Below, one piece after another: positions 1 to 64,000 of a DNA stretch of 64,000 nt. The notes below the pieces were generated by a model that was given only the letters and a program-made list of their open reading frames with translations, did not search any database and was not told where the DNA came from. This DNA is from Chlorobiota bacterium (GTDB lineage Bacteria > Bacteroidota > Ignavibacteria > OLB7). The stretch spans positions 62,001 to 126,000 of the forward strand of contig JAEUSP010000019.1 in assembly GCA_016788565.1 (NCBI GenBank), given 5' to 3'. Positions within the stretch are counted from its first letter, which is position 1, and each line of letters starts with the position of its first letter. The translations under genes and the position numbers were made by a program.

Positions 1-112
1 TTTATCTGCGTTGCTCCGAGAAGTTTTAGTTCCTATTTCAGAGCTAGTGGGAGAGAGTACATCTGAAGATGTGCTTAATAAGGTTTTTGGTTCTTTTTGC
101 ATTGGGAAGTAA
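1..112 (+). CDS. mnmE: tRNA modification GTPase MnmE, C-terminal end (partial)
   Basis: The reading frame begins at base 2 and runs to a TAA at 110-112, giving the last 36 residues of a protein cut by the window edge. The tail ends in FGSFCIGK, the conserved C-terminus of MnmE (TrmE), where the cysteine is essential for function. MnmE is a G-protein that works with MnmG to install the carboxymethylaminomethyl group on wobble uridine 34 of certain tRNAs. The next gene, 30 bp downstream on the same strand, is mnmG, which supports the call and suggests the two are co-transcribed. Only the tail is visible, so the GTPase domain cannot be assessed. Confidence 0.93.
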   Translation, partial: LSALLREVLVPISELVGESTSEDVLNKVFGSFCIGK

Positions 113-127
113 GTTCCACGTGAAACC
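112..127. promoter_or_regulatory. parS-like ParB binding site (imperfect)
   Basis: The 16-mer AGTTCCACGTGAAACC matches the broadly conserved parS consensus TGTTNCACGTGAAACA at 14 of 16 positions and keeps the CACGTG core with GAAAC. It begins on the last base of the mnmE stop codon. A second, fully palindromic copy lies just after mnmG at 1982-1997. ParB binding and the role in origin segregation are inferred from the known consensus. Confidence 0.7.
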
Positions 128-142
128 TCAAAAGGCAGCGAT

Positions 143-1969
143 ATGAGTAACTATTATGATGTCATCGTGATTGGCGGTGGACATGCAGGAATTGAAGCAG
201 CATCCGCAGCAGCAAGAATCGGTTGTTCTACCTGCCTGATTACAATGACCATTTCTGCAATTGGGCGATTATCATGTAACCCTGCTATTGGAGGCATGGC
301 TAAAGGGCAGATTGTTCGTGAAATAGATGCTTTAGGGGGGGAGATGGGGAGACTTGCAGACCTATCCGGAATTCATTTTAAGATGCTGGGAAAATCAAAG
401 GGGCCAGCGATGTGGTCGCCACGTTCCCAGAATGATAAAGACCTCTATCCATTTTTTGCTCAGAAGCGACTTCAAGAGATTGCAAACCTAATTCTTATAG
501 AGGGAATTGTTGATGATGTCGGTTTGCAAAACGGTGCTGTTTCTTCAGTCCTGTTGCAAAACGGGCGGCGCATTGAGTGTAAGTCGGTTGTTATTTGTTC
601 TGGCACTTTTCTATCAAGTCGCCTTCATATTGGTGAGCAATCAAAAATTGGAGGGCGGATTGATGAACCCTCGGCTGAGTCTTTAAGTGAAACCCTACGT
701 CAATATGGAATCGCTACCGGAAGATTAAAAACAGGCACTCCTCCGAGAATTCGTAAGGATAGTATTGATTGGAACTCTTGCACTCCTGATGTTGGAGATG
801 CTAATCCATCCCCCTTTTCTCGCGAAACAGAGGCTGTTACTAATCAAATTCAATGCTATCTAACAACAACGACTAAAGACACCCACCAAATTCTTGAATC
901 AGGGTTTGACCGTTCCCCCATGTTCACAGGCCGGATAACAGGTGCGGGACCGCGATACTGTCCATCAATCGAAGATAAGGTCTATCGTTTTTCAGATAAA
1001 AATGGGCATCAAATCTTTCTTGAGCCTGAAGGTCTTTCAACTGATTCTGTCTATGTTAATGGATTCTCCACCTCTCTTCCTGAGGGCATACAAGAGGATG
1101 CTTTACACACAATTCCCGGTCTAGAGAAATCTCAAATCCTGAGATATGGTTATGCCGTAGAGTATGACTATTTCCCATCCTATCAACTTCAACACTCTCT
1201 TGAAAGCAAGGCTGTTAAAGGGTTGTTTTTCGCCGGGCAAGTTAATGGAACATCCGGGTATGAAGAGGCTGCTGCACAAGGGTTAATAGCTGGCATGAAT
1301 GCAGCACTTGGCATCCAAGGTAAACCTCCAATTGTGTTAGACCGCTCGCAAGCCTATATCGGGGTGTTGATAGATGACTTAGTAAGCCTTACTATCAACG
1401 AGCCATATCGCATGTTTACTTCACGTGCCGAATATCGTTTGCTGTTGCGCCAGGATAATGCAGATATACGATTGACTCATATTGGCTATGAAGCTGGGTT
1501 AGTTGATAGAGAAACAGATAATGCCGTTCAAGCGTTGACAGAGTCAATCGAAACAGCACAATATCTGTTGAAAAACTATCGAATTAAAGAACAAGGTTCC
1601 AATGACCAAGCTGTTTCTCTGTGGCAATTACTCAAGCGTCCAGAAAGTTCGGTACAAACCATTCTTCATCACCTCTCTACTGACTCTCTATTAAGCAGAT
1701 TACTAACAAATGAAAGGCTGATTGAGCAGATAGAAATTGCTGCTCGCTATGATGGATATATTCAGCGTCAATTACAGGAGGTTGAACGATTAAAAGCTAT
1801 CGAAGAAAGCCAATTACCATCAACGATTAATTATAACTCCATCGTTGGTTTATCATCCGAAGGTCGAGAAAAGTTGACACGAGTCAGCCCACGGTCATTA
1901 GGTCAAGCATCAAGGATTAGCGGTGTTTCACGGTCGGATATAGCTATACTTTCAATGTATGTTCGATAG
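143..1969 (+). CDS. mnmG: tRNA uridine-5-carboxymethylaminomethyl modification enzyme MnmG
   Basis: This 608-residue protein is the FAD-dependent partner of MnmE. Together they form the 5-carboxymethylaminomethyl group on uridine 34 of tRNAs in the cytoplasm. The N-terminus has the FAD dinucleotide-binding motif GGGHAG (residues 11-16), followed by the family blocks SCNPAIGG, PRSQNDK, IGGRIDEPSAE and TGRLKTGTPPRI. The C-terminal helical region includes TSRAEYRLLLRQDNAD. The length is close to the usual 610-630 residues. The ATG at 143 puts the glycine-rich motif at the expected distance from the start. The gene follows mnmE by 30 bp and is bracketed by two parS-like sites. It is AT-richer than most of the window. 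Confidence 0.97.
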   Translation: MSNYYDVIVIGGGHAGIEAASAAARIGCSTCLITMTISAIGRLSCNPAIGGMAKGQIVREIDALGGEMGRLADLSGIHFKMLGKSKGPAMWSPRSQNDKDLYPFFAQKRLQEIANLILIEGIVDDVGLQNGAVSSVLLQNGRRIECKSVVICSGTFLSSRLHIGEQSKIGGRIDEPSAESLSETLRQYGIATGRLKTGTPPRIRKDSIDWNSCTPDVGDANPSPFSRETEAVTNQIQCYLTTTTKDTHQILESGFDRSPMFTGRITGAGPRYCPSIEDKVYRFSDKNGHQIFLEPEGLSTDSVYVNGFSTSLPEGIQEDALHTIPGLEKSQILRYGYAVEYDYFPSYQLQHSLESKAVKGLFFAGQVNGTSGYEEAAAQGLIAGMNAALGIQGKPPIVLDRSQAYIGVLIDDLVSLTINEPYRMFTSRAEYRLLLRQDNADIRLTHIGYEAGLVDRETDNAVQALTESIETAQYLLKNYRIKEQGSNDQAVSLWQLLKRPESSVQTILHHLSTDSLLSRLLTNERLIEQIEIAARYDGYIQRQLQEVERLKAIEESQLPSTINYNSIVGLSSEGREKLTRVSPRSLGQASRISGVSRSDIAILSMYVR

Positions 1970-1981
1970 GGAACGTTTTGA

Positions 1982-1997
1982 AGTTTCACGTGAAACT
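1982..1997. promoter_or_regulatory. parS ParB binding site (perfect palindrome)
   Basis: AGTTTCACGTGAAACT is a perfect 16-bp palindrome. It contains the 14-bp parS core GTTTCACGTGAAAC and differs from the consensus only at the two outermost bases. It lies 12 bp after the mnmG stop codon. With the copy at 112-127 it brackets mnmG, 1.87 kb apart. Scanning every CACGTG in the window found no third copy with the flanking GTTNC/GAAAC arms. Confidence 0.82.
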
Positions 1998-2167
1998 ATC
2001 AACCAAAAGCATGAAAAATGATAAAAAAACAACAATGATGCTGTTGAAGTGGCTCAAGTGATGCTGAAATCCATTTAATTTTTATAGAGGGTAGAGTAAC
2101 TACAAACTATCTTCAGTATAGAGTTGTTGTGCTACTCACGTACTTGGTTACTTAAAAGACTACTACC

Positions 2168-2587
2168 ATGATCGGCTTCATCGAACAATCCAAAAATCTT
2201 TCCGCTGCCCGCAATTCAACACGAATGGAGCTTTACAAAAGACTAAGCCAAGCACGTAGTTTCATTGAAGAGAATATAGACCAGCCCATTACTCTGTCGC
2301 AAGTCGCAGGTGTAGCTTGCTTATCTACTCATCATTTTTTACGGCTGTTTAAGCAAGTTTTTGAGGAGACACCGCACCAGTACCTAACCCGTAAACGCAT
2401 TGAGCGGGCAAAAGACCTGTTGTTAACTACACCTACATCTGTGAGTGATATCTGTCAATCCGTAGGTTTTAAAAGCCCAGGGTCTTTCAGCTGGCTTTTT
2501 CGACGGTGCGTAGGCTATTCTCCTGAGGGATTCAGAGCTATAAATAGTCAAAAGCAATCTATAACTACGGTGTCTACTGTTCGCTGA
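2168..2587 (+). CDS. AraC/XylS-family DNA-binding regulator (DNA-binding domain only)
   Basis: A 139-residue protein consisting almost entirely of a double helix-turn-helix AraC domain. The first HTH includes ITLSQVAGVACLSTHHFLRL. The linker helix carries YLTRKRIERAKDLL. The second HTH includes SVSDICQSVGFKSPGSFSWL and the typical ending RRCVGYSPEGFR. No ligand-binding domain is present; about 25 N-terminal residues precede the first HTH. Such stand-alone AraC domains act as transcription activators, but the target here is unknown. The next plus-strand gene set is the VOC cluster 460 bp downstream, a plausible but unproven target. The start is the first ATG of the frame. Confidence 0.88.
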   Translation: MIGFIEQSKNLSAARNSTRMELYKRLSQARSFIEENIDQPITLSQVAGVACLSTHHFLRLFKQVFEETPHQYLTRKRIERAKDLLLTTPTSVSDICQSVGFKSPGSFSWLFRRCVGYSPEGFRAINSQKQSITTVSTVR

Positions 2588-2616
2588 GGTAAGGCAATCG
2601 CACTGTAAATAGATGG

Positions 2617-2642
2617 CCAAAAAAACTAAAAAAGCAATTTTC
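2617..2642 (+). repeat. Direct repeat, copy 1 (A-rich, about 26 bp)
   Basis: An A-rich stretch starting CCAAAAA and ending AAAAAGCAATTTTC recurs almost unchanged at 2853-2877. The two differ only in the lengths of the two A-runs. The copies are 236 bp apart, on the same strand, and bracket a hairpin-rich region. Confidence 0.75.
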
Positions 2643-2665
2643 GATAGGAACTTTTAGAACAAAAC

Positions 2666-2689
2666 CCCGTTTGGCAAAGTGAAAACGGG
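2666..2689 (+). ncRNA. Hairpin in a possible structured RNA between the AraC gene and the VOC cluster
   Basis: CCCGTTT (2666-2672) pairs with AAACGGG (2683-2689) across a 10-base loop. Downstream, GTGCA and TGCAC around 2728-2748 can form a second short hairpin, and the strong terminator at 2752-2790 follows. The order hairpin, hairpin, terminator between two direct repeats would fit a small RNA or a leader element. No known RNA family is recognised. Confidence 0.35.
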
Positions 2690-2751
2690 TTGATGTATAC
2701 CGTTAACTGTATCAGTCATCATCATGGGTGCAGACTGACTGATGCACGTTG

Positions 2752-2790
2752 ATGCGCAAAGAGAGCACAATCTCTTTGCGCATTTTTTTT
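2752..2790 (+). terminator. Strong rho-independent terminator
   Basis: ATGCGCAAAGAGA (2752-2764) pairs perfectly with TCTCTTTGCGCAT (2771-2783) across the loop GCACAA, and a T-run follows. The 13-bp stem with its U-tract is the clearest terminator in the window. It lies 165 bp after the AraC stop codon, so it ends either a long AraC 3' UTR or a separate small transcript. Confidence 0.88.
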
Positions 2791-2852
2791 GCTTGGCGAT
2801 AAAATCGTTCGATTCTTTCTTCAGGCTACTAAAAAAGGACATCATTTGATAA

Positions 2853-2877
2853 CCAAAAACTAAAAAAAGCAATTTTC
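2853..2877 (+). repeat. Direct repeat, copy 2 (A-rich, about 25 bp)
   Basis: Near-identical to 2617-2642, starting CCAAAAA and ending GCAATTTTC. It lies just upstream of the candidate promoter element at 2905-2912. Confidence 0.75.
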
Positions 2878-2904
2878 AAGAAGTCGTTTATGGAAATTCA
2901 TTCA

Positions 2905-2912
2905 TACATTTG
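2905..2912 (+). promoter_or_regulatory. Candidate -7 promoter element for the VOC cluster
   Basis: TACATTTG matches the Bacteroidota -7 consensus TAnnTTTG exactly. It lies 137 bp before the first VOC gene and downstream of the strong terminator, as expected for the start of a new transcription unit. No convincing -33 TTTG is seen at the usual spacing. The leader between it and 3049 holds no gene. Confidence 0.4.
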
Positions 2913-3048
2913 CATGGTGTTCTTATGAAGACTTTTGATGAATGGATAAATCATCCAGTGCGGTGGTACTCTGAAATGGGTTCCGAATAGACAACAGTGC
3001 CAGATCATGGCAACCTCAATAAAAACTCACTAACAGGAGAGAAAGCTA

Positions 3049-3417
3049 ATGCCACGTGTCGTTCACTTTGAGATTGCTGCCGACAACACAGAACGCGCAG
3101 CGAAATTCTACGCAGACGTTTTTGGGTGGAACATCAACAAATGGGATGGCCCACAGGAGTACTGGTTGGTTTCTACTGGTGCGCGCGAAGCACTTGGGAT
3201 TGATGGAGGGATCATGAAGAAGATGGACAACCTTCCTGGCGTTATTAACACCGTAGATGTGGAATCAGTAGATGAATATGTGGAAAAAATTACTGCTGCC
3301 GGAGGAGGAGTTGTGGTGCCCAAAATGGCAATTCCGACCATCGGATACTTTGCGTACTGCCGTGATACCGAAGGCAATGTCTTTGGCATCATGGAAGGCG
3401 ATCCCAATGCGCAGTAG
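3049..3417 (+). CDS. VOC (glyoxalase/bleomycin-resistance fold) protein 1
   Basis: A 122-residue protein built as one vicinal-oxygen-chelate domain. It opens with VVHFEIAADN and ERAAKFYADVFGW, the paired beta-strand and helix typical of the family. It ends with GYFAYCRDTEGNVFGIMEGD, whose RDTEGN turn and closing glutamate are common in the YciF/PA-type glyoxalase-like group. His6 and Glu8 near the N-terminus and the C-terminal Glu are candidate metal ligands. A clear ribosome binding site (AGGAGAG) precedes the ATG. It is the first of five VOC genes in a row on the same strand. The substrate is unknown; no glyoxalase I activity is claimed. Confidence 0.88.
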   Translation: MPRVVHFEIAADNTERAAKFYADVFGWNINKWDGPQEYWLVSTGAREALGIDGGIMKKMDNLPGVINTVDVESVDEYVEKITAAGGGVVVPKMAIPTIGYFAYCRDTEGNVFGIMEGDPNAQ

Positions 3418-3471
3418 CTCTGAGCGGCTATTGAGCGAGATGCTAAATCATCAAACAGATTAGGAGAAGCC

Positions 3472-3834
3472 ATGCAACATGCCATTACTTGGTTTGAGAT
3501 ACCGGTACAAAACATAAACCGTGCTGCCGATTTCTATGGAACAATCCTTGATGCGGAATTGAATCGAGGGGAAATGGGGGGGTACGAAATGGCTTTTTTC
3601 CCAACAACAGGCGTTGGTGGAGCTTTGGTACAGGGGCGAGGGTATATCCCTACGGAAAACGGAGTGATCACCTACCTCTATGTTGGTGATGATGTAAGCA
3701 CCGTACTCTCACGGGTTGAGGATGCGGGTGGAGATATTCTTCAGCCCAAAACCCTTATTACTGAAGACATCGGATATATGGCCTTCATTCGCGACACGGA
3801 GGGTAATCGCATAGGATTACACGGTATCGGGTGA
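3472..3834 (+). CDS. VOC (glyoxalase-like) protein 2
   Basis: A 120-residue single VOC domain. It starts ITWFEIPVQN, then NRAADFYGTILDAEL, and closes with GYMAFIRDTEGNRIGLHGIG. It has the same layout as the preceding gene, including the RDTEGN turn, so the two are probably paralogues from a local duplication. GGAGAAGCC upstream gives a plausible ribosome binding site. It lies 54 bp after VOC protein 1. The substrate is not recognised; a role in small-molecule binding, isomerisation or detoxification is possible only by family analogy. Confidence 0.88.
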   Translation: MQHAITWFEIPVQNINRAADFYGTILDAELNRGEMGGYEMAFFPTTGVGGALVQGRGYIPTENGVITYLYVGDDVSTVLSRVEDAGGDILQPKTLITEDIGYMAFIRDTEGNRIGLHGIG

Positions 3835-3869
3835 GGCAGTATATCATCACAATCAAGAAGGAAACAATC

Positions 3870-4412
3870 ATGCACGATAGCCTGCAGGCAATGGATCTTC
3901 AGCGGATTGGCCACGAGCGGTTGGCAATCGCCGCAGCGGCGACATCCAGAGATGACTGGAACGCGATAGCTGCCAGCCTTCCCCACCGCTTTCCGTTTGA
4001 GTGGGGGGAATGCTGGCGGCAATCCACCGAATATCGGGTTTGCGATTTTGCCGCCGAAGTCGGTTTCTATACCGATGTCTTGGGGTGTAGCATCATGGTG
4101 TTAAGCGACACCTACGCAATGTTTACCAGCCCCGATAACGCTTTCAATGTTGCCTTCGTACCTGCTGTTCCGGGGGAGGAAACCCCACCCCATGCAATTG
4201 CCATCGAGTTCATGGTGAATCACATTGCGCAAACGGTTAAGAATCTGCAAGATCGTGGTGTTGTGTTCGAGGCGTTGCCAAGCCCACCAACATCACAGCC
4301 AATCCTAACAACGGCTGCTTTCCGCACCCCCAACGCAATTCAAATCCGCTTGTGGTCGGTGGTTCAACCCAAGGTAGATAACAACGTAGCCATACCAATG
4401 GAGGAGCAATAA
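3870..4412 (+). CDS. VOC-fold protein 3 with N-terminal extension
   Basis: A 180-residue protein starting at the ATG at 3870, which follows the ribosome binding site AAGGAAAC. A GTG 39 bp upstream is also in frame but overlaps the previous stop codon. About 55 residues (LQRIGHERLAIAAAATSRDD and following) precede a VOC-like half starting DFAAEVGFYTDVLGCSIMVL. The domain continues AFRTPNAIQIRLW, with a divergent closing strand. The N-terminal part is not recognised. The stop overlaps the start of the next gene by one base (TAATG), so translation of the two is probably coupled. It is more diverged than its VOC neighbours, and metal ligands are not obvious. Confidence 0.75.
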   Translation: MHDSLQAMDLQRIGHERLAIAAAATSRDDWNAIAASLPHRFPFEWGECWRQSTEYRVCDFAAEVGFYTDVLGCSIMVLSDTYAMFTSPDNAFNVAFVPAVPGEETPPHAIAIEFMVNHIAQTVKNLQDRGVVFEALPSPPTSQPILTTAAFRTPNAIQIRLWSVVQPKVDNNVAIPMEEQ

Positions 4413-4798
4413 TGCCAACAGGAGCTATTGTCTGGCACGATTTAACGGTGCCGGATGCTGAAAACATCAAGGAGTTCTACAGCCACGTTATCGGCTGGGA
4501 GACCAAGCCGCACCCAATGTGTGACGACTTCAACGCCATCATTCCCGAGACTGGCGAAACCATTGCAGGGATTTGCCATGCACGTGGTGTCAACGCCGGA
4601 ATTCCACCGCAATGGCTGATATACGTTGAGGTGGATAACGTTCTGGAAAGCATCGAGCGGTGCAAAGAACTTGGCGGCACAGTTGCCTATGGCCCGCGCT
4701 CAATCGGAACACATAACTTCTGCGTGATCCAAGACCCCGCAGGTGCTGTTGTTGGGTTAATTGAAACCGTTAAAACAACGGAAACTCTGGAAGCGTAA
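4412..4798 (+). CDS. VOC (glyoxalase-like) protein 4
   Basis: A 128-residue VOC domain beginning TGAIVWHDLTVPDAENIKEF with YSHVIGWETKPH, and ending FCVIQDPAGAVVGLIE. This resembles the group of VOC proteins with the QDPxGAxxGL closing strand. The ATG overlaps the previous stop by one base, which indicates translational coupling. His and Asp in VWHD, and the closing Glu, are candidate ligands. The function is unknown; its place between other VOC genes and a ThiS-like gene is the main clue. Confidence 0.88.
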   Translation: MPTGAIVWHDLTVPDAENIKEFYSHVIGWETKPHPMCDDFNAIIPETGETIAGICHARGVNAGIPPQWLIYVEVDNVLESIERCKELGGTVAYGPRSIGTHNFCVIQDPAGAVVGLIETVKTTETLEA

Positions 4799-4834
4799 CC
4801 CTGTTCCTTTCCCGAATCTTACAAGCAACCAGCT

Positions 4835-5107
4835 ATGGCCGTTGTCCACTTTACCAGCCATCTTTCAAAGTTTTTTCCTGGTTTACGGGAAGTGAACGTT
4901 GAGGCTGTAACCGTAGCCGAGTTGGTGCAAAGGCTTGATGAACGCCATCCAGGAATTGCTTCCTACTTGATAGAAGATCACGGCGGATTGCGCAAGCACG
5001 TCAACATCTTCGTAAATCAAAATCTGATCCGCGACCGAAAAACATTAAGCGACCCGCTTACCGACAATGCCGAGGTTCATATCCTGCAAGCCTTGTCGGG
5101 GGGGTAA
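4835..5107 (+). CDS. ThiS/MoaD-like ubiquitin-fold protein with C-terminal Gly-Gly
   Basis: A 90-residue beta-grasp protein. It has VTVAELVQRLDERHPG, then HVNIFVNQNLIRD, then DNAEVHILQALSGG, ending in a free Gly-Gly. ThiS, MoaD and related small modifiers use this dipeptide: an E1-like enzyme adenylates it and converts it to a thiocarboxylate, or joins it to targets. No thiamine or molybdopterin synthesis genes are adjacent; the neighbours are VOC proteins and a BNR propeller. A MoeB-rhodanese fusion that could activate it lies at 27638-28822. Whether it delivers sulfur, modifies proteins or serves another pathway cannot be told from sequence. Confidence 0.85.
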   Translation: MAVVHFTSHLSKFFPGLREVNVEAVTVAELVQRLDERHPGIASYLIEDHGGLRKHVNIFVNQNLIRDRKTLSDPLTDNAEVHILQALSGG

Positions 5108-5139
5108 TCGCTATCACCAACCCAAACCAAAGGGATGCC

Positions 5140-5520
5140 ATGCCACGCTGCACAGCAATCGTTCCGTTTATACCGGGGGGTAAAGATGTTCTGGCAACAG
5201 CACAGTTCTACATTCACCACCTGGGCTTTCAGCAAGGGTGGGATGATGGGGCTACACCCCCGCAAAACCTTGAACTCCACCGTGATGCAATCTCGTTCGT
5301 GCTGTATCAAACCGATAATCGCTTGCTTTCAGAATGGTCCACTTTCAGGATTGAGGTTCAGGATGTCGAGGGGTTGTACAACCACCTGAAAGCCACTGCC
5401 CCGGAAGCAATCCACCGGAATGGCGCGTTGGGAATCCGCCCCTGGGGCGCAACCGAGTTTGCGGTGCTTGATCCCACGGGCGTTTGCATCACCTTCTATG
5501 AATTCCCCAAAGCCGAATAG
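5140..5520 (+). CDS. VOC (bleomycin-resistance-like) protein 5
   Basis: A 126-residue VOC domain. It begins CTAIVPFIPGGKDVLATAQF with YIHHLGFQQGWD, has a central FRIEVQDVEGLYNHL, and closes with RPWGATEFAVLDPTGVCITF. This pattern is typical of the bleomycin/glyoxalase-like subgroup and differs from the RDTEGN type of the first two genes. It starts 33 bp after the ThiS-like gene and is followed 51 bp later by the propeller gene, all on one strand. The substrate is unknown, and actual bleomycin resistance is not implied. Confidence 0.86.
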   Translation: MPRCTAIVPFIPGGKDVLATAQFYIHHLGFQQGWDDGATPPQNLELHRDAISFVLYQTDNRLLSEWSTFRIEVQDVEGLYNHLKATAPEAIHRNGALGIRPWGATEFAVLDPTGVCITFYEFPKAE

Positions 5521-5571
5521 CTACGCGATTCAACGACCATCAATCACCAGACAAAGTACGAGGTGAACCGA

Positions 5572-6672
5572 ATGCCAAGCTCACGACTTTTTTTAGGAAC
5601 ACGAAAAGGACTGTTTACGCTGGAACGGAGCAACATAGGCTGGGAAGTCAGCCGCGAACAGTTCAAGGGCGCACCTGTCTCCTATGCTGCCGATGATTAC
5701 CGCAACGGTGCGGCGTGGGCTTGCTTAGATCATGGCCATTGGGGAACCAAACTTCACCGCTCCTTTAATGGGGGTGAACGCTGGGAAGAAATCCCAGCAC
5801 CCAAATATCCAGAAGGGGCAGAAATCACCCCCGGCACACCAGCAACGCTGCGCTACCTCTGGTCAATGGCGGTTGGCGGGGAAGATCAACCAAGCACAAT
5901 CTACTTCGGGACCGAGCCGGGCGGGTTGTTCCGCAGCGATGATTATGGCGACAGCTTCAATATCGTTGAAGGGTTGTGGAATCATCCTTCACGCCTCACG
6001 AAATGGTTCGGCGGTGGGCGCGATTATGCCGGAATCCACTCCATCATTGTTGATCCGCGCAACAGCAATCGGGTGTTGGTTGCCGTGAGTTGTGCGGGGG
6101 TGTTCCAGACAAACGATGGCGGCGAAACATGGCAACCAAAAAATAGAGGGATGCTGGCGGAATTTCTGCCAAATCCCGAAGATGAAGTCGGCCAAGACCC
6201 ACACCTGATGGTTGCTTGCCCAGCCAATCCCGACGCGCTGTGGCAGCAAAACCACTGCGGCATTTTCCGAAGCACCGATGGAGCCGAGAATTGGATGCAG
6301 GTCTCGCAGCCCGGCGGCCCAGCATACTTCGGTTTTCCGGTTGCGGTTGATGAACAGAATCCTGAAGTGGCATGGGTTGTTCCCGCCGCCAGCGATGAGG
6401 TTCGCACGGCAATTGAGGGGGCACTTCTGGTGTGCCGCACCGATGACGGCGGGCAAAGTTGGACTCAGCTTCGCCAGGGGCTTCCGCAACAGCATTGTTA
6501 CGATGTCGTCTTCCGCCACGCGCTGGATATTTCTGGCGATACGCTGGCGTTCGGCACCACAACCGGCAACCTGTTTGTTTCGGACGATCGTGGCGAATCG
6601 TGGAGCTGCATCGGCAATTATTTCCCGCCGATTTACTCGGTGCGATTCGGGCGTTTCAGCAGCAGCAACTAA
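5572..6672 (+). CDS. BNR-repeat beta-propeller (sialidase-like fold) protein
   Basis: A 366-residue protein with repeated BNR/Asp-box turns: RSFNGGERWEE, RSDDYGDSFN, QTNDGGETWQPKNRG, RSTDGAENWMQV, RTDDGGQSWTQLRQGL and VSDDRGESWSCIG. It therefore folds as a six- or seven-bladed propeller. The start is set at the ATG at 5572, with GAGGTG 8 bp upstream; a GTG three codons earlier is the alternative. No signal peptide is seen, so it is probably cytoplasmic. The catalytic residues of true sialidases are not evident. It is the last gene of the VOC/ThiS-like cluster. Confidence 0.87.
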   Translation: MPSSRLFLGTRKGLFTLERSNIGWEVSREQFKGAPVSYAADDYRNGAAWACLDHGHWGTKLHRSFNGGERWEEIPAPKYPEGAEITPGTPATLRYLWSMAVGGEDQPSTIYFGTEPGGLFRSDDYGDSFNIVEGLWNHPSRLTKWFGGGRDYAGIHSIIVDPRNSNRVLVAVSCAGVFQTNDGGETWQPKNRGMLAEFLPNPEDEVGQDPHLMVACPANPDALWQQNHCGIFRSTDGAENWMQVSQPGGPAYFGFPVAVDEQNPEVAWVVPAASDEVRTAIEGALLVCRTDDGGQSWTQLRQGLPQQHCYDVVFRHALDISGDTLAFGTTTGNLFVSDDRGESWSCIGNYFPPIYSVRFGRFSSSN

Positions 6673-6731
6673 CCACCTCACTCTCCATCTTCACACTTGA
6701 ACATCCAACATTCACACAACCAACTTAACCG

Positions 6732-7304
6732 ATGATCCGCTTATCACTGCTTGCCGTTTTGTTCACGTTGCTCACGGGTTCCACGTTGCTTGCCCAGGGT
6801 GGGGAAGGAGCGATGCCCGATGAGATGATGATGAATGCCATGCCTGGCCCCGGCCACGAACCGCTGAAGCAGATGCTTGGTGCTTGGGATCAAAAAGTGA
6901 TTGTGACGATGATGCCAGGAATGCCACCAATGGAGGGGAGCGGCACAGCCGAAAATGCAATGATCTTAGGTGGGCGGTACGTTGAGGGGAATGGAGTAAT
7001 CACGGCAATGGGAATGACCGCAAAAACCAAAATGTTCACCGGCTACGATAATCGCCGCAGCAAGTATTTCCTGTTCGCGATTGATGAGTTGGGGACCTAT
7101 GCCGTCACCGCCGAAGGGGAGTATGACGCTGCAAAACGGATGTGGACTTTCCATGGTGTTGAAGATGATGGAAAGCAGAAAATGAAATTCCGCATTACCA
7201 CCCAGATGGTCGGTGATTCGCAAATGAACAGTGAGATTGTTTTCATCATGCCCGACGGAACTGAACACCGAGCGGTCCGTGTAGAAAGTAAACGTCGGGC
7301 ATGA
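6732..7304 (+). CDS. Exported DUF1579-family protein
   Basis: A 190-residue protein with an N-terminal signal peptide (LSLLAVLFTLLTGSTLLAQG) followed by a Met-rich segment. The DUF1579 domain includes KQMLGAWDQKVIVTMMPG, GGRYVEGNG, FTGYDNRRSKYF and MWTFHGVEDDGKQKMKFRI. Family members are small calycin-like beta-barrels of unknown function. It ends 23 bp before the stop codon of a convergent gene. No co-transcribed partner is clear; it may be read from the VOC cluster (59 bp gap) or alone. Confidence 0.82.
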   Translation: MIRLSLLAVLFTLLTGSTLLAQGGEGAMPDEMMMNAMPGPGHEPLKQMLGAWDQKVIVTMMPGMPPMEGSGTAENAMILGGRYVEGNGVITAMGMTAKTKMFTGYDNRRSKYFLFAIDELGTYAVTAEGEYDAAKRMWTFHGVEDDGKQKMKFRITTQMVGDSQMNSEIVFIMPDGTEHRAVRVESKRRA

Positions 7305-7327
7305 ACTTCTCTATCTCCCGCTTCTTG

Positions 7328-8020
7328 TTATCGCCGTTGCCTGCGTTGCTCTTCACTGCCGATCAACGTAATCCTGTCAGACTCAAAAACATTCACCCCG
7401 TGAAGCTCTTGGTTGGCGATCCAAATCATTGCTTGCGCCACCGTTTGCGCAGCAATGGGGCGGTAGCGGCGTAGCCCGCCAAACATCAGCGGCGACAGCG
7501 CGCGGAACAGTATGGTTCCCATCCGTTCGCCAAATCGCTCTTCGGTTCGTTCGCCAGTTAAAAATGACGGGCGGAAGACTTGAAGCCCCTGGTAGGGCAG
7601 GCCCCGTAATGCCTGCTCGATCTCACCTTTCACGCGGCTGTAAAACACCCGCGAGCGTGCGCTTGCGCCGATTGAGCTGACCAGCAAAAACTGCGTCGCC
7701 CCACCTTCTACGGCTCGTTTCGCCAGCTCGTGAACATAGGTGAAGTCAACTTTGTAGAACTGGTCTCGGGTGCGGGCTTTGTGGATGGTGGTTCCTAATG
7801 TGCAGAAGACGTGGTCGGAGGCGGGGAAATCTGGAAGGCGGGGGATAAGGTCGAAGTTGATGACGCGCTGCACCAATTTGGGGTGAAACGCCGCGGCCGA
7901 CAACTGCCGACGAACAAGAACGATGACCCGCTCGTAACGGTCATCGGCAAGAAGTTGTTGAAGGCAATGCCCCCCCACAAGTCCGCTTGCGCCCACAAGA
8001 AGCGCGGTGCGTTTGGTCAT
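7328..8020 (-). CDS. NAD(P)-binding Rossmann oxidoreductase (HTATIP2/atypical SDR-like)
   Basis: A 230-residue protein. The start is set at the ATG at 8020, just before TALLVGASGLVGGHCLQQLL. This carries the glycine-rich GASGLVG nucleotide-binding motif at the very N-terminus; an upstream in-frame ATG would add 17 unrelated residues. Further family marks are FCTLGTTIHKARTRDQFYKV, LLVSSIGASARSRVFYSRVK (SSIGA with YxxxK) and VFRPSFLTGERTE. This layout matches small atypical short-chain dehydrogenases related to eukaryotic CC3/HTATIP2. The substrate is unknown. It stands alone, convergent with the DUF1579 gene. Confidence 0.82.
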   Translation of the reverse strand: MTKRTALLVGASGLVGGHCLQQLLADDRYERVIVLVRRQLSAAAFHPKLVQRVINFDLIPRLPDFPASDHVFCTLGTTIHKARTRDQFYKVDFTYVHELAKRAVEGGATQFLLVSSIGASARSRVFYSRVKGEIEQALRGLPYQGLQVFRPSFLTGERTEERFGERMGTILFRALSPLMFGGLRRYRPIAAQTVAQAMIWIANQELHGVNVFESDRITLIGSEEQRRQRR

Positions 8021-8167
8021 AAATATTCCCGATGTGTCACGTGTGCAGTTGGCTAAGTTTGGGGGCTGCAAAAGCGTTCATCGCGGGGAAACGCTCAATC
8101 ACTGGCGGAAAGTTCCGTCGGAAAATTTCTCGGAAAATTTCGTGGTCAATATCGGCAGTGGGTACGC

Positions 8168-9055
8168 TTACTCACCCTCATCCCCGTGGTGGATGCGTTC
8201 CTCCACCCCAATTCTGCCGCTGTCAATCGTGTCACCTTGAACGGTGATGCACCAAAATTTCAGTTCTACCCCCGTGGCTTCCATCAGCATTGCTGCGTGG
8301 GCACCGCTAAAGCGAACTTGGCTTTGCGGAACCCCTGCTCGCTCAGGATAGATATTGGCTCCACCCAACCCATTCACGAAGTACGGAATCCCTTCAACGT
8401 GCAGCCGCTCGTACACATGCTCGTGGCCAGCTAACACGACCGATGCTCCCCAAGCCGTAAATGGCCATTGCATTGCCGTGTCCGGCTGATGATTTATCCC
8501 TGATGATAGATACGGAGGGTGATGGAAATAGACGATCTTCCAGGGCGCAGCTGCCTCCGCCAATCGCTCCTTCAGCCAACGGGCTTGGATTGATGTATCG
8601 CTCTTTCCGTCAGGCTCATGCTTGTCGCTGTCAAGGGCAAAAAAATGGATGGGGCCTTGCCGGAACTCGTAGTAGCGTTCATTCCCCGGCAGGGTGAAGT
8701 ATTCCAAATATGGCTTTGCCCCGGGTGTGTACCAGTCGTGGTTGCCAAGCGATGGGTAGAAGCGATTGACCGTTCCACCCGCGCCAAACTTCCCCCGGTA
8801 GGGGTGGATAAACTGGTGGTAGTATTGCCCGATATTTTGGTCAATCGTTGTGTCCGAGCCACGCGGATAGTTGTTGTCGCCAACGGTGATGATAAGGTCC
8901 GGATTCCAGCTTTGCACCAGCCTGGCAACCGCTGCTTCGTTCGCCCCAGCTTTGCCGTAATCGCCGATGACGGCAAAACGGAGTACGCTATCCTGGCAGT
9001 AGAGCTGACAGCAGAGTGAGGCTGACCAGAAGAGCAAAGCAAAGAGGAATCGCAT
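8168..9055 (-). CDS. Exported metallophosphoesterase (purple acid phosphatase-like)
   Basis: A 295-residue protein with a signal peptide (FLFALLFWSASLCCQLYCQ). A calcineurin-like catalytic domain follows with the metal-binding blocks FAVIGDYGKAG, TVGDNNYPRG, PSLGNHDWY, YFHHPPY and LAGHEHVYERL. The order D, GDxxY, GNHD, HH, GHxH is complete, so the enzyme is probably active. The GDNNY and GHEHVYER signatures resemble purple acid phosphatases and related extracellular phosphoesterases. It ends in a beta-rich segment. It lies 21 bp downstream of purM on the same strand and may be co-transcribed. Confidence 0.9.
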   Translation of the reverse strand: MRFLFALLFWSASLCCQLYCQDSVLRFAVIGDYGKAGANEAAVARLVQSWNPDLIITVGDNNYPRGSDTTIDQNIGQYYHQFIHPYRGKFGAGGTVNRFYPSLGNHDWYTPGAKPYLEYFTLPGNERYYEFRQGPIHFFALDSDKHEPDGKSDTSIQARWLKERLAEAAAPWKIVYFHHPPYLSSGINHQPDTAMQWPFTAWGASVVLAGHEHVYERLHVEGIPYFVNGLGGANIYPERAGVPQSQVRFSGAHAAMLMEATGVELKFWCITVQGDTIDSGRIGVEERIHHGDEGE

Positions 9056-9076
9056 GGCAGGAGGGAGGATAAACGG

Positions 9077-10096
9077 TTAGCCTTGCTCCGTGACTTCCCC
9101 AATCACCACCGGCTGCTCCCCCAGTTCTTGCAATCGGGCAATCACAGAATCTGCGGCGTTTGGCGCGGCCACTATCACCAGCCCGATCCCAAGATTCATT
9201 GCTTGCTGGATGTCTTCTTCCGGCACGTTCCCTTCGCGCTGAATCATCCTGAAAATTGCTGGGCGTTCCCACGCGCTCCAATCAATGGATAGTTGCAGCG
9301 GTTGGCGCACCACGCGCGAAGTGTTCCCAACAAGCCCGCCGCCAGTGATGTGGGAGTAGGCATGAACTCCATCAATATCACACGTCGCTTGAATGGCACC
9401 AAGGTAGGAACGATGCACCGCCAGCAACGCTTCGCCGATTGTTTGGTCGCTATCGTGAACCCGATCCTGAAGTGTGAAACGGGGGAAGAGAACCGCGCGC
9501 GCAAGTGAGTAGCCGTTGGTGTGCAGCCCGGTGCTGGGCAGGCCAATCAGCAGATCGCCCGCCGCCGAGTTGTTGCCAACAATCATCTTGGAACGCTCAA
9601 CAACGCCAACAATCGTTCCCGCCAAATCGAACTCACCATCGTGGTACATCGAAGGCATCTCGGCTGTTTCCCCGCCGATTAACGCTGCGTTGTTTTGGCG
9701 GCAAGCAACCGCGAACCCACTAATTACATCGGCAGCAACCGCAGGGTTCAGCCGCCCGGTGGCGAAGTAATCCATGAAGAAAAGCGGAACCGCGCCGCAG
9801 ACTGCGATGTCGTTCACGCAGTGGTTCACAAGGTCCTGGCCGACGGTGCCGTAGCGTTCGGCCATGAAGGCAACTTTCAGTTTTGTCCCAACTCCATCCA
9901 CCGAGGAAACCAGCACCGGCTGGTCGTATTCTTTCAGGAAACTGACATCGTACAATCCGCCAAACCCGCCGATGTCGGCAAGCACACGGCTGTTAAAGGT
10001 GGAGCGAACCATCGGCTTGATTCGGCTGACGGTCTCTTCCCCAGCTTCGATATCAACGCCAGCGGTTTTGTAGGTGATTGCTGATTCGGTGGTCAT
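9077..10096 (-). CDS. purM: Phosphoribosylformylglycinamidine cyclo-ligase (AIR synthase)
   Basis: A 339-residue PurM. It catalyses ATP-dependent ring closure of FGAM to aminoimidazole ribotide in purine synthesis in the cytoplasm. Signatures include YKTAGVDIEAGEE near the N-terminus, GGFGGLYD, SSVDGVGTKLKVA, GQDLVNHCVNDI, LIGGETAEMP, GLPSTGLHTNGYSLAR and HITGGGLVGN. The length is typical. A minus-strand TATCTTGC at 10152-10159, inside the end of the upstream kinase gene, may be its promoter. A second purine gene, purE, is at 38793; the two are not clustered. Confidence 0.97.
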   Translation of the reverse strand: MTTESAITYKTAGVDIEAGEETVSRIKPMVRSTFNSRVLADIGGFGGLYDVSFLKEYDQPVLVSSVDGVGTKLKVAFMAERYGTVGQDLVNHCVNDIAVCGAVPLFFMDYFATGRLNPAVAADVISGFAVACRQNNAALIGGETAEMPSMYHDGEFDLAGTIVGVVERSKMIVGNNSAAGDLLIGLPSTGLHTNGYSLARAVLFPRFTLQDRVHDSDQTIGEALLAVHRSYLGAIQATCDIDGVHAYSHITGGGLVGNTSRVVRQPLQLSIDWSAWERPAIFRMIQREGNVPEEDIQQAMNLGIGLVIVAAPNAADSVIARLQELGEQPVVIGEVTEQG

Positions 10097-10151
10097 GGTT
10101 CTGTTGCGGGCTTCTGTTGATTAAATAACCGTGGTCTGTTTTCTGTTGGCT

Positions 10152-10159
10152 GCAAGATA
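10152..10159 (-). promoter_or_regulatory. Candidate -7 element for purM
   Basis: Minus-strand TATCTTGC resembles TAnnTTTG and lies 55 bp upstream of the purM start. No TTG is seen at the -33 spacing. It overlaps the stop-codon region of the kinase gene upstream. Confidence 0.25.
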
Positions 10160-10161
10160 AC

Positions 10162-11535
10162 TCATCCTTCAGTTGCTTTCAGCCGGATGCGGAAGGTTGT
10201 TCCGGCACTGGAGGAATCCTTGATGGTGATCTTCCCCTTGTGGTACTCCTCAACAATCCGCCGCGCCAGCGATAACCCCAGCCCCCAGCCACGTTGCTTT
10301 GTCGAGAATCCAGGACGGAAAATATCCTTGCGAATTTTGGGATCAATGCCGCGCCCGTTGTCCTGAACATCTATCACGGCAAGGTCGCGGATGCGGCGCA
10401 GCCGAAAATGGATGGTTCCTTCGGGGCGGTCAATCGCGTCGGCGGCGTTGCGAACAAGGTTCTCCAGCACCCACTCGAACAACTCCACATTGATGGCTGA
10501 ATAAACCGGTTCGGGCGCGTCAAGGGTGATGATGACTTTGCGGCCAATGTTGGGCAATCGCCGCTGGAAGTAGGCCATGATTGTTGTGAGCACCTCGTTC
10601 AGATTCACCGGCTTTAACTCTGCAGCCGAACCAATTTTGCTAAAGCGATGCGCCACGCGGTTCAATCGCTCGATGTCCCGCTCCATTTCTGCGGCGGCCT
10701 CAAGCACTTGCGGTGGGTCGTCGGGCATGTAGCGGAGCAGCTCAATCCAGCCCATCAGCGAGCTAAGTGGGGTACCAAGTTGGTGGGCGGTTTCCTTTGC
10801 CATTCCCACCCAAATGTTCGATTGCTCGTTCCGCTTCACGTGGCTGAACCCAATGTAGCCAACCAGAATGAACATCGCCACAATCGTAAGCTCAACATAC
10901 GGGAGCATACTCAACTGCTGCAACGCTTTGGAGTCGTCGTAGAAGATGTAGTTGCTGATGATGGAGTCGCGCAGTTGAATGGTTTTGGTGATGAACGGAG
11001 CCGCCATCAACGCCGGAGAAGCCGCCGAATCGCTGGCGGAGTCGGTGGCAAGCGGTGGTGGCACGGGAACCCGAATCACCGTGTCGCGCAGGGTGAAGGT
11101 GTAAACGATGATCGGGTCGTAGGCCTCTTCCATATCTTTCACCAACGCTTCGGCCTGCTTCAGCTGTTGTTCGGGGGTGGCGGTGGTGTCGTAATCAAGG
11201 TACTTCCCAACAACCTCTGTTCTTCCATCGGGAAGTGTTTGGATGGAGGGTTTCTTCTCGGCATCGGTCAGCATCATCGGGAATTCGATGGTGGTGACTA
11301 AATCAACTGCAAGGTTCAGCGCGGGGGTGGAGCTTGGGTCGGCGTTTTCGTCGTTGATCAGCTCCTGCAAGGTTTTGCCGTACAGCTCAATCGTCTTCCG
11401 CTCGGCCTGCCGAAGGTCGTTCACTAATTGCTGGGTGAACCACAAGGTTCCGGCAACAATGGCAAACGCCAACACCACAAGCAGCAGCTTAAGGTTGGCA
11501 CTTGCCGGAAGCCGGATGGATTTCAGTGATGACAA
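10162..11535 (-). CDS. Membrane sensor histidine kinase
   Basis: A 457-residue kinase with a transmembrane helix at about residues 15-34 and a second at about 213-233. The roughly 180-residue periplasmic domain between them is not recognised. The phospho-acceptor block is KETAHQLGTPLSSLMGW, with His251. The ATPase part has LENLVRNAADAID (N box, about 358-369), VQDNGRGID (G1) and GWGLGLSLARRIVEE (G2). It should autophosphorylate and pass phosphate to a response regulator, but no regulator gene is adjacent, so it is an orphan in this window. It lies between hisS and purM on the same strand. Confidence 0.93.
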   Translation of the reverse strand: MSSLKSIRLPASANLKLLLVVLAFAIVAGTLWFTQQLVNDLRQAERKTIELYGKTLQELINDENADPSSTPALNLAVDLVTTIEFPMMLTDAEKKPSIQTLPDGRTEVVGKYLDYDTTATPEQQLKQAEALVKDMEEAYDPIIVYTFTLRDTVIRVPVPPPLATDSASDSAASPALMAAPFITKTIQLRDSIISNYIFYDDSKALQQLSMLPYVELTIVAMFILVGYIGFSHVKRNEQSNIWVGMAKETAHQLGTPLSSLMGWIELLRYMPDDPPQVLEAAAEMERDIERLNRVAHRFSKIGSAAELKPVNLNEVLTTIMAYFQRRLPNIGRKVIITLDAPEPVYSAINVELFEWVLENLVRNAADAIDRPEGTIHFRLRRIRDLAVIDVQDNGRGIDPKIRKDIFRPGFSTKQRGWGLGLSLARRIVEEYHKGKITIKDSSSAGTTFRIRLKATEG

Positions 11536-11589
11536 ATGGAGTTGGAAATTTTCCGTTGTGTGTTCCCCCTCTCTTCATCTCTCTTCTCC

Positions 11590-11619
11590 CCTCTCTGTGC
11601 CCTCTGTGTCTCTGTGGTT
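11590..11619 (-). repeat. Dispersed repeat AACCACAGAG..., copy A
   Basis: Read on the minus strand this begins AACCACAGAGACACAGAG and continues with a third ACAGAG unit, so it is built of near 9-bp units. A related copy is at 24448-24480 on the plus strand. It fills the short gap between hisS and the kinase gene, next to a run of eight C's at 11631-11638. Confidence 0.65.
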
Positions 11620-11645
11620 TTTTTTCTTCTCCCCCCCCGTAGTGA

Positions 11646-12926
11646 TTATCCCCCTTCTTCTCGGCTCTGAATCACGTTCAGCAAATCCCCTAACTCTACT
11701 TCTTGCTGGGCGTGGCCTTGCATATCTTTCAGTTGAGCTTTTCCGGCAGCAAGTTCGTTGTCGCCGGCAATCACAACGTGGCGGGCGTTGCGGCGGTTGG
11801 CTTCGCGCATTTGGGCTTTCATGGAACGCCCCAGCAGGTCACAATCGGCAGCAAGCCCAGCTTGGCGGATCAGCCGTGTTGTTTGCACCGCCCAAGCGCG
11901 CGCCGAATCTCCCAAGCCAACAACAAACACATCAAGAGCGGCACTCTGGTTGGGGATTGCCCCGGCGGCTTCGGCAGCAAGAAGCAACCGATCTATCCCA
12001 AACCCGAACCCAATGGCTGGGGTTGCTGGGCCGCCAAGTTGCTCAATCAATCCGTCATATCTGCCGCCGCCGCCAAGCGCGTCCTGGGCACCAAGATCAA
12101 GCCCTTGGAACTCGAACGCGGTGCGGGTGTAGTAATCCAGCCCGCGCACCAGTTTGTGATCTACAACGTACTGAACTCCGGCATCATCAAGCAAGCCCCG
12201 TACTCGGTTGAAATGCGCCCGCGATTCATCGGCAAGGAAGTCCAAAATTTTCGGCGCGTCGGCGGTTGCGGCAACATCTTCCTCCTTTTTGGAATCCAAC
12301 ACCCGCAGTGGGTTGCTCTCCATCCGGCGGATGCTCTCTTGGCTAAGTTGGCTGCGGCGTGCGTTCAAAAACTCAAGCAATGCCACCCGGTAGGCGGCGC
12401 GTTCTTCTGGCATGCCCAGTGAGTTCAGCCGCAGCCGGTAGTTGCGGATTCCAAGCGATTCAATCAGGCCAACGCCAGCAAGGATCACCTCCGCATCAGC
12501 CTCCGGCAATGGCGATCCGATAAGCTCAATACCAAACGTTGTGAACTGCCGATACCGCCCCGACTGAGGTTGTTCGTAGCGGAATGCTGGGCCAACGTAG
12601 TACCATTTCGTCAGCCCCTGATTCTTCCCAATCTCATGTTCAATCCAAGCGCGGACAGCACCGGCGGTAAGCTCGGGGCGAAGGGTGAGTGATTCTGGTG
12701 GGTCGCTTTTATCAAGGAAGGAGTACATCTCCTTGCTGACAACGTCAGTCCCTTCGCCAACACCACGGGAGAACAGTTCGGTGGATTCCACCAACGGAAG
12801 CCGAAGCTCGCCGTAGCCGTAGCGGCGCATCTGGTCGCGGATGATCCCCTCCAGCCACTGCCAGCGGAGCGATTCTTCCGGAAGCGTGTCGCGGAAGCCT
12901 TTTAAGGATTGATAACGAGAAGCCAT
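11646..12926 (-). CDS. hisS: Histidine--tRNA ligase
   Basis: A 426-residue class II aminoacyl-tRNA synthetase that charges tRNA-His in the cytoplasm. The start is the ATG at 12926, giving RYQSLKGFRDTLPEES; the longer frame adds 19 unlikely residues. Recognisable parts are motif 2 (FRYEQPQSGRYRQFTTFGIE), the histidine motif LVRGLDYYTRTAFEFQG, GGGRYDGLI, motif 3 (IGFGFGIDRLLL) and a C-terminal anticodon-binding domain. The length is normal. It follows modB by 57 bp on the same strand, an unusual neighbour, and precedes an orphan kinase. Confidence 0.96.
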   Translation of the reverse strand: MASRYQSLKGFRDTLPEESLRWQWLEGIIRDQMRRYGYGELRLPLVESTELFSRGVGEGTDVVSKEMYSFLDKSDPPESLTLRPELTAGAVRAWIEHEIGKNQGLTKWYYVGPAFRYEQPQSGRYRQFTTFGIELIGSPLPEADAEVILAGVGLIESLGIRNYRLRLNSLGMPEERAAYRVALLEFLNARRSQLSQESIRRMESNPLRVLDSKKEEDVAATADAPKILDFLADESRAHFNRVRGLLDDAGVQYVVDHKLVRGLDYYTRTAFEFQGLDLGAQDALGGGGRYDGLIEQLGGPATPAIGFGFGIDRLLLAAEAAGAIPNQSAALDVFVVGLGDSARAWAVQTTRLIRQAGLAADCDLLGRSMKAQMREANRRNARHVVIAGDNELAAGKAQLKDMQGHAQQEVELGDLLNVIQSREEGG

Positions 12927-12983
12927 GATAGATAGATGATGACTGTGTGAAAGGAGGAGGAATCCCCCGCTTCGGTTCGGCAC

Positions 12984-13655
12984 TTACTTCCCAACTGCAA
13001 ATTTTCGCTGCATCCCATACACGCACACCAGAATGGTGAAAGATATCGCCAGCAGAAGCAGCGAGGTTTGGCTTGCGGCGGAGTAGTTCAGTGCTTGGAC
13101 GTTATCGTAAATGGCGATGGAGACGGTGCGGGTTTGGCCGGGAAGATTTCCGCCAACCATCATCACCACGCCGAACTCACCCAGGGTGTGCGCAAAACTA
13201 AGGACGATTCCGGCAATCACCCCCGGCGCAGCCAGCGGCAGTGTGATCCGCAGAAACGTCTGCAGCCGCCCCACGCCGGAACACCAGGCCGACTCAATAA
13301 TGTTTCTATCCACGCTGGCAATGGCTGCCGTGAAAGGTTGCACCGCAAACGGCAAGCTGTACAACACCGAAGCAATCAGCACCCCCTGGAAGGTGAACGG
13401 CAGCGTTGTGCCGAACAGGTCGTTCCAGATAATCCCCAGCGTTCCTTGCGGGCTAATCGCTGTCAGGATGTAGAATCCCAAAACAGTTGGCGGAAGAACC
13501 AACGGCAGCGCGACCACCGCTTCAATCAGGAATTTCCAGCGGATGCGTGTGACGCTAAGCCACCACGCCAGCGGCAGGCCAATCGCCAACAGAATCAGCG
13601 AAGTCAGCACCGACAACCGAACGCTTAACCAGAATGCTTGCCAATCCATCGCCAT
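12984..13655 (-). CDS. modB: Molybdate ABC transporter permease ModB
   Basis: A 223-residue inner-membrane permease with about five or six hydrophobic segments. The ABC-permease EAA loop is AWCSGVGRLQTFLRITLPLA; the block FAHTLGEFGVVMMVGGNLPG is characteristic of ModB. Near the N-terminus ALPLVLPPTVLGFYIL also fits. It should form the membrane channel for molybdate or tungstate with ModA and an ATPase. It starts 12 bp after the modA stop, so the two are an operon. No modC ATPase follows; the next gene is hisS. Some of these transporters use an ATPase encoded elsewhere. Confidence 0.95.
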   Translation of the reverse strand: MAMDWQAFWLSVRLSVLTSLILLAIGLPLAWWLSVTRIRWKFLIEAVVALPLVLPPTVLGFYILTAISPQGTLGIIWNDLFGTTLPFTFQGVLIASVLYSLPFAVQPFTAAIASVDRNIIESAWCSGVGRLQTFLRITLPLAAPGVIAGIVLSFAHTLGEFGVVMMVGGNLPGQTRTVSIAIYDNVQALNYSAASQTSLLLLAISFTILVCVYGMQRKFAVGK

Positions 13656-13667
13656 TCCCTTCTGGGG

Positions 13668-14465
13668 TTATGCTTCTGGAATTGAAAACCCGTAGCGGCG
13701 CAGAATCTCCTTCCCGCTTTGGCCAGTGATAAACGCCCGCAACAGTTGCGCCGATCCTGGGTTGGCGGCCCAACGCAAAATCACGCCGCCTTGCTCCAAT
13801 CGTGGATAGAGTTCAAGCGGAATCTCCACATATTTCCCAGCTTTTTGCATTGCTGGGGCTAATGCCAGTGATAGGGCAATAATGCCAGCATCGGCGGCCC
13901 CGGTTTGCGCGAACTGCGCGGTTTGGGCGATGTTGTCGCCGTAGATCAGCCGGGACTTCAGTTGCTGGTAGATTCCACTGTTCGTCAAGGCCGCAACCGC
14001 AGCGCGTCCGTAGGGGGCGTACTCTGGGTTTGCAATCGCCACTTTCTGGGCCGATGAATCGAGCAGCGCACGGATTCCCAGCGAAAGATCAATCGGCGAA
14101 GCAGAAGGAACCCACACCACCAGATGCCCAACGGCATACGTGAACTGGCTTCCGGGAAGGGTCAGATTCTGCTGGGCAAGTTTGTTGGGATACTGAATAT
14201 CTGCCGACAAGTACAGGTCGAACGGAGCGCGGTTGACAAGCTGAGCGTAGAAATTCCCCGACGACCCGTAGGAGGTTGTGACGGTAATCTCGGGATGCTT
14301 CTGCTTGAAGGCGGCGATGACCTCCTCCAGCGCAAATTTCAAATCGGAGGCCGCAGCAATGGCGACGGTTTTGCCGATTGTGGTTTCCTTTTTTGGGAGC
14401 AGAAACCAGAAGGCCGCGGCGGCGATGGCCGCAACCCCAATCACCAAAAAAAATCTCTGTTTCAT
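13668..14465 (-). CDS. modA: Molybdate-binding periplasmic protein ModA
   Basis: A 265-residue substrate-binding protein, starting at the ATG at 14465 ahead of the signal sequence FFLVIGVAAIAAAAFWFLLP. The mature part begins VAIAAASDLKFALEEVIAAF, the ModA family start (AASDL). It continues TTSYGSSGNFYAQLVNRAPF, DLYLSADIQYP and TGAADAGIIALSLALAP. It should bind molybdate or tungstate outside the inner membrane and deliver it to ModB, whose gene follows 12 bp later. No molybdenum-cofactor riboswitch was recognised in the leader. A terminator at 14527-14549 separates it from the upstream PTS-like gene. Confidence 0.94.
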   Translation of the reverse strand: MKQRFFLVIGVAAIAAAAFWFLLPKKETTIGKTVAIAAASDLKFALEEVIAAFKQKHPEITVTTSYGSSGNFYAQLVNRAPFDLYLSADIQYPNKLAQQNLTLPGSQFTYAVGHLVVWVPSASPIDLSLGIRALLDSSAQKVAIANPEYAPYGRAAVAALTNSGIYQQLKSRLIYGDNIAQTAQFAQTGAADAGIIALSLALAPAMQKAGKYVEIPLELYPRLEQGGVILRWAANPGSAQLLRAFITGQSGKEILRRYGFSIPEA

Positions 14466-14526
14466 CGTGGGTCTCATGCTTGGTGGTACATGTCCCAGCA
14501 GTGTGATGACAGCAACTCTGGAACAG

Positions 14527-14549
14527 AAAAGCCCTTCGGCTGGAAGGGC
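14527..14549 (-). terminator. Rho-independent terminator after the PTS IIA-like gene
   Basis: On the minus strand GCCCTTC, loop CAGCC, GAAGGGC is followed by TTTTC. The 7-bp GC-rich stem lies 58 bp after the PTS IIA-like stop and 62 bp before modA. It should insulate the two units. Confidence 0.7.
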
Positions 14550-14606
14550 GTAATCGGGCAGCAGCAAGGTTGAGTGTACTGCGGAAGAAACACCGCCAAC
14601 AACCAA

Positions 14607-15077
14607 CTACGTTGCGAAGTACCGCCCTTCCTCCTGTCGGAATAACTCCAACACCTGTTCTGGGCTTGTGGCCTGAAGCAGTTGGCTGCGGAAGGAGTCG
14701 CTGTTCATCAGGCGGCTGACGCGGCTAAGCAGTTTCAGGTGGGCCCCAACGTGGGAGTCGTTTCCAACAAGCATGAAGATCAGCCGGACGGGTTGGTCAT
14801 CCAAGGAATCGAAATCGAGCGGCTGCGCGGTGATTGCAAAGGCGGCAGTGATATCACTAATGGCATCGGTTTTTCCGTGTGGGATAGCAAAGCCATGCCC
14901 CACGCCGGTGCTCATAATTTTTTCCCGTTCCAAAATGGCCATGCGAACCTTCTCCAGAGTAATCACTTTGGGTGAGGTCTCTAGCATATTGACCATGCTG
15001 TTCAACGCTTCTTCCTTGGTTTCAGCCTGAAGTTTTGTTGCGATGAACGCCGTGCTCAGTATCGAGGAAATGTGCAT
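14607..15077 (-). CDS. PTS IIA (PtsN/fructose-type) domain protein
   Basis: A 156-residue single EIIA domain of the fructose/nitrogen type, starting at the ATG at 15077. The phosphorylation-site block is STGVGHGFAIPHGKTDAI, where the second His (IPHGK) is the usual phospho-acceptor. The later RLIFMLVGNDSHVGAHLKLL also fits the family. No sugar-specific IIB/IIC genes are adjacent, so a regulatory role as in PtsN is more likely than sugar transport. It is followed by a clear terminator and is probably monocistronic. Confidence 0.9.
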   Translation of the reverse strand: MHISSILSTAFIATKLQAETKEEALNSMVNMLETSPKVITLEKVRMAILEREKIMSTGVGHGFAIPHGKTDAISDITAAFAITAQPLDFDSLDDQPVRLIFMLVGNDSHVGAHLKLLSRVSRLMNSDSFRSQLLQATSPEQVLELFRQEEGRYFAT

Positions 15078-15215
15078 GTCGGCTCCCTGAACTGATGGGA
15101 AATGGGTTGATTCTACCCGGTTTAGCGGATCGGCAACATACAAAAAAAGGAAGGGGAGAAAGTGTGAAGAACAATTCGGGACGATGCGGGCAACAAGGCG
15201 GGCGCGGCGGGCTGG

Positions 15216-16454
15216 TTATTGGGTGATTGCTTGGCATCCGGCCACCGCCAATGCGGTTGCCAGGATTGGGTCATCCTCTTTCATTAGCACGCTGTGGTGG
15301 TTTCGGAAACTGCCATCTTCTTGCTGCCCGGCAGCGTAGATGGCGGCGGCTTGTTGCGGCCAGTCGCCACCAATCCCCAATGCGCGGTAGGCTTGGCAGC
15401 GGCCAGCAAGGTGGTAGTAGTGAAGTGCCAAATGCCAGGGTTCGGGGTCCCCTTCGGGGATTCCTTCGGGGCGGTCAAGAATTGGGTGAGTAATCAGCCA
15501 GTTGCGCACGGCCCCAACCCGTTCGTCGGTACGTGGAACGCCAGCGGCCACCAATGCTAACGCGCCGTCGCAGGTTGCCGTGGCGTAGCTTCGGAAACTG
15601 GGTCGGTGGCCGGCATCGGCGGGTTCTTGCAGCCCTTTGTTTGCCCCCAGCACAATCGGCGAAAAGTAGAAACCACCATCGTAGCGGACCTTCCCCACGG
15701 CCTGCTCATCCAACCGGTCGTGTGGCTGCTGGCGTTGCTCGGATGGATGTTTCTGAAGTAGCCGCAAAAAAGCGATTGCTTGGTTGTACATCGCTTGGTC
15801 CTTCACCCCCGCTTCACGCATGGACTGAAGCACCATCCGGTGGTGCGAAAGATCAACATGGCCGGGGGTTCCGTTGGGTAAATCTGGCGAGCCAAATCCC
15901 CACGCGCCGTAGGCCAGATGATCCGGCGCAAACCCGCGCTGTTCGGTGAGTTGCTGGCGTTGCAGGTAGCCAATGGCGCGCTCAATCAACGGGCGGTCGC
16001 TTGGTTTGCCGGCGGCGGCCAAGCAGCGCAGCCCGTAGCTGGTGGCGTAGTTGGGATATTCAGTGATGTCGGGGTCCCCCAGCCCAATGCAGCCATCGGC
16101 GTTGATGCTTCCACGAATGAACTCCAATCCCCGCTCAACCTGTTGCTGCCGTCCGTTCAACAGTTCGGGGGGAAGCCGGAGCAGTGCTTGCAACACAAAC
16201 GGAGTGAAGGCTTGGCCAGAGCGGAGCATTGCATACTGGGGGCTTCGCCAAGCTCCATCGGAAGATTGTTGGCCCCAAAGATATTCGGCGGCGCGGCGCA
16301 GAGTTTGGGTGGGAGCGGTGGTGCTGTTGCAGCCGCTGAGTAGAGTTGGGACGCTTCCCCCAATCAGAAGAAGCGTCCCACCGCCGATTGCTTGTTTCAG
16401 GAAGGTGCGCCGGCTACGGTCTGCGATGCCGACGGTGGCTGATGAGTGATCCAT
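15216..16454 (-). CDS. Tat-exported squalene-cyclase/prenyltransferase-like alpha-toroid protein
   Basis: A 412-residue protein starting at the ATG at 16454, which overlaps the previous stop by one base (TAATG). The N-terminus has a twin-arginine signal (SRRTFLKQAIGGG) followed by a hydrophobic run and a lipobox-like LLSGC. The rest is alpha-helical with QW-like repeats: AAEYLWGQQSSDGAWR, QEDGSFRNHHSVL and related segments. Squalene-hopene cyclases and protein prenyltransferases share this fold. The cyclase DxDD catalytic motif is absent, and the protein is much shorter than a cyclase. It is co-transcribed with another repeat protein of the same kind. The function is unknown. Confidence 0.72.
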   Translation of the reverse strand: MDHSSATVGIADRSRRTFLKQAIGGGTLLLIGGSVPTLLSGCNSTTAPTQTLRRAAEYLWGQQSSDGAWRSPQYAMLRSGQAFTPFVLQALLRLPPELLNGRQQQVERGLEFIRGSINADGCIGLGDPDITEYPNYATSYGLRCLAAAGKPSDRPLIERAIGYLQRQQLTEQRGFAPDHLAYGAWGFGSPDLPNGTPGHVDLSHHRMVLQSMREAGVKDQAMYNQAIAFLRLLQKHPSEQRQQPHDRLDEQAVGKVRYDGGFYFSPIVLGANKGLQEPADAGHRPSFRSYATATCDGALALVAAGVPRTDERVGAVRNWLITHPILDRPEGIPEGDPEPWHLALHYYHLAGRCQAYRALGIGGDWPQQAAAIYAAGQQEDGSFRNHHSVLMKEDDPILATALAVAGCQAITQ

Positions 16455-17824
16455 TATCGAACGTTCCCTGTGGTGATCCCTTTTCCGCTGGTGGCGCGAA
16501 GCATCTCGGCATCGCGGTCGGCGGTCAGGCACAGGATTACCGCAGCGGTGCAGAACACCGGGCTGGTGATGCAGTGATGCCCGCTCCAGCTTCCATCTCC
16601 ATTCTGGATTTTCTCCAACCGCTCGTGCATTTTGTTGTTCCATTTCAGCCACTCTTCGCCGCCAGTCACCACCAACGATTCGCTGGAGAGCATGTAGCTT
16701 AGGAACTCTTCTCCACCATTATTTCCAAAACCGGAGAGCATCTGTTCATCGTCAAGTTTTTGCACGGCTGCGCGGTTCTGGTCGTAGGCGCGTGCCAACT
16801 GCGATGCCTGTTTGCGGTCAACGCCGGCCTTCATCAGGTTGTCCTCGGTTACGTCATCGCCGTCGCGTAGCTTCCCGGCCTGTTTTGCTGCAACCAGAAT
16901 GTCTTTTGCCTTCTTGCTCTCCTTTGCGGCTGCGCGTTGGCCGCTAGAGTTTGCGTACAGTTCAACCCCGGCTCCGGCATCGGCGCGGTACGATTTTGTG
17001 CTGGGGTCGTAGTTCCCTTTTTGATACTCGCGCGAGCGTTCCAACACGCTGTCGTTTACGGCGCGCCCGTTCTCTTGGGCAATCTCCAAGGCATTGTTGG
17101 CCATGGAGGATTGCAGCACCGGAGCCCATCCGCCGTGGTTCCAACTGCCGTCATTTTTTTGTGAGTTCTCGATCTTCCGCACGCATTTGTCCAATGCTTT
17201 TTCAACGCGGTTTTTTAGTGTTGGCTCGTCGGCCAATGTTGGCAGCACACGGCCAAAGAACTGGGCGCAGAGTGAGACATCCACGAACTCACCCAGCTTC
17301 CGTTGTGGCTGTGTTCCGGTAACGTCGCTGATGCGTGGGCCTTCTTCCTTGTAGATTTCGACGGTGGTCAACAGGTAATCAAGTGCGCGGCGCAGATTTT
17401 CGCTGTACTCACCCTTCAGTGGGTTGTAGCCTGCGCGAAGCAATGCCATAGCGGTAAATGCGGTGGTGCCGGGGTCAATCGTGACGGCGTGGGGGTCGCG
17501 TTGATCTTGCTTGGCGTAGCTTCCTGCGCCCCAACCTCCATCCTTGTGTTGTGCATCGGCCAGCCAGTGCAAGCCTTTTTGCATGAATGGATCAATAGTG
17601 CGTGGTGGAGTAATGGATGCACGATTGTTGGGATCGTTGTTGTGCGGCGAAGCAGTGCCGTGGATAGAGTGAACGCGAGCGGTGTTCGCAGAATCGTGAT
17701 CTCCAATGAAGGAGGTGATGCCGGCACCAAGCATTAATGTGCCAAGCGTAGCAAGCCCCGAAGCCCGAAGCATATTCAGCGGGTGGGTTGTGCGTTGTGT
17801 GCGGTGTTGATGATCCTTTTGCAT
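16454..17824 (-). CDS. Membrane-anchored squalene-cyclase/prenyltransferase-like repeat protein
   Basis: A 456-residue protein (an ATG 48 bp upstream would give 472). An N-terminal hydrophobic helix (LATLGTLMLGAGITSFIG) suggests export or anchoring. Three QW-type repeats are clear: ADAQHKDGGWGAGSY, ENSQKNDGSWNHGGW and EKIQNGDGSWSGHHC. The last is followed by the cysteine-rich inner helix SPVFCTAAVILCL. A Lys/Asp-rich helical insert (about residues 280-360) interrupts the toroid. No cyclase DxDD motif is seen. It is translationally coupled to the next gene, another toroid protein, so the two probably work together outside the cytoplasm. The substrate is unknown. Confidence 0.7.
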   Translation of the reverse strand: MQKDHQHRTQRTTHPLNMLRASGLATLGTLMLGAGITSFIGDHDSANTARVHSIHGTASPHNNDPNNRASITPPRTIDPFMQKGLHWLADAQHKDGGWGAGSYAKQDQRDPHAVTIDPGTTAFTAMALLRAGYNPLKGEYSENLRRALDYLLTTVEIYKEEGPRISDVTGTQPQRKLGEFVDVSLCAQFFGRVLPTLADEPTLKNRVEKALDKCVRKIENSQKNDGSWNHGGWAPVLQSSMANNALEIAQENGRAVNDSVLERSREYQKGNYDPSTKSYRADAGAGVELYANSSGQRAAAKESKKAKDILVAAKQAGKLRDGDDVTEDNLMKAGVDRKQASQLARAYDQNRAAVQKLDDEQMLSGFGNNGGEEFLSYMLSSESLVVTGGEEWLKWNNKMHERLEKIQNGDGSWSGHHCITSPVFCTAAVILCLTADRDAEMLRATSGKGITTGNVR

Positions 17825-18079
17825 GGTGTGATTACGGTTACGATGGAACATGAAGTAGTCAGTTGGGTGCAATGGCTTGCACCCTTTCCCGCTCCCCTAT
17901 TCTTGATTGCGGGGGGCTTTTCTTGATGTTCGTTGCGCAAGGAACAGGGGGATGACGGCGGTGGGATTTTGTTGTGACATGGGGTGAGGAGGGTTGTTGT
18001 CCAGCCGACAAAAAAAAACCAAATTGGAACTGCCATTTGTTGATTTCCCTGCTCATCATTCTACTTGGTAGGAGGCTCT

Positions 18080-20881
18080 ATGATCCGCGCATTTTTTGTG
18101 GCAGCAACGTTGATTCTGGTTGCTGTTATGGTAGGACGTGGTCAAGACGTTCAGTTATCACCAGAACCAGCCAGTTACTTGCTTGCGGCGGAGTTGCGTA
18201 TCCAATCCGCAGCAACTATTGGTGCTACAACATTAGTGGTGTGGGGAACTGCTGTTGCCAAACAACAAGCTGCAGGGGTGCAGGGCGTGCTACGATTCCA
18301 ACTGCTTCGCGATACCGTCCCGATTGGTTTGCAAAGAACACTGCATAACGCCGAAGCGATGCCTTACCAAGTAGTGCGAGTGCTTGATTTGCTGGATCGT
18401 TATTTGGTTGTCTGGAATGATCGGCGTGAATCGGATAGAGGGATTTACGCACAGATAGTAGATACTGCAGGCAATCTTGTGAGTGGCGAAGTAAAACTTG
18501 GCGACGGTGCGATTCAGGCCGATAGCTTGCTGTGGCGGCTGCGCTCTGCTACGGGATGGGTTGTGGTTTGGCAGGAATCATCTGCAGGTGGAAGTTTGCA
18601 GGAAATAAGGTTGGATGAACAGGGCAACGTAACAGGGAAGCCAACAATGCTGGCTGCAGGAGCATTTTGCCAGGGGCAGCAATTTTCTGCTATGCCTAAT
18701 TTGCTCTTGTTGAAGGATCAATCTGGGAGTGTGTCTGCTTTCTGGAGCGATAGCGGCACGGCTCCGCACCAATTGCCCTCAGATAATTTCAAAGGTTCAT
18801 ATTATTTAGATGCCGAGGGTTCATTGCTTGTGTTAAAGGATAGCACACTCTCATTCTACAATTCTTTTGCTGATACGATTCCTACAAAAAATCTTAGGCT
18901 ATCGTTTGGGCCAAACCTACTACGTGGCACACAAACAGTGATGAAAGATGACACTGGTGGGATCAGCGTTTTTTACATGCGTGAGCGGATACAACAGGTA
19001 GATGTTTCTTATACCAGCCACATCTACCGTCAAGTAATTCAGGGGGATACGCTCGGTAAAAAGGATACCATTGCCGTATTGAAATTTTTAGATTATACCA
19101 ACGGTGGACTTTCAGGATATAGAACCAAATTTGACATGGCAAGTATTAGCCAAGGATTTAATAACACAACCCTTGTAACGGTCAGATTTATTGAAGAGGA
19201 AATACAGAATTATATGCCGTATAGAAGGCTGCCTAAATTCGTGACGTTCGCGCACAGTAATGTCTTTATTGGCCCGTTTCAAAATTCTGCTTTGCCAAAC
19301 TCACTCCGTCGTTTGGGCATTAATGGGCCACCAACAGAGCGACGGAAATTTGACACTGTAAGTGCTGTGAGCCTCATAATATCGGGAAGGGAACACACAG
19401 TAACGGCGACAATAGCCGGGGATGCAATCAATACACCACAAGAATTCCCTAACGTGATGGAGCGTGAAGGAAAGCTATTGGTAACGTACAAGCAGCCAGA
19501 AGATAAAGCCCGCTACACCATTGGCGTGTGGAATACAGCAACACCATCGGCATTGCGTATGCTGCGGCCGCTGGATATTCCTGTGTATGATAATTCCCCG
19601 TCGGCTGCCGAAAACTACAGGTCAGAGGTCCGTGTGTTTAATGGAATGAACAACACCATACTTCAGAATTTTATTTATCAACGAAAAGAAACGCAAACTC
19701 ATGGACAGCCTACTACAATTAGCTATCAAGGGGAAGACCGCTACTACGTAGCTACCGATACAGGGTGGTGCTTAAGTATCAAGTTTGCACATGCTGCTTT
19801 TGAGATGGTGGGGATTCGCACAGATCGTTTATCAATGCATGGATTAGGGTTCCAGTTTGAACCTGAACAGAAATATATCTATGGCTGTGAAGTCTTAGGC
19901 TCGGATCCACCAGTGCCTGTTGATAGTGGCCGTTTTACGTATGCGATGAATAGCAAAGGAGAGGTGAAATGGAATATCCCCGATGCCCCAAAAAATTTAC
20001 GTTATGGGAGTTACGATAGTATGAACGCTATTATCCCAATAGCCGAAAAAGAATTTTTGGCGGTATATCCAGCCAGCCAGCAACGCCTGAATGATACTGC
20101 GGTGATAGCGCAATCGTTCCTTCCTCCGCTGAAGAGAGAAGTGGATTATCAGAGGTATTTAGGGCTTCGTAATAAGCGATACCTCCGTTATTATTCAACG
20201 CAATCGGCACCAAACACTTTATGGCTGGAGATATTCTCCCATAGTGGGAAATTGTTGGACTCTACCTCCCTACAATTCAATATCCCGGCATCGAAAATTG
20301 CTATCGCGCAAAACCCTACGGATCGTTCATTAGCATTGCTCTACGGTGGAGTAGGAGGAGCAAAACTAACATTGCTGAGTGAGCAACTTCGGGTGCAGCA
20401 GGATATGGATGCGGGTAATGTCTTACTGCAAAACTATCCCGTAAGTGCTACCCGCGATACCGTTGGGCTTGTAGCCGGCATGTTCCGCAACGACACCTTG
20501 TTTGTTGTGTGGGAGGACTTCCGAAACGGGAAACCGGATATCTACAGCACAGGATGGCAGGTTCCGAAAAATATGGTGGCTCCCATTCTGCCACCGCCTC
20601 CTGTAGTCATTTCTACAGGGCAGCCGATTGCCATCATCGCAGCTGCTCCGATTCCCTGCAACGACCAAATCATCATACAACACCAACTTGCCGAATCGGG
20701 TGTTGTGGTGTTCGACGTCTTGGATGAGTTGGGGAAAAACGTCAAGCAGATCACAAAAAAACTCCCTCAAGGTCTAAGCGAAAGTCAGTTGATGACCCAT
20801 GACTTGTTCCCAGGCATCTATGTGCTGAGGATCAGGAGTGAGCATGGAGAAGCAGTGACGCGGTTCCTTGTGGTGAGATAA
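18080..20881 (+). CDS. Large secreted protein with T9SS-type C-terminal domain
   Basis: A 933-residue protein. The start is the ATG at 18080, preceded by an ideal TAGGAGG. The signal peptide is FFVAATLILVAVMVGRGQ. The body has propeller-like strands such as YLVVWNDRRESDRGIYAQIV near residue 120 and FVVWEDFRNGKPDIYS near the end, so part of it may be a beta-propeller; much is unrecognised. The last 80 residues form a T9SS type A-like sorting domain: AAPIPCNDQIIIQHQL, VFDVLDELGKNV and LFPGIYVLRIRSEHG. It should cross the outer membrane by T9SS. The gene is AT-richer than its neighbours and lies opposite the toroid pair. Confidence 0.82.
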   Translation: MIRAFFVAATLILVAVMVGRGQDVQLSPEPASYLLAAELRIQSAATIGATTLVVWGTAVAKQQAAGVQGVLRFQLLRDTVPIGLQRTLHNAEAMPYQVVRVLDLLDRYLVVWNDRRESDRGIYAQIVDTAGNLVSGEVKLGDGAIQADSLLWRLRSATGWVVVWQESSAGGSLQEIRLDEQGNVTGKPTMLAAGAFCQGQQFSAMPNLLLLKDQSGSVSAFWSDSGTAPHQLPSDNFKGSYYLDAEGSLLVLKDSTLSFYNSFADTIPTKNLRLSFGPNLLRGTQTVMKDDTGGISVFYMRERIQQVDVSYTSHIYRQVIQGDTLGKKDTIAVLKFLDYTNGGLSGYRTKFDMASISQGFNNTTLVTVRFIEEEIQNYMPYRRLPKFVTFAHSNVFIGPFQNSALPNSLRRLGINGPPTERRKFDTVSAVSLIISGREHTVTATIAGDAINTPQEFPNVMEREGKLLVTYKQPEDKARYTIGVWNTATPSALRMLRPLDIPVYDNSPSAAENYRSEVRVFNGMNNTILQNFIYQRKETQTHGQPTTISYQGEDRYYVATDTGWCLSIKFAHAAFEMVGIRTDRLSMHGLGFQFEPEQKYIYGCEVLGSDPPVPVDSGRFTYAMNSKGEVKWNIPDAPKNLRYGSYDSMNAIIPIAEKEFLAVYPASQQRLNDTAVIAQSFLPPLKREVDYQRYLGLRNKRYLRYYSTQSAPNTLWLEIFSHSGKLLDSTSLQFNIPASKIAIAQNPTDRSLALLYGGVGGAKLTLLSEQLRVQQDMDAGNVLLQNYPVSATRDTVGLVAGMFRNDTLFVVWEDFRNGKPDIYSTGWQVPKNMVAPILPPPPVVISTGQPIAIIAAAPIPCNDQIIIQHQLAESGVVVFDVLDELGKNVKQITKKLPQGLSESQLMTHDLFPGIYVLRIRSEHGEAVTRFLVVR

Positions 20882-20921
20882 CCTTGAATCGGCAATTTGC
20901 CAGATGATCTTGCTTGGCTGC

Positions 20922-20952
20922 TTTGCTACTCGGAGGCTCGGTTTATACTTTG
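20922..20952 (+). promoter_or_regulatory. Promoter for the small lipoprotein gene (Bacteroidota-like)
   Basis: TTTG (20922-20925), 18 bp, then TATACTTTG (20944-20952) resembles the Bacteroidota -33 TTTG / -7 TAnnTTTG promoter. It lies 60 bp before the lipoprotein ATG and after the stop of the preceding gene. Confidence 0.55.
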
Positions 20953-21011
20953 CACGCTAACTTTTGATGAGCCAACATCATCAACCTCCATTTTACACAG
21001 AAGAGAGACCA

Positions 21012-21590
21012 ATGAAACACCTTCGGAACGGAACCCTTGCCACTGCACTGGCAGCAACACTGGTAGCGACCCTGCTTGCCGCTTGCAGCGATGACCCCAG
21101 CACCGGCCCAGATGCGCCGGAACATGAAGAACCAAACAAGGTGGTGGTGAAGCTGACCAATACGGCCAACGCAAGCGATACTGTCACGGCAACATTCTTC
21201 GATGCAGATGGCGACGGAGGCGACACCCCCACGATTGACACACTGCGGCTTACCAACAATGCCAGCTACAGCGGGACAGTTCGGCTGTATCACCAACACG
21301 GATCAAGCAGCGAAGAGCTAACGGCGGACGTTGAGCGGTTGAAAGATGAGCATCAGTTTTTCTACTCAGCCAAGGATGGGATTGCCGGGCGGTTGTTCAT
21401 CACACCCACCGACAAGGATTCCAAAAACTTGCCAGTTGGGTTACGGTTTACGGCCGTGGTGGGCAACGGCGCGCCAACAACCGGAACGCTGAATGTGGTG
21501 CTGGGGCATTTCGATGAAGTGGTGAAAGATGGGATCGCACGCAGCCCAGAATCGGATGTCAGTGTTGATTTCCCGGTGGTGGTGAAGTAA
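21012..21590 (+). CDS. Putative lipoprotein
   Basis: A 192-residue protein whose start at 21012 gives a lipoprotein signal (ALAATLVATLLAACSDD) with lipobox LLAAC. The rest is beta-rich: VVVKLTNTANASDTVTATFF, then an Asp/Gly-rich DADGDGGDTPTID, then strands ending VDFPVVVK. No family is recognised. A typical Bacteroidota-like promoter precedes it, so it is probably a single-gene unit. It is likely tethered to a membrane facing the periplasm or surface. Confidence 0.75.
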   Translation: MKHLRNGTLATALAATLVATLLAACSDDPSTGPDAPEHEEPNKVVVKLTNTANASDTVTATFFDADGDGGDTPTIDTLRLTNNASYSGTVRLYHQHGSSSEELTADVERLKDEHQFFYSAKDGIAGRLFITPTDKDSKNLPVGLRFTAVVGNGAPTTGTLNVVLGHFDEVVKDGIARSPESDVSVDFPVVVK

Positions 21591-21622
21591 CGCTTACTCA
21601 GCTTCTGCCCAGGAACGTTAAT

Positions 21623-21671
21623 CTTGCCGCAAGCCTTGCACCTGCTATTCAGGTTGTGAGGTTGCGGCAAG
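21623..21671. terminator. Inverted repeat between convergent genes (possible bidirectional terminator)
   Basis: CTTGCCGCAA (21623-21632) and TTGCGGCAAG (21662-21671) are perfect 10-bp arms. Inner CCTG/CAGG could extend the hairpin. The right arm lies inside the end of the DUF454 gene. A T-rich stretch follows on the plus strand only, so it mainly suits the lipoprotein gene. Confidence 0.5.
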
Positions 21672-22061
21672 TTCTGTTTCGGTGTTTGGCGTTTCCAGCC
21701 GCAGTGTTTTCATCCGCAGAAGGTAGGTTGTGGTGCAGGTTGCGGTGCAGATCAGCGCAACGGTTGCCATCCACCGGCCAATGGTGTAGATCGAGAAGCC
21801 GATGGAAATCCAGAGCACGGCAATCGTAATCACTTTTCCCCGCATCGGCATCCCGCGCCGCTCCTTGATATTCCGGATGTACGGGCCAAGATGACGGTGG
21901 TTCATCAGCCAATCATGCAGCCGCTTCGAGCCACGGATGTAGCAAGCCGAAGCAAGCAACAAGAACGGAGTAGTGGGAACCAACGGCAGAAAAATTCCAG
22001 CCACACCCAGCCCCACAAAAAGGGTACCGAGAACGTTGTAAAGGATTTTGATCGGGGTCAT
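21645..22061 (-). CDS. DUF454 (YbaN-like) inner-membrane protein
   Basis: A 138-residue membrane protein with the DUF454 signature VGLGVAGIFLPLVPTTPFLL near the N-terminus. This is followed by ACYIRGSKRLHDWLMNHRHL and GPYIRNIKERRGMP, then two further hydrophobic segments. Family members are small inner-membrane proteins of unknown function, sometimes named YbaN. A minus-strand TATCTTG at 22070-22076 lies very close to the start. It is convergent with the lipoprotein gene. Confidence 0.88.
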   Translation of the reverse strand: MTPIKILYNVLGTLFVGLGVAGIFLPLVPTTPFLLLASACYIRGSKRLHDWLMNHRHLGPYIRNIKERRGMPMRGKVITIAVLWISIGFSIYTIGRWMATVALICTATCTTTYLLRMKTLRLETPNTETELAATSQPE

Positions 22062-22106
22062 AACGACTACAAGATAACACCATCCCTCCCCGGTGAATAG
22101 CCCAAT

Positions 22107-24512
22107 TTATTTCACCCCATCATCAAACACCATCCCTTTATTCCCCTTCACCACCACTGTGCCGGGCCGAACTCGAGGCTCCACGTAGTAATCATCCCCG
22201 CGCCCCATATCCAACAGCAGTCCCAGCGAGCCATGCTTTCGTGGGCGGTTGAAATTTCCCCCGCCCTGGCTGTTGGTGGTGTCGCTAATCCTGATGTAGT
22301 ATTGGTCATCCCCCTGGTAGTCCAGCAGCCACGCAAACGAGACGTTCAGTGCCGATCCTTGGCTGGTGGTGGAGCCTCGGTAGGTGTCGTTTCCGGCGCG
22401 GTCTTCCAAGCAACCGCTGGACCAGTCGTGGGCGTTCCCTTGCTCAAGGCCGTGATAGGCATCGTACATGTCGTCGCCGGCATCATCCAGCAGCGCGCCA
22501 AAGGAAAGGTGAATGCCGCTCCCTTGCGAATACTGCCCAGCGGTGTAGCGGTCGTAGCCCTGGGCATCGTGAAGAATGCCAAGCGCGTACCAGTAGCTTC
22601 CCCCCTGGCTGAAAAAATCGCTGGCATACAGGTCGTTCCCCTGGCGGTCGCTAAGCAGGCCGATCCCGCCATCGGTTCCAACGCCGGTGGTCCAGGGGCG
22701 CATTCCGTAGCCGAACCCCTGCGACATCGCCAAATGTGCCCGCCCGGGATAGCGCGAGTCGGGAATTTTCCAGCCAGCGCGGTAGCTGTCGTTTCCGTCG
22801 GCTTCCAGAATTGCTCCGTATCCGCGTGCGTAACCGAAGGCTTGCGAGAAAACCTCTGCAGAGTATTGATCGGCCCCGCCCCCTTCCCAAATTATTCCGG
22901 CCCCCAAAAATCCCGCCCCTTGCGAACACCACCGTGCAGTGTACACGTCATCCCCAGCAAAGTCGGCCAGGATGCCAACCCCCAGCAGCCCCGCCCCTTG
23001 CGAGAACATTCCGGCGCGGTAGGTGTCGTTCCCTTCAATGTCCACCAGCATATCCACGGCCCCAATTCCGGCGGCTTGCCCGGTGGTGTTGCTTTGGTAC
23101 AGGTCGTTCCCCTTCACATCAATCAGCAATCGGAAGGAGCCAACGGTGGCTGGGGGAAGCTGATAAACATCATCCCCCCCAACATCCATGATGAACGCAA
23201 ACGTGCCGTTGTAGCGGTTTGGCCCCGGCCCGCCAATCACGCAGCGGCCTTGCGGCGTAATCCATTCGCGAATTACCACCCCGGTTACTCCATCGGTGAT
23301 TTGTTTGGTGGAGTTTGTCGGGATTGTGGCCGCCGTCCGCCGAATCCATCCGGTGTCGGCCAGCGCGGCCAGCATCTGCGCGGCGGTGAAAAGTGCGGCC
23401 ATATCTACGTTGTCTGATTCGGCAAACAGTGTGGCCATGCGCGATTCCTGTTCGTTGCGTGCTTTGCGGCGGCGGGTGCGGTCGGCGATGGAGTCCAGCA
23501 AGGTTTCCCAGTCGTGCTCAATATCCAGAATCCGCATCAGCCGCGTGGTCAGCGAATCAAGGTTGCTGCGGACGGGCAAGTAGGCCTTGTCCAACTGCGC
23601 TTGCACCGCTGCAAAGCCATCGGCAATGTTCTCCAAACTGGCTGGCCGCACGCCGGTTGGCGAACCAAGCCGAAGGTCCAGCGCGTGGCCGGCAGCCCAC
23701 AACGCCCCGGCAACTCCATCTGCCCCAAAGGAACTCCACGCTTCTTCCGACAAATACCGTGAGTAGGCCGCCAGCCGTGTGGGGTGGTTGTGCAAGTAGG
23801 TGACGGCGTTCAATCGCCACGGGTTCGGGCGGCCAGCAAACGGGACGGTGCAAAAATCTTGGTCGCTAATCACCCGCATCTGCTTCTTGATCGTATCGCT
23901 CCAGCCAGTAAGCTGCTGTTCGGCTAAGGCTTGTGCCAACCAACTCTGCTGCGTTGCCGGAAACACCGGCCGCCCGTTGAATGTTGGTTCCAGAAATGGC
24001 ATTGGTGTTCGGATTGCCGCTGCCAGCCGGATTGGGATTTCCCTCACCACTCCATCCCGCAGAATGCTGAACCACGCCGTATCCCCCTGCTGCATATCGC
24101 GGGCGGTGATGGCCATGTATTCATCCCCCTGGTACAGGCTATCGCCGATTGGTTTGCCGTTCATTGATAGAAGAATATCGCCGATAAAAATCCCCGATTC
24201 ATCGGCTGGCCAGTGGGGCATCAGGTGCCAAACCTTGAACCCTGTTGCTGCGGCCGGGAAGCCTGCCAACCCCTTTGCGGTGTCGGTAGGAACTTGGCTG
24301 CTGTAGATGCCAAGCCGTGGGCGAAGCGGGTCGGGGGTGGCGGGCCACTCAAACGTTGGAAGATCAACAATCCGTAGGCTTTCGCGAATCAGTGAATCCA
24401 AGCGCAAGGGTTGGGCGGTGCTGGGGGTGATGCAGCAGAAGAGGATGAACCACAGAGGCACAGAGATCACAGAGGAAGAAAGTGAAAGGGAGCGCGGAAA
24501 TTGGATGCTCAT
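22107..24512 (-). CDS. Exported PDZ protein with about 12 GNDxY/SQG repeats
   Basis: An 801-residue protein starting at the ATG at 24512, with a signal peptide (SVISVPLWFILFCCITPSTA). A PDZ-like domain follows (about residues 60-165; GFKVWHLMPHWPADESGIFI, GDILLSMNGKPIGD), then a helical middle region. The last 365 or so residues are about 12 repeats of roughly 26-28 residues built on G-[ND]-D-x-Y, often followed by SQG and a glycine-rich LLxDxxG strand: EGNDTYRAGMFSQGAG, AGDDVYTARWCSQGAG, QGNDLYASDFFSQGG. The repeats resemble a beta-solenoid but match no family I can name. Regular Asp placement may bind calcium. The function is unknown. Confidence 0.75.
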   Translation of the reverse strand: MSIQFPRSLSLSSSVISVPLWFILFCCITPSTAQPLRLDSLIRESLRIVDLPTFEWPATPDPLRPRLGIYSSQVPTDTAKGLAGFPAAATGFKVWHLMPHWPADESGIFIGDILLSMNGKPIGDSLYQGDEYMAITARDMQQGDTAWFSILRDGVVREIPIRLAAAIRTPMPFLEPTFNGRPVFPATQQSWLAQALAEQQLTGWSDTIKKQMRVISDQDFCTVPFAGRPNPWRLNAVTYLHNHPTRLAAYSRYLSEEAWSSFGADGVAGALWAAGHALDLRLGSPTGVRPASLENIADGFAAVQAQLDKAYLPVRSNLDSLTTRLMRILDIEHDWETLLDSIADRTRRRKARNEQESRMATLFAESDNVDMAALFTAAQMLAALADTGWIRRTAATIPTNSTKQITDGVTGVVIREWITPQGRCVIGGPGPNRYNGTFAFIMDVGGDDVYQLPPATVGSFRLLIDVKGNDLYQSNTTGQAAGIGAVDMLVDIEGNDTYRAGMFSQGAGLLGVGILADFAGDDVYTARWCSQGAGFLGAGIIWEGGGADQYSAEVFSQAFGYARGYGAILEADGNDSYRAGWKIPDSRYPGRAHLAMSQGFGYGMRPWTTGVGTDGGIGLLSDRQGNDLYASDFFSQGGSYWYALGILHDAQGYDRYTAGQYSQGSGIHLSFGALLDDAGDDMYDAYHGLEQGNAHDWSSGCLEDRAGNDTYRGSTTSQGSALNVSFAWLLDYQGDDQYYIRISDTTNSQGGGNFNRPRKHGSLGLLLDMGRGDDYYVEPRVRPGTVVVKGNKGMVFDDGVK
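24448..24480 (+). repeat. Dispersed repeat AACCACAGAG..., copy B
   Basis: AACCACAGAGGCACAGAG followed by a third ACAGAG unit. It aligns with the minus-strand copy at 11590-11619, with most positions identical. Here it lies within the N-terminal (signal peptide) coding part of the PDZ protein on the opposite strand. Confidence 0.6.
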
Positions 24513-24678
24513 GGCTGCGTTGCTGGTTTGCGTTGGAAGGGGGGGCAATATATCGCCCGCAAGATTACCGCTTGCAACGGCAGATTGGCCGGGGAGGTGT
24601 GAGAAGGGTTTTGTAAGTTCGCCCACAAAACGCTGGATAGCTTCCTACTCAATCCGCATCAACACACCGCATCAACCA

Positions 24679-25782
24679 ATGACCGAAACTTCGCTGAAAC
24701 GCACAGCTTTCTACGACCTCCATCTGGCTGCCGGAGCCAAAATTGTTCCCTTCGCCGGGTTTGAGATGCCGGTGTCGTATCGGGGAATTGTTGCCGAGCA
24801 CACCGCCGTTCGCCAGCGGGTTGGGGTGTTCGATGTCTCCCACATGGGTGAGGTTCTGGTGACAGGGCCAAACGCCTTGGACTTTGTGCAAAAAATCACC
24901 GTCAACGATGCCGCGACGCTAACCGTTGGCCAAGCTCAGTACAGCGCAATGTGCCGCCCCGGTGGCGGCATTGTGGATGACCTTCTGGTCTATTTCCGTG
25001 GCCCAGAACACTACCTGCTGGTGATTAACGGGGCCAACATTGATAAAGACTTCGCGTGGATGCAGCAGAACGCCATCGAAGGAGCAACGCTGGTGAACGC
25101 TTCTGACGATTACTCACTTCTTGCAGTCCAAGGGCCGAAGTCGCTGGAAACCTTGCAGAAGCTGACCACCACCGACCTGAGCGCGATTGAATACTACCAC
25201 TTTGCCGAAGGGGAAATCGCTGGCGTGCCGGCAATCATTTCCCGAACCGGATACACTGGCGAACTTGGGTTTGAACTCTATTTCAGCAGCAACCGCCAGC
25301 CCAGCGAAACTGTCTGGAATGCGGTGATGGAAGCGGGCGCAGAGTTCGGTATCGAGCCAACCGGCTTGGGCGCGCGCGACACGTTGCGGCTGGAGATGGG
25401 CTTCTGCCTGTACGGCAACGACATCACCGACGACACCAACACGATTGAGGCCGGTTTGGGCTGGATCACAAAGCTGGAGAAAGGTGAGTTCAACGGGCGG
25501 GAAGCCCTGGCGGCGGTGAAGGCCGCAAAGCCATCGCGGAAGTTGGTGGCGTTCCTGATGAGCGAGCGGGGGATACCGCGCCAGCACTACAAAATCGCTG
25601 CCGAAGGGCGCGAAGTTGGCGAAGTCACCAGCGGTACGTCGTCGCCCATGTTGGGGCAAGGAATTGGGATGGGGTATGTTGAGTCCGGGTTTGCAAAAAC
25701 CGGAACGGAAATCGCCATCGTCATTCGCGACAAACAAATTCCCGCAACGATTGTGAAGCTCCCGTTTGTGAAAAAAGGGTGA
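24679..25782 (+). CDS. gcvT: Glycine cleavage system T protein (aminomethyltransferase)
   Basis: A 367-residue GcvT. It transfers the aminomethyl carbon from the lipoyl H protein to tetrahydrofolate, releasing ammonia. Signatures: KRTAFYDLHLAAGAKIVPFA, VFDVSHMGEVLVTG, QYSAMCRPGGGIVDDLLVY, ISRTGYTGELGFELYF, ARDTLRLEMGFCLYGNDI and VGEVTSGTSSPMLGQGIGMG. The ATG at 24679 places these at normal distances; the open frame extends 372 bp further upstream but is not conserved-looking. TAAGTTCG at 24614-24621 may be its -7 element. A hairpin terminator follows. Other gcv genes are not in this window. Confidence 0.97.
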   Translation: MTETSLKRTAFYDLHLAAGAKIVPFAGFEMPVSYRGIVAEHTAVRQRVGVFDVSHMGEVLVTGPNALDFVQKITVNDAATLTVGQAQYSAMCRPGGGIVDDLLVYFRGPEHYLLVINGANIDKDFAWMQQNAIEGATLVNASDDYSLLAVQGPKSLETLQKLTTTDLSAIEYYHFAEGEIAGVPAIISRTGYTGELGFELYFSSNRQPSETVWNAVMEAGAEFGIEPTGLGARDTLRLEMGFCLYGNDITDDTNTIEAGLGWITKLEKGEFNGREALAAVKAAKPSRKLVAFLMSERGIPRQHYKIAAEGREVGEVTSGTSSPMLGQGIGMGYVESGFAKTGTEIAIVIRDKQIPATIVKLPFVKKG

Positions 25783-25796
25783 TGCTGACATTGCAG

Positions 25797-25828
25797 AAAA
25801 AAGGGGAGCCTCGTGGTTCCCCCTTCTT
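25797..25828 (+). terminator. Hairpin terminator after gcvT
   Basis: AAGGGGAGCC (25801-25810), loop TCGT, GGTTCCCCCTT (25815-25825). A-rich sequence lies before the stem and TTCTTCC after it. The stem has one G-U pair and one bulged C. It lies 15 bp after the gcvT stop. Confidence 0.65.
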
Positions 25829-25862
25829 CCATTCTTGATCGCAACCTCCTAAAGTTCTCCCT

Positions 25863-26819
25863 GTGAGCCAACGCAACAACAAGGCTAGTGTGTGGCGTGT
25901 GTTAGGGGCGGTTTTTTTCGCAGCACTGCTGTGGGGGATCACCGCCCTTTCCGACACGTACATTTCCAGCATGAGTCTTCCGCTGCGTGTGGACCTTCCC
26001 CCCGACCAGGCATTGTTGGAGCCGCTCCCTTCTACCATCCAAGTAACCCTTCGGGCCAGCGGCTGGGCGTTGCTGAAAATGAAAGCTGCGGGGCAAACCG
26101 AATGTGTGCTTCACCCTGCGGTGCGGGGCCAAGAAAAACAGCGCGAGGTGATGGTGGACCGAACTGCTTTGCTCACCGAGGTGCGTGCCGGGTTGCCAGG
26201 GGCCGAACAGGTCACCAACGTCTATCCCGATTCGCTGACGATGGTGATTGGCCGCGTGGCCAGCAAGCGCGTGCCGCTGATACCGGTGGGGGCAATCAAC
26301 ACACGCCAGGGGTTCGAGGTGATTGGAAGCTACCAGATTGCCCCCGATAGCGTCACCATCATCGGCTCCACAAAAGCCTTGCAGGGGATCACCGCATGGA
26401 CTACCGAGCCAATCCAACTGGAGGACATCCACCAACCAGTTTCGCGGATGCGGATTCGGGTAAGCGACACACTTCCCGGTGTTGTTCGCCCCACGCCGTT
26501 GATTGCCGAGCTGAGCGCAGATGTTCAGGAGACCGCCGAGCGCGCCTTCCCCGATGTGCCGATCATCAACCGTGCCGCCGCGCGCGACACCACCTTGAAG
26601 TTGGTGCTTCAGCCGGAACGTGTGGAAATTTTGGTTCGCGGCGGTGCGCGCGATCTTAGCCGATTAAATCCGCGATTGCTTCGGGCCTGGATTGACGTTG
26701 CCCCCGGCATTGACACCCTGGGCTACGCCCGCCCGCGCCTGCTGAACTTGCCGCCGGGGCTGCGGGTTATCCGATTCAATCCCGAACGGGTGAGGTATTT
26801 ATGGAGGAAGGAGCGGTAG
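25863..26819 (+). CDS. YbbR-like domain protein
   Basis: A 318-residue protein starting with GTG at 25863. One transmembrane helix (VLGAVFFAALLWGITALS) follows a short cytoplasmic tail. The outside part has YbbR-like repeats: SLPLRVDLPPDQALLEPLPS, ASKRVPLIPVGAINTRQGFE, SYQIAPDSVTIIGSTKALQG and related strands to the C-terminus. In Firmicutes YbbR (CdaR) regulates the diadenylate cyclase CdaA; here no cdaA is adjacent. Its last 19 bp overlap the next gene in another frame, so the two are probably co-transcribed. Confidence 0.8.
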   Translation: MSQRNNKASVWRVLGAVFFAALLWGITALSDTYISSMSLPLRVDLPPDQALLEPLPSTIQVTLRASGWALLKMKAAGQTECVLHPAVRGQEKQREVMVDRTALLTEVRAGLPGAEQVTNVYPDSLTMVIGRVASKRVPLIPVGAINTRQGFEVIGSYQIAPDSVTIIGSTKALQGITAWTTEPIQLEDIHQPVSRMRIRVSDTLPGVVRPTPLIAELSADVQETAERAFPDVPIINRAAARDTTLKLVLQPERVEILVRGGARDLSRLNPRLLRAWIDVAPGIDTLGYARPRLLNLPPGLRVIRFNPERVRYLWRKER

Positions 26820-27502
26820 CCGTTGAAGGTTCATTTCTCTCCGTCCCTCCCCCCCCCACCAAACAAACCAGATCAATACTTGCAGTGCCACGCCACATCA
26901 TTCATCAACCCAAATATCTTGGCGAAAATTTGCGCCGTTTGCGGCAATCGCGCGATTGGACGCTGGAGCGGTTGGGGAACGCTGCGGGGGTGACAAAAGG
27001 GTACGTGTCGTTGGTGGAGTCGGGGAAGCGCGACCCCCACTGGGCCACGCTGATGCGGATGATTCACGGGTTGGGAACCACACTTTGCTGGTTCTTCACG
27101 CGGGCCGAATCGGTTCCGATGCCGGAAGATGGCGTGCGATGCCGCCGCGCCGACCGGATTGTGGTTGCTGGCCCACCGCTCAACGAAAAAGGGCATCACC
27201 CCGCCCCACCAACCGAGCCATACACCCATATCCTAACTCCATTCCACGAAGGTTTGCAGACTGAGGTGGTGGAGGTCTTCCTTCCCCCCCACACCGAATG
27301 GAGCCAAGAGCCGCTCAGCTTTGGTGGCATGGCCACCGCGTATGGGGTGAAAGGGCGGATGCTTCTGGTGATGGAGGGGACAGAGTACATTCTGCACGAA
27401 GGGGAAGTTCTTCACTACAACGGCAGCCGCCCACACCAGCTTCGCAACTACACCGACCATCCATCCCTGATGCTGCTGACCATTGCACCGGTAGCATTGT
27501 AA
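26801..27502 (+). CDS. HTH (XRE-type)-cupin transcription regulator
   Basis: A 233-residue protein with an N-terminal XRE-type helix-turn-helix (LGENLRRLRQSRDWTLERLG and TKGYVSLVESGKRDPHWATL). A C-terminal cupin barrel follows (FGGMATAYGVKGRMLLVMEG, EYILHEGEVLHYNGSRPHQL). Such regulators sense a small ligand with the cupin domain; the ligand is unknown. The start is uncertain. The ATG at 26801 overlaps the YbbR-like gene by 19 bp and encodes a low-complexity leader with a nine-C tract (26849-26857). A GTG at 26885, just before the HTH, is a plausible alternative. Confidence 0.85.
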   Translation: MEEGAVAVEGSFLSVPPPPTKQTRSILAVPRHIIHQPKYLGENLRRLRQSRDWTLERLGNAAGVTKGYVSLVESGKRDPHWATLMRMIHGLGTTLCWFFTRAESVPMPEDGVRCRRADRIVVAGPPLNEKGHHPAPPTEPYTHILTPFHEGLQTEVVEVFLPPHTEWSQEPLSFGGMATAYGVKGRMLLVMEGTEYILHEGEVLHYNGSRPHQLRNYTDHPSLMLLTIAPVAL

Positions 27503-27542
27503 TGCCGAATGCTGAATGCCGAATGCCGAATGCTGAATGTGA
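27501..27542 (+). repeat. Six-unit tandem heptamer repeat
   Basis: The units AATGCCG, AATGCTG, AATGCCG, AATGCCG, AATGCTG and AATGTGA are head to tail. The array begins within the stop codon of the HTH-cupin gene. It is followed by the hairpin CGCAGG (27549-27554)/CCTGCG (27562-27567). Confidence 0.8.
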
Positions 27543-27583
27543 GGTAGGCGCAGGTCTTTAGCCTGCGGCAATAATGGGGGATG

Positions 27584-27619
27584 CCGAGTTCGGGGCAAAC
27601 TCGTTGCCCCGAAATTCGG
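27584..27619. repeat. Inverted repeat between convergent genes
   Basis: TTCGGGGCAA (27589-27598) and TTGCCCCGAA (27604-27613) are perfect 10-bp arms around ACTCG, with outer CCGA/TCGG. It lies 19 bp after the moeB stop on the minus strand. No T-run follows on either side, so it may be a repeat-type palindrome or a rho-dependent end rather than a classical terminator. Confidence 0.6.
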
Positions 27620-27637
27620 TCAAGATTCCAGCGTGAT

Positions 27638-28822
27638 TTAGTACTTCGGCACGCTGGGGTCTACGCGGTCGCTCCAGGCCAGAATCCCTCCGGCAAGGTT
27701 TTCCAAATTGGTGTAGCCAAGCGACTGCAGATACTCCACTGCCTTCCCCGAACGCGCCCCCGAGCGGCAATGCACCACCACCCTTCCTTCACGTGGGACT
27801 TCGGAGTAGCGCGTGGGAATTTGGCCCAGCGGAATCAATATCCCGCCCAAGTTGCACAGGTCGTACTCGTGCGGTTCGCGCACGTCAATCAGTGTGTGAG
27901 GTGTGCCACTGCTGCGCAGTTCGGCAAGTTGTTCAACGGTGATTTCTGGTAGTGCCATGGTTGTTGTTGGTTGCTGCGATTGTTCGTGAACTGTTTCGTG
28001 AAATGTGTGGCTCTGGGCTGGCAGGCCGCAGAACTCCTGGTAATCTATCAATGCTGTGATTGTTGGATGCTGGCCGCAGATTGGGCAATCGGGGTCGCGG
28101 GCAAACCGCAATTCGCGGAATTGCATCGCCAGCGCGTCGTACAGAAGCAACCGCCCAATCAGCGGTTGGCCAATTCCGGTCAGGGTTTTGATTGTCTCGG
28201 TGGCCTGCAACGTGCCGACCACCCCTGGCAAAATCCCCAACACTCCACCTTCGGCGCAACTGGGGACCGACCCCGGCGGCGGTGGTTCCGGATACAGGCA
28301 ACGGTAGCAGGGGCCATGCCTGCTCCAAAACGTGGAGACTTGCCCCTCGAACCGAAAAATGGAGCCGTAGATATTGGGGATTCCCAGCAACACCGCCACA
28401 TCGTTGCTCAGGTAGCGTGTGGGGAAATTATCGGTTCCGTCAACGATTGCGTTGTGGCCGGTTGCAATCCGCATGGCGTTGGCGCTGGTGAACGGCTCAT
28501 CGTGAACCGCAACCTCAATGTGCGGGTTGATCTCCAACATCCGTTCCCGCGCCGACTCCACTTTTTTCCGTCCCACGTCGGGGGTTCCGTGCAGCACTTG
28601 GCGCTGCAGGTTCGATTCATCCACAACATCACTATCTACCACCGCAATCCGGCCAACCCCGGCGGCGGCCAAGTACAACGCCAGCGGCGACCCCAATCCC
28701 CCCGCGCCAATCAGCAGCACGCTGGATTCTTTCAGCCGCTGTTGCCCCTGCATCCCAAGCTCCGGCAGCAGGATATGGCGGCTGTAGCGGCGCAGCTCGT
28801 CGGGTGTTAATCGTGCAGGCAT
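27638..28822 (-). CDS. moeB: MoeB/ThiF-type adenylyltransferase with C-terminal rhodanese domain
   Basis: A 394-residue fusion. The N-terminal E1-like domain has LTPDELRRYSRHILLPELGM, the nucleotide motif LLIGAGGLGSPLALYLAAAG, DESNLQRQVLHG and DGTDNFPTRYL. Two Cys pairs, CYRC and CPIC, are the usual zinc ligands. The C-terminal rhodanese domain has LIDVREPHEYDLCNLGG and the active-site Cys in VVHCRSGARSGKA. The protein should adenylate the Gly-Gly tail of a ThiS/MoaD-like partner and add sulfur from the rhodanese. The start is the ATG at 28822. The only such partner seen in the window is at 4835-5107. It could serve molybdopterin, thiamine or tRNA thiolation. Confidence 0.92.
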   Translation of the reverse strand: MPARLTPDELRRYSRHILLPELGMQGQQRLKESSVLLIGAGGLGSPLALYLAAAGVGRIAVVDSDVVDESNLQRQVLHGTPDVGRKKVESARERMLEINPHIEVAVHDEPFTSANAMRIATGHNAIVDGTDNFPTRYLSNDVAVLLGIPNIYGSIFRFEGQVSTFWSRHGPCYRCLYPEPPPPGSVPSCAEGGVLGILPGVVGTLQATETIKTLTGIGQPLIGRLLLYDALAMQFRELRFARDPDCPICGQHPTITALIDYQEFCGLPAQSHTFHETVHEQSQQPTTTMALPEITVEQLAELRSSGTPHTLIDVREPHEYDLCNLGGILIPLGQIPTRYSEVPREGRVVVHCRSGARSGKAVEYLQSLGYTNLENLAGGILAWSDRVDPSVPKY

Positions 28823-28855
28823 TGGGCTGGGTGTTGCATGGTAGAAATTTTTTGG

Positions 28856-28882
28856 CCAAGATAGCACCGCAAGTTCAATCAA
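28856..28882 (-). promoter_or_regulatory. Candidate promoter for moeB
   Basis: On the minus strand TTG (28880-28882), 16 bp, then TATCTTGG (28856-28863), 34 bp before the ATG. This approximates the Bacteroidota-like pattern with a short spacer. Confidence 0.35.
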
Positions 28883-28949
28883 CTTACTCAGTCCTCTTCA
28901 ACGATAATTCGGTTGGCTTCGTTCTCCGCTTTGCCTAATTTCCGGCGCA

Positions 28950-29984
28950 ATGGAACCACAATCACAACAACCGCAAGCCGCATCCAACCAAGCAAGCCGC
29001 CGCAGATTTCTTGGGGGGCTTGGGCTTACGGTGTTGGGGGGAACGGCGGCGGTGGCCGCCGATTGCAGGGTTGCGCAGGATGAGGTGGCAATGGCTCCGC
29101 AGTATCCAAGCCAACCCGTTGCCGAACCACTGCGCAAACTGATTGTGGTTGGCGATACCCAACGGACAACGTGGCCGGAGCGGTTCTTTTTTGGGCGACC
29201 CCAGAATGACACCGAACGGAGCTACGTTCTGCGGGCCATTGCCGATGAGAAACCGGACCTTCTGCTTCATCTGGGCGATATGGTTGCCCTGGGGGAAGAT
29301 GCCGACGACTGGGCCTACTTCGACACGTTGGCCGCCACGCTTCGCCAGCAAAACACGCCGGTGCTGGCAATGCTGGGGAACCACGATTACGGGATGTGGC
29401 GGCATGGCAAACGGGTGCTGCAACTCTGCTACCATCGCTTCCCCAACACGCTTCACCGCCCTTGCGTCAGCCGGGCTGGGGGGATTGCTCTGGTGTTGTT
29501 GGATTCCAATTTCAGCCACATCCCCCCCTGGGTGCAGCGGGGGCAGCAGCAGGAATACCGCAAAATTTTACGCGACCTTGACGACGACCCAACCGTTCGG
29601 ACGGTGATTGTGGCTTCGCACCACCCGCCGTACAGCAACAGCCAGCTTGGGGGGGATACCCGCGTGGCGGATGAGTTCGCAACCCCGTTCTTGCAGTCAA
29701 AAAAAGGGGGGCTGTATCTGTCCGGCCACGTCCATTCCTACGAGCGGTTCAGCCAGGATGGGCGGACTTTTGTGGTAAGTGGCGGCGGCGGCGGCCCGCG
29801 CCGCGCGGTACGCAACGATGCGGAGCGTCCGTTCACCAACGACCATTACCAGATTGGCTCCATCCGCCCCTTCCACTACCTGCGGGTTACCGTGGCCGAC
29901 AGCGGGCTTCACTGCGAAGCCATGATGCTGAACGGAGCAACGTTTGAATGTGGCGACCAATTTCACATTACCAATGAAGCATAG
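28950..29984 (+). CDS. Tat-exported metallophosphoesterase
   Basis: A 344-residue protein with a twin-arginine-like signal (SRRRFLGGLGLTVLGGTAAV). The calcineurin-like domain has LIVVGDTQRT, LLHLGDMVALGED, LAMLGNHDYGM, VASHHPPYSNS and LYLSGHVHSYERF, so the full metal-ligand series is present. The insert PERFFFGRPQNDTERS lies between the first two blocks. The substrate is unknown. It differs from the phosphoesterase at 8168 in signal type and inserts. Its 3' end overlaps the next gene, or closely abuts it depending on the start chosen. Confidence 0.9.
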   Translation: MEPQSQQPQAASNQASRRRFLGGLGLTVLGGTAAVAADCRVAQDEVAMAPQYPSQPVAEPLRKLIVVGDTQRTTWPERFFFGRPQNDTERSYVLRAIADEKPDLLLHLGDMVALGEDADDWAYFDTLAATLRQQNTPVLAMLGNHDYGMWRHGKRVLQLCYHRFPNTLHRPCVSRAGGIALVLLDSNFSHIPPWVQRGQQQEYRKILRDLDDDPTVRTVIVASHHPPYSNSQLGGDTRVADEFATPFLQSKKGGLYLSGHVHSYERFSQDGRTFVVSGGGGGPRRAVRNDAERPFTNDHYQIGSIRPFHYLRVTVADSGLHCEAMMLNGATFECGDQFHITNEA

Positions 29985-31374
29985 TAGCAGCAAAATTCAG
30001 CAGATGATGAAGTGGTGTATTGCCGCAAGCATGGCGTTTGTGCTGGCGATTCCGGCAACCGCCCAGGTCCCCGCCAGCCGCCAGCCACCAACGTTGGAAC
30101 AGTTGGCCGCCATGGGGGATGATTACTTTCTTGAAGTAACGGCCCTTCCCGGAGCCGAAGCCGGGCGCGGGCGGGCAATCATCAGCTTCCGGCTTAGCTA
30201 CGACCTGCTCAACTTCCGCAAAGCTGGGCGCGATGCCGATGGTGCGGAACTCTACAGTGCAACCCCAACACTCTACGCCGAGGCTATCGGCTCTGATGGA
30301 GTAGTGGTGGGGAGCGGACAGTGGAGCGATACAGTCAAGGTTGTGGGATACGCCGGAACAAACTCCCGCTCGATTTTTGTGTGTGGTGCGGTGGAGTTGC
30401 AGCTTCGCCCTGGCACCTACACCTTCAGCTACAGCCTAAGCGATGGCTCCATCCAGCCGATGTTCCGCCAAACCACGCCGCCACGGACAATGGATGATTT
30501 CCGCTCCAACTCCCCTGCAATCGGCACCCCGTTGTTCCTTCGCGAAACATCGGGGGACACAATGACCGCAGCCGGGATAGATGGAAACGCCATGTTTGGG
30601 GGGCCGTTGGTGGCGTATGTTCCGTTGGCTTCGCGGGGGGCACCCGGCAGGCTTGGCTGGCAGTTGCTGAAAGTACCGTCGGCGGGTGATGAGGACCAAA
30701 CAACAACGCCAGTGGCCGAAGGAAATGGGGAATTGCTAGGCCCGATGACACTAAGCCAAGCACACTGCAACCAGGGGACTATCAGCGTTGTGGGGTTGCG
30801 CGAAGGTGTCCCGCCGGGGGCGTACGGGGCGGTGGTGAACATTGCGAGCGCAGAGCTTCCGCCGGCTGAGTATCTGCTGGTGCTGACCTTCCACTCTGGT
30901 GGAAGCAGTGCCACCGATACGGTTCCATTTGCGTTGCGCTGGATTGATATGCCGGTTTCACTGCTTCGTCCGGAGTATGCAATCCGCGCCCTGTACCCGA
31001 TTGCTTCGGAGGACACGATTGACGAACTGCTTTCTGGCAGCAAAGAGGAGCGGGCCCAGGCGTTGAACAAGTTCTGGCAGCAGCGCGACCCCACCCCCAC
31101 CACCCGATACAACGAGCGGATGGCCGAGTACTACCGCCGGGTTGATTACGCCTACTTCAATTTCAAAAACTTGGAGCAGCGGGATGGCGTGCAAAGCGAT
31201 CGCGGAAAAATCTACATCCTGTACGGCCAGCCAACCACGGTTGATTGGCAGATGCAGCCCGGGGCCTCCCCGCGTGAGGTGTGGACGTACCGCAACGCCG
31301 TTCATCGCCAGTTTATCTTTGCCGATGGGGGGGCAACCGGTGCTTATCGCTTAGTTGAGTATCACGATCTGTGA
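29974..31374 (+). CDS. Exported GWxTD-domain protein (variant motif)
   Basis: A 466-residue protein from the ATG at 29974, which overlaps the previous stop by 11 bp; ATGs at 29944 and 30004 are alternatives. The signal peptide is MKWCIAASMAFVLAIPATAQ. A long beta-rich region follows. The C-terminal GWxTD domain starts FWQQRDPTPTTRYNERMAEY and continues RRVDYAYFNF, then DRGKIYILYGQP and REVWTYRN. The signature reads GVQSD here in place of GWxTD, so Trp and Thr are replaced by Val and Ser. The domain's role is unknown and is known mainly from Acidobacteria and FCB bacteria. It is probably translationally coupled to the phosphoesterase gene. Confidence 0.83.
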   Translation: MKHSSSKIQQMMKWCIAASMAFVLAIPATAQVPASRQPPTLEQLAAMGDDYFLEVTALPGAEAGRGRAIISFRLSYDLLNFRKAGRDADGAELYSATPTLYAEAIGSDGVVVGSGQWSDTVKVVGYAGTNSRSIFVCGAVELQLRPGTYTFSYSLSDGSIQPMFRQTTPPRTMDDFRSNSPAIGTPLFLRETSGDTMTAAGIDGNAMFGGPLVAYVPLASRGAPGRLGWQLLKVPSAGDEDQTTTPVAEGNGELLGPMTLSQAHCNQGTISVVGLREGVPPGAYGAVVNIASAELPPAEYLLVLTFHSGGSSATDTVPFALRWIDMPVSLLRPEYAIRALYPIASEDTIDELLSGSKEERAQALNKFWQQRDPTPTTRYNERMAEYYRRVDYAYFNFKNLEQRDGVQSDRGKIYILYGQPTTVDWQMQPGASPREVWTYRNAVHRQFIFADGGATGAYRLVEYHDL

Positions 31375-31580
31375 GAACTGAAATGGCATTTGTTGGCAAG
31401 GCTCTATATTGCGCCCCGTGTGTCGCTGGGGTCGAACGACTGAATTGCACGAATGACGACGACTTCTCTTCCAACAACAGCCTTCAACGCCGCCTGCTCC
31501 CCCTCAATTCAGTCTGCCGATTTCTGGTTTCCCACAGGCTGTCCAGCCATTGCTAACAACAACATTTTGCTTCTGCGATC

Positions 31581-34500
31581 ATGAGCACGTTCGGTCTGAA
31601 CTCCGCGTATATCAACGAAATGTATTACGAGTTCCTCCGCAATCCCAATGCGTTCGATGCAACGTGGCGAACCTTTTTCGCCAGCTACAACCCGAACGAA
31701 GAAACGCAGGAGAATGAGCTTCCTGCCACCCCACCACGCACTAACCAGGCAACGGCCCCGGCGGTAACGGCCCCCGCGCCAACGCCAGCTGCCCCGGCAC
31801 CAACCGCTACCGCACCGCCGCCACGCAATGGCAACAATCAGCCAGCCAGCCCGGCACCAACTGCGCCGCTAAATGTGGAGCCACCGGCGGCCAAGCCTGC
31901 CCCGGCAGCAAAGCCACCCCAGCCCGTTCCCGATGGTGCGCGCCAGCTTACCAGCGTGGCATTGCGGATTGCCCAGAATATGGAGCAAAGCCTGGATGTC
32001 CCAACGGCAACCTCCTTCCGGGAAGTTCCGGTGAAGTTGCTGGAAGAAAACCGCATTCTGCTGAACAGCTACCTGAAGGCAACCGATGCTGGCAAACTGA
32101 GTTTCACCCACCTTGTGGGGTGGGCGTTGGTGAAAGCATTGGCCCAGTATCCATCCTTGAACAACGAGTTCCGCGCGATTGACGGCAAATCCTACTTGGT
32201 CGTCCGGCCCGATGTTAATCTGGGATTGGCGATTGACCTTCAACGCCCCGATGGTGGGCGTTCGCTGGTGGTTCCCAGCATCAAGCGCGCCAATGCCATG
32301 GACTTCCGGCAGTTCTACGAAAGCTACGAGGGGATTGTCCGCAAGGCGCGCCAGGGGAAACTTGGCCCCGACGATTATGCAGGAACCTCCATCACCCTCA
32401 CCAACCCGGGAACGATTGGCACCAACGCTTCGGTGCCGCGGTTGATGGTTGGGCAAGGGACCATCATCGCCACTGGCTCCATCAACTATCCGGCTGCCTA
32501 CCAAGCAATGGATGCCGCCACGTTAAGCGAGCTTGGTGTCAGCAAGGTGATGCAGATGACCTCCACCTACGATCACCGCATCATTCAGGGGGCCGAGTCG
32601 GGATTGTTCCTGGCATACGTGCAGGAACTGCTAACCGGTGAGCATGGATTCTACGATGAAATGTTCAGCAGTCTGCAGATGCCCTACAAGCCGTTGCTGT
32701 GGCAACGCGACCGCCACCCGGCGTTGTTCGGGATTGACCGGGGTGAGATGATCCGCGAGCAGCAGAGGATTCTGCAGATGATCAACAGCTACCGGATGCG
32801 CGGCCACTTTCATGCTCACCTTGATCCGCTTGGGAGCGAGGTGCAGTATCAACCGGAGCTTGACCCGGCAACCTACGGCCTAACAATCTGGGATTTCGAC
32901 CGCCGATTCAGCGCGGGGGGGCTTGCCGGGCAGGATGAGATGAACCTGCGGGATATTCTGACCGTGCTTCGCGACACCTACACCCAACGGATTGGCGTGG
33001 AGTTCATGCACATCCAAGATATTGACGAGCGGAACTGGCTTCAGGAACGGATGGAGCGCACCCGCAACCAGCCAAAACTGACCCCCGAACAGCGGCGGAG
33101 AATTTTGCAAAAACTGAGCGAGGCGGAGGTGTTCGAGAAGTTTCTGCAGACGAAATACACCGGGCACAAACGGTTCTCGCTGGAAGGAAGCGAGACGATG
33201 ATCCCGATGATTGAGGAGATGGTATATGCCGCTGCCGAGGATGGAGTAAAGGAGGTGTTGATTGGAATGGCGCACCGTGGCCGCTTGAATATGCTGGCAA
33301 ACGTGCTGGGGAAAAATGCCGGGAAAATTTTCGGTGAGTTTGAGGATTCTCACGGCGTGGAAACCGTAACCGTGCTTGGTTCCGGCGACGTGAAATATCA
33401 CTTGGGCGCACGCGGCGTTGCCCAGATTGACAGCGGCGCAACCATTGGAATGTGGCTGGCACCCAACCCAAGCCACTTGGAAGCCGTGAACCCGGTAATT
33501 GAAGGGATGACCCGCGCCCGCCAGGACCGCGCCGGTGCCGGAAGTTACGGCCACTATATCCCCTTGCTGGTGCACGGCGATGCCGCATTTGCCGGCCAGG
33601 GCGTGGTTGCCGAAGGGTTAAACATGAGCCAGCTGAAGGGCTACCGGACCGGGGGGACAATCCACCTGGTTATCAACAACCAGATTGGCTTCACCGCATC
33701 GCCCGACGACACCCGCTCCGGCATCTATGCCACCGACATCGCCAAGATGCTCCATATCCCAATCTTCCACGTTAATGCCGACGACCCCGAGGCCTCGGTG
33801 TATGTGATGGGATTGGCCTACGAGTATCGCCAGCGTTTCAACCGCGATGTTGTGGTAGATCTGTACTGCTACCGCCGGCATGGCCATAACGAGACCGACG
33901 AGCCGAGCTACACCCAGCCGGTGATGTATAAAAAAATTCGTTCGCATCCATCGGCGCGCTTGGTTTATACCGGGCGGCTGCTCCGCAACGGCACGCTGAC
34001 AACCGATGATGTGGACCGGATGGAAGGTGAGTTCCGTGAAAAATTGGAGGCGTTGCTGGCGGCCACCAAAGCGCAACCAGCTCCAACTGTCCCAAGCGAT
34101 CCGCTGGCCGAACAACAGATCAACCCGGTGAACACCTGGACCAACCCAAACACCGGGGTTCCAGAGTTTGTGCTGAAGCATATCGGCGAACAGCTTTCAA
34201 CGATTCCGCAGGGATTTGAGGTTCATCCCAAACTGGCTAAGATTGTTGAGGGGCGAATCAAAGCCATCAACGATGGGAAGATTGACTGGGCATTGGCGGA
34301 ATCATTGGCGTTCGGGTCGCTTCTGCTGGAAGGGCATCCGATTCGTTTGTCGGGCCAAGACTCGCGGCGCGGAACATTCTCCCAACGCCACGCAGCACTG
34401 ATGGATCAGACCACCGGCCAGGCCTACGTTCCGCTGAATCATCTGGGGGAAACGCAGGCTCCATTTATGGCCTATGATTCTCCGCTATCGGAGTATGCTG

Positions 34501-35315
34501 TGCTCGGGTTTGAGTATGGCTATGCTGTGGTGGACCCCCAAGCGTTGGTGTTGTGGGAGGCGCAGTTCGGCGATTTCGTTAACGGAGCGCAGATTGTGAT
34601 TGACCAGTTCATCTCCTCCAGCGAAGACAAATGGGGGCAAACAAGCGGCTTGGTGATGCTGCTGCCGCACGCTTTTGAAGGGCAGGGACCGGAGCATTCA
34701 TCGGGACGGTTGGAGCGATTCCTGACGTTAGGGGCCGAGGACAATATGCAGGTGGTGATCCCCTCAACCGCCGCGCAATACTTCCATGTGTTGCGGCGGC
34801 AGATGAAGCGTGAGGTTCGCAAGCCGTTGATAATTATGACCCCCAAAAGCCTTCTGCGCGACCCGATGGTGGCCTCGGCGTTGGGTGAGTTAACAACCGG
34901 TTCGTTCCAAACCATCATTCCCGATGCCGAGATCGCCGACCCGAAATCGGTGAATCGGGTGGTGTTCTGCTCCGGCAAGGTCTATTATGACTTGCTCCGT
35001 GCGCGGCGTGCAACGGGGCGGTTGGATGTGGCGATTGTTCGCATCGAACAACTTTACCCCTTCCCCTTCGACGAAGTGCTGGATCAGTTGAAGGCCTTCG
35101 ACCACGTTCGCGACATTGTCTGGTTGCAGGAAGAGCCAAAGAACATGGGCGCATGGCCAACATTTGCGCACAACTTCTTGGCGTTGATTTTCGATCATCA
35201 GAAGCTCTCCTTCTTGGGTCGCCCGGCATCGGGAAGCCCGGCATCGGGAAGCGGAAGGCTGCATGGATTGGAGCAATCGGAAATCATGCGCCGGGCATTG
35301 GAGTTCAGCAAGTAG
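31581..35315 (+). CDS. Multifunctional 2-oxoglutarate dehydrogenase E1 with fused E2 catalytic domain
   Basis: A 1244-residue fusion. Residues 1-38 are the E1 N-terminal segment (LNSAYINEMYYEFLRNPNAF), then a Pro/Ala-rich linker (about 48-118). An E2-type acyltransferase domain follows (about 119-354) with its active site TSTYDHRIIQGAES (His332). The thiamine-diphosphate E1 then runs to the end: LIGMAHRGRLNMLANVLGK, GDAAFAGQGVVAEGLNMS, VINNQIGFTASPDD and a C-terminal VWLQEEPKNMGAW. The order E1 N-tail, E2, E1 matches actinobacterial Kgd. No lipoyl domain is present, so a separate lipoylated protein must carry acyl groups. The usual sucB is not adjacent. A terminator follows. Confidence 0.95.
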   Translation: MSTFGLNSAYINEMYYEFLRNPNAFDATWRTFFASYNPNEETQENELPATPPRTNQATAPAVTAPAPTPAAPAPTATAPPPRNGNNQPASPAPTAPLNVEPPAAKPAPAAKPPQPVPDGARQLTSVALRIAQNMEQSLDVPTATSFREVPVKLLEENRILLNSYLKATDAGKLSFTHLVGWALVKALAQYPSLNNEFRAIDGKSYLVVRPDVNLGLAIDLQRPDGGRSLVVPSIKRANAMDFRQFYESYEGIVRKARQGKLGPDDYAGTSITLTNPGTIGTNASVPRLMVGQGTIIATGSINYPAAYQAMDAATLSELGVSKVMQMTSTYDHRIIQGAESGLFLAYVQELLTGEHGFYDEMFSSLQMPYKPLLWQRDRHPALFGIDRGEMIREQQRILQMINSYRMRGHFHAHLDPLGSEVQYQPELDPATYGLTIWDFDRRFSAGGLAGQDEMNLRDILTVLRDTYTQRIGVEFMHIQDIDERNWLQERMERTRNQPKLTPEQRRRILQKLSEAEVFEKFLQTKYTGHKRFSLEGSETMIPMIEEMVYAAAEDGVKEVLIGMAHRGRLNMLANVLGKNAGKIFGEFEDSHGVETVTVLGSGDVKYHLGARGVAQIDSGATIGMWLAPNPSHLEAVNPVIEGMTRARQDRAGAGSYGHYIPLLVHGDAAFAGQGVVAEGLNMSQLKGYRTGGTIHLVINNQIGFTASPDDTRSGIYATDIAKMLHIPIFHVNADDPEASVYVMGLAYEYRQRFNRDVVVDLYCYRRHGHNETDEPSYTQPVMYKKIRSHPSARLVYTGRLLRNGTLTTDDVDRMEGEFREKLEALLAATKAQPAPTVPSDPLAEQQINPVNTWTNPNTGVPEFVLKHIGEQLSTIPQGFEVHPKLAKIVEGRIKAINDGKIDWALAESLAFGSLLLEGHPIRLSGQDSRRGTFSQRHAALMDQTTGQAYVPLNHLGETQAPFMAYDSPLSEYAVLGFEYGYAVVDPQALVLWEAQFGDFVNGAQIVIDQFISSSEDKWGQTSGLVMLLPHAFEGQGPEHSSGRLERFLTLGAEDNMQVVIPSTAAQYFHVLRRQMKREVRKPLIIMTPKSLLRDPMVASALGELTTGSFQTIIPDAEIADPKSVNRVVFCSGKVYYDLLRARRATGRLDVAIVRIEQLYPFPFDEVLDQLKAFDHVRDIVWLQEEPKNMGAWPTFAHNFLALIFDHQKLSFLGRPASGSPASGSGRLHGLEQSEIMRRALEFSK

Positions 35316-35415
35316 AAATAGAGATTGCCAAAGGGCTTTCAGGATTTGCAGCCAGTGAGTATCATCGCGGCTGTAAACGGTATCATCAAAACAAGCCGCC
35401 ACCGGCTTTGCACCG

Positions 35416-35445
35416 CGCCGATGCCTTCTGCATCGGCGTTGTTGC
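35416..35445 (+). terminator. Terminator after the 2-oxoglutarate dehydrogenase gene
   Basis: CGCCGATGC (35416-35424), loop CTTCT, GCATCGGCG (35430-35438), then TTGTTGC. A perfect 9-bp GC-rich stem with a weak T-run, 100 bp after the stop codon. Confidence 0.65.
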
Positions 35446-35495
35446 ATTGGGGAAGGGAACGATCAGAGAGTTATCAACAAGAAGCACCAGGAACC

Positions 35496-35990
35496 ATGAA
35501 AGCGATGAACAGAATTGCGATGGTGATTGCAGGAACAGTGCTAACCGCAGGGCTACTGCTTGCAGCAAACGTGACGGAAGTGAAATGGAAAACGGCCAGC
35601 GAAGCCTTCACCGAAGCAAAGGCTTCCAACAAGAAAATCGTTCTTGATGTTTATACCGACTGGTGCGGGTGGTGCAAGCGGATGGATAAATCCACCTACG
35701 GTAATGCCGACGTTGCTGAATATTTGGAAAAGAACTACGTGGCAGCAAAAATGAACCCGGAAAAAGAAGGAACGGTTCAGTATCAGGGGAAAAACTACAC
35801 CCAAGCCGAGTTCGCGCAAGCGTTGGGAATCAGCGGTTATCCTGCCACTGCGTTCTTTGATGAGAGCGGTGAGCTTCTGACCGTGATCCCCGGCTTTGTG
35901 CAACCCGCCGATTTTCAAAAAGTGCTGACCTACTTTGCCGAAAATATCCACAAAACAACAACGTGGGAAGAATACAGCAAGAAGAAATAA
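35496..35990 (+). CDS. Exported thioredoxin-like protein
   Basis: A 164-residue protein from the ATG at 35496. The signal peptide is RIAMVIAGTVLTAGLLLAAN. The thioredoxin fold has KIVLDVYTDWCGWCKRMD, with the CGWC redox centre, and GISGYPATAFFDESGELLTV, with the cis-proline loop. It should act in the periplasm in thiol-disulfide exchange. The cap segment around TYGNADVAEYLEKNYVAAKM is typical of the DUF255/YyaL-like thioredoxin group. Its last 28 bp overlap the next gene, so the two are probably coupled. Confidence 0.9.
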   Translation: MKAMNRIAMVIAGTVLTAGLLLAANVTEVKWKTASEAFTEAKASNKKIVLDVYTDWCGWCKRMDKSTYGNADVAEYLEKNYVAAKMNPEKEGTVQYQGKNYTQAEFAQALGISGYPATAFFDESGELLTVIPGFVQPADFQKVLTYFAENIHKTTTWEEYSKKK

Positions 35991-36745
35991 CCCCGTGCTG
36001 GGAAGTTGATCTTGCATGGGGGCGGCGTGGCGCGCGCGATGCCGCCGCACGTGGTGATGTGGTTGTCATTGTTGATGTTCTCAGTTTCTCCACAGCCGTG
36101 GCAACGGCGGTGGCACATGGTGGAGTTGTCTATCCATCTGGCAAACAGGAAGATGCTGCCATCCTTGCCGAAACGGTTGGCGCAACGGTAGCGATTCGCC
36201 GTCAGGACGTTGTTGCCCCCGGCCAGTTCTCACTTTCTCCCCTTTCCTTTCTCGGCATACTGCCGGGACAACGGGTTGTGCTTCCTTCGCCGAACGGTTC
36301 GGTCTGTTCCAGCTATGGCCGCCACGTTCCTGCATTGTTTGCGGGGGCGTTGGTCAATGCGGCTGCAACTGCCCAGGCGGCAATGGTGGAATCTGGTAAT
36401 CATGGCAAGTCATTAACGATAGTCTGTGCTGGCGAGCGGTGGGGGGATGCTTTTGAGCAGGAGGAGATGCGCGTGGCGATTGAAGATTACGTGGGTGCTG
36501 GCGCTATCATCAGCCACATCTCCTCTGCCAGCAAGTCCCCCGAAGCAACCCTCTGCGAATCAGCATTTCGTGCTTCCCGCGAAACTCTACGTGAGCTTCT
36601 GCGCGGTTGCCGTAGCGGGCAGGAATTATTTGAGCGTGGTTTTGGAGGCGATGTGGAGCATTCGCTGCAATTGGACTGCTACCCGGTAGCTTCTGTGCTG
36701 AGCAACGGGTGTTTTGTTCCGTGGGGCGTAACCTCCATTCATTGA
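35963..36745 (+). CDS. ComB-like 2-phosphosulfolactate phosphatase family protein
   Basis: A 260-residue protein. ComB marks are VIVDVLSFSTAVATAVAHGG, VVLPSPNGSVCSS and LTIVCAGERWGDAF, with a C-terminal GDVEHSLQLDCYPVASVL. ComB hydrolyses 2-phosphosulfolactate in coenzyme M synthesis, but many bacterial homologues lack the rest of that pathway, and no other coenzyme M gene is seen here. The ATG at 35963 overlaps the thioredoxin-like gene by 28 bp; no other good start is present before the conserved core. The bacterial function is uncertain. Confidence 0.82.
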   Translation: MGRIQQEEITPCWEVDLAWGRRGARDAAARGDVVVIVDVLSFSTAVATAVAHGGVVYPSGKQEDAAILAETVGATVAIRRQDVVAPGQFSLSPLSFLGILPGQRVVLPSPNGSVCSSYGRHVPALFAGALVNAAATAQAAMVESGNHGKSLTIVCAGERWGDAFEQEEMRVAIEDYVGAGAIISHISSASKSPEATLCESAFRASRETLRELLRGCRSGQELFERGFGGDVEHSLQLDCYPVASVLSNGCFVPWGVTSIH

Positions 36746-36846
36746 TAGCCGCCTCGGTTTCCACTGACACTCTGCAGAACATTTCAGGCAGTTGCACCCA
36801 GTCTGTTTGGCTGCTGCCCATTTTCTTCACACTATCCGTCTCCATC

Positions 36847-38679
36847 ATGTCCCGTCACGTTTCCTTCCTGTTCGCCGCCATGTTGTGGCTTGTTGCTGCT
36901 TGCTCAACACCGCGCAGCGTCACAACCACCAGCACGGCAACTTCGGCAGTTGCTACCTACACCGTTGCAATTCCCAATGTAGCTGCCGAGCAGTTTCAGG
37001 TGGTCGCAACGATTAAGGGCATTACCACCGACACCACCACCTACTTCTTTCCAATCTGGGGGCCGGGGGCGTATGATCTTGTCTATTTCGGCAAGTATGT
37101 TCGGAATTTCACGGCAACCGGGGCTAACGGGGAGCCGCTGAAGGTTCGCCAAATGGATAGTAGTTCCTTCCTCATCAGCGGCATCAACGGAGTGGTGAAC
37201 CTTCGCTACGAGGTGAAGGATATTGAAAACGTTCCCAATTCCGCATGGTTTGGCTTAAGTGATATTGAGCCGAACCTTGCTTTTGCTAACACCCCGGCCT
37301 TGTTTGGTTATGCTGCGGGCTACAAGGAAATTCCTCACACAGTCACCTACGCTCGGCCACAGGGGTGGGATATCACCCTCGGTTTGGATCCGATTGCAGG
37401 CCAGCCCGACAGCTATGCCGCACGGGATTATGATGAATTGGTAGATGCCCCAGTTCACATGGGAAAATTTCAACGATTGGAGTTTATGGTGGATGGAAAA
37501 CCACACATCATCAGCATCAATGCCCCGGAACCTCTTTCCAAACTGGATATGCAGTCATTGAGGGACACCGCCCAGCGGGTTGTGCGGATTGTCAGCAATC
37601 TGTTCGGGGAACTTCCCTACAAGCGGTACATTTTCCAAGTGTTCCTTGCTGATATGGATGAAGCATCAGTCTCCGCTTTTGGGGCGTTGGAGCACGCAAA
37701 CAGCTCCACCTATCGGATGCCTTTTGTGAAAGGAGCCGTTGCTCAATCGTTGGCTGAGGTGCTGGCACATGAGTACTGGCATTTGTGGTCGCCAAAGCGT
37801 ATCCATGTTGCGGAATTAGGGCCGTTCAACTATCAGCGGGGGCCGCGTACGCGCTCGTTGTGGTTTGCCGAAGGGCTGACAGAATACTACGCCCAAGCGT
37901 TGCTTGCACGAAACGGGATGGTATCGCCCGAAAAAATTATTGGGGATATCAACCAAGCAGCGGAATCGTTCGGGGTACGGCGGCAACGGGAAGCCATCAC
38001 TGATCTAAGCCTGCGTGTTGCCGAGGCTCCGCTGTTCGAGATTATTGGGCTGTACTCTAAAGGACCAATGATTGGATTCTTGTTAGATGCTGAGATTCGG
38101 TTGCAAACAGGAAACCGGAAATCCTTGGATGATGCCATGCGGTTTTTCAACGAGAAGTATGGCAAAACTGGCATGACCTTTGGGGATGATGATATTATTC
38201 CGGCGATTGAGCAGGCCACCGGCACCAAGCTCTCCGATTTCTACAGCCGCTACATTGCTGGCCGTGAGCCGCTACCGTTTGCTGAGTATCTCCCCCGATT
38301 AGGCTTTACTCCGGTGACAACATACGATACCACCGCAACGTTCGGGGCCACCTTCAGTGCCGATGAAAAAGGGTGGATGGTGGAAGACATCACGCCAAAC
38401 GGAGCTGCGGCGGCAATGGGATTGCAAAAAGGGGATATCCTGACCGAAGTGCAAGGTGGGGACAATCAATTTTCTCTCACAAGCATCCCACCTCAGTTTG
38501 CTGATATGCTAGCAAGCCAACTACCGCCAGGGCTGACGGTCTCGTTTTTGCGCAATGGGGTTGGGAAACAAGCCGAAATTCTGGTAAAAGCTGCGATTGT
38601 TGAACAAAAACAGTGGGGGCTTGATTCAAATGGGGGAGGGCTTGGCGCGCAAATCCGTAGAGCAATGATTGGAGCCTAA
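36847..38679 (+). CDS. M61-family peptidase with PDZ domain, lipoprotein
   Basis: A 610-residue protein from the ATG at 36847. A lipoprotein signal (FLFAAMLWLVAACSTPR) places it on a membrane. The N-terminal beta region (about residues 35-190; YFFPIWGPGAYDLVYFGKYV) precedes the catalytic domain with the zinc motif HEYWHLWSPKR (HExxH) and WFAEGLTEYYA, which supplies the third ligand. The C-terminal PDZ domain (about 515-590) has WMVEDITPNGAAAAMGLQKG. This matches the glycyl aminopeptidase family M61, which releases N-terminal Gly or Ala. All catalytic residues are present. The gene stands 101 bp after the ComB-like gene. Confidence 0.92.
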   Translation: MSRHVSFLFAAMLWLVAACSTPRSVTTTSTATSAVATYTVAIPNVAAEQFQVVATIKGITTDTTTYFFPIWGPGAYDLVYFGKYVRNFTATGANGEPLKVRQMDSSSFLISGINGVVNLRYEVKDIENVPNSAWFGLSDIEPNLAFANTPALFGYAAGYKEIPHTVTYARPQGWDITLGLDPIAGQPDSYAARDYDELVDAPVHMGKFQRLEFMVDGKPHIISINAPEPLSKLDMQSLRDTAQRVVRIVSNLFGELPYKRYIFQVFLADMDEASVSAFGALEHANSSTYRMPFVKGAVAQSLAEVLAHEYWHLWSPKRIHVAELGPFNYQRGPRTRSLWFAEGLTEYYAQALLARNGMVSPEKIIGDINQAAESFGVRRQREAITDLSLRVAEAPLFEIIGLYSKGPMIGFLLDAEIRLQTGNRKSLDDAMRFFNEKYGKTGMTFGDDDIIPAIEQATGTKLSDFYSRYIAGREPLPFAEYLPRLGFTPVTTYDTTATFGATFSADEKGWMVEDITPNGAAAAMGLQKGDILTEVQGGDNQFSLTSIPPQFADMLASQLPPGLTVSFLRNGVGKQAEILVKAAIVEQKQWGLDSNGGGLGAQIRRAMIGA

Positions 38680-38707
38680 GTTTCTGGGTGATGAGGGCCG
38701 CAGACAG

Positions 38708-38736
38708 TTGTGGGTTACGGAGAATGCGTATATTCG
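38708..38736 (+). promoter_or_regulatory. Candidate purE promoter (Bacteroidota-like)
   Basis: TTG (38708-38710), 18 bp, TATATTCG (38729-38736), 57 bp before the purE start. The spacing and the -7 shape match the hflX and lipoprotein promoters. Confidence 0.45.
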
Positions 38737-38792
38737 TCGGCCTTTCTTGGGAAAAACCGCAAAAAACGATTTAAAACGCCAAAATAGAAACC

Positions 38793-39281
38793 ATGCACGA
38801 TCAGGCTCCGCTGGTGGGAATCATTATGGGAAGCAGTTCCGACCTTCCTACCATGCGCCCTGCAGCGGAAGTCTTGGAGGAGTTTGGTATCCCGTTTGAG
38901 ATGCGTGTAGTGTCGGCCCACCGGACTCCGGACGACATGGCGAATTATGGGAAAACAGCTCACGAGCGTGGTATCCAAGTGATTATCGCCGGTGCTGGGG
39001 GGGCGGCGCACCTTCCGGGGATGGTCGCCTCCTACTCACCCTTGCCGGTAATTGGGGTTCCGGTAAAATCAAGCAACCTAAGCGGGCTGGATTCGCTTCT
39101 ATCCATCGTGCAAATGCCGAAGGGGGTTCCAGTTGCCACGGTAGCCATTGACAACGGGAAAAACGCAGGGATTTTGGCTATTCAAATACTTGGAAGCTCA
39201 CAGCCTGAAGTTTTACATAAAGTGATAGCTTATAAAGAAAGAATTGCTGAAGAATCACGGAATCAGAATGAGAAAATTTGA
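38793..39281 (+). CDS. purE: N5-carboxyaminoimidazole ribonucleotide mutase PurE
   Basis: A 162-residue PurE. It rearranges N5-CAIR to CAIR in purine synthesis. The conserved blocks are [64 protein letters not shown] and [20 protein letters not shown]. The length is typical for class I PurE. The GSSSD and SAHRTP motifs carry the active site. It is a single gene preceded by a candidate promoter; purK is not seen. Composition turns AT-rich near its end. Confidence 0.97.
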
Positions 39282-39611
39282 ACGTGACGAGATTTCACGT
39301 TTGGTGATAGTGATTCACAGAATGGAGTGTGGGAGAAGAGAAATTCGTTTGAATTCCAGCGAATTCCGCTTTCTGGCACTATGATTGCAGGAGATATACT
39401 TCCAGGCTTGGTGTGCTATGCCATCAAGCGGGGTTCTTTGAAACGCGGGAAACGGAATCGGAAGGAACGCTGTTCGTAATCAACAGCCTTTTTGAAGAAG
39501 AAGATTGCCGAAGTGACTGCCAGACGGTATATTTGCCGCCCTTGCATAAAGCCACAGAATGTGGCTTTCACTGACGCGCTTCGCTTACGGGGAGTGCGTC
39601 TCGCTATTTCT
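39282..39611. other. Intergenic region before tRNA-Arg; one hairpin, no supported gene
   Basis: This 330-bp stretch holds no convincing coding region. AAAGCCAC (39548-39555) pairs perfectly with GTGGCTTT (39561-39568) around AGAAT; no long T-run follows. Arms AACGTGA/TCACGTT directly after purE (39281-39301) may form a weak terminator. A 32-codon open frame near 39381-39479 has no recognised features. Confidence 0.4.
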
Positions 39612-39687
39612 GCGTCCGTGGCTCAATGGATAGAGCATCAGATTCCGGTTCTGAGGGTTGGGGGTTCGAGTCCCTCCGGACGCGCCA
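39612..39687 (+). tRNA. tRNA-Arg (anticodon CCG)
   Basis: A 76-nt tRNA with encoded CCA. The acceptor stem GCGTCCG (39612-39618) pairs with CGGACGC (39677-39683), then discriminator G and CCA. The anticodon stem TCAGA/TCTGA encloses the loop TTCCGGT, giving anticodon CCG, which reads CGG arginine codons. The T arm has GGTTCGAGTCC. All arms are intact. Confidence 0.96.
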
Positions 39688-39775
39688 AAGAAGTGCCGTG
39701 CAGTTTGTTCAACATGAGCTATCGGCATCCCAGATTACTGACAACACTAAATTTTATAGGGAATACAGTTACTAC

Positions 39776-40492
39776 ATGGCTCAGCAGCCTGATAATGCAG
39801 CAGAAATACTAACTGCTGCCGACACAACCGAAACCGGTGAGCGTTGGGGAATACTCCGCAATGCTCGCCTATTGGCTATTATTGGCATTGTTCTTCTGGC
39901 AGTTGCTGGTGGAGTGTTCTTCTTTTTAAGCAGCCGTGCCGAAGCCCGTGAAGAAGCTCAAGCACAGCTTGCCCGTATCCGCCCATATTATGATCAAGGT
40001 GAGTATGCGGCTGCAATTAGTGGCGATTCTGTAAAAAAAATCGGAAATACCAAGCCGCTTGGCTTACGTGCTATCGTTGAGGAGTATAGTTCAACTCCGG
40101 CTGGAAAAATCGCTGCCCTCTATTTAGGCAATGCCTATCTGGCTACCTCCCAAGCTGCAAAAGCGAAAGACCCGTATGAAGTTGCGACCAGCGCAGACGA
40201 TGATCTAGTACGCGCAGCCGCACATGCTGGATTAGCAGCAGTCTATGAAACACAGAATGCATACGAAAAAGCAGCCGATGAGTATAAAAAAGCAGCAGAC
40301 GAGGATCGTTTAGAGCTTCGTTCGGCTGATTTTTTGCTTGGTGCTGCAAGAAATTATGAGAAGGCAGGAAAGAAGGAAGAAGCTATTCGATATTACCGGA
40401 TGGTTGCTACTAATCAGGGGGAAGCTACTGGAGCTTCCGATGCGGCGTTACAGGCAAAACTTGCCTTAGCCCGCAATAAGGTGGAATTGTAA
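39776..40492 (+). CDS. Membrane-anchored tetratricopeptide-repeat protein
   Basis: A 238-residue protein from the ATG at 39776; the longer frame upstream runs through the tRNA and is not real. A short N-terminal tail precedes one transmembrane helix (LLAIIGIVLLAVAGGVFFFL, about residues 31-50). TPR-like helix pairs follow: AGKIAALYLGNAYLATSQAA, VRAAAHAGLAAVYETQNAYE, KAADEYKKAADEDR and GAARNYEKAGKKEEAIRYYR. The layout resembles YfgM-type anchored TPR proteins that help envelope assembly, but no specific role is shown. It is AT-rich compared with neighbours. Confidence 0.82.
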   Translation: MAQQPDNAAEILTAADTTETGERWGILRNARLLAIIGIVLLAVAGGVFFFLSSRAEAREEAQAQLARIRPYYDQGEYAAAISGDSVKKIGNTKPLGLRAIVEEYSSTPAGKIAALYLGNAYLATSQAAKAKDPYEVATSADDDLVRAAAHAGLAAVYETQNAYEKAADEYKKAADEDRLELRSADFLLGAARNYEKAGKKEEAIRYYRMVATNQGEATGASDAALQAKLALARNKVEL

Positions 40493-40660
40493 TTCTGGGG
40501 CGAACAACAACGCGAATCACACTAACGGCACCGAAAAGAGTTACGTATGAACATTGGGACCCCCTCCGAATCGCTTTCTGGCGGTTCATCTATCCATAGA
40601 GAAAGAGCTAAAAACACAATACATCGGTTAATCAATGATACTCTCATCGCAGGAGGAAAC

Positions 40661-43600
40661 ATGCAACGTTTGTTGAAGACATTGCTCCTCTCGGCAGCGT
40701 TCGTGCTTGTCGGTCAAAGCGTTCTCGCGCAGACGCTTCCGATTGTGCAAGTAAGCGGGCGCGTGTCGCAGACAGGGCTACGGGTATTCACCAAGGATAC
40801 GCTGTATCAAATAGCGGGTGATTACCACGTTGCCGGCATTCTGCTCATCGAGCCGGGAACAACTGTAGAATTTCTGCCTAACGGCCGACTGATCGACTCG
40901 GTTGGTGGCAGGATCATCGCCGACGGCGATCTCCAAGCAACTTGGAATCGTTCGACGCCTGATCTGACCGCTTATCCTAACGGATTTGCTGACATCAGCT
41001 TTATCCGCGACAACGTCTTTGTCGGGGGCAAGCCAGAAATCACGGCACCGGGCCTTAGTTGGTCCAACTACGCGCCGTATCTCTTTTTCTACTACGGGAA
41101 TTATCTCGATCGCTATCCTTCGGACCCAAATCTGAAGAATGTCGCGTATCGTCGTGACGTTACGCGGGCACCGATCATTTTCCGTGGTCGCCCAGTAAAC
41201 AAGTTCTCGCGCGAGTGGGGACACATCGTTATTCTGCCAGGCGCAGATACAGCAGTGTTCCGCAACGTGCAATTCGTGAACTTCCGCAAGGATACCGCAG
41301 CCGTGAAGACGACGTTCTTCTACGCGCCAAACGGTGCAAATCTTGGCGGCCTATACAACAACGGTCAGATTATTGCGGCTGACCGTCTGAACAAGCAGCT
41401 TCGCACCCTGACCACTGGTGGTGGTGGTGCCCTTACTGTCTTCTCCTCGAAGACTTGGCTGTTGGATTGCCGTTTCGATAGCAACTTTGCTCGCTATCAC
41501 GGTGGTGCTGTGCAGTTCTTGCAGGCTCCGTTCGATAGCACGATCACGGATCCTCAGTACACCTCGTTCTACCCAATGGATACAAACCTTGCTGCGCGCC
41601 CCCAGCATGGGCCGTTCCGCTATCCAAGCTTTGATCCCGAGGATTACGACCACTACACACACGCGATCTCGACTCCGTTCGGTGTCATACCGATTATGAC
41701 GATGACTGATCCGCGCGTGAATTGGGTCGTTGGACCATACACCCCTGCGCCGCCATACGACATGACCGGTATTATCCAATACCGCCAAACGTATGATGAT
41801 GGTCGTCAAGCTATCAACAAAGGGCGCGTTCGTCGCGTTTCCTTCCGTGATAACCGGGTTGTGGTCAGCAATTTCACCGAAGACTTGGCTGGTTATCGCG
41901 ACAATATTGACGAAGTGCCAATCATCAGTAACCCTCTTTCTGGCGGTGTTGCCAAGAATGAGGCCTACGGTGGTGCTGTCTATATCTCCGGTCGCCGTCA
42001 CGTGACGGTTTATTGGGGACGCGCAATGGGTGACCCAATGGACACCGTGGTTGCCGAACGTAACTACGCTGTGAACTTCCAAGGCCCAGTTGCTAGCTCG
42101 CAAGGTGCGCGTGGTGGTGCTATGTATGTGAACGATAGCACTTCGATGGTCTTCCAGCTTGCCCGTTTTGAGAATAACTTTACTGCTGTGCCAAATGTGC
42201 CAATGGATGACTATATCCAACGTGGCCGCATGTCGCAGGGTGGTGGTATCTACATGGGCAAAACCTCACCACAGCTTACTGTGCGTGATGTGATCTACTT
42301 CCGCAACAACAAGGCGGGTCGTGGTGGCGGTATCTACGTTGCCGCCATGGACAATCCGTTTGGTAATAACATCCTGATCTTCGATCCGTTCCTTTCGCCG
42401 AACTTGTTGGGCGATAGCGTCTATTTCATTCGCAATATTGCCGAGTACGACGGTGGTGCGATTTATACGCAGCGGAACATGACGATTGACGCACGGTACT
42501 TGACGCTAAGCGACGGCAGTGGCCGTTTGGTTGACCACCGTATCCTGCTGGACAGCAACGCTGCTGGTTTGGCTGGTGGTGCTATCGTGATTGATAACCA
42601 AACGAACATGATGAAGAGCAACGCCCGGATTACCCGTGCCCTCTTCACGAACAATGCTGCTGGTGATTCGGCAATGGCCTCGGATTTGCGCCTGATCAAA
42701 CTCTATGATCCGGTCAACAATGCAGCCAACCCAATCAATCCGTACAGCGTTCGTACGTACAGCGATTCCTTCCGTCTGCCACGTATCATCACCCAGCATA
42801 TTCTTGGTGGTGGTGCTATCTACTCGCGGTTCGGCAACACCAATTTCTACCAAGCAGTTGAGTTCAATCACAACTGGACAAAGAGCGGAAACGGTGGTGC
42901 TATTGCAATGATCACACCAGTGACCGCAAACCGCTACTTCTTGGCAGAAGGCGACATTGCCTACAATTTCGGATCTAATCAGTCTGTTCCGTTCAACGAC
43001 GGCCCAGAGCCAAGCGATATGCGCCAGATGACCCGATTCCTTCGCAACTACGCAATGAAGGATTCGCTGAACGCTGAGCTGAACGTTGATCCACGTTACA
43101 GCGAGAATATGCTTCTTGATCCGAAGCGTAATGGAACTGGTTTGGGTGGCGCGATCTACATCAATGATCGCCAGCCGCCAGGACCAAACCCAGGTTATGC
43201 ACGTACTGACTCGGTGATTTCACACCGTGTTCGTATGGAGCAAAACTGGGCGTGGTCTGGTGCAGCAGTCTATTCGGATAACTACGAGCTTCGCTTCCTG
43301 CTTAGCAAATCGCTGGTTGCCGGAAACCGCGCACTTTCCGATGAGGGTCGCAATGTTGACACCATCGAAAACTACAAGACCTCGCCGGCTGCAAACCGCA
43401 CCGCTGGGACAATCTTCTACGGTGACATCTCCGGCCCATTGCCGCAGCAGGAGTACCACATTGGTGCTAACTCCATCTACGACAACGATGCACGCTTCTT
43501 ACTCCGCCTGCCGGATGTTCCGCAAGGTTTGGTTGGCAGCGGTCGTAGCGGTGTAGATACCTTGCGTGGCAACTACTGGGGCCAAACAGAAGCTCCGATT

Positions 43601-46600
43601 ACAACGGTGCTTGCCACGGGAACAGCACAGAACACCTTCTACGTAATGGGGAACGGCTGCACCTTGCCGCTGAAAAACCCAACAAAGGTGAACGAACAGG
43701 GACCATTTGAGTCACGTTGGGCTGGCTACAATTACACGCCAATCCCGGTTGGGCTGATTCCTGGCTTGGATACCTTGTTGATGCAAGGTCGTGTGTACGA
43801 CTTGTTCGACAAAGGTGTTGATATCAACAGTGCTGATTACTCCATTCCACGCATGGCTCCAATCGAGGATTTCTCGGTTGGTATCCCCGATCGCCTGCGC
43901 ACCTTTGGTACGCTGGGTGGCCCCAACAGCCCATACATGGATAAAGTCGTTCGTCGCTTGACCCGCGATCCGTGGATTGCTGACGTTGATGCGATCAACA
44001 ACAGCCTGCAACGCGAATGGGTTGGCGATCACCCAATTGGCTATCCGCTCTTCTTGGAAGCACTGGCCAACTACTTGGGCGATCCGAACACCGATAACAA
44101 CGACCAGTACGCATTGAATCAGACAGTCTTCTTTGTCATCAATGCTGAAACCGGTGAATTCGTTCGTGCAAACCTGAAGCAGATTCGTGAAGGAAGCGAC
44201 CTCTTCCGCTCACGCATCGAATTCGTGCCGGACTCGATTAACCGCGATATCCTGATGCGTCGCGCATTGGAAGGCCGTGCTGGCTTCTCCATTGGTGAGT
44301 TGCACCGCTTGGCTCCACGCTGGTATGTGGAACAAGGCTACAGCTTAGAACATGCACGCCTTGCCGCAGCCAAGTACGAAGACTCGGTTGCAGTGGCTGG
44401 CCGCCGTTATGGTGGTTTGGTTAGCGAGCTTGGTGGCGTGAACTTCCGCTACATCAACCGCGTGAACCCAGTCACGTTTGCCGATGTGTATGGTGGCGAA
44501 CGCTACCACGCACTTCCGGTGTTGACGGGCGACCGTATCTGGGTTGTTAGCCGCACCATGTTGTGGGATGTCAACGAAGACATCACTACAGTTGTGAACA
44601 ACGCTCGCTTTGCTGGTCTGGAATTCCAGATTGACGACGACAACAGCGTTCTTGCACCGATCATCTACGGCGACAAAACCGCTTTGGAATCGAAGCAACC
44701 AGCAGAGCTGCGCAACACACGCTTCTTGATCGAAGATGCCAACTATCCAAGCGATAAAACTGGCCGTATTAAGTCGCAAATCTTCGACATCACGGCAGTT
44801 GACATCAATGGATTCTACGATCCACGCTCCTTCTACTTCCCAGATCGCTACACCGGTCTGGAATATGCTTGGACTCCGTTGGTTGAGTTCCCGAATTCAT
44901 CGCTGGCGGTTCCAAGCACCAACCCAGCCGAAATTCGTTTGGCATCGTGGCTGAAAGCTGATACGGTCTTCCCATCGGCAGTTCATGCAAACGCGATTAC
45001 ACGCGATAGCGCGCACCGTTATGGTTTCGTCCGCTTCTACGGCCAGCCACACAACCCAGACGTAGTGCCGGGTGGTGAGTTGTTCGAGATTCGGGTGACG
45101 AACTATCCGCCAAGCGTCCGCACGGTTGACTCGTTGAAGGGCTTGGTTGCGGATGACACGGTTGCCAAATACATCTATCTCTATCCACCGTACTACAACT
45201 GCCAAGTTTACGATCCACAAACGGCTCGTTACTTGCAGCAGGATACGGTTGATGTGACGGGTGCGGCAACCGCAACCTATCGCTTCCGCATCTTCGTTCA
45301 GGACACACGCCCGAACTTCTTGGGTGATGTGGCCAAGTGCCCAGGTCGCGGCATCTATAATGCCGTTGCACAGGTCACCGATTCGCTCCGTTTCGACTTT
45401 GACATCAACACGGACGATGAGAACGAAGACAACGACGCAGCAACCCGCGATAACTGGAGCTTCCCATACGGACGCACCACGTACGGCTTCCAGTTCACCG
45501 ATCGGAATAGCGGAAACAACTCGAACACGCTTCCGACCGAAAATGATGATGCCAAAGAAATCCGTCCGGTGTGGATGGGTGATGGATACTTACACGACAT
45601 CAATCGTGCACCAGATCAGGGAGCTACGGTGCTTCAGACTGGTAATGTGATTGTGCGTATGACAGAGGTTGTTGCTTTGAACTTGCTGAAAAACCCAGCA
45701 CAGTCGAACAACCTGTACAACACCGACACGATCTTCACGATTGTGGCGAACGACGGACACACTGGCCAAAACCAGCGCAACGTTCGGGTGTATGTGAATA
45801 TCGCTCCATCACTGGTTGCACAAACGCTGCCAGGTGCTAAGGAAGATATTGACTACAACCCAACGCTGTTGGATTCCAACAAGCGGATTAAAGCTGAAGA
45901 CCTGAACAAGGGTGATCGTGTTCGGTTCACGCTCGTCTATCGCGACGATGCACTGAACCCAGCAGACCTGCGTACAGGTGGACAGACGTTAGATAAGAAT
46001 GGTGCGCCAATCCAGCACACCTCAACAATCGCCTTCGTGCGTCGCGACCCATGCTACTTTGAAGCAGGTGTCTATAACGCACCGAAGACAACACCAAGCT
46101 GGTTAAAGATCAACCCAATCTCAGGTATTCTGTACGGTACGCCGGGCTTGAACGATGCTCCGCATCTTTCCACCAACCCGAACTTCCCGCCACAGTTTGG
46201 CCCAGATACGGTGACAGTGATTGCCGAGGACGAGTATGGATTGACCGACGTCGAGACCTACATCTTGGAAGTTGATTCCACGAACCACAAGCCAAAACTG
46301 TTCGGTCGCCCGGCAGTGCAGTGCGTGTTTGCTGGTGAAGCCTACAAGGATAGTCTCTGCGTGCGTGATCGTGACCTCGGTCGTCTAGACCCACGCTTCT
46401 ATGAGGAGTTGAAGCTGCGCGCATACTCCGATGCACCTGCATACCAAGGAGTGACCTTCACGGTGACACCAAACACCATCAAGGGCGCAACAAACGACAC
46501 GAACTGCTTCCAGATTTCGGCGAATATCCCAGCCAACGTTCCGGCTGGCAAGATGCCGATCACCGTTGAGGTGACCGATCTGGGTGGCAATAAGGACTAC

Positions 46601-47524
46601 CTGACGTATGAGATTTCGATCAGCGAAGGTCTGATCTTCAGCGTACCGGTTCGTGTTCAGAACACGAACTTGGGTGAACAGAGCGTGGCTTATCAAGACA
46701 TGATCTTCGGCATGGCACGTAATGCAACTACGGGCGAAGAGCCAAGCGCATACGGCCGTCTTGATTCGCAATACTGCGAGTATGAGATTCCGCCGAAGCC
46801 ACCAACCGACGTGTTCGATGCTCGTTGGACAATCCCGAACGTGAACGGCGTTCAGCGCAACATCTTCCCGCAGAACCCAAGCCCGGGCCAGGGTGAGATT
46901 GCTTGGAAAGCCAGCTACCAAGCCGGACACCAAGACAATAGCAGCCCGAACCTGCCGATTATGATCTGCTGGGCAAAGAAGGATATTGACACAGCAATCC
47001 GTCGCAACGGCGGCTTCAAGCTCCATATCATGGATCTTGGTGGCGGTTCAATCTTCCGCGTGGATATGCAGAACCCAACTGGCCAGGGTGCGAAATTGAC
47101 ACAAGGTATTGTGGTGCAACAACGCGCCAACGGCGATACCATCTGCCTTGTCATCAACTTGACAACGCTGGATGGATTCAAGATCGCCTACGGCTTGACC
47201 TCGGATGCACCAGAAGAGCCGACAACCGGTGGTAGCATGAATCTTACCAAGTACATGCTGGCTCCGAACGCGCCAAACCCATTTGCAGCAACAACGCAAA
47301 TCGGTTTCTACGCGCCGAAGAGTGGATCAGTAACCCTTGATGTGTACAATGTCAATGGCGAATTGGTCAAGACGCTGATTAACGGAACTGTGGATGCAGG
47401 CAACAACACCGTGGAATGGAATGGCACCGACAACAACGGGAAAGCCGTTGCCAGCGGAGCTTATACCTACCGTCTGACAGCAGGCGCAACGGTGCTAAGC
47501 CGGACCATGATCCTGACGAGGTAA
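40661..47524 (+). CDS. Giant T9SS-secreted protein with Pmp-like beta-helix repeats
   Basis: A 2287-residue protein. The start is the ATG at 40661, with AGGAGG 4 bp upstream; the signal peptide is TLLLSAAFVLVGQSVLAQ. From about 41400 to 43170 it carries at least ten GGA[IVM]Y-type repeats (GGAVYISG, GGAMYVND, GGGIYMGK, GGAIYTQR), as in chlamydial polymorphic membrane proteins and other right-handed beta-helices. A long unrecognised middle follows. A putative-Ig-like block is at about 46090-46290 (INPISGILYGTPGLNDAP). It ends with a T9SS type A domain: NAPNPFAATTQIGFYAPKSG, LDVYNVNGELVKTLING and ASGAYTYRLTAG. It is probably surface-exposed or released. Codon use is strongly biased. Confidence 0.9.
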   Translation: MQRLLKTLLLSAAFVLVGQSVLAQTLPIVQVSGRVSQTGLRVFTKDTLYQIAGDYHVAGILLIEPGTTVEFLPNGRLIDSVGGRIIADGDLQATWNRSTPDLTAYPNGFADISFIRDNVFVGGKPEITAPGLSWSNYAPYLFFYYGNYLDRYPSDPNLKNVAYRRDVTRAPIIFRGRPVNKFSREWGHIVILPGADTAVFRNVQFVNFRKDTAAVKTTFFYAPNGANLGGLYNNGQIIAADRLNKQLRTLTTGGGGALTVFSSKTWLLDCRFDSNFARYHGGAVQFLQAPFDSTITDPQYTSFYPMDTNLAARPQHGPFRYPSFDPEDYDHYTHAISTPFGVIPIMTMTDPRVNWVVGPYTPAPPYDMTGIIQYRQTYDDGRQAINKGRVRRVSFRDNRVVVSNFTEDLAGYRDNIDEVPIISNPLSGGVAKNEAYGGAVYISGRRHVTVYWGRAMGDPMDTVVAERNYAVNFQGPVASSQGARGGAMYVNDSTSMVFQLARFENNFTAVPNVPMDDYIQRGRMSQGGGIYMGKTSPQLTVRDVIYFRNNKAGRGGGIYVAAMDNPFGNNILIFDPFLSPNLLGDSVYFIRNIAEYDGGAIYTQRNMTIDARYLTLSDGSGRLVDHRILLDSNAAGLAGGAIVIDNQTNMMKSNARITRALFTNNAAGDSAMASDLRLIKLYDPVNNAANPINPYSVRTYSDSFRLPRIITQHILGGGAIYSRFGNTNFYQAVEFNHNWTKSGNGGAIAMITPVTANRYFLAEGDIAYNFGSNQSVPFNDGPEPSDMRQMTRFLRNYAMKDSLNAELNVDPRYSENMLLDPKRNGTGLGGAIYINDRQPPGPNPGYARTDSVISHRVRMEQNWAWSGAAVYSDNYELRFLLSKSLVAGNRALSDEGRNVDTIENYKTSPAANRTAGTIFYGDISGPLPQQEYHIGANSIYDNDARFLLRLPDVPQGLVGSGRSGVDTLRGNYWGQTEAPITTVLATGTAQNTFYVMGNGCTLPLKNPTKVNEQGPFESRWAGYNYTPIPVGLIPGLDTLLMQGRVYDLFDKGVDINSADYSIPRMAPIEDFSVGIPDRLRTFGTLGGPNSPYMDKVVRRLTRDPWIADVDAINNSLQREWVGDHPIGYPLFLEALANYLGDPNTDNNDQYALNQTVFFVINAETGEFVRANLKQIREGSDLFRSRIEFVPDSINRDILMRRALEGRAGFSIGELHRLAPRWYVEQGYSLEHARLAAAKYEDSVAVAGRRYGGLVSELGGVNFRYINRVNPVTFADVYGGERYHALPVLTGDRIWVVSRTMLWDVNEDITTVVNNARFAGLEFQIDDDNSVLAPIIYGDKTALESKQPAELRNTRFLIEDANYPSDKTGRIKSQIFDITAVDINGFYDPRSFYFPDRYTGLEYAWTPLVEFPNSSLAVPSTNPAEIRLASWLKADTVFPSAVHANAITRDSAHRYGFVRFYGQPHNPDVVPGGELFEIRVTNYPPSVRTVDSLKGLVADDTVAKYIYLYPPYYNCQVYDPQTARYLQQDTVDVTGAATATYRFRIFVQDTRPNFLGDVAKCPGRGIYNAVAQVTDSLRFDFDINTDDENEDNDAATRDNWSFPYGRTTYGFQFTDRNSGNNSNTLPTENDDAKEIRPVWMGDGYLHDINRAPDQGATVLQTGNVIVRMTEVVALNLLKNPAQSNNLYNTDTIFTIVANDGHTGQNQRNVRVYVNIAPSLVAQTLPGAKEDIDYNPTLLDSNKRIKAEDLNKGDRVRFTLVYRDDALNPADLRTGGQTLDKNGAPIQHTSTIAFVRRDPCYFEAGVYNAPKTTPSWLKINPISGILYGTPGLNDAPHLSTNPNFPPQFGPDTVTVIAEDEYGLTDVETYILEVDSTNHKPKLFGRPAVQCVFAGEAYKDSLCVRDRDLGRLDPRFYEELKLRAYSDAPAYQGVTFTVTPNTIKGATNDTNCFQISANIPANVPAGKMPITVEVTDLGGNKDYLTYEISISEGLIFSVPVRVQNTNLGEQSVAYQDMIFGMARNATTGEEPSAYGRLDSQYCEYEIPPKPPTDVFDARWTIPNVNGVQRNIFPQNPSPGQGEIAWKASYQAGHQDNSSPNLPIMICWAKKDIDTAIRRNGGFKLHIMDLGGGSIFRVDMQNPTGQGAKLTQGIVVQQRANGDTICLVINLTTLDGFKIAYGLTSDAPEEPTTGGSMNLTKYMLAPNAPNPFAATTQIGFYAPKSGSVTLDVYNVNGELVKTLINGTVDAGNNTVEWNGTDNNGKAVASGAYTYRLTAGATVLSRTMILTR

Positions 47525-47556
47525 CGACCCCGGCGTAATCTATCAACACTACTGAA

Positions 47557-47586
47557 CAGATGGCGGGCTTCACTGCCCGCCATCTG
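47557..47586. repeat. Perfect 12-bp inverted repeat between two exported-protein genes
   Basis: CAGATGGCGGGC (47557-47568), loop TTCACT, GCCCGCCATCTG (47575-47586), 32 bp after the stop of the giant protein gene. No T-run follows on either strand, so it is more likely a processing or attenuation element than a full terminator. Confidence 0.7.
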
Positions 47587-47666
47587 CCAGTAACCGAAAG
47601 GGGGGTTGATGGGTTGTGAAAGCGAGAAAGAGAACAATGTTAGAAACAGGATATAGGAGAAACAGC

Positions 47667-49736
47667 ATGAAACTGAGTCGAACAATTTTCGGAGTTGCTG
47701 CCGGGGTGGCTCTGTTAGCAGCGGGGGCTGCGCAGACCGCTTGGGCGCAGCACATTGCCGATCAATTCACGATCAGTACTCAAAACGTGCTGTACCAGCC
47801 ACAGGCCGGCAAGGGAATTATCATCCCGCGCAACGCGTTCTTGGATGTGTACAGCAACGTGGTGAATCCTGATGACGGTGTTGCCGGCCCAATCCCCATC
47901 GGATTCCCATTCGAATTCGATAACCAGTTGTTTACCGATGTCTATATCTCGGTAAATGGTTGGCTGAACTTTGAAGGACGCTTTATCACTAGCGACCCAT
48001 ACACACTGTTCAGCGCAAACAATGGTCCAAACTTGACGGTGGCTCCTTACTTTGGTGACCACTATCTGCGTACCCCAGGGTACGACTTGACCGATCCACT
48101 GGGGCGTACTTATACGCCAAGCTATATCCGCTACATCCAAGAGGATGGTGGATTTGATGCCCAGGGGAACCCACTTCAAGATCGCTTTATCGTTGAATGG
48201 GAAAACCTGAATATCAACTACTACTTCGATCCGGTCTATCCGGATGATCCATTCTCGCCAAATCGCCAGCCGCAGGCTCCGTCAATCGCTTCGTTCCAAG
48301 CACACTTGGTGGAAGCTCCATTTAATGAGCCGTCGCGTTCGGGTGATGTTGAATTCCATTACGGACCAGCCGGTACCAGCAGTGGAACCAGTATCGTCAA
48401 GATCAGTGGCGCATCGGTTGGTTTGGAAAGCGCGCCATACGTGCCAAACGGAGCCACATCTTGGATGAACGCCGTTGCTTGGCTAGAAAGTGGGTTTGAC
48501 AATGACAGCTTGCGCAAAAGCACACGCTTAACCGCAAACTGGCCACCATCCGGCTTGCCAGGTCGCATCTTCCTCTTCTCATCGCGCCACGTCCGTCGTA
48601 TCGGCTCGTGGGGTGATGGCGATGCGAATTTGACGCAGTTGGACGTGTTGCTCCCAGGTTCTATCCGTGGGGATCAACGCCGCTTTGTGACCTTTGCAGA
48701 TGTCATCCGCATCTTGCGTCACTCGGCAACGCGTAACTTGGCAAGCACACAAACCAGCACAGTTGATTTTGACTCAGTGTTCGGTCGTCACGGCTTCCAC
48801 GGTGATGTGAACCACAATGGGCGTTTCTACTATTCCTCCAGCAAGTACAACAACAGTGGTGACTCGTTGGATGGGTTTGGGCAGATCGTCTATTACAAGG
48901 TTCTCTTCCCAACCAAAGATGTGAACCCGGCACTCCCCTTCCCACAAGACAACACCTTCAACGGCTTCTTGTTTGATGCCGATGAGTTTGACGCATCGTT
49001 GATTATGACCTACTTGGCCGCCAAGCTGCCAGTGCTTCCGTGGTTGCCAGATACGTTGCCACCATTCACCGGTAAGGCTATGCCAGCCGTGGCTAACAAT
49101 GTTGATCTTCGGATTGGCGGAACGGTGACGGGGAATACTGTAGAAATCCCAGTGCGCTTTAACGGCGTGGTGAACGGAGCGCAAAGCATCGCTTTTGATG
49201 CTGCCCCAGGAACCAAGATTGTGGATATCCGCTTCAACGACCGTACTGACAGCAAGTGGGTAACCGGTTATGCTACGGAAAACCGCGCAGCAATTGCCGC
49301 CACGGGTCACTTCGAACAAGGTGATGTGGTTGCAACCTTGGTTGTGGAAGCTAACCCACAGGGTGATGTGGTCTTCCGTAATGTTCGCTTCAGCGAGAAG
49401 GATAAGGGGTTGTACCGCCTTAGCCCGAACAGCACAGTGGAGACTGGAGCAGCCACGTTAGGCTTGGCGCAAAACACGCCAAACCCATTCACCGCAAACG
49501 CCAAAACTAGCATCAGCTACGCAACTCATGTTGATGGATCTGTGACGCTGCGCGTGTTCGACGTTCTTGGCCGTGAGGTTCGTACGCTTATCAACAGCGA
49601 TGTGAAAGCCGGAACCTACACTACCGAATGGGATGGCCTAAATGCCGAAGGCAAGCAAGTTGAGTCTGGTATCTACTACTACCAAATTCAAGCTGGTGGC
49701 AAAAGCGTAACCCGCTCGATGCAGGTGCAGAAGTAA
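47667..49736 (+). CDS. T9SS-secreted protein with cohesin-like and dockerin-like segments
   Basis: A 689-residue protein. The start is the ATG at 47667, with AGGAGAAAC upstream; the signal peptide is FGVAAGVALLAAGAAQTAWA. The N-terminal half has IPIGFPFEFDNQLFTDVYIS and NGWLNFEG, resembling NIDO/PKD-rich surface proteins. In the middle, FVTFADVIRILRHSATRN, GDVNHNGRFYYSSS and FDADEFDASLIMTYLAAKLP resemble the loops and helices of a dockerin. A cohesin-like block follows (RIGGTVTGNTVEIPVRFNGV). It ends with a T9SS type A domain: QNTPNPFTANAKTSISYATH, LRVFDVLGREVRTLINSDV and SGIYYYQIQAGG. The function is unknown; cell-surface display is likely. Confidence 0.87.
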   Translation: MKLSRTIFGVAAGVALLAAGAAQTAWAQHIADQFTISTQNVLYQPQAGKGIIIPRNAFLDVYSNVVNPDDGVAGPIPIGFPFEFDNQLFTDVYISVNGWLNFEGRFITSDPYTLFSANNGPNLTVAPYFGDHYLRTPGYDLTDPLGRTYTPSYIRYIQEDGGFDAQGNPLQDRFIVEWENLNINYYFDPVYPDDPFSPNRQPQAPSIASFQAHLVEAPFNEPSRSGDVEFHYGPAGTSSGTSIVKISGASVGLESAPYVPNGATSWMNAVAWLESGFDNDSLRKSTRLTANWPPSGLPGRIFLFSSRHVRRIGSWGDGDANLTQLDVLLPGSIRGDQRRFVTFADVIRILRHSATRNLASTQTSTVDFDSVFGRHGFHGDVNHNGRFYYSSSKYNNSGDSLDGFGQIVYYKVLFPTKDVNPALPFPQDNTFNGFLFDADEFDASLIMTYLAAKLPVLPWLPDTLPPFTGKAMPAVANNVDLRIGGTVTGNTVEIPVRFNGVVNGAQSIAFDAAPGTKIVDIRFNDRTDSKWVTGYATENRAAIAATGHFEQGDVVATLVVEANPQGDVVFRNVRFSEKDKGLYRLSPNSTVETGAATLGLAQNTPNPFTANAKTSISYATHVDGSVTLRVFDVLGREVRTLINSDVKAGTYTTEWDGLNAEGKQVESGIYYYQIQAGGKSVTRSMQVQK

Positions 49737-49786
49737 TTACTGCTCTTGTATCATAGCCGAATCTCTGGAATAACCGGTGAGCATAG

Positions 49787-51079
49787 ATGCGATTAGCGAA
49801 GACGATAGTGGCGATGGTGATGCTTGTTGCTTTGTGCTCACCGGTTCTCCGGTCCCAGTCGGTACGTCCATTGACAATCTGGATTGATACAACCACAATC
49901 CACCCATGTGGCCAGAAGAAATTTTTGCTAAAAATCTGGTCAAGCTACCAGAGCGATACGGGGCGCGTAGTTGGGTTCACTAAGGAAGACAGTTTGTTTT
50001 CCGTAACGCTGTCGTTGCAGTGGGATCGTTCGAAATTTGATATCAATCCTAACCCTCCGATATCAGGCCATATTGCTGGGCGCGCATTCCGGCGTACGGT
50101 CACGAAGGATAGCAAGCAGGGGAACTTGTACATCGAGTTCAACGGAATTGATGACAACCTTCAGCTTCGTCCTTTTTTTGGCACCGATATTCCGTTGCTG
50201 ACATTTGAGGCAACGGTCACTTCGCCCGATGTTTTCTCTGGGCTTCATGGTTGGGCCGAAGTGCTTGGCAATTTGACAGTCGAGGCAGCAAAACCATTTG
50301 AATTGGTGGCGCGCCGAGTGGGGTTTGTTCATGTTGAACGAATCCCTCTACCGCAATACACCGCAAAAGCAACACTGCTTTCTGCGAACTTCGATACGCT
50401 ACGGCAAACGACTGTAGCATTGAAGATTGAAAATGTGAAAGATCAAGGGGTGAAAGAGATCGCCTTTACCCTGCGCTCGGATACGGCATGGTATCGCTTT
50501 ATTGATACTGCCACACAAGGAACTATCTATGCTGAGCCTGGATGGAAGGTCCGGCAACTGCAGATCGCTCCCGACTCATTATCTGGATTATTACAGCGAG
50601 ATTCGGCTGTAACTACCGACGGCACCTTGTTGAATGTGGTGCTGCAACGGAGAAGCGATAGCAGCTTCAGCAAAGCGATCATTCTTGAAAAATTCAGTGT
50701 TGATACCGCTTCCTGCATCAGCCGGGCGGATCGTGAGAATGGGGTTGTGAGGGCCGAGCGAATCGTTAAGCCCGACACAACCGATACAACAACAACCGTT
50801 GGTGTTGATGAACAATGGAAGGAATCAACGCCAACTGTACAGATTCTCCAGCACGTTGATAACGATAAAGTTGTAGTGAGAACGGAAGGAATCGCTGCAA
50901 ACAGAGTAATCGTTGTTGACATTTTGGGGCGGCAAATTCCAACAAAAATTCTGGCCAGCCCAGATGCTTGGACAAGAGTCGTTCGATTTGAGGAAGGATT
51001 ACAGAACGGGTGCTACATCATTTCTGTGTTCGACGACTCCAAAAAAAGCGCAAACAATCAGTTCACAGTCATAAAGTAA
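49787..51079 (+). CDS. Exported protein with cohesin-like segment and degenerate T9SS-type tail
   Basis: A 430-residue protein with the signal peptide AKTIVAMVMLVALCSPVLRS. The next about 150 residues (SVTLSLQWDRSKFDINPNPP and GTDIPLLTFEATVTS) have the strand order of cohesin-like beta-sandwiches. The C-terminus has VDILGRQIPTKIL and EEGLQNGCYIISVFDDSK, which resembles the last two strands of T9SS type A domains, but the usual PNP start is not evident. It begins 50 bp after the previous gene and ends 28 bp before the next, so it belongs to the same unit. Confidence 0.78.
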   Translation: MRLAKTIVAMVMLVALCSPVLRSQSVRPLTIWIDTTTIHPCGQKKFLLKIWSSYQSDTGRVVGFTKEDSLFSVTLSLQWDRSKFDINPNPPISGHIAGRAFRRTVTKDSKQGNLYIEFNGIDDNLQLRPFFGTDIPLLTFEATVTSPDVFSGLHGWAEVLGNLTVEAAKPFELVARRVGFVHVERIPLPQYTAKATLLSANFDTLRQTTVALKIENVKDQGVKEIAFTLRSDTAWYRFIDTATQGTIYAEPGWKVRQLQIAPDSLSGLLQRDSAVTTDGTLLNVVLQRRSDSSFSKAIILEKFSVDTASCISRADRENGVVRAERIVKPDTTDTTTTVGVDEQWKESTPTVQILQHVDNDKVVVRTEGIAANRVIVVDILGRQIPTKILASPDAWTRVVRFEEGLQNGCYIISVFDDSKKSANNQFTVIK

Positions 51080-51107
51080 CATCTCTCAAACCAAGGAGAT
51101 ATGATCC

Positions 51108-54100
51108 ATGCGTAAACGTTATTGGTTAGCAGGGATGCAAGCGTTGATGGTCGGAGCCTTGCTCCTCATCTGCGCAGGCCAAAGTCTTGCACAAGGGCTG
51201 GGCAAAAAGCATCTTCCCACAATCACACTACAGAAGTGGACCGGGCCGCCCACGGGTGTTCTGGCACGCGACACGAATTTTGTTTCCGAGCCAGGGCCGG
51301 GGGAAAAGCGATTCCTTCTGCTCCCAGTCTTCATTATGAACTGCTTGGATACATCCAACGATCCAATCAATGGATATCCGGGGGAGCGTATCTACAGCTT
51401 TCGTATGAAGCTCCAGTACAACAGCACCTTGCTTCGTGCAGTTGGTGTCCAAAAGCGTGGTCAATTCCCCAACGACAATGACCTTGTGGTTGCTCGTGAT
51501 TTCAACATGAGCTGGGATATTGATCAGGATGCGGACTATAAACTTGAGACGGTTGGTGGCCCATCGGCATACGGTGAACGCATTATGGTCACTGGTAGCT
51601 CTTCTACAGCACTGCCGTTGCCATTGAAACCAAACGCACCTCCTGGTGCAAAAGGCTGTCAATGGGGTGACACTGCTGTCTTCTTCTACGTCTTGTTCGA
51701 GGTTGTTGGCGATGCACAAGGAAGTACTTCCGGCATCAACACCGACCAGATGATCCTGACCCTTGACTCACTCCGTTGGAATGAATATGCTCCTGGCCGG
51801 GTGACACCTGAAATGGAAGCTCGTGGCTTCGAGAAATTCCAAGAAGGTGTGGCTCCAACACGCATTTTGGATCCAAATACTGGCGAGCCATTTATTCCGA
51901 ACACATACGGAACATCGTACATCTCCATCACGCCGCGTCCACGCATTGACTTGTTGCCAACAAGCCAAGTTGCGCAGATTAACAGCGATCCATCCAACTA
52001 TGAGTTGGTCTTCCCACTGCAAACACAGTACGGGAACCCGAATCGCATCTTCCGCAATATTCTGATGGTGAACGGCGTGCAGGGAACAAAACTCCGCAAT
52101 ATCACTGTCGAGACCGATGCGCCATGGTTGCGCATTGACTCCAACGACGTGGTGAACCCAGGCGTTGGCGGTGGTGGTGACGGTACTGGCCGTGGGCTAT
52201 TCTTCCGCGAGATTGGATTGCAGCAAAACTTCAACGTTGTTGCTAACCCAGCACTGTTGCCAACGGCTGACGGCTCTGGGTATCCAACACCGGGCATCTA
52301 CATCGGCTACATCACGCTTCGCTCGGTTGACGCTTTGAACAGTGCTGTGCGCCTGCGCATCGTGCTGATTGTGAACCGCAATCCGTTGGAGTCTGGCCTT
52401 GACACTAGCTCAGAGCCAACAAGCACCAGAGGTATCCGCTTGATGTTCCGTAACTCGGCACCAAGCCCAGACACCACCTACTTGACCTTTGGCACCGGTA
52501 TTGGCGCAACCGATGCTCCCGACCTGTTGTTTGGTGAAGCAGAAGCCGCAACACCGGGAAGCGTCAATCAGTTCTACGCACGCTTCTTTCCGCCGCTGCT
52601 GGGCGCAGGGTTCAATGGCTTAGTTGATACACGTGGCTTGCCGCCAGTGACAACCAATCCAGCAACTAACCTGCAGAGCTTGGATATTCGCGAGTACCGC
52701 GTGGATACTACCATCGTCTATTGCGTGAAATTCAGCGCAGGTGCGCCACAGAATTATCCAGTAGTGATTGAGTACGATACCCGTGACTTCCCACCAAATG
52801 CGTTGCTCTACCTGCGGGATAATCTGAACGGAACCATTTTCAATTACGATATGCGCGGAACCACAAACGTGGGACCAACCACTCGCACCATCGTGATTCG
52901 CGATCCGAACGTCACTGGGTTCTGCATTGAATACACCTTGCCAAGCGTGATTCAATTCCCAGAAGTTCGCGAGCGTGGCTGGAACTTCGTTTCGTTGCCA
53001 GTGGTTCCTTCCAATCCTACGTCAGGAACGGTGTTCCCGAATATCTCTTCGGGTCGTCCGTTGCTGTTCAATGGTGGTAACGGCTTCCTGCCAATGGACA
53101 CAGTGGCACCAGGCTATGGCTACTTTGTAAAATATGGCGATGTGGTTGACCGCACAGTTTCAGGTGTGGCAGTCAAACGGATAGATCCAACCTTGCCGCT
53201 GTACATTAACGTCAGGCTTAACCTCGGTTGGAATACCGTTGGAGCACTGTCGGTGCCAACCTACGCGGATGACACCTACATGACCTTCCGGCCAATCGGT
53301 TCGGGGCGTTCCCCATCCAGAGTTGGAGAGGTCTATTCGTACACGCCGCAGCGTGGATATGTGCAGACCGCACGCATCCTGCCGGGCCTTGGCTACTGGA
53401 TTAAAGTGGATGGAAGCGGCTACTACATTCTAACCGCACCACCAAGCGAGCTTAACGGCAAGATCGAGCCAAAAATTGCTGACGACTACAAAGTCCTGAA
53501 CCAGCTCCGCATCAGCGATGCCGACCAAAAGGTTAGCACGCTCTACTTCGGACGCAATGGCTCGGTGAGCAACAGTCGCTACGAACTTCCACCGGCTCCG
53601 GGCGAGTCAATGTTCGATGCACGCTTTAGCAACAATGGATTTGTCAGTGCCAGCAAGGAAGCGACCGCATCGCATGTTGTGAGCTTCCAGGGTACCGAGT
53701 ATCCAGTGGTTCTGTCGGTCAATAATGCTGATGTTGAGTACGTTGTCAGCGATGCCCTAACCGGCTACGTTCTTGGCACGTTGAAGCAGGGTGAAGCTGG
53801 TGCAATCCGCATCAACAACCCATTGGTGAAATCAGTGAAGTTGACGGCAGTCGGAACGGCCAGCACCATGCTTGGAGCAGCCTATCCGAACCCAGCCACC
53901 AACACCGCTTCGTTCGAGTTTGCAGTGCCAACCGAGCAACAGGTGACAATCACCTTGATTAATGCTTTGGGTGTTGAGGTGAAGAGTCTCTACAGCGGCG
54001 TTGCAACCGGGCTGAATCGCGTAGAAATCGCCACCGAAGGCTTGGCCGCAGGTGTGTACTTCTACAAGATGACCACCAACGGACGCACCGAAACGCGCCA

Positions 54101-54119
54101 ACTAGTTATCGCTAACTAA
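51108..54119 (+). CDS. Large T9SS-secreted protein
   Basis: A 1003-residue protein with AAGGAGATATG upstream. The signal peptide is ALMVGALLLICAGQSLAQ. Near the N-terminus RIYSFRMKLQYNSTLLRAVG and DTAVFFYVLFEVVGDAQGS look cohesin-like. Further segments are strand-rich and include WNFVSLPVVPSNPTSGTVFP followed by GYGYFVKYGD and LGWNTVGALS, a paired pattern common in FCB surface proteins. It ends with the T9SS type A domain AAYPNPATNTASFEFAVPTE, INALGVEVKSLYSGVATGLN and AAGVYFYKMTTNGRTE. A terminator follows 43 bp later. Codon use matches the giant protein gene. Confidence 0.88.
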   Translation: MRKRYWLAGMQALMVGALLLICAGQSLAQGLGKKHLPTITLQKWTGPPTGVLARDTNFVSEPGPGEKRFLLLPVFIMNCLDTSNDPINGYPGERIYSFRMKLQYNSTLLRAVGVQKRGQFPNDNDLVVARDFNMSWDIDQDADYKLETVGGPSAYGERIMVTGSSSTALPLPLKPNAPPGAKGCQWGDTAVFFYVLFEVVGDAQGSTSGINTDQMILTLDSLRWNEYAPGRVTPEMEARGFEKFQEGVAPTRILDPNTGEPFIPNTYGTSYISITPRPRIDLLPTSQVAQINSDPSNYELVFPLQTQYGNPNRIFRNILMVNGVQGTKLRNITVETDAPWLRIDSNDVVNPGVGGGGDGTGRGLFFREIGLQQNFNVVANPALLPTADGSGYPTPGIYIGYITLRSVDALNSAVRLRIVLIVNRNPLESGLDTSSEPTSTRGIRLMFRNSAPSPDTTYLTFGTGIGATDAPDLLFGEAEAATPGSVNQFYARFFPPLLGAGFNGLVDTRGLPPVTTNPATNLQSLDIREYRVDTTIVYCVKFSAGAPQNYPVVIEYDTRDFPPNALLYLRDNLNGTIFNYDMRGTTNVGPTTRTIVIRDPNVTGFCIEYTLPSVIQFPEVRERGWNFVSLPVVPSNPTSGTVFPNISSGRPLLFNGGNGFLPMDTVAPGYGYFVKYGDVVDRTVSGVAVKRIDPTLPLYINVRLNLGWNTVGALSVPTYADDTYMTFRPIGSGRSPSRVGEVYSYTPQRGYVQTARILPGLGYWIKVDGSGYYILTAPPSELNGKIEPKIADDYKVLNQLRISDADQKVSTLYFGRNGSVSNSRYELPPAPGESMFDARFSNNGFVSASKEATASHVVSFQGTEYPVVLSVNNADVEYVVSDALTGYVLGTLKQGEAGAIRINNPLVKSVKLTAVGTASTMLGAAYPNPATNTASFEFAVPTEQQVTITLINALGVEVKSLYSGVATGLNRVEIATEGLAAGVYFYKMTTNGRTETRQLVIAN

Positions 54120-54162
54120 GGCGACGCAAGGGGATAACCTTCCCCCTGCCGAAAAAACGGAG

Positions 54163-54194
54163 ATGGGCAGGTTCTGCATAAAGAGCCTGCCCAT
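54163..54194 (+). terminator. Terminator after the 1003-residue secreted protein gene
   Basis: ATGGGCAGGTTCT (54163-54175), loop GCATAA, AGAGCCTGCCCAT (54182-54194), then TTTC. The 13-bp stem has one G-U pair. It separates the main exported-protein unit from the last, smaller gene. Confidence 0.75.
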
Positions 54195-54278
54195 TTCATG
54201 TTACTGTAACGCCCCCAGTTGCTGGGTGTCGCGCTCCTGAGAACAATTCCAGAACACAACACACACTCCGACCGAATA

Positions 54279-55094
54279 ATGAGATTCCGTGCATTGATGT
54301 TTCCAAGCCTCCTCCTGTTGCTTGCAACTGCTTCGCTATCGGCACAAGTCACCATCATAGACTCGATCAATATCCGTAGCGAAAGCTCTTCCGACATCCC
54401 AATTTATGGCCGCTTTGGCGTGGGGGAGCAGTATCACGATTGGGTGGATGGACTTGTAGATTTTGAAGTCCCCTTCTTCCCCCCTTCCGGGCTTTATATC
54501 CTCTTTCAGCATCAGATAGATTCCGGTTCACCAGCGCAAGGGCTGTGCGTTGCTGATGTTCGCGGCATTCCCCCAACCGCTCTTGAGGGGGAAGGGGATA
54601 CCTTCTCTGTCACCTACCTTCTGCGAATCCAGCGTGGCGTTGGGCGGAACATCATCTTTAACTTCCACCGCCCTTTTGCTCGCGGCATTGATTCCGTTGT
54701 TGTTACCGACCTGAACAACGTCTATTACGCCCACACGTTTACCACCGGTGTGGAGGAAGACACTCTAAAAAATGATGGTGTGAACGGCGTCTATATCAAA
54801 GCCTACTACAACATCCGCCGCTACAACTCGGCTGTGGCGGAACAGCCACGTTTTGCATCGGGAAGGTTTGCGCCAAACCCAACCAGTGGGCGGTTGCAAC
54901 ACAGCCAACCACTACCGCTGGGAAGCTCAATCCAAGTAAGCAACATCAGGGGTGAGGTCGTGGAAACGCGGCAAGTAGATAGCCCCGAAACCGCAATAGA
55001 ACTATCCAATCTTCCCGCCGGAGCATACGTGGTGACGGTGCAAACGCGCGACGGGAAATTGTGGGATCGTGAGCAGGTTGTGGTGGCCCGATAA
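54279..55094 (+). CDS. Exported protein with short T9SS-type tail
   Basis: A 271-residue protein from the ATG at 54279, with signal peptide LMFPSLLLLLATASLSAQ. A beta-rich body follows: GLVDFEVPFFPPSGLYILFQ, TFSVTYLLRIQRGVGRNIIF. The tail has GRFAPNPTSGRLQHSQPLPL, VSNIRGEVVETRQVD and LPAGAYVVTVQTRDG, a T9SS type A-like sorting domain. The PNPTSG start and PAGAY strand are clear. It lies behind the terminator of the previous gene, so it may have its own promoter. The function is unknown. Confidence 0.82.
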   Translation: MRFRALMFPSLLLLLATASLSAQVTIIDSINIRSESSSDIPIYGRFGVGEQYHDWVDGLVDFEVPFFPPSGLYILFQHQIDSGSPAQGLCVADVRGIPPTALEGEGDTFSVTYLLRIQRGVGRNIIFNFHRPFARGIDSVVVTDLNNVYYAHTFTTGVEEDTLKNDGVNGVYIKAYYNIRRYNSAVAEQPRFASGRFAPNPTSGRLQHSQPLPLGSSIQVSNIRGEVVETRQVDSPETAIELSNLPAGAYVVTVQTRDGKLWDREQVVVAR

Positions 55095-55133
55095 CGAGGC
55101 TGAGTTTCTTGCTTTCGGCCGCACAAAAACAAC

Positions 55134-55174
55134 CAGGGCGCAACATCTTCTGTGATGCTGCGCCCTGCTTTTTT
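55134..55174. terminator. Terminator between convergent genes
   Basis: CAGGGCGCA plus CATC (55134-55147, one mismatch) pairs with GATG plus TGCGCCCTG (55154-55167), followed by CTTTTTT. On the minus strand a GTTGTTTTTG tract follows the same hairpin, so it can end both the secreted-protein gene and aspS. Confidence 0.85.
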
Positions 55175-55229
55175 CTGCGATGCCCCACCGTGAGATGAGT
55201 GAGGTCAAAACTGAGAGGAAAGAAAAGCG

Positions 55230-57002
55230 TTACGAACTCTGCCGAATCTGCAATCCCAGCACCTTCAGTTGGTCGTCGGCAACTGGCGAGGGTGCTTCAT
55301 CCATCAGCGATGATGCGCGCATGGTTTTCGGGAACGCCACAACATCGCGGATGTTGTCGGTTCCGGCAAGGATCATAATCAAGCGATCAATCCCCGGGGC
55401 CATTCCGCCGTGGGGCGGCGCGCCGTAGCGGAAGGCATCCAGCAGGAAGCCAAATTTTTTCCGCGCTTCTTCCTCATCCAGCCCAATCAGCTTGAACACT
55501 TTTGCCTGCGTGTCGCGGTCGTGAATTCGGATGCTTCCCGAGGCTAACTCATACCCGTTAATCACAAGGTCGTAGGCGTTGGCACGCACGGCCAGGGGGG
55601 TGCTCTCCAACATGTGCTCATCCTCCCGTTTGTAGGAGGTGAAAGGGTGATGCGCCGGAACTGGCATCCCCGTTTCTGGGTCAATGCTCTCGAACATCGG
55701 GAAATCAACGATGTAGAGAAGGTCGTCAATATGCTTCGGGATCATCTTTTCGCGGCGGGCAACCTCCAGCCGCAGCGCGCCGCAAACGGTGTGAGCGGTG
55801 TTCCAAGCGTCGGCCACAATCAGCAGCATATCGCCGGCGGCGGCCCCCATCCGCTCTTTCAACGCGGCTTTGTGCGTCTGGCTCAGGAACTTAGCCGCGC
55901 TCCCCTCCATATCGTCGCTTGTCACCTTCAGCCACACCAGCCCTTTTGCTCCGTAGCGTTTTGCGTGTTCGGTTAGTTCATCAATTTGCTTGCGGCTGTA
56001 GCTTGCGCCGCCAACAAAATTGATTCCGGTGATAGATCCGTTGCTTTCCAGCGCGCTTCGGAACACGGCAAACTCAGTGTCAGATACCAAGTCGTTCAGC
56101 TCCTGAAGCTCCAAGCCAAACCGTGTGTCGGGCTTGTCGCTGCCGAACCGCGACATGGCCTCGCGGTAGGTCATGCGCCGCAGCGGAAGCGGAAGCTCGA
56201 CCCCTTTCACTTCTTTCCAGAGCCGTGCAAGGTATCCTTCCACCATCTGAAGCACGTCCTCCTGCTCCACAAAGGACATCTCCAAATCAAGCTGAGTAAA
56301 CTCTGGTTGGCGGTCGGCACGAAGGTCTTCATCGCGCATACATTTGGCGATTTGCATGTAGCGGTCGAAACCCGCCACCATCAGCAGTTGCTTGTAGATT
56401 TGTGGCGATTGCGGCAAGGCATACACGCTTCCCGGGTGGACACGGCTGGGAACAATGTAATCGCGTGCCCCTTCCGGGGTGGAGCGCACCAGCATCGGCG
56501 TTTCAATCTCCACAAACCCTTGCTCGGAGAAGTAGTGGTGAGTGACTTGATAGACTTGATTCCGAAGCCGCATAATCCGCTGAAGCTCCGGGTCGCGAAG
56601 GTCCAGATAGCGGTACTTCAGCCGAAGCTCTTCGTTGATTGTTTCACGGTGGCCAATCTCGAAGGGTGGAACGTCGGAGCGATTCAGGATGACTAATTCA
56701 TCAACGTAAATCTCAATCTCGCCAGTGGGCAGGTGGTGGTTTGGATTCTCGCGACGGCGAACATGGCCGCTAACGGCAATCACAAATTCAGACCGAAGCT
56801 CGCTGGCACGTTCCATCAATTCCGGCAGATACTGCGGCGAGAAAACAAGTTGAACAATGCCGGTGTGGTCGCGAAGGTCAATGAAGATCAATCCACCAAG
56901 ATCGCGCCGGGTGGCCACCCAGCCGTTTAATGCCACAACGGTTCCGATATGGCCAGCGGTAATTTTGCCGGCATACTGCGTGCGTGCGGGATAAGGACGC
57001 AT
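55230..57002 (-). CDS. aspS: Aspartate--tRNA ligase
   Basis: A 590-residue class II synthetase, starting at the ATG at 57002, which gives RPYPARTQYAGKITAGHIGT. The 65-codon upstream extension of the frame is not conserved-looking. An N-terminal OB anticodon-binding domain (VVALNGWVATRRDLGGLIFI) is followed by the catalytic core: RYLDLRDPELQRIMRLRNQV, IETPMLVRSTPEGARDYIVP, FTQLDLEMSFVEQED and GGMAPGIDRLIMIL. A bacterial-type insertion (GAD) domain lies at about residues 290-420. The length is typical of bacterial AspRS. Whether it also charges tRNA-Asn cannot be decided here. hflX lies upstream on the same strand. Confidence 0.97.
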   Translation of the reverse strand: MRPYPARTQYAGKITAGHIGTVVALNGWVATRRDLGGLIFIDLRDHTGIVQLVFSPQYLPELMERASELRSEFVIAVSGHVRRRENPNHHLPTGEIEIYVDELVILNRSDVPPFEIGHRETINEELRLKYRYLDLRDPELQRIMRLRNQVYQVTHHYFSEQGFVEIETPMLVRSTPEGARDYIVPSRVHPGSVYALPQSPQIYKQLLMVAGFDRYMQIAKCMRDEDLRADRQPEFTQLDLEMSFVEQEDVLQMVEGYLARLWKEVKGVELPLPLRRMTYREAMSRFGSDKPDTRFGLELQELNDLVSDTEFAVFRSALESNGSITGINFVGGASYSRKQIDELTEHAKRYGAKGLVWLKVTSDDMEGSAAKFLSQTHKAALKERMGAAAGDMLLIVADAWNTAHTVCGALRLEVARREKMIPKHIDDLLYIVDFPMFESIDPETGMPVPAHHPFTSYKREDEHMLESTPLAVRANAYDLVINGYELASGSIRIHDRDTQAKVFKLIGLDEEEARKKFGFLLDAFRYGAPPHGGMAPGIDRLIMILAGTDNIRDVVAFPKTMRASSLMDEAPSPVADDQLKVLGLQIRQSS

Positions 57003-57173
57003 AGAAGAAAAAGCAATGTGAAAAGTTAGTGATGCCCCTTTGTTGGCATGGCAAGCAATGCCAACATCAGGCCACAAAACATCGGTGTTGTTTACTCGCG
57101 AAGCTACCACTGGGAAGTGACGTGGCCATCGCAAAGGCGGTGTTTGTGTGTTGCTGATTGCGGAAGGTAGAAC

Positions 57174-57222
57174 AAGCTGAAGGCTGGCCTGCACGCAAGA
57201 TTGCCTCGCCAGCCTTCAGCTT
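57174..57222. terminator. Perfect 15-bp inverted repeat after hflX
   Basis: AAGCTGAAGGCTGGC (57174-57188) and GCCAGCCTTCAGCTT (57208-57222) are perfect arms around 19 bases. It lies 20 bp past the hflX stop on the minus strand and before aspS. The T-run is weak, so termination efficiency is uncertain. Confidence 0.65.
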
Positions 57223-57242
57223 CATTTCTCCGCGTTTATGTT

Positions 57243-58571
57243 TTACTCAGCTACGGCCTCTGCCGGGATGTCTTCGATTGCTACCGCTTCGGCAATCGCC
57301 AAGTAGTGCTCAACGTGATCCAGCACTTTTGGGCTGTAGCGGAGATGAAGATAGACGTAGTCGTTATCGTACCGCTTTTCCAGCACGTCGGCATGGTTGT
57401 GCAGCCGCGCCAGCGCGTGCCACTTGGCGATTGGTGCCCGCACAATCCGCTCCACCAACGATGCCTCAATCACTTGGGCTAGCTTGTCGCGCAGGGCCGC
57501 AATGTTGAACCCGCGCATCGCCGAGATCATCACGGCATCGGGATACCGCTCCTTCATTTCCAGCAGCATCTCGCTCCCTTTCGGCAGCGCATCCACTTTG
57601 TTGAACACCATGATAGCTGGGATTTCCGCCGCGTCAATATCGGCAAGTGTGGACTCCACGACCGCGATTTGCTCCATCAACGAAGGTGAGGCGATATCCA
57701 CCACGTGCAGCAGAAGATCAGCCTCGCGGACTTCGGCAAGGGTGCTTCGGAAGCTGGCCACCAGATGTGACGGCAGCTTGCGGATAAACCCCACGGTGTC
57801 GCTCAGCAATGCCTTGCGGTCGTTGGCAACTTCGATTTGGCGGACGGTGGTGTCTAACGTGGCAAACAGCCGGTCTTCGGCATGAACGTCGGCCCCGGAA
57901 AGTTCCCGCATCAGCGTTGATTTTCCGGCGTTGGTGTATCCCACCAGCGCGATTTTGAACATCTCGCTTCGCCCTTTGCGTTGGGTTTCGCGTTGCTGGT
58001 CAATCTTTTCCAATTTTTCCCGCAGAAGCGAGATTCGGGTGCGGATCAGGCGGCGGTCGGTTTCAATCTGGGTTTCGCCGGGGCCTTTGGTCCCAATCCC
58101 ACCGTACTGTTTGGAAAGGTGAGTCCACTGGCGGGTAAGGCGCGGCAACATGTACTGAAGCTGGGCAAGTTCCACTTGGGTGCGGGCTTCGCTGCTGCGT
58201 GCGCGTCCGGCAAAGATGTCCAGAATCAGCCCCGAACGATCCACGATTTTCCGTTTGATAACCCGCTCAAGGTTGCGCGCTTGCATCGGCGAAAGGTCAT
58301 CATCAACCACCACAAGGGTGATCCCTTCTTCCTCCACAATCTCGGCAAGTTCTTCGGCCTTCCCTTTGCCGATAAAGAATGCGCCATCTTGGCGTGGCAG
58401 CCCCTGCGTGATTTTCAGCACGGTGTCGGCCCCGGCGGTGTCCACCAGCAGTTCTAACTCGTTCAAATGTTCCAGCGTTTGTTCGCGGCTGGTTGCGCCG
58501 TAGGCAAGCCCCACAAGTGCTGCGCGCTCGCGTGGGTTCTGGACGATGGTGTGAAGTTTCTGTTCGGTCAA
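57243..58571 (-). CDS. hflX: Ribosome-associated GTPase HflX
   Basis: A 442-residue GTPase that binds and splits stalled ribosomes. The N-terminal HflX domain has RERAALVGLAYGATSREQTL, LVVVDDDLSPMQARNLE and DRSGLILDIFAGRARSSEAR, with the conserved GIGTKGPGETQIETDRR. The GTPase domain has G1 VGYTNAGKSTL, G3 LSDTVGFIRKLP and G4 FNKVDAL. The open frame starts 324 bp earlier, but no ATG lies near the conserved core. A TTG at 58571 with AAGGA 7 bp before it is the likely start. A good promoter lies at 58680-58710. Confidence 0.95.
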   Translation of the reverse strand: MTEQKLHTIVQNPRERAALVGLAYGATSREQTLEHLNELELLVDTAGADTVLKITQGLPRQDGAFFIGKGKAEELAEIVEEEGITLVVVDDDLSPMQARNLERVIKRKIVDRSGLILDIFAGRARSSEARTQVELAQLQYMLPRLTRQWTHLSKQYGGIGTKGPGETQIETDRRLIRTRISLLREKLEKIDQQRETQRKGRSEMFKIALVGYTNAGKSTLMRELSGADVHAEDRLFATLDTTVRQIEVANDRKALLSDTVGFIRKLPSHLVASFRSTLAEVREADLLLHVVDIASPSLMEQIAVVESTLADIDAAEIPAIMVFNKVDALPKGSEMLLEMKERYPDAVMISAMRGFNIAALRDKLAQVIEASLVERIVRAPIAKWHALARLHNHADVLEKRYDNDYVYLHLRYSPKVLDHVEHYLAIAEAVAIEDIPAEAVAE

Positions 58572-58679
58572 ATCAAAATCCTTGATGAAGTAAGAATGAA
58601 GTTGAGTGATGCTCTGCTGGCGATGTCGGTTGGTGAGATGGCGCGTTCTGCAGAAGCATCGCGTTTTTGGTGAACGGGG

Positions 58680-58710
58680 CGAAGCTACGAATCGTTTGCT
58701 ACGGCACAAA
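58680..58710 (-). promoter_or_regulatory. Promoter for hflX (Bacteroidota-like)
   Basis: On the minus strand TTTG (58707-58710), 19 bp, TAGCTTCG (58680-58687). The spacing fits the Bacteroidota -33/-7 pattern well. The leader to the TTG start is about 100 nt. Confidence 0.5.
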
Positions 58711-58849
58711 CAACACCACTGCCAACGAAGTGTTTCCGCGATGGCCATCCAACGGTTGGGTGGAAGTAACTTGCAATCGCTTGGTGGGTTTTTGGCTGTG
58801 CGGCCTATTTCTGCTTGCTGCACACATCCACGTTTCTTCATTTCCGGCG

Positions 58850-59737
58850 ATGCTACCACGCACATCATCCACGATCCCAGCCTACGACCTTCCAATTGGC
58901 GATGACCTTGATCTCCCCTTCCGGTTTGTAACGCTGAACCGTAGCCACCAAAGCTACGATTTCACCGCACCACATCGGCATAATTATTATGAGGTTTTCT
59001 TTTTTGAGCAAGGGGGCGGCCAGCATGATATTGACTTTGCAACGTTCCCCATCCACGACTACTCCCTCCATTTCGTTACGCCAGGCCAGGTTCATCAGGT
59101 GCGCCGGCTTCCCGGTTCGGGCGGTGGGGTGATGTTGTTCACGCCCGATTTCTATAGCCTGAGCCTTCGTAACCACGACATCGTAAATACCCCGCCCTTC
59201 CTAACCGGAAACCACCCCTGCCCGGTGTTGAGCTTGGGGGACGAAGCAGGGATGGAGGTGATGTTGCTGATTGGCCTGATGCGTGATGAGTTCCGTTCGG
59301 CAGCGGCCCACCGCCAGGAGGTTATCCGGAGCTACCTGAACATTGTGCTGTTAAAAGCGCGACGGATATTTGAACAACAAGCCAACATTGCCGCCACAAC
59401 GATTGCTGCCGAAAAGCAAATGATCCGTTCGCTGCGGTTGTTGGTGGATTCCCATTTCCATGCTGTACATTCAGCGGGGGCCTACGCGCAAATGCTGAAC
59501 GTGACGCTGAACCATTTGAACAGCACAACCAAGGAACTCACCGGCCACACCGTCAGCGGATTGATTCAGGAGCGGATTATGCTGGAGGCAAAACGGCTGC
59601 TGGTGCATTCCTCGCTCAGCGTGAAGGAGATCGCGTATCACTTGGGCTTTGATGACCCTTCCTATTTCACCCGTTTTTTTCGGCAGCGGCAAATGCTGGC
59701 TCCGGCTGAGTTTAGGGCTGAGTTCCAGCAGCGGTGA
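58850..59737 (+). CDS. AraC-family regulator with N-terminal cupin domain
   Basis: A 295-residue regulator from the ATG at 58850. The N-terminal cupin-like sensor has APHRHNYYEVFFFEQGGGQH and LHFVTPGQVHQVRRLPGSGG. The C-terminal double HTH has HSAGAYAQMLNVTLNHLNST, the linker LIQERIMLEAKRLLVHS, and SVKEIAYHLGFDDPSYFTRF FRQR. It should respond to a small ligand and activate transcription; the ligand is unknown. It is divergent from hflX, and a small membrane-protein gene follows 121 bp downstream. Confidence 0.92.
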   Translation: MLPRTSSTIPAYDLPIGDDLDLPFRFVTLNRSHQSYDFTAPHRHNYYEVFFFEQGGGQHDIDFATFPIHDYSLHFVTPGQVHQVRRLPGSGGGVMLFTPDFYSLSLRNHDIVNTPPFLTGNHPCPVLSLGDEAGMEVMLLIGLMRDEFRSAAAHRQEVIRSYLNIVLLKARRIFEQQANIAATTIAAEKQMIRSLRLLVDSHFHAVHSAGAYAQMLNVTLNHLNSTTKELTGHTVSGLIQERIMLEAKRLLVHSSLSVKEIAYHLGFDDPSYFTRFFRQRQMLAPAEFRAEFQQR

Positions 59738-59858
59738 ACATTTCTGGGTTCCAGGGGCGGATGAAATAGATGCCCCCTTGGCAACGTCAATCCTGCCACT
59801 GCTGTCGGGCTGCGTGGCAAGCAAGTCACACATTTTCTGTTATCAAACCAACCGAACC

Positions 59859-60140
59859 ATGACAAAAAAAACGATTGCGTATGGGATGATCCTGATAGCC
59901 GTTGGCGTTGGGATTTACTGGTATGCTTCCGGGGCAAGCATCTACACGCTAACATCAATTCCGGTTGAGGTGACAGATGAGTTGTTCGGCACAACCGAGA
60001 CCCACTGGGAAGATGGCTTCCGCCCGGGACTTGAGCTTGCCGGGCCAATAATGGGGGGATTGATTCTGGTGGCTGGCGTATTGCTGTGGCTTGCACGGCG
60101 CGACGGTAAAACAGCGAGCACAACAGCGAAACCGCAGTAG
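59859..60140 (+). CDS. Small membrane protein of unknown function
   Basis: A 93-residue protein with two hydrophobic helices, TIAYGMILIAVGVGIYWYAS (about 5-25) and IMGGLILVAGVLLWLARR (about 61-78). A short polar loop between them contains LTSIPVEVTDELFGTTETHW. The ATG at 59859 follows the AraC gene by 121 bp. No family is recognised. It may be under control of that regulator, but nothing in the sequence proves it. Confidence 0.6.
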   Translation: MTKKTIAYGMILIAVGVGIYWYASGASIYTLTSIPVEVTDELFGTTETHWEDGFRPGLELAGPIMGGLILVAGVLLWLARRDGKTASTTAKPQ

Positions 60141-60279
60141 GGCTTGAATGGATGACGTTCGCGGTGTGGAGGTGGGTTGTTAATGCTGAGTGAGTATTTC
60201 ACCGTATCAAGGCGTTTCGCTGTTTAGACTGCAAGTTACTCCTATCGTATGTTAGGCTCCATCCGCTTAACACACAGCA

Positions 60280-61005
60280 ATGCGCATTAAAGACTTCTTC
60301 GGTTGGTTCCTGTGGGAAGGGATCAATCCTGTACTTCTGAATATTCGGTCACGGCAAAAAACGTTCGATAATAATTTTGCCGGATTGAATATCGGGTGTG
60401 GTTTAGATAATCCTAAAAATTGGCTTGGAATTGATGGCGGGGCCTACGTCCTGCTAAAAAAAATACCGCGTCCGTGCATTAAAATATTCTACCGATTCAC
60501 AAACAGCTCCCGAAATTATTCTTTGGACTCAATGCTTGGAAAAATATATGGGAGCCATATCCTCCATTATGAAATCACACGTGGTCTTCCCTTCCCAGAT
60601 GCGACCGTCCCAGCCATATTTTCTTCCCATTTTTTTGAACACATCACGAAAACCGAAGCGCAAGCGTTGGTGCGGGAATGCTACCGAGTAATGAAAAATG
60701 GTGGCATTATTCGAATTTGCGTCCCTTCATTGGAAGAATCAGTAAAAAAAATAGAAATGGCTGTGGAGCAATACCGTGCTGGCAATATCTCTCCAATTCA
60801 GAAATTTGTGACGTATGATTTTAGCGGGTTTCATAACAATTACAGCAATCATCGGCACATGTATAATTTTACTGAGATGAAGCAATTATTAGAGGAAGCC
60901 GGTTTCCAGCATATTGCAGAATATGCTTTTGGCAAAGGAAATATCCCCAATGTTGAGCAGTTAGACACCCGCGAAGGGTTGTTTGTCGAGGCCGTGAAAA
61001 AATAA
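60280..61005 (+). CDS. SAM-dependent methyltransferase
   Basis: A 241-residue class I methyltransferase. The SAM-binding motif I is GLNIGCGLDNPKNWLGID, and the later block PFPDATVPAIFSSHFFEHIT with ECYRVMKNGGIIRICVPSLE is typical of the type 11 family. The C-terminal part (HMYNFTEMKQLLEEAGFQHI) fits methyltransferases found in sugar and cell-envelope gene sets. The gene is clearly AT-richer than its neighbours, which suggests recent acquisition. The substrate is unknown, and no partner glycan genes are adjacent. Confidence 0.87.
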   Translation: MRIKDFFGWFLWEGINPVLLNIRSRQKTFDNNFAGLNIGCGLDNPKNWLGIDGGAYVLLKKIPRPCIKIFYRFTNSSRNYSLDSMLGKIYGSHILHYEITRGLPFPDATVPAIFSSHFFEHITKTEAQALVRECYRVMKNGGIIRICVPSLEESVKKIEMAVEQYRAGNISPIQKFVTYDFSGFHNNYSNHRHMYNFTEMKQLLEEAGFQHIAEYAFGKGNIPNVEQLDTREGLFVEAVKK

Positions 61006-61042
61006 CCGCCGTAAAAAATAACCGTGGTAATCATCGTTAGCT

Positions 61043-62392
61043 ATGAACGCTATGCACGTAGTACCGGCATGCCTGGGGGCATTACTTTTCAGCGTCATCG
61101 TAATCGGTTGCGGCGCATCGCTGGCAACGCGCAACGTTAGCCTTAGCTACGACATGGCGGCCAACACCGTGCAAACTGCTTCAGCGGAAACCGCAAAGGC
61201 TGGCGACATGGTCTCGTTCGAGCTGAAGAACGTGAACCCGTTTTTGTACGAAGTGACCATAAACAACCAGACGATTTCCCGCAGTACGCCGCTGCGCCGT
61301 TTGGGGCGGTTTGCGCTGCCAACGCCAGCAATCACCGACACCGCACGGCAGGCCTCACCCGTGACGGCGGACCTTGCGGGGTCCACCAACCGGCTGCCAA
61401 TCAATCGCTTCCGCACCAACCACACGCTGTTCCGCAACCGGTTCACCACTTTTCTTGCGTTCCTCAGTTTCGATGATTATCTGCTTTCCCTGCTTCGCCA
61501 GCCCTTCCCGCAGGAGGATTTACTGAAGCGGAGCATCGCCACACGGCTGAACGATCTGGTAGGAACTGGCCCATTTTATACCCGCGCCGATTTTGTCCGA
61601 AAAGGGGATGAGTTGTTCGAGGCGATGACCAAAGCATTCAACGACTTGATGAGTGAGTATCAGTTCCTGGATACCCTTGCAAAACGGGAGCTGCGCCAGC
61701 CAATGCTTGATGCCCGCTCCACCTACCAACTCATGTCAGCCGACAAAGGGGAATGGAGCCGCCATCTGGAAGCCACGGCTGATTTCTACGAGCTTATTCA
61801 GAACACACCGTTCACCTTTGCGTCGTTCAAAACTCAGGTTGCGGTGGGGGATCAGGAGATGGAGTTCAGGGTGGAAGGAAAACGGAAGGAGGAATCAGAC
61901 CAGATACCGAACGGGGTTGCCCAACCGTTCACGCTTCAGTATCAGCTGGCAGTGCAGGGGGGTGGTTTTCGGCTGGGCGTTGGTGCGGGATTGTTTGCCA
62001 GCAGTTTGGCCAACAACAGCTACGGTTTCCGGGATTCTTTGGGATACCGGTTTATTGTTCAGAATCAACGTGATGTTATCAACTACGGCCCCGGCGCGGT
62101 GATGCACTTCCACCACACAACATTCCCAGTTGGCGGAAACATTGGCTTGATGCTGAACAACGCCTCACGAATCCAATACCTTGCCGGGGCCAGCCTGATG
62201 GTTGGCGACCGTGGCCAAGTTGGCTTCAACGGCGGACTGACGTTCGGGACCGTCGCACGCCTTGCCGCCCCCTACGTGGTGGATAAACGGCTGGATGGAA
62301 ACGATGCAAAACTCACCGCAGTCCCCACGATTGACCGCTTGGAGCTTGGCTGGTACGGCGGCGTTAGCTACAACTTCAGCGCGGCCAAATAA
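61043..62392 (+). CDS. Lipoprotein with possible outer-membrane beta-barrel C-terminus
   Basis: A 449-residue protein with a lipoprotein signal (ALLFSVIVIGCGASL, lipobox VIGC). The N-terminal part (about residues 30-260) has beta strands then helices (FDDYLLSLLRQPFPQEDLLK). The C-terminal 170 residues show alternating strands ending with an aromatic: FTLQYQLAVQGGGFRLGVGA, VGGNIGLMLNNASRIQYLAG, LGWYGGVSYNFSAAK. This pattern is typical of outer-membrane barrels. No family is recognised. It starts 37 bp after the methyltransferase gene. Confidence 0.65.
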   Translation: MNAMHVVPACLGALLFSVIVIGCGASLATRNVSLSYDMAANTVQTASAETAKAGDMVSFELKNVNPFLYEVTINNQTISRSTPLRRLGRFALPTPAITDTARQASPVTADLAGSTNRLPINRFRTNHTLFRNRFTTFLAFLSFDDYLLSLLRQPFPQEDLLKRSIATRLNDLVGTGPFYTRADFVRKGDELFEAMTKAFNDLMSEYQFLDTLAKRELRQPMLDARSTYQLMSADKGEWSRHLEATADFYELIQNTPFTFASFKTQVAVGDQEMEFRVEGKRKEESDQIPNGVAQPFTLQYQLAVQGGGFRLGVGAGLFASSLANNSYGFRDSLGYRFIVQNQRDVINYGPGAVMHFHHTTFPVGGNIGLMLNNASRIQYLAGASLMVGDRGQVGFNGGLTFGTVARLAAPYVVDKRLDGNDAKLTAVPTIDRLELGWYGGVSYNFSAAK

Positions 62393-62526
62393 TCGCCGCG
62401 AATCTGGATACCCCCCGTTGCCCGTAGATATGGCCAGCACAGATTGTGCAAGCAGCATCCGCAAACCGGCTCTCTCTCGCTCTCTGCCGCTGGCTGCTGC
62501 CCAACGCAGAACACAATACCGACACC

Positions 62527-63231
62527 ATGATCCAGAACCTTGTTTTTCCGCTGATGGCCATGCTGCTTCTGGGATGTGCCCGCAGCAATGCCAGCAATGA
62601 AGCGTCCATCCAAACTATCCGAAACGTCACAACCACCATGAACGACCAGAAGAGCAATCCCACCACACCAGCCCAGCAAACCCTTGACACCGCTACGTTT
62701 GGCGCAGGGTGTTTCTGGTGTGTCGAGGCGGTGTTCCAGCAGCTTGATGGCGTTATCTCCGTCACCAGCGGCTACAGCGGTGGTGATGTTGCCAACCCAA
62801 CCTACAAGCAGGTCTGCGACGGAACCACTGGCCACGCCGAAGTTTGCCAGATTGCCTACGACCCACAACGCATCAGCTTTAAGGATTTGCTGGAAGTCTT
62901 CTGGTCCACCCACGACCCCACCACCTTGAACCGCCAGGGAAATGATGTGGGAACGCAGTACCGCTCGGCAATTTTCTATCACAGCGACCAGCAGAAGCAG
63001 GTAGCCCAGGAGTACAAAAAGAAGCTAGATGAATCAGGTGCGTTCAAGTCGCCAATCGTGACGGAGATCGCCCCGTTCAGCACCTTCTACGCTGCCGAGA
63101 ATTACCACCAAGATTACTACAACCTGAATGGCAGCCAACCATACTGCAACTTCGTGATCAAGCCGAAAGTGGAGAAGTTCAGGAAGGTGTTCGGGGAGAA
63201 GTTGAAGAAGGAAAACGCAACGGCAAAGTAG
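62527..63231 (+). CDS. msrA: Peptide methionine sulfoxide reductase MsrA, lipoprotein
   Basis: A 234-residue MsrA. It reduces methionine-S-sulfoxide in proteins. The catalytic block is TFGAGCFWCVEAVFQQLDGV, with the nucleophile in GCFWC. Other family marks are GYSGGDVANPTYKQVCDGTT, GHAEV, FWSTHDPTTLNRQGNDVGTQ, YRSAIFYH and AENYHQDYYN. The N-terminus (FPLMAMLLLGCARSN) has a lipobox, so the enzyme is tethered outside the cytoplasm, probably repairing oxidised envelope proteins. About 35 residues of linker separate the signal from the domain. No msrB is fused or adjacent. Confidence 0.95.
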   Translation: MIQNLVFPLMAMLLLGCARSNASNEASIQTIRNVTTTMNDQKSNPTTPAQQTLDTATFGAGCFWCVEAVFQQLDGVISVTSGYSGGDVANPTYKQVCDGTTGHAEVCQIAYDPQRISFKDLLEVFWSTHDPTTLNRQGNDVGTQYRSAIFYHSDQQKQVAQEYKKKLDESGAFKSPIVTEIAPFSTFYAAENYHQDYYNLNGSQPYCNFVIKPKVEKFRKVFGEKLKKENATAK

Positions 63232-63260
63232 CCACGTGCGCTGCAGAGTTGCCCCAGAGT

Positions 63261-63776
63261 TTACGTTCCCTCAGCATCGGTCAACCGTTCAACGAGTTCC
63301 CGATGCTGGGGGAATGTTTTTATCAGCTGGCCCCGCTCCCCTATCTCAAAATCTTTGAAATCAAAGCCGGGGGCCACGGTGCATCCCACCAGCGTGAAGC
63401 TATCGGCGTGGTTTACGGTTGCGCCAAACCAGCACCCAGCCGGAATCACCCCCTGCAATTGTTCACCGCTTGCCACAGCATCACCAAGCCGTATCGCCTC
63501 GTATTTTCCCGATGAAAGCAACAGATGCAGCGTGAGCGATGACCCTGCATAGAAATGCCAAATTTCATCGGAACAAAGCCGGTGCAGCCGCGAGGTTTGA
63601 TTGCCGCACAGCAAAAAATAGATGGCCGTTGAAGCCATCCGCTGGCCGTGGTATCGGCTAACTGTCGGGATCACGGTTTCGGCGGCGCGGTAGGTCTCGC
63701 GGAAATATCCCCCTTCGGGGTGTGGGGCTAATTGCAGGTGGGCAATCCAATCTTCGGCGGTGGTCATGGTGGTCAT
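63261..63776 (-). CDS. DUF985 cupin-domain protein
   Basis: A 171-residue DUF985 protein (ATG at 63776; 63767 is also possible). The family pattern is EDWIAHLQLAPHPEGGYFRE, TAIYFLLCGNQTSRLHRLCS, DEIWHFYAGSSLTLHLL and GVIPAGCWFGA, ending CTVAPGFDFKDFEIGERGQL. It forms a single cupin barrel, often described as a predicted sugar-epimerase-like fold, with unknown activity. It is convergent with msrA and divergent from the methylmalonyl-CoA mutase gene 64 bp away. Confidence 0.88.
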   Translation of the reverse strand: MTTMTTAEDWIAHLQLAPHPEGGYFRETYRAAETVIPTVSRYHGQRMASTAIYFLLCGNQTSRLHRLCSDEIWHFYAGSSLTLHLLLSSGKYEAIRLGDAVASGEQLQGVIPAGCWFGATVNHADSFTLVGCTVAPGFDFKDFEIGERGQLIKTFPQHRELVERLTDAEGT

Positions 63777-63840
63777 GGTGCGGTCGGTTGTCTCTGTTGC
63801 TAATTTTTTTTCCCAAACGATGTACTGCAACTAAGCAATC

Positions 63841-64000
63841 ATGCCACAAGAACGCAAGCCGCAATTCGCAACCGATTCAGGAATCGTCATTCCCCCCTAC
63901 CTTACTCACGCTGCCAGCACCGAGCCGCAGGAGACTCCGGGGGAGTATCCGTTCACTCGTGGGGTCTATCCCACGATGTACCGCTCGCGGCTCTGGACCA
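63841..64000 (+). CDS. Methylmalonyl-CoA mutase, N-terminal part (partial)
   Basis: The last 160 bases encode 53 residues starting at the ATG at 63841. The end, [20 protein letters not shown], is a hallmark of methylmalonyl-CoA mutase and its close relatives; the earlier [11 protein letters not shown] also fits. The enzyme uses adenosylcobalamin to interconvert methylmalonyl-CoA and succinyl-CoA. Because the short N-terminus lacks the long leader of single-chain bacterial enzymes, it may be the split-type large subunit. The window ends before the catalytic core or B12 domain. Confidence 0.88.

Follow-up and report, generated by a model that had tools for sequence, protein, structure and literature searches.

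A ThiS-like carrier and an Asp-box propeller as a conserved gene pair at the core of a five-VOC cluster in a Chlorobiota bacterium

Why are five VOC proteins, a small ThiS-like protein with a Gly-Gly end, and a BNR propeller encoded side by side in this Chlorobiota bacterium? The original prediction placed seven one-strand genes at positions 3049 to 6672 of a 64,000-nucleotide stretch of DNA (referred to here as the window), and all seven open reading frames (ORFs), from VOC1 to the propeller, are present there on the + strand of the ORF list. Pfam matches above cut-off bear out the assignment of the five VOC proteins, the ThiS-like protein, and the propeller. The TAATG overlap is also present, between the stop of VOC3 and the start of VOC4 (4410 to 4414), and no thiamine or molybdopterin genes were seen among the ORFs of positions 1 to 9500 and 24000 to 32000, in agreement with the claim that none lie near the cluster. 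The set extends beyond these limits, with an AraC-family regulator gene (2168 to 2587) and a conserved structured leader upstream and a DUF1579 gene (6732 to 7304, + strand; PF07617, 97 bits) downstream. The order on the + strand is thus AraC regulator, VOC1 to VOC4, the ThiS/MoaD-family protein with its Gly-Gly end, VOC5, and the Asp-box (BNR) propeller. The expected conservation of the gene set in relatives is seen in a genome of the same genus (G001), which keeps it whole and in the identical order (AraC-VOC1-VOC2-VOC3-VOC4-ThiS-VOC5-BNR-DUF1579), and the arrangement is therefore not due to chance. The DUF1579 protein, which has a signal-peptide-like N terminus and is encoded directly downstream of the propeller in G001 too, is possibly a member of the operon.

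All five VOC proteins exceed the Pfam cut-off for the Glyoxalase/VOC family (PF00903, 20.6 bits). VOC1 (3049 to 3417, + strand; 35.3 bits) is a single-domain protein related to 2r6u (E value, 3e-18) and to Rv0577 (3oxh; E value, 7e-14), and VOC2 (3472 to 3834, +; 32.7 bits) likewise has a single domain. VOC3 (3831 to 4412, +; 34.7 bits) carries a conserved N-terminal extension; its true start is probably the ATG at 3870, later than the one listed and preceded by AAGGAA. VOC4 (4412 to 4798, +; PF00903, 30.2 bits; PF18029, 30.7 bits) is Rv0577-like (3oxh; E value, 4e-20). VOC5 (5140 to 5520, +; 22.2 bits), which lies between the ThiS-like protein and the propeller, resembles bleomycin-binding proteins of the BLMA/Ble type (1jie; E value, 2e-4), although its score for the BLMA family (NF033156), 38.3 bits, falls short of the cut-off of 140. 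Whatever their likeness to Rv0577 and to bleomycin-binding proteins, the VOC proteins found here differ from both: each is a single half-domain protein, and their genes stand in tandem in the same row as ThiS and BNR. The aligned letters reveal no common His/Glu quartet for a metal site, in what is a weak alignment of five distant VOC proteins.

The propeller (5563 to 6672, + strand) contains Sortilin/Asp-box repeats (Pfam) and has no evident signal peptide, and its true start is probably the ATG at 5572, later than listed and preceded by GAGGTGA. The NCBI label of the protein, sialidase/exo-alpha-sialidase, was rejected for want of any sialidase profile match; profile searches gave Sortilin/BNR/YCF48-type matches only, with F510_1955 below its cut-off. 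Strongly conserved residues outside the Asp-boxes are H214, Q229, H231, R281, and R318. The AlphaFold2 (AF2) model has a pLDDT of 93.7, and its Foldseek matches include peptide-bound structures of YCF48 (with D1) and of sortilin. These proteins (YCF48/HCF136 and sortilin) and the GH74 enzymes share the Asp-box propeller fold at 13 to 19% identity over the structure alignment; however, the GH74 enzymes are two-propeller proteins, and the peptide binding of YCF48 and sortilin takes place in other contexts. The best Foldseek match, ahead of GH74, is 3b7f (TM, 0.88), which phmmer also recovers over residues 9 to 364 (E value, 9e-62). Full-length sequence and fold thus place the protein in the family of 3b7f (Reut_B4987 of Ralstonia eutropha JMP134), a single seven-bladed Asp-box propeller that is 35% identical in the structure alignment and from which no difference is known. 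The structure of 3b7f was released in 2007, and its function is given as “not known” in PMC2716378.

The ThiS-like protein (4835 to 5107, + strand) belongs to the ThiS/MoaD family of beta-grasp carriers, with a PF02597 score of 46.4 bits against a cut-off of 22.5 and an SGG end (C terminus ILQALSGG); R53 and H55 are conserved. Its AF2 model (pLDDT, 90.1) has as its best folds CysO (4n6e and 3dwg) and SAMP1 (3po0), with Urm1 also among the best. Within this family, the protein falls below the cut-offs for the thiamine ThiS model (TIGR01683; 16.1 versus 37.45) and for the archaeal-type subfamily of MoaD (TIGR01687; 34.4 versus 49.5), and it lacks the pairing with MoaE that characterizes the MoaD of molybdopterin synthase. 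SAMP1 and Urm1 share its beta-grasp fold and Gly-Gly tail, and the SAMP1 model (NF041918) is its best NCBIfam match, but the score of 38.8 bits is below the cut-off of 60, and the genome encodes no Prok-JAB (deconjugase-type JAMM) protein that passes the cut-off of that family. The CysO proteins of Mycobacterium tuberculosis and Amycolatopsis (3dwg and 4n6e) are alike in fold (TM, 0.85 to 0.87), length, and terminal Gly-Gly and, probably, in activation of the carrier by an E1. In contrast to the CysO system, the locus contains no CysM-like synthase, Mec-type JAMM protease, or E1 gene, and the carrier has a dedicated propeller neighbor instead.

The carrier also differs from CysO in its residues, with H55 and QALSGG where CysO has F/Y and P-x-I-A-G-G. 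Almost all carriers in the alignment have the Gly-Gly end, and ALSGG is found in 82 of 90. H55 is present in 87 of the 91 rows linked to a BNR propeller, whereas 11 of the 12 other rows have F or Y; the one exception is a ThiS in G002 that sits with VOC3. The signature of the pair-linked ThiS is H55, Q85, and a QALSGG tail; written as a motif, it reads R-x-H-V-N-x-F ... QALSGG. It could be argued that such a protein is simply a spare carrier for thiamine, molybdopterin, or cysteine (CysO) synthesis, given that it belongs to the same Pfam family and has CysO proteins as its best folds. However, besides the missed TIGR01683 and TIGR01687 cut-offs, the genome has its own thiS within a thiamine operon (contig C111) and a ThiS-family gene adjoining moaE (contig C26), which encodes the only MoaE in the genome. 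Furthermore, in two relatives (G004 and G007), the ThiS-BNR pair coexists with a CysO-type locus made up of CysM-like, JAMM-like, carrier, and MoeB-rhodanese genes. Because of these separate thiS and moaD-moaE genes and the coexisting CysO-type loci, an ordinary thiamine, Moco, or CysO carrier was rejected, and we regard the spare-carrier explanation as highly improbable. The carrier is distinct from the thiamine ThiS, MoaD, and CysO carriers, in line with the earlier expectation that it stands outside ordinary thiamine and Moco synthesis.

Comparison across bacteria shows that the conserved core of the cluster consists of ThiS and BNR and does not include the VOC set. Among the 80 nearest relatives of the propeller, 71 have ThiS adjoining BNR on the same strand, in at least nine phyla, with a gap that is typically about 20 bp and usually 0 to 100 bp; nine loci have no neighboring ThiS, and one of these ends at a contig edge. 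Pairs are also found in records of Pseudomonas, Mitsuaria, Cupriavidus, Burkholderia, and Paraburkholderia, and in Actinomycetota the pair is present in reversed order. Gene order differs between two deep clades, and the pairing is maintained. The operonic neighbors of the pair include no further recurrent family (best counts, 3 of 66): a ThiF domain occurs in 1 of 66, E1, rhodanese, or JAMM genes do not generally adjoin it, and no E2- or E3-like genes recur. Fusions of ThiS to BNR, sought as proof of contact, were not found. A description of the pair was not found in the literature searched or via 3b7f, and a survey of other ThiS/MoaD operon types (Iyer 2006, PMC1779556) contains no propeller or sialidase term. 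ThiS and BNR look like an undescribed working pair.

The co-occurrence of VOC, ThiS, and BNR that had been anticipated was borne out for the ThiS-BNR pair but not for the VOC genes. The full five-VOC set was found in this genus only; partial links were seen in two further genera of its family and in one family that is more distant, and nearly all remaining pair loci lack VOC matches. Since, in addition, no third partner recurs, the trio was rejected as a general unit, and the five VOC genes are a lineage-specific addition around the pair. They might instead constitute a separate drug-binding or detoxification set under AraC regulation that simply landed in a ThiS-BNR operon with which it has no connection, an explanation that concerns the VOC part only and is compatible with any reading of the pair. 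The restriction of the full set to one genus, the age and usual VOC-free state of the pair, and the likeness of VOC5 to bleomycin-binding proteins agree with it. However, in G252 (L160), of an unrelated family with the reversed order BNR-ThiS-VOC, ThiS and a VOC4 homologue of 39% identity share a TAAATG stop-start junction. A VOC3 homologue also adjoins ThiS in G002 (L027), together with an AraC gene, and lies with a two-domain VOC gene beside the pair in G003 (L029), and VOC and YciI genes adjoin the pair in a Pseudomonas aeruginosa record. As a point against the ThiS-BNR core, the nearest BNR of G002 is on a separate contig from the H55 ThiS. No relatives of VOC3 were found in plasmids. We consider independence of the VOC set to be a serious, if somewhat less probable, alternative. 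A role of the cluster in detoxification or small-molecule modification, as first proposed, is a guess.

The AraC-family regulator (+ strand, 139 amino acids; PF12833, 78 bits; PF00165, 65 bits) consists of the DNA-binding part only and has the size of SoxS/MarA. It is upstream of the cluster in G001 as well, and the AraC protein near ThiS-VOC3 in G002 has 389 amino acids. A direct-repeat search identified two copies on the + strand, AAAAAACTAAAAAAGCAATTTTC at 2617 to 2642 and a second at 2853 to 2877, upstream of TACATTTG (2905 to 2912), which we take to be a Bacteroidota-type -7 element (consensus TAnnTTTG) of the promoter. Both copies are kept in G001 and are a candidate AraC operator, through which the regulator may control the VOC set or the whole cluster. 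Positions 2655 to 2795 (+ strand) form a conserved structured leader or small RNA (-50.4 kcal/mol; z = -5.0) that is 83% identical in G001 and ends in an intrinsic terminator, ATGCGCAAAGAGA-GCACAA-TCTCTTTGCGCAT-T8. A dispersed repeat was ruled out, as no further copies were found in the genome, and no Rfam family scored above its gathering threshold, the only match being a subthreshold one to Aar (E value, 0.18).

The original prediction also pointed to a MoeB-rhodanese protein encoded at 27638 to 28882 on the - strand (PF00899, 269 bits; PF00581, 48 bits), and this E1-like protein turns out to be the only ThiF/MoeB-family (PF00899) match in the genome, which makes it the candidate activator of the carrier. 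In the model that we favor, with a probability of roughly one-half, ThiS and the Asp-box propeller form a dedicated, E1-activated two-gene module to which the VOC set was added in this genus. The E1 would adenylate the C-terminal glycine of ThiS, and its rhodanese domain would convert that terminus into a thiocarboxylate. The propeller would dock the ThiS tail, either as the enzyme that applies this sulfur to a small molecule or as a scaffold for presenting it. The five VOC genes, which include VOC5 between ThiS and BNR, would have been assembled around the pair in this genus under the control of AraC, and the VOC proteins may bind or convert the substrate or product. The role of sulfur carrier or tag suggested earlier for the ThiS-like protein fits this scheme.

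The carrier could alternatively function as a ubiquitin-like tag, conjugated after E1 activation to target lysines as are SAMP1 and Urm1, with the propeller as receptor, adaptor, or chief target. The SAMP1 model match, albeit below cut-off, the presence of SAMP1 and Urm1 among the best folds, and the frequent use of propellers as adaptors are consistent with tagging, whereas the carrier is nearer to CysO-type proteins in both sequence and fold, and the lack of a Prok-JAB protein above cut-off and of recurring E2- or E3-like neighbors speaks against it; we therefore view it as unlikely. YCF48 and sortilin, which are related Asp-box propellers, bind peptides without catalysis, and this counts against a sulfur module. 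By analogy with YCF48 holding the C-terminal peptide of D1 and sortilin that of neurotensin, both among the fold matches, ThiS might be a noncatalytic partner whose tail is held by the propeller; the pair would then involve no sulfur chemistry and would be a chaperone, a sensor, or an assembly factor. Conservation of QALSGG well past the two glycines is in keeping with such tail binding. However, a near-invariant terminal Gly-Gly marks E1-activated carriers, and the conserved His, Arg, and Gln residues of the propeller hint at a role beyond holding the tail, making this possibility slightly less probable still than tagging.

Bacterial ubiquitin-like sulfur-carrier routes are known for thiamine, molybdopterin, cysteine, tRNA, and a few natural products. 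The pair may represent a further such pathway, in which an H55/QALSGG carrier hands sulfur (or itself) to an Asp-box propeller in at least nine phyla, in some lineages together with VOC proteins; we put this forward tentatively, at somewhat less than even odds. The pair is present in culturable strains (Niastella, Roseivirga, and Cupriavidus metallidurans) and is therefore directly testable. If the proposal is correct, it would add another sulfur-carrier route and possibly a sulfur-accepting protein fold, and 3b7f would gain a partner and a testable role.

All seven ORFs of the originally predicted cluster lie at the coordinates first given. Five are glyoxalase-fold genes (VOC1 to VOC5; 3049 to 5520, + strand), each above the Pfam cutoff for PF00903; one encodes a 90-residue beta-grasp Gly-Gly carrier (ThiS; 4835 to 5107, +; Pfam ThiS PF02597, 46.4 bits); and Pfam places the last (BNR; 5563 to 6672, +) among the Asp-box propellers. 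The TAATG overlap lies at the VOC3/VOC4 junction, and the sequence makes starts at 3870 for VOC3 and 5572 for BNR more likely. The seven genes are real, but the unit is larger than predicted, with an AraC regulator (2168 to 2587), a conserved leader, and a DUF1579 protein with a signal-peptide-like start (6732 to 7304), both genes lying outside the predicted bounds. In both genomes of the genus, the DUF1579 gene is the next one after BNR and is a possible operon member. The gene set is conserved in a relative: the same-genus genome G001 (L026) keeps the full order, AraC-VOC1-VOC2-VOC3-VOC4-ThiS-VOC5-BNR-DUF1579. Its public record, JADZEY010000034.1 (L045/L026), is titled Armatimonadetes, against its placement beside Chlorobiota-type relatives, and is probably a mislabeled MAG. 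VOC1 and VOC4 are nearest to Rv0577 and 2r6u and VOC5 to bleomycin-binding proteins; VOC3 has a conserved N-terminal extension.

The AraC-VOC1 intergenic segment (within 2617 to 2912) is 83% identical to that of G001, and a genome-wide search found no other copy in its own genome. It folds well above shuffled sequences (z = -5.0), ends in a strong, perfect terminator, and is a putative structured leader or small RNA. Two 23-nt direct repeats on either side of it could be AraC operators, and TACATTTG, after the leader in the same region, is what we take to be a Bacteroidota-like -7 element.

The idea that VOC, ThiS, and BNR form a co-occurring set did not hold in general: the conserved core is ThiS plus BNR. 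Contigs were scanned with the BNR alignment, and among the best 80 of 359 confirmed relatives, a same-strand ThiS-family ORF adjoins BNR in 71, mostly with a gap of <100 bp; one of the other nine loci ends at a contig edge. By record title, these 80 span Bacteroidota, Chlorobiota, Verrucomicrobiota, Planctomycetota, Chloroflexota, Gemmatimonadota, Poribacteria, and Eisenbacteria, plus one gammaproteobacterium. In annotated plasmid or megaplasmid records, the neighbor of a “MoaD/ThiS family protein” is labeled “exo-alpha-sialidase” for Pseudomonas aeruginosa and Mitsuaria and “hypothetical protein” for Burkholderia stagnalis; by tblastn position, the two genes also lie together in other Burkholderia, Cupriavidus, and Paraburkholderia records. 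The order is reversed (BNR-ThiS) in a second deep clade that includes Actinomycetota; the switch maps to a single event on the BNR tree, with adjacency retained on both sides. No third partner recurs, each other Pfam family appearing at most 3 times among 66 operonic neighbors. Within a draw from the phylum, 10/395 genomes have the propeller at E <= 1e-20, and the module is therefore sporadic. In the same-family genome G002, a second, divergent BNR paralogue (L155, 7047 to 8569) shares an overlap with a ThiS-like gene that is itself divergent and has an IGAIAGG tail, with an AHSA1-domain gene nearby; the pairing thus reaches a distant propeller clade. No earlier account of the pair was found in the literature searched, which excluded subscription papers and preprints, and an earlier mention is possible; Iyer et al. 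(2006; PMC1779556), who surveyed ThiS/MoaD operon types, do not describe it.

With the window VOC proteins as queries, which distant VOC proteins could escape, no VOC was seen near most pairs. In the family, G004 (L028) has ThiS-BNR without VOC; in G003 (L029), ThiS-BNR is accompanied by a VOC3 homologue and a two-domain VOC in divergent placement; and in G002, ThiS, VOC3, and a longer AraC share a contig (L027), with the matching BNR on another (L154). G003, G002, and G252, from another family of the phylum, are the three VOC-pair ties beyond the genus. In G252, BNR, ThiS, and a VOC 39% identical to VOC4 follow in succession, with a TAAATG ThiS stop/VOC start junction. VOC and YciI genes lie beside the P. 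aeruginosa pair on the opposite strand; that plasmid locus (L125, NZ_CP133752.1) also holds sigma factor, thioredoxin-family, and MFS transporter genes.

The pair-linked ThiS forms its own subfamily, distinct from known carriers. An ALSGG end occurs in 82/90 linked proteins, among which R53 and H55 are invariant. Under a looser model, H55 is present in 87/91 linked rows. Of 12 nonlinked rows, 11 instead carry F or Y at this position and P-x-I-A-G-G tails; the exception is the ThiS that G002 keeps with VOC3. Off the R-x-H-V/I pattern, linked L127, L162, and L166 retain the His, followed by Leu, and two distinct linked proteins lack it (L164 and the L155 paralogue, equal to L151). A small ThiS tree, built on few columns, separates linked from other rows except that of G002. 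ThiS also stands outside ordinary thiamine or molybdenum cofactor synthesis, as the genome carries a different thiS within a ThiO-ThiG-like operon, and its only moaE adjoins yet another ThiS-family gene. The predicted ThiS fold (pLDDT 90) is closest to CysO and SAMP1. Besides the pair, G004 and the relative G007 have a CysO-type set (cysteine-synthase-like, JAMM-like, carrier, and MoeB-rhodanese), named from sequence starts except for the profile-checked fusion of ThiS to MoeB-rhodanese (G007 L032, 876 to 2318), which sits beside JAMM-like and cysteine-synthase-like genes. ThiS lies in ORFs of similar length in L016 to L019, L022, and L023. In these relatives, the fusions are predicted to join a CysO-type carrier and an E1.

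The AlphaFold2 model of BNR is a confident propeller (pLDDT 93.7). Its closest structure is 3b7f (TM 0.88), a seven-bladed propeller of unknown function (PMC2716378), followed by GH74, YCF48, and sortilin at 13 to 19% identity. No sialidase profile matched in the Pfam and NCBIfam searches. The family conserves many residues beyond Asp-box needs, including H214, Q229, H231, R281, and R318.

The observations show only that ThiS and BNR are paired, which folds the proteins have, that this carrier differs from known ones, and that the genome has a single E1: the MoeB-rhodanese protein (27638 to 28882, - strand) is its one ThiF/MoeB-family protein. No Prok-JAB scored above the cutoff in the genome. 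ThiS may be a tag for ubiquitin-like conjugation rather than a sulfur donor, or its tail may be bound without chemistry. Most likely, the E1 would activate ThiS to a thiocarboxylate that would be delivered to, or presented by, the propeller, and the VOC proteins would handle the substrate or product.

Follow-up and report, generated by a model that had tools for sequence, protein, structure and literature searches.

A conserved operon of T9SS-exported proteins with a split-loop dockerin-like module and predicted tandem cohesins in Kapaibacteria-type bacteria

Five consecutive genes (g1 to g5) in the window, by which we mean the whole stretch of 64,000 nucleotides analysed, encode exported proteins, of which g2 carries a dockerin-like module with inserts in both of its calcium loops and g3 is a predicted tandem cohesin protein. 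We give roughly even credence to the proposal that this block specifies a T9SS-exported, cell-surface-attached complex joined by the g2 dockerin on the g3 (or g4) cohesins, a contact which we infer.

Organisation, conservation and export of the gene block

All genes of the block and their domains lie on the plus strand. The block comprises g1 (40661-47524, 2287 aa), g2 (47667-49736, 689 aa), g3 (49787-51079, 430 aa), g4 (51108-54119, 1003 aa) and g5 (54279-55094, 271 aa), and its conserved first gene encodes a TPR protein that probably has a membrane segment at its N-terminus (39776..40492; the start codon is uncertain, the longest ORF running from 39626). Synteny was assessed in 80 loci, 9 of which lack g1 or g4 because they are cut by contig ends. 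The TPR gene was directly 5' of g1 in 71/71 loci where both were found, g1 and g2 were neighbours in all 75 loci holding both, and g2 was separated from g4 by a single gene in 75/75, so that the order g1-g2-g3 slot-g4 is intact wherever contigs permit testing (75/75). An ORF follows g4 in every relative with room for it (71/71; the g5 slot). Unlike the g1-g4 order, the window neighbours beyond the block are not conserved: purE was found near the block in only 2/61 loci and aspS in only 1/69.

The block genes are near-universal in Kapaibacteria-type lineages. We found g2 in 5/5 genomes of the window's order and in 100/123 of a second order, where g4 was present in 106/123, and both are mostly single copy in these genomes; in family f24 each was found in 0/10. 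A search of viral contigs for relatives returned 0.

The earlier note had described five consecutive exported proteins with T9SS tails or remnants, and this description held. The ORFs are as it gave them, and TIGR04183 (cut-off 23 bits) is exceeded in four of them (g1 28.4, g2 33.7, g4 45.4 and g5 36.9 bits), with g3 under the cut-off at 13.9 bits. In the g3 alignment, 43/60 members have a Por_Secre_tail match (E <= 1). The genome encodes SprA, a protein of the T9SS translocon; the two marks of T9SS type A cargo, a C-terminal sorting domain and SprA, are thus both present, with the g3 tail below the cut-off. The 5' member, g1, has a signal peptide, polymorphic-outer-membrane-protein (POMP) repeats, Ig-like segments and a T9SS/FlgD tail (about 47273-47521), with profile matches to Chlam_PMP (5.2e-12), POMP_repeat (1.4e-9) and FlgD_ig (1.6e-13), while g5 is a short exported protein with a T9SS tail. 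A cellulosome, which would call for dockerin-bearing enzymes and a scaffoldin carrying many cohesins and a cellulose-binding module, was considered and rejected, since Pfam/NCBIfam scans of g1-g5 returned no CAZyme or CBM family.

Codon usage in g1, g2 and g4 carries a high-expression signature which is not seen in g3, and this suggests that g1, g2 and g4 are highly expressed and that g3 is not an abundant protein. By the plain codon adaptation index these three genes could not be separated from ordinary window genes; the rare-codon set was picked after that result and is post hoc, and an Nc' test on relatives served as a separate check of the signature. Between g1 and g2 lies a predicted RNA stem-loop without a T tract (47534..47618, plus strand; inner hairpin 47557-47586) of -46.6 kcal/mol (z -3.8; equally stable shuffles 0/200), which is absent from the list of terminator-like sites. 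Where g5 and aspS converge, a terminator-like hairpin (55134..55167, with no strand assigned, found on the minus-strand list) is one of 14 such sites, where 15.6 are expected in shuffles, and has the longest stem of the 14, with 14 pairs.

The split-loop dockerin module of g2

The g2 protein is composed of a signal peptide, a nidogen (NIDO)-like N-terminal beta-sandwich, the split-loop dockerin, a cohesin-like beta-sandwich and a FlgD/T9SS tail. The NIDO-like domain (47754..48581) was matched by the NIDO profile in 15/52 g2 members (best E 1.2e-4), and its model has pLDDT mostly over 85. In addition to its TIGR04183 match, the T9SS/FlgD-type C-terminal domain (49464..49733) resembles PorU 6za2 (Z 11.9); this domain filled the VIA search of the full g2 model, which is therefore little informative on the dockerin.

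The dockerin-like module (residues 313-463; 48603..49055) is complete and has two F-hand repeats, the first of which reads WGDGDANLTQ ... FVTFADVIRILRH, and inserts interrupt both of its calcium loops. Loop 1 runs from D319 to D345 (48621..48701) and is broken by an insert that lies between its positions 6 and 8; its alignment columns 320-340 hold 17-22 residues across 77 proteins. Loop 2 runs from D380 to D442 (GDVNHNGR...DEFDA; 48804..48992), and its columns 387-438 hold 13-113 residues across the same 77. D319, D345, D380 and D442, the residues at ligand positions 1 and 12 in each loop, were invariant in 77/77 g2 orthologues. Position 3 is D/N in 73/77 for loop 1 and 77/77 for loop 2, and position 5 is S/T in 75/77 and N/S/D/T in 77/77, respectively. 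The acidic or polar ligands at 1, 3, 5 and 12 that define dockerin type I (PF00404) are hence found in two F-hands. Dockerin-like parts had been claimed for this 689-residue protein in the earlier note; both of the pieces quoted there are real and together make up repeat 2, repeat 1 having been missed by its reader.

The three-helix dockerin fold was recovered in a model of a short-insert orthologue, L063 (pLDDT 91). Among the matches listed for this model, 14/14 entries are dockerins, the best with Z 9.0 over 70 residues at 1.9 A. For the window's own g2, helices are predicted at 343-355, 375-379 and 440-450. With Foldseek no dockerin reached E <= 0.001, the best standing at 0.063, and the dockerin profile searched against PDB sequences gave chance-level matches only, with prefoldin (0.16) placed above the dockerin chain 4uyp_B (1.6).

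On intact g2, Pfam Dockerin_1 matched 0/52 members, and after in silico removal of the inserts it matched 52/52 at E <= 1; the window's g2 so treated scores 20.8 bits, below the cut-off of 22.9. Motif-preserving shuffles, in which the ligand positions were kept and the remainder shuffled, gave a match in 4/52, a control which covers only in part the choice of cut points, these having been chosen to restore dockerin spacing. A ligand-pattern search of 800 ORFs over 250 aa from the 80 loci, with listed g2 orthologues excluded, found 4, all of them g2 fragments; since it gave no decoys, the shuffles served as the control. The intact protein shows neither contiguous loops nor a Pfam score over the cut-off, and as some accepted dockerins have one split loop, we file the g2 module as a variant dockerin and not as a canonical one.

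Cohesin-like domains in g3, g4 and g2

Cohesin-like segments had been proposed for three of the proteins, and the three fare differently. The exported protein g3, whose T9SS tail is degenerate, has two predicted cohesin domains in tandem. Its cohesin domain 1 (residues 24-172; 49856..50302) has cohesin 6kgc as its best profile match (E 1.7e-4), and its cohesin-like domain 2 (residues 173-312; 50303..50722) matches cohesin 4dh2_A (E 9e-4); no profile homology was found between the two domains. The window's g3 scores 13.7 bits with PF00963 at 209-294, under the cut-off of 24.1 bits, and two relatives exceed it (L075, 47.8 bits, with E 2.3e-12 in a relative; L133, 24.8 bits); at E <= 1 the profile matches 11/60 g3 members. 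Two g3 cysteines, C41 and C310, are nearly invariant.

The g4 protein has an N-terminal cohesin-like domain (residues 36-282; 51213..51953), more beta domains and a T9SS tail (about 53883-54116). The N-terminal domain is recognised through its profile match to g3 domain 1 (hhalign probability 93, E 3.5e-7), and by itself it is weak, with PF00963 in 1/47 members (E 0.035) and 4dh2_A as the best PDB match (0.63). As for g2, the segment 468-592 (49068..49442) is, on the model, cohesin-like by fold and not by sequence. The best Foldseek match of the whole g2 model is the cohesin-FN3 structure 2w1n (E 2.9e-8), with the cohesin-like 2jh2 at E 6.2e-4; the PDB profile matches of this segment include no cohesin, and it showed no profile homology to g3 domain 1.

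It could be argued that these are ordinary T9SS proteins of Ig/FlgD type in which the dockerin and cohesin resemblances arose by chance, given that Dockerin_1 matches no intact g2 and that the window g3 and g4 cohesin scores are under the Pfam cut-off. We regard this as very improbable in view of the difference between the excision test and its shuffled control, the listed structural relatives of the model, which are all dockerins, the calcium ligands at positions 1 and 12, kept in all 77 orthologues, and the over-threshold cohesin matches in g3 relatives; an Ig/FlgD-only identity was rejected on this evidence. The Ig/FlgD-only outcome had been named in the earlier note as the one that would count against it, and what was found is a dockerin fold in which the two calcium loops can be recognised, beside a tandem cohesin gene.

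The proposed surface complex and its relation to known systems

We propose that the block is a core operon of Kapaibacteria-type bacteria, inherited vertically, whose products would be exported by the T9SS into a surface-attached complex. Outside the cell, the g2 dockerin would fold around two calcium ions and would dock on a g3 cohesin as first choice, or on the g4 cohesin-like domain. Docking would probably occur in one orientation, since repeats 1 and 2 are not alike at the positions through which F-hands usually make contact (positions as given in PMC4728124). In this way the abundant proteins g1, g2 and g4 would be joined in a surface assembly in which g3 and g5, being scarcer, would serve as adaptors or caps; as g3 is without the codon signature of g2, a simple one-to-one g2:g3 lattice is doubtful. 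The assembly through cohesin-dockerin contacts suggested in the earlier note is thus supported in part: the dockerin fold, the neighbouring tandem cohesin gene and the unbroken gene order across the lineage, which supports a shared complex, all speak for it, and the contact, like a surface layer as its product, is inferred. On the abundance expected of the protein of such a layer, the codon signature bears indirectly.

A rather unlikely reading is that the dockerin and cohesin domains are stable building blocks only, so that the g2 dockerin would be a calcium-stabilised spacer packed against the rest of g2, and g1 to g5 would be separate surface adhesins or lattice subunits that make no cohesin-dockerin contacts. 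It would account for the position of the dockerin, internal to g2 with a cohesin-like domain next in the same chain, for the best-conserved dockerin residues including loop, core and turn residues besides helix faces, and for the weaker constraint on g3 (mean column identity 19%) compared with g2 (24%) and g4 (33%). However, the tandem cohesin gene is a fixed neighbour in every testable relative, which is not easily explained unless its product serves as a partner, and model confidence in the g2 link from dockerin to cohesin-like domain, at about 460-490, is low to middling, with no rigid packing seen.

It is unlikely, in our estimate, that the partners lie outside the operon, the g2 dockerin binding other exported cohesins and the g3 cohesins other dockerins in a wider T9SS network. 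Canonical dockerins over the Pfam cut-off occur in 74/123 genomes of a related order, often in frames of about 450-550 aa or about 2000 aa (e.g. at L137, L138 and L140), and the window's genome has an unlinked 882-aa frame with PF00963 over the cut-off. However, no canonical dockerin was found in the window's genome (best E 0.82), so the g2 module is the only dockerin found there, and it adjoins the tandem cohesins. Canonical dockerins elsewhere in the genomes of relatives could partner g3 cohesins, an observation which counts against pairing within the block.

The cohesin-dockerin bond has been described mainly in the cellulosomes of fibre-degrading Gram-positive bacteria. If our proposal of a surface complex joined within the block is correct, a near-universal, mostly single-copy pairing in a T9SS lineage without cellulosome parts would show this bond in use as a core cell-surface joint and would provide a candidate surface structure for a largely uncultured lineage. 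The doubly split loops, with 13 to 113 residues in loop 2, offer natural variation in which to ask how much interruption a calcium loop tolerates and whether specificity is set by the inserts. Tentatively, and with doubt prevailing, we suggest that the block may specify an undescribed surface organelle or coat of Kapaibacteria-type bacteria, T9SS-exported, with a lineage-wide cohesin-dockerin bond in which both dockerin calcium loops are expanded into specificity loops; the coupling of the cellulosome would here be put to a structural, non-enzymatic use, ancestral to the lineage.

With the T9SS surface cargo of Bacteroidota the block shares the signal peptide, the type A C-terminal domain and SprA in the genome, but it differs in being a fixed operon with cohesin-dockerin modules; our literature search found no such fixed T9SS-cargo operon. 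As to clostridial cohesins (PF00963), the g3 domains match solved cohesins by profile, and a relative scores 47.8 bits with PF00963 itself, but each g3 chain has only two such domains, together with a T9SS tail and the nearly invariant cysteines C41 and C310. In X-module-dockerin dyads (X-Doc), as in g2, a dockerin stands beside a beta-sandwich in one chain, whereas in g2 the sandwich comes after the dockerin and is cohesin-like by fold, and a rigid contact is not indicated. Close parallels are Ruminococcus flavefaciens ScaA Doc (PDB 5n5p) and CttA X-Doc and the A. cellulolyticus ScaA dockerin, which like g2 have two F-hands with an insert in a calcium loop; 5n5p_B is the third-listed structural match of the L063 model (Z 8.3). 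The insert of ScaA Doc is 12 residues long and that of CttA 13 (PMC5934362), and the type II dockerin of A. cellulolyticus ScaA has one of 4 (PMC5141474). In contrast to these split-loop dockerins, g2 has both loops interrupted, loop 2 by 13-113 residues, throughout a T9SS lineage, and Pfam/NCBIfam scans of its operon find no cellulase, scaffoldin or carbohydrate-binding family. As dockerins with a single split loop have been described in Ruminococcus, we take the g2 type, which has two and stands outside a cellulosome, to be a new form of dockerin.

Interrupted dockerin loops in g2

A dockerin-like module was identified at residues 313-463 of g2 (47667-49736, forward strand), the 689-residue member of the five exported-protein genes g1-g5. 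Two F-hand repeats are visible in the g2 alignment, the first reading WG.GD.(D/N).(S/T) ... Q...VT..D...I and the second (G/A)D(V/A)(N/D)H.GR ... DA..I..Y ... LP(W/Y). Among 77 g2 proteins, W315, G316, G318, D319, Q337, V341, D345, D380, H383, G385, R386, D442, A443, L457 and P458 were invariant. Both loops carry inserts between loop positions 6 and 8; across the same 77 proteins, columns 320-340 of loop 1 hold 17-22 residues, compared with 6 in a normal loop, and columns 387-438 of loop 2 hold 13-113. None of 52 intact g2 proteins was matched by Dockerin_1, and after in silico removal of the inserts all 52 were matched (best E 6.9e-13), the window's own g2 giving an E of 4.6e-4 and 20.8 bits, below the Dockerin_1 cut-off of 22.9. 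In shuffle controls retaining the ligand positions, 4/52 matched, with a best value of 0.04.

The module of the orthologue at locus L063, which has short inserts, was modelled with a pLDDT of 91.2 and a pTM of 0.84. Its ten best PDB matches in Foldseek were all dockerin chains, the best at an E of 0.063 and none reaching 0.001. VIA aligned 185 chains, 20 of them with Z ≥ 2, and each of the 14 entries shown was a dockerin, led by 5m2s_B (Z 9.0, rmsd 1.9, 70 residues); 6 of the chains had a Z of at least 8, a value below which a match may reflect a common arrangement. In the model of the window's whole g2 (pLDDT 87.9) the corresponding helices span 343-355, 375-379 and 440-450. As side observations, g2 is about 230 residues longer at four loci (L048, L119, L128 and L133; ORFs of 917-945 aa), and in genome family f6 the g2 profile matches twice with its N-terminal part, a domain duplication.

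Cohesin-like domains and proposed assembly

At E ≤ 1, the profile of g3 domain 1 (residues 24-172; g3 at 49787-51079) matched nine PDB sequences (best 1.7e-4), each a cohesin or scaffoldin chain; the match table gives two of these, 5nrk and 5nrm, as endoglucanase, and their entries are titled cohesin-dockerin complexes. Domain 2 (173-312) had 21 matches, which included 4dh2_A (9e-4) and several further cohesins, the remainder being unrelated. PF00963 scored 47.8 bits in the g3 relative at L075 and 24.8 bits in that at L133 (cut-off 24.1), and had no match at E ≤ 0.1 in the other 7 of the 9 g3 relatives scanned. The N-terminal domain of g4 (residues 36-282; g4 at 51108-54119) matched g3 domain 1 in a profile comparison (probability 93, E 3.5e-7), and by itself weakly resembles cohesins. 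The g2 domain following the dockerin (468-592) is cohesin-like by fold, its best match being the cohesin-FN3 pair 2w1n (2.9e-8), and profile comparisons gave no sequence support for it as a cohesin. Cysteines matching g3 C41 and C310 are kept in relatives despite strong divergence elsewhere, and a role in a disulphide or in attachment is possible.

Most likely, the block proteins would be exported by the T9SS and become attached at the cell surface, where they would be linked to one another. The g2 dockerin would act as the plug, loaded with calcium outside the cell, and the sockets would be either the adjacent tandem cohesins of g3 or the N-terminal domain of g4. In type I dockerins the crucial contacts lie at F-hand positions 11, 12, 18, 19, 22 and 23 (PMC4728124). 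On our own mapping of these positions, the two g2 repeats are unlike at matching places, repeat 1 having mostly N344 and R/K351 and repeat 2 mostly E440, Y441 and Y449; since the repeats differ there, a single binding orientation would be expected, and not two.

Gene order, export and expression

All five ORFs, including g1 (40661-47524) and g5 (54279-55094), lie on one strand, have T9SS-type tails and begin, by eye, with signal-peptide-like N-termini. TIGR04183 was above cut-off in g1, g2, g4 and g5; g3 scored 13.9 against a cut-off of 23, and Por_Secre_tail matched 43/60 members of its family at E ≤ 1. SprA is present in the window's genome (714 bits). A very stable stem-loop without a T tract between g1 and g2 (47534-47618) may shield the g1 transcript from decay or determine how much g1 is made relative to g2.

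Synteny was followed first in 16 genomes and then in 80 named loci, the best 80 of 135 found, and in both the recurrent order was TPR, g1, g2, a single gene of ~1.1-1.5 kb (g3) and g4. The g1-g2 adjacency was seen in 75/75 loci holding both, g2 was followed by a one-gene slot (967-1498 bases) and then g4 in 75/75, and the TPR protein gene, upstream of the block in the window also, adjoined g1 in 71/71; identity to the window was often near 30%. The g3-slot ORF was assigned in 72 of the 75 using a length rule. All 71 loci with room had an ORF 3' of g4, of 240-311 aa in 66, and the 9/80 loci missing g1 or g4 all end at contig edges. Other neighbours in the window are not kept beside the block (purE in 2/61 and the convergent downstream aspS in 1/69 loci with room; these names, like hflX, were assigned from sequence, not by scan). 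An upstream M61-family peptidase with a PDZ domain (36709-38679) was block-adjacent in only 1/80 loci. The block occurs twice in one genome, L080 and L103 sharing contig BPHJ01000001.1, and at L103 g2 is broken into two ORFs.

Of all codons for Arg, Gly, Ile and Pro, the avoided ones (CGG, CGA, AGA, AGG, GGG, ATA and CCC; set post hoc) made up 5% in g1, 9% in g2 and g4, 34% in g3 and 32% in g5, compared with 0-30% in 14 ribosomal-protein-region genes and 13-43% in 26 other window genes tested. In relatives, Nc' was below that of the flanking ORFs for g1 in 67/71 loci, g2 in 61/76 and g4 in 63/73, and that of g3 resembles its flanks (medians 55.6 and 53.7). Because of this codon usage and Nc', g1, g2 and g4 are probably abundant and g3 is probably not.

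Distribution and comparison with known dockerins

The lineage is of the Kapaibacteria type, as most of the 80 relatives are titled Kapaibacterium, Kapabacteria, Ignavibacteria, Chlorobiota or Bacteroidota/Bacteroidetes. Among L055, L070 and L085, the named relative nearest to the window (97% identity) carries the title Armatimonadetes, and others Desulfobulbaceae and Bradyrhizobiaceae; given this gene block, these labels or bins are probably wrong. The g2 profile was found in 5/5 genomes of the window's order, 100/123 of a second order and 82/294 of the class sample (11 of the 82 matching only from profile position 405 on); none was found in viral contigs. The g4 profile was found in 106/123 genomes of the second order and 71 of 395 of the phylum sample, full-length in only 34; the other 37 start at profile position 465 or later and cover only the widespread C-terminal half. 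In genome family f24 both profiles matched 0/10 genomes; 4/10 have dockerin matches at E ≤ 0.01, and the family offers a natural absence of g2 and g4 for comparison.

No canonical dockerin was found in the window's genome. At least one lies above cut-off in 74/123 genomes of the second order, which points to a wider dockerin network there. In relatives, canonical dockerins were also seen in other T9SS-type proteins (L137:2692-4083, reverse strand; L140:2178-3626 and L138:69-5945, forward strand). One such protein type, of ~470 aa, has its dockerin between beta-rich flanks that are cohesin-like by eye, and another, of ~2000 aa, combines a canonical dockerin and Laminin_G domains. It is likely that the relatives have a more extensive network of dockerins and cohesins.

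In the open-licence literature on Kapabacteria/Ignavibacteri, dockerin-cohesin and type IX secretion we found no paper on this gene block; Kapabacteria with dockerin returned no paper, and Kapabacteria with type IX secretion nothing related, judged by title. A survey of cellulosome bacteria (PMC11557425) does not contain the strings Kapa, Ignavi or Chlorobi. Split-loop dockerins are known elsewhere: that of R. flavefaciens ScaA has a 12-residue insert in loop 2 and that of CttA a 13-residue insert (PMC5934362), A. cellulolyticus ScaA has a 4-residue calcium-loop insert (PMC5141474), and dockerin family 4a has three inserts (PMC4266597). In comparison with these, and as far as we have found, what is new in g2 is the interruption of both loops, together with a setting free of cellulosome parts, conservation across a lineage and the association with the T9SS.
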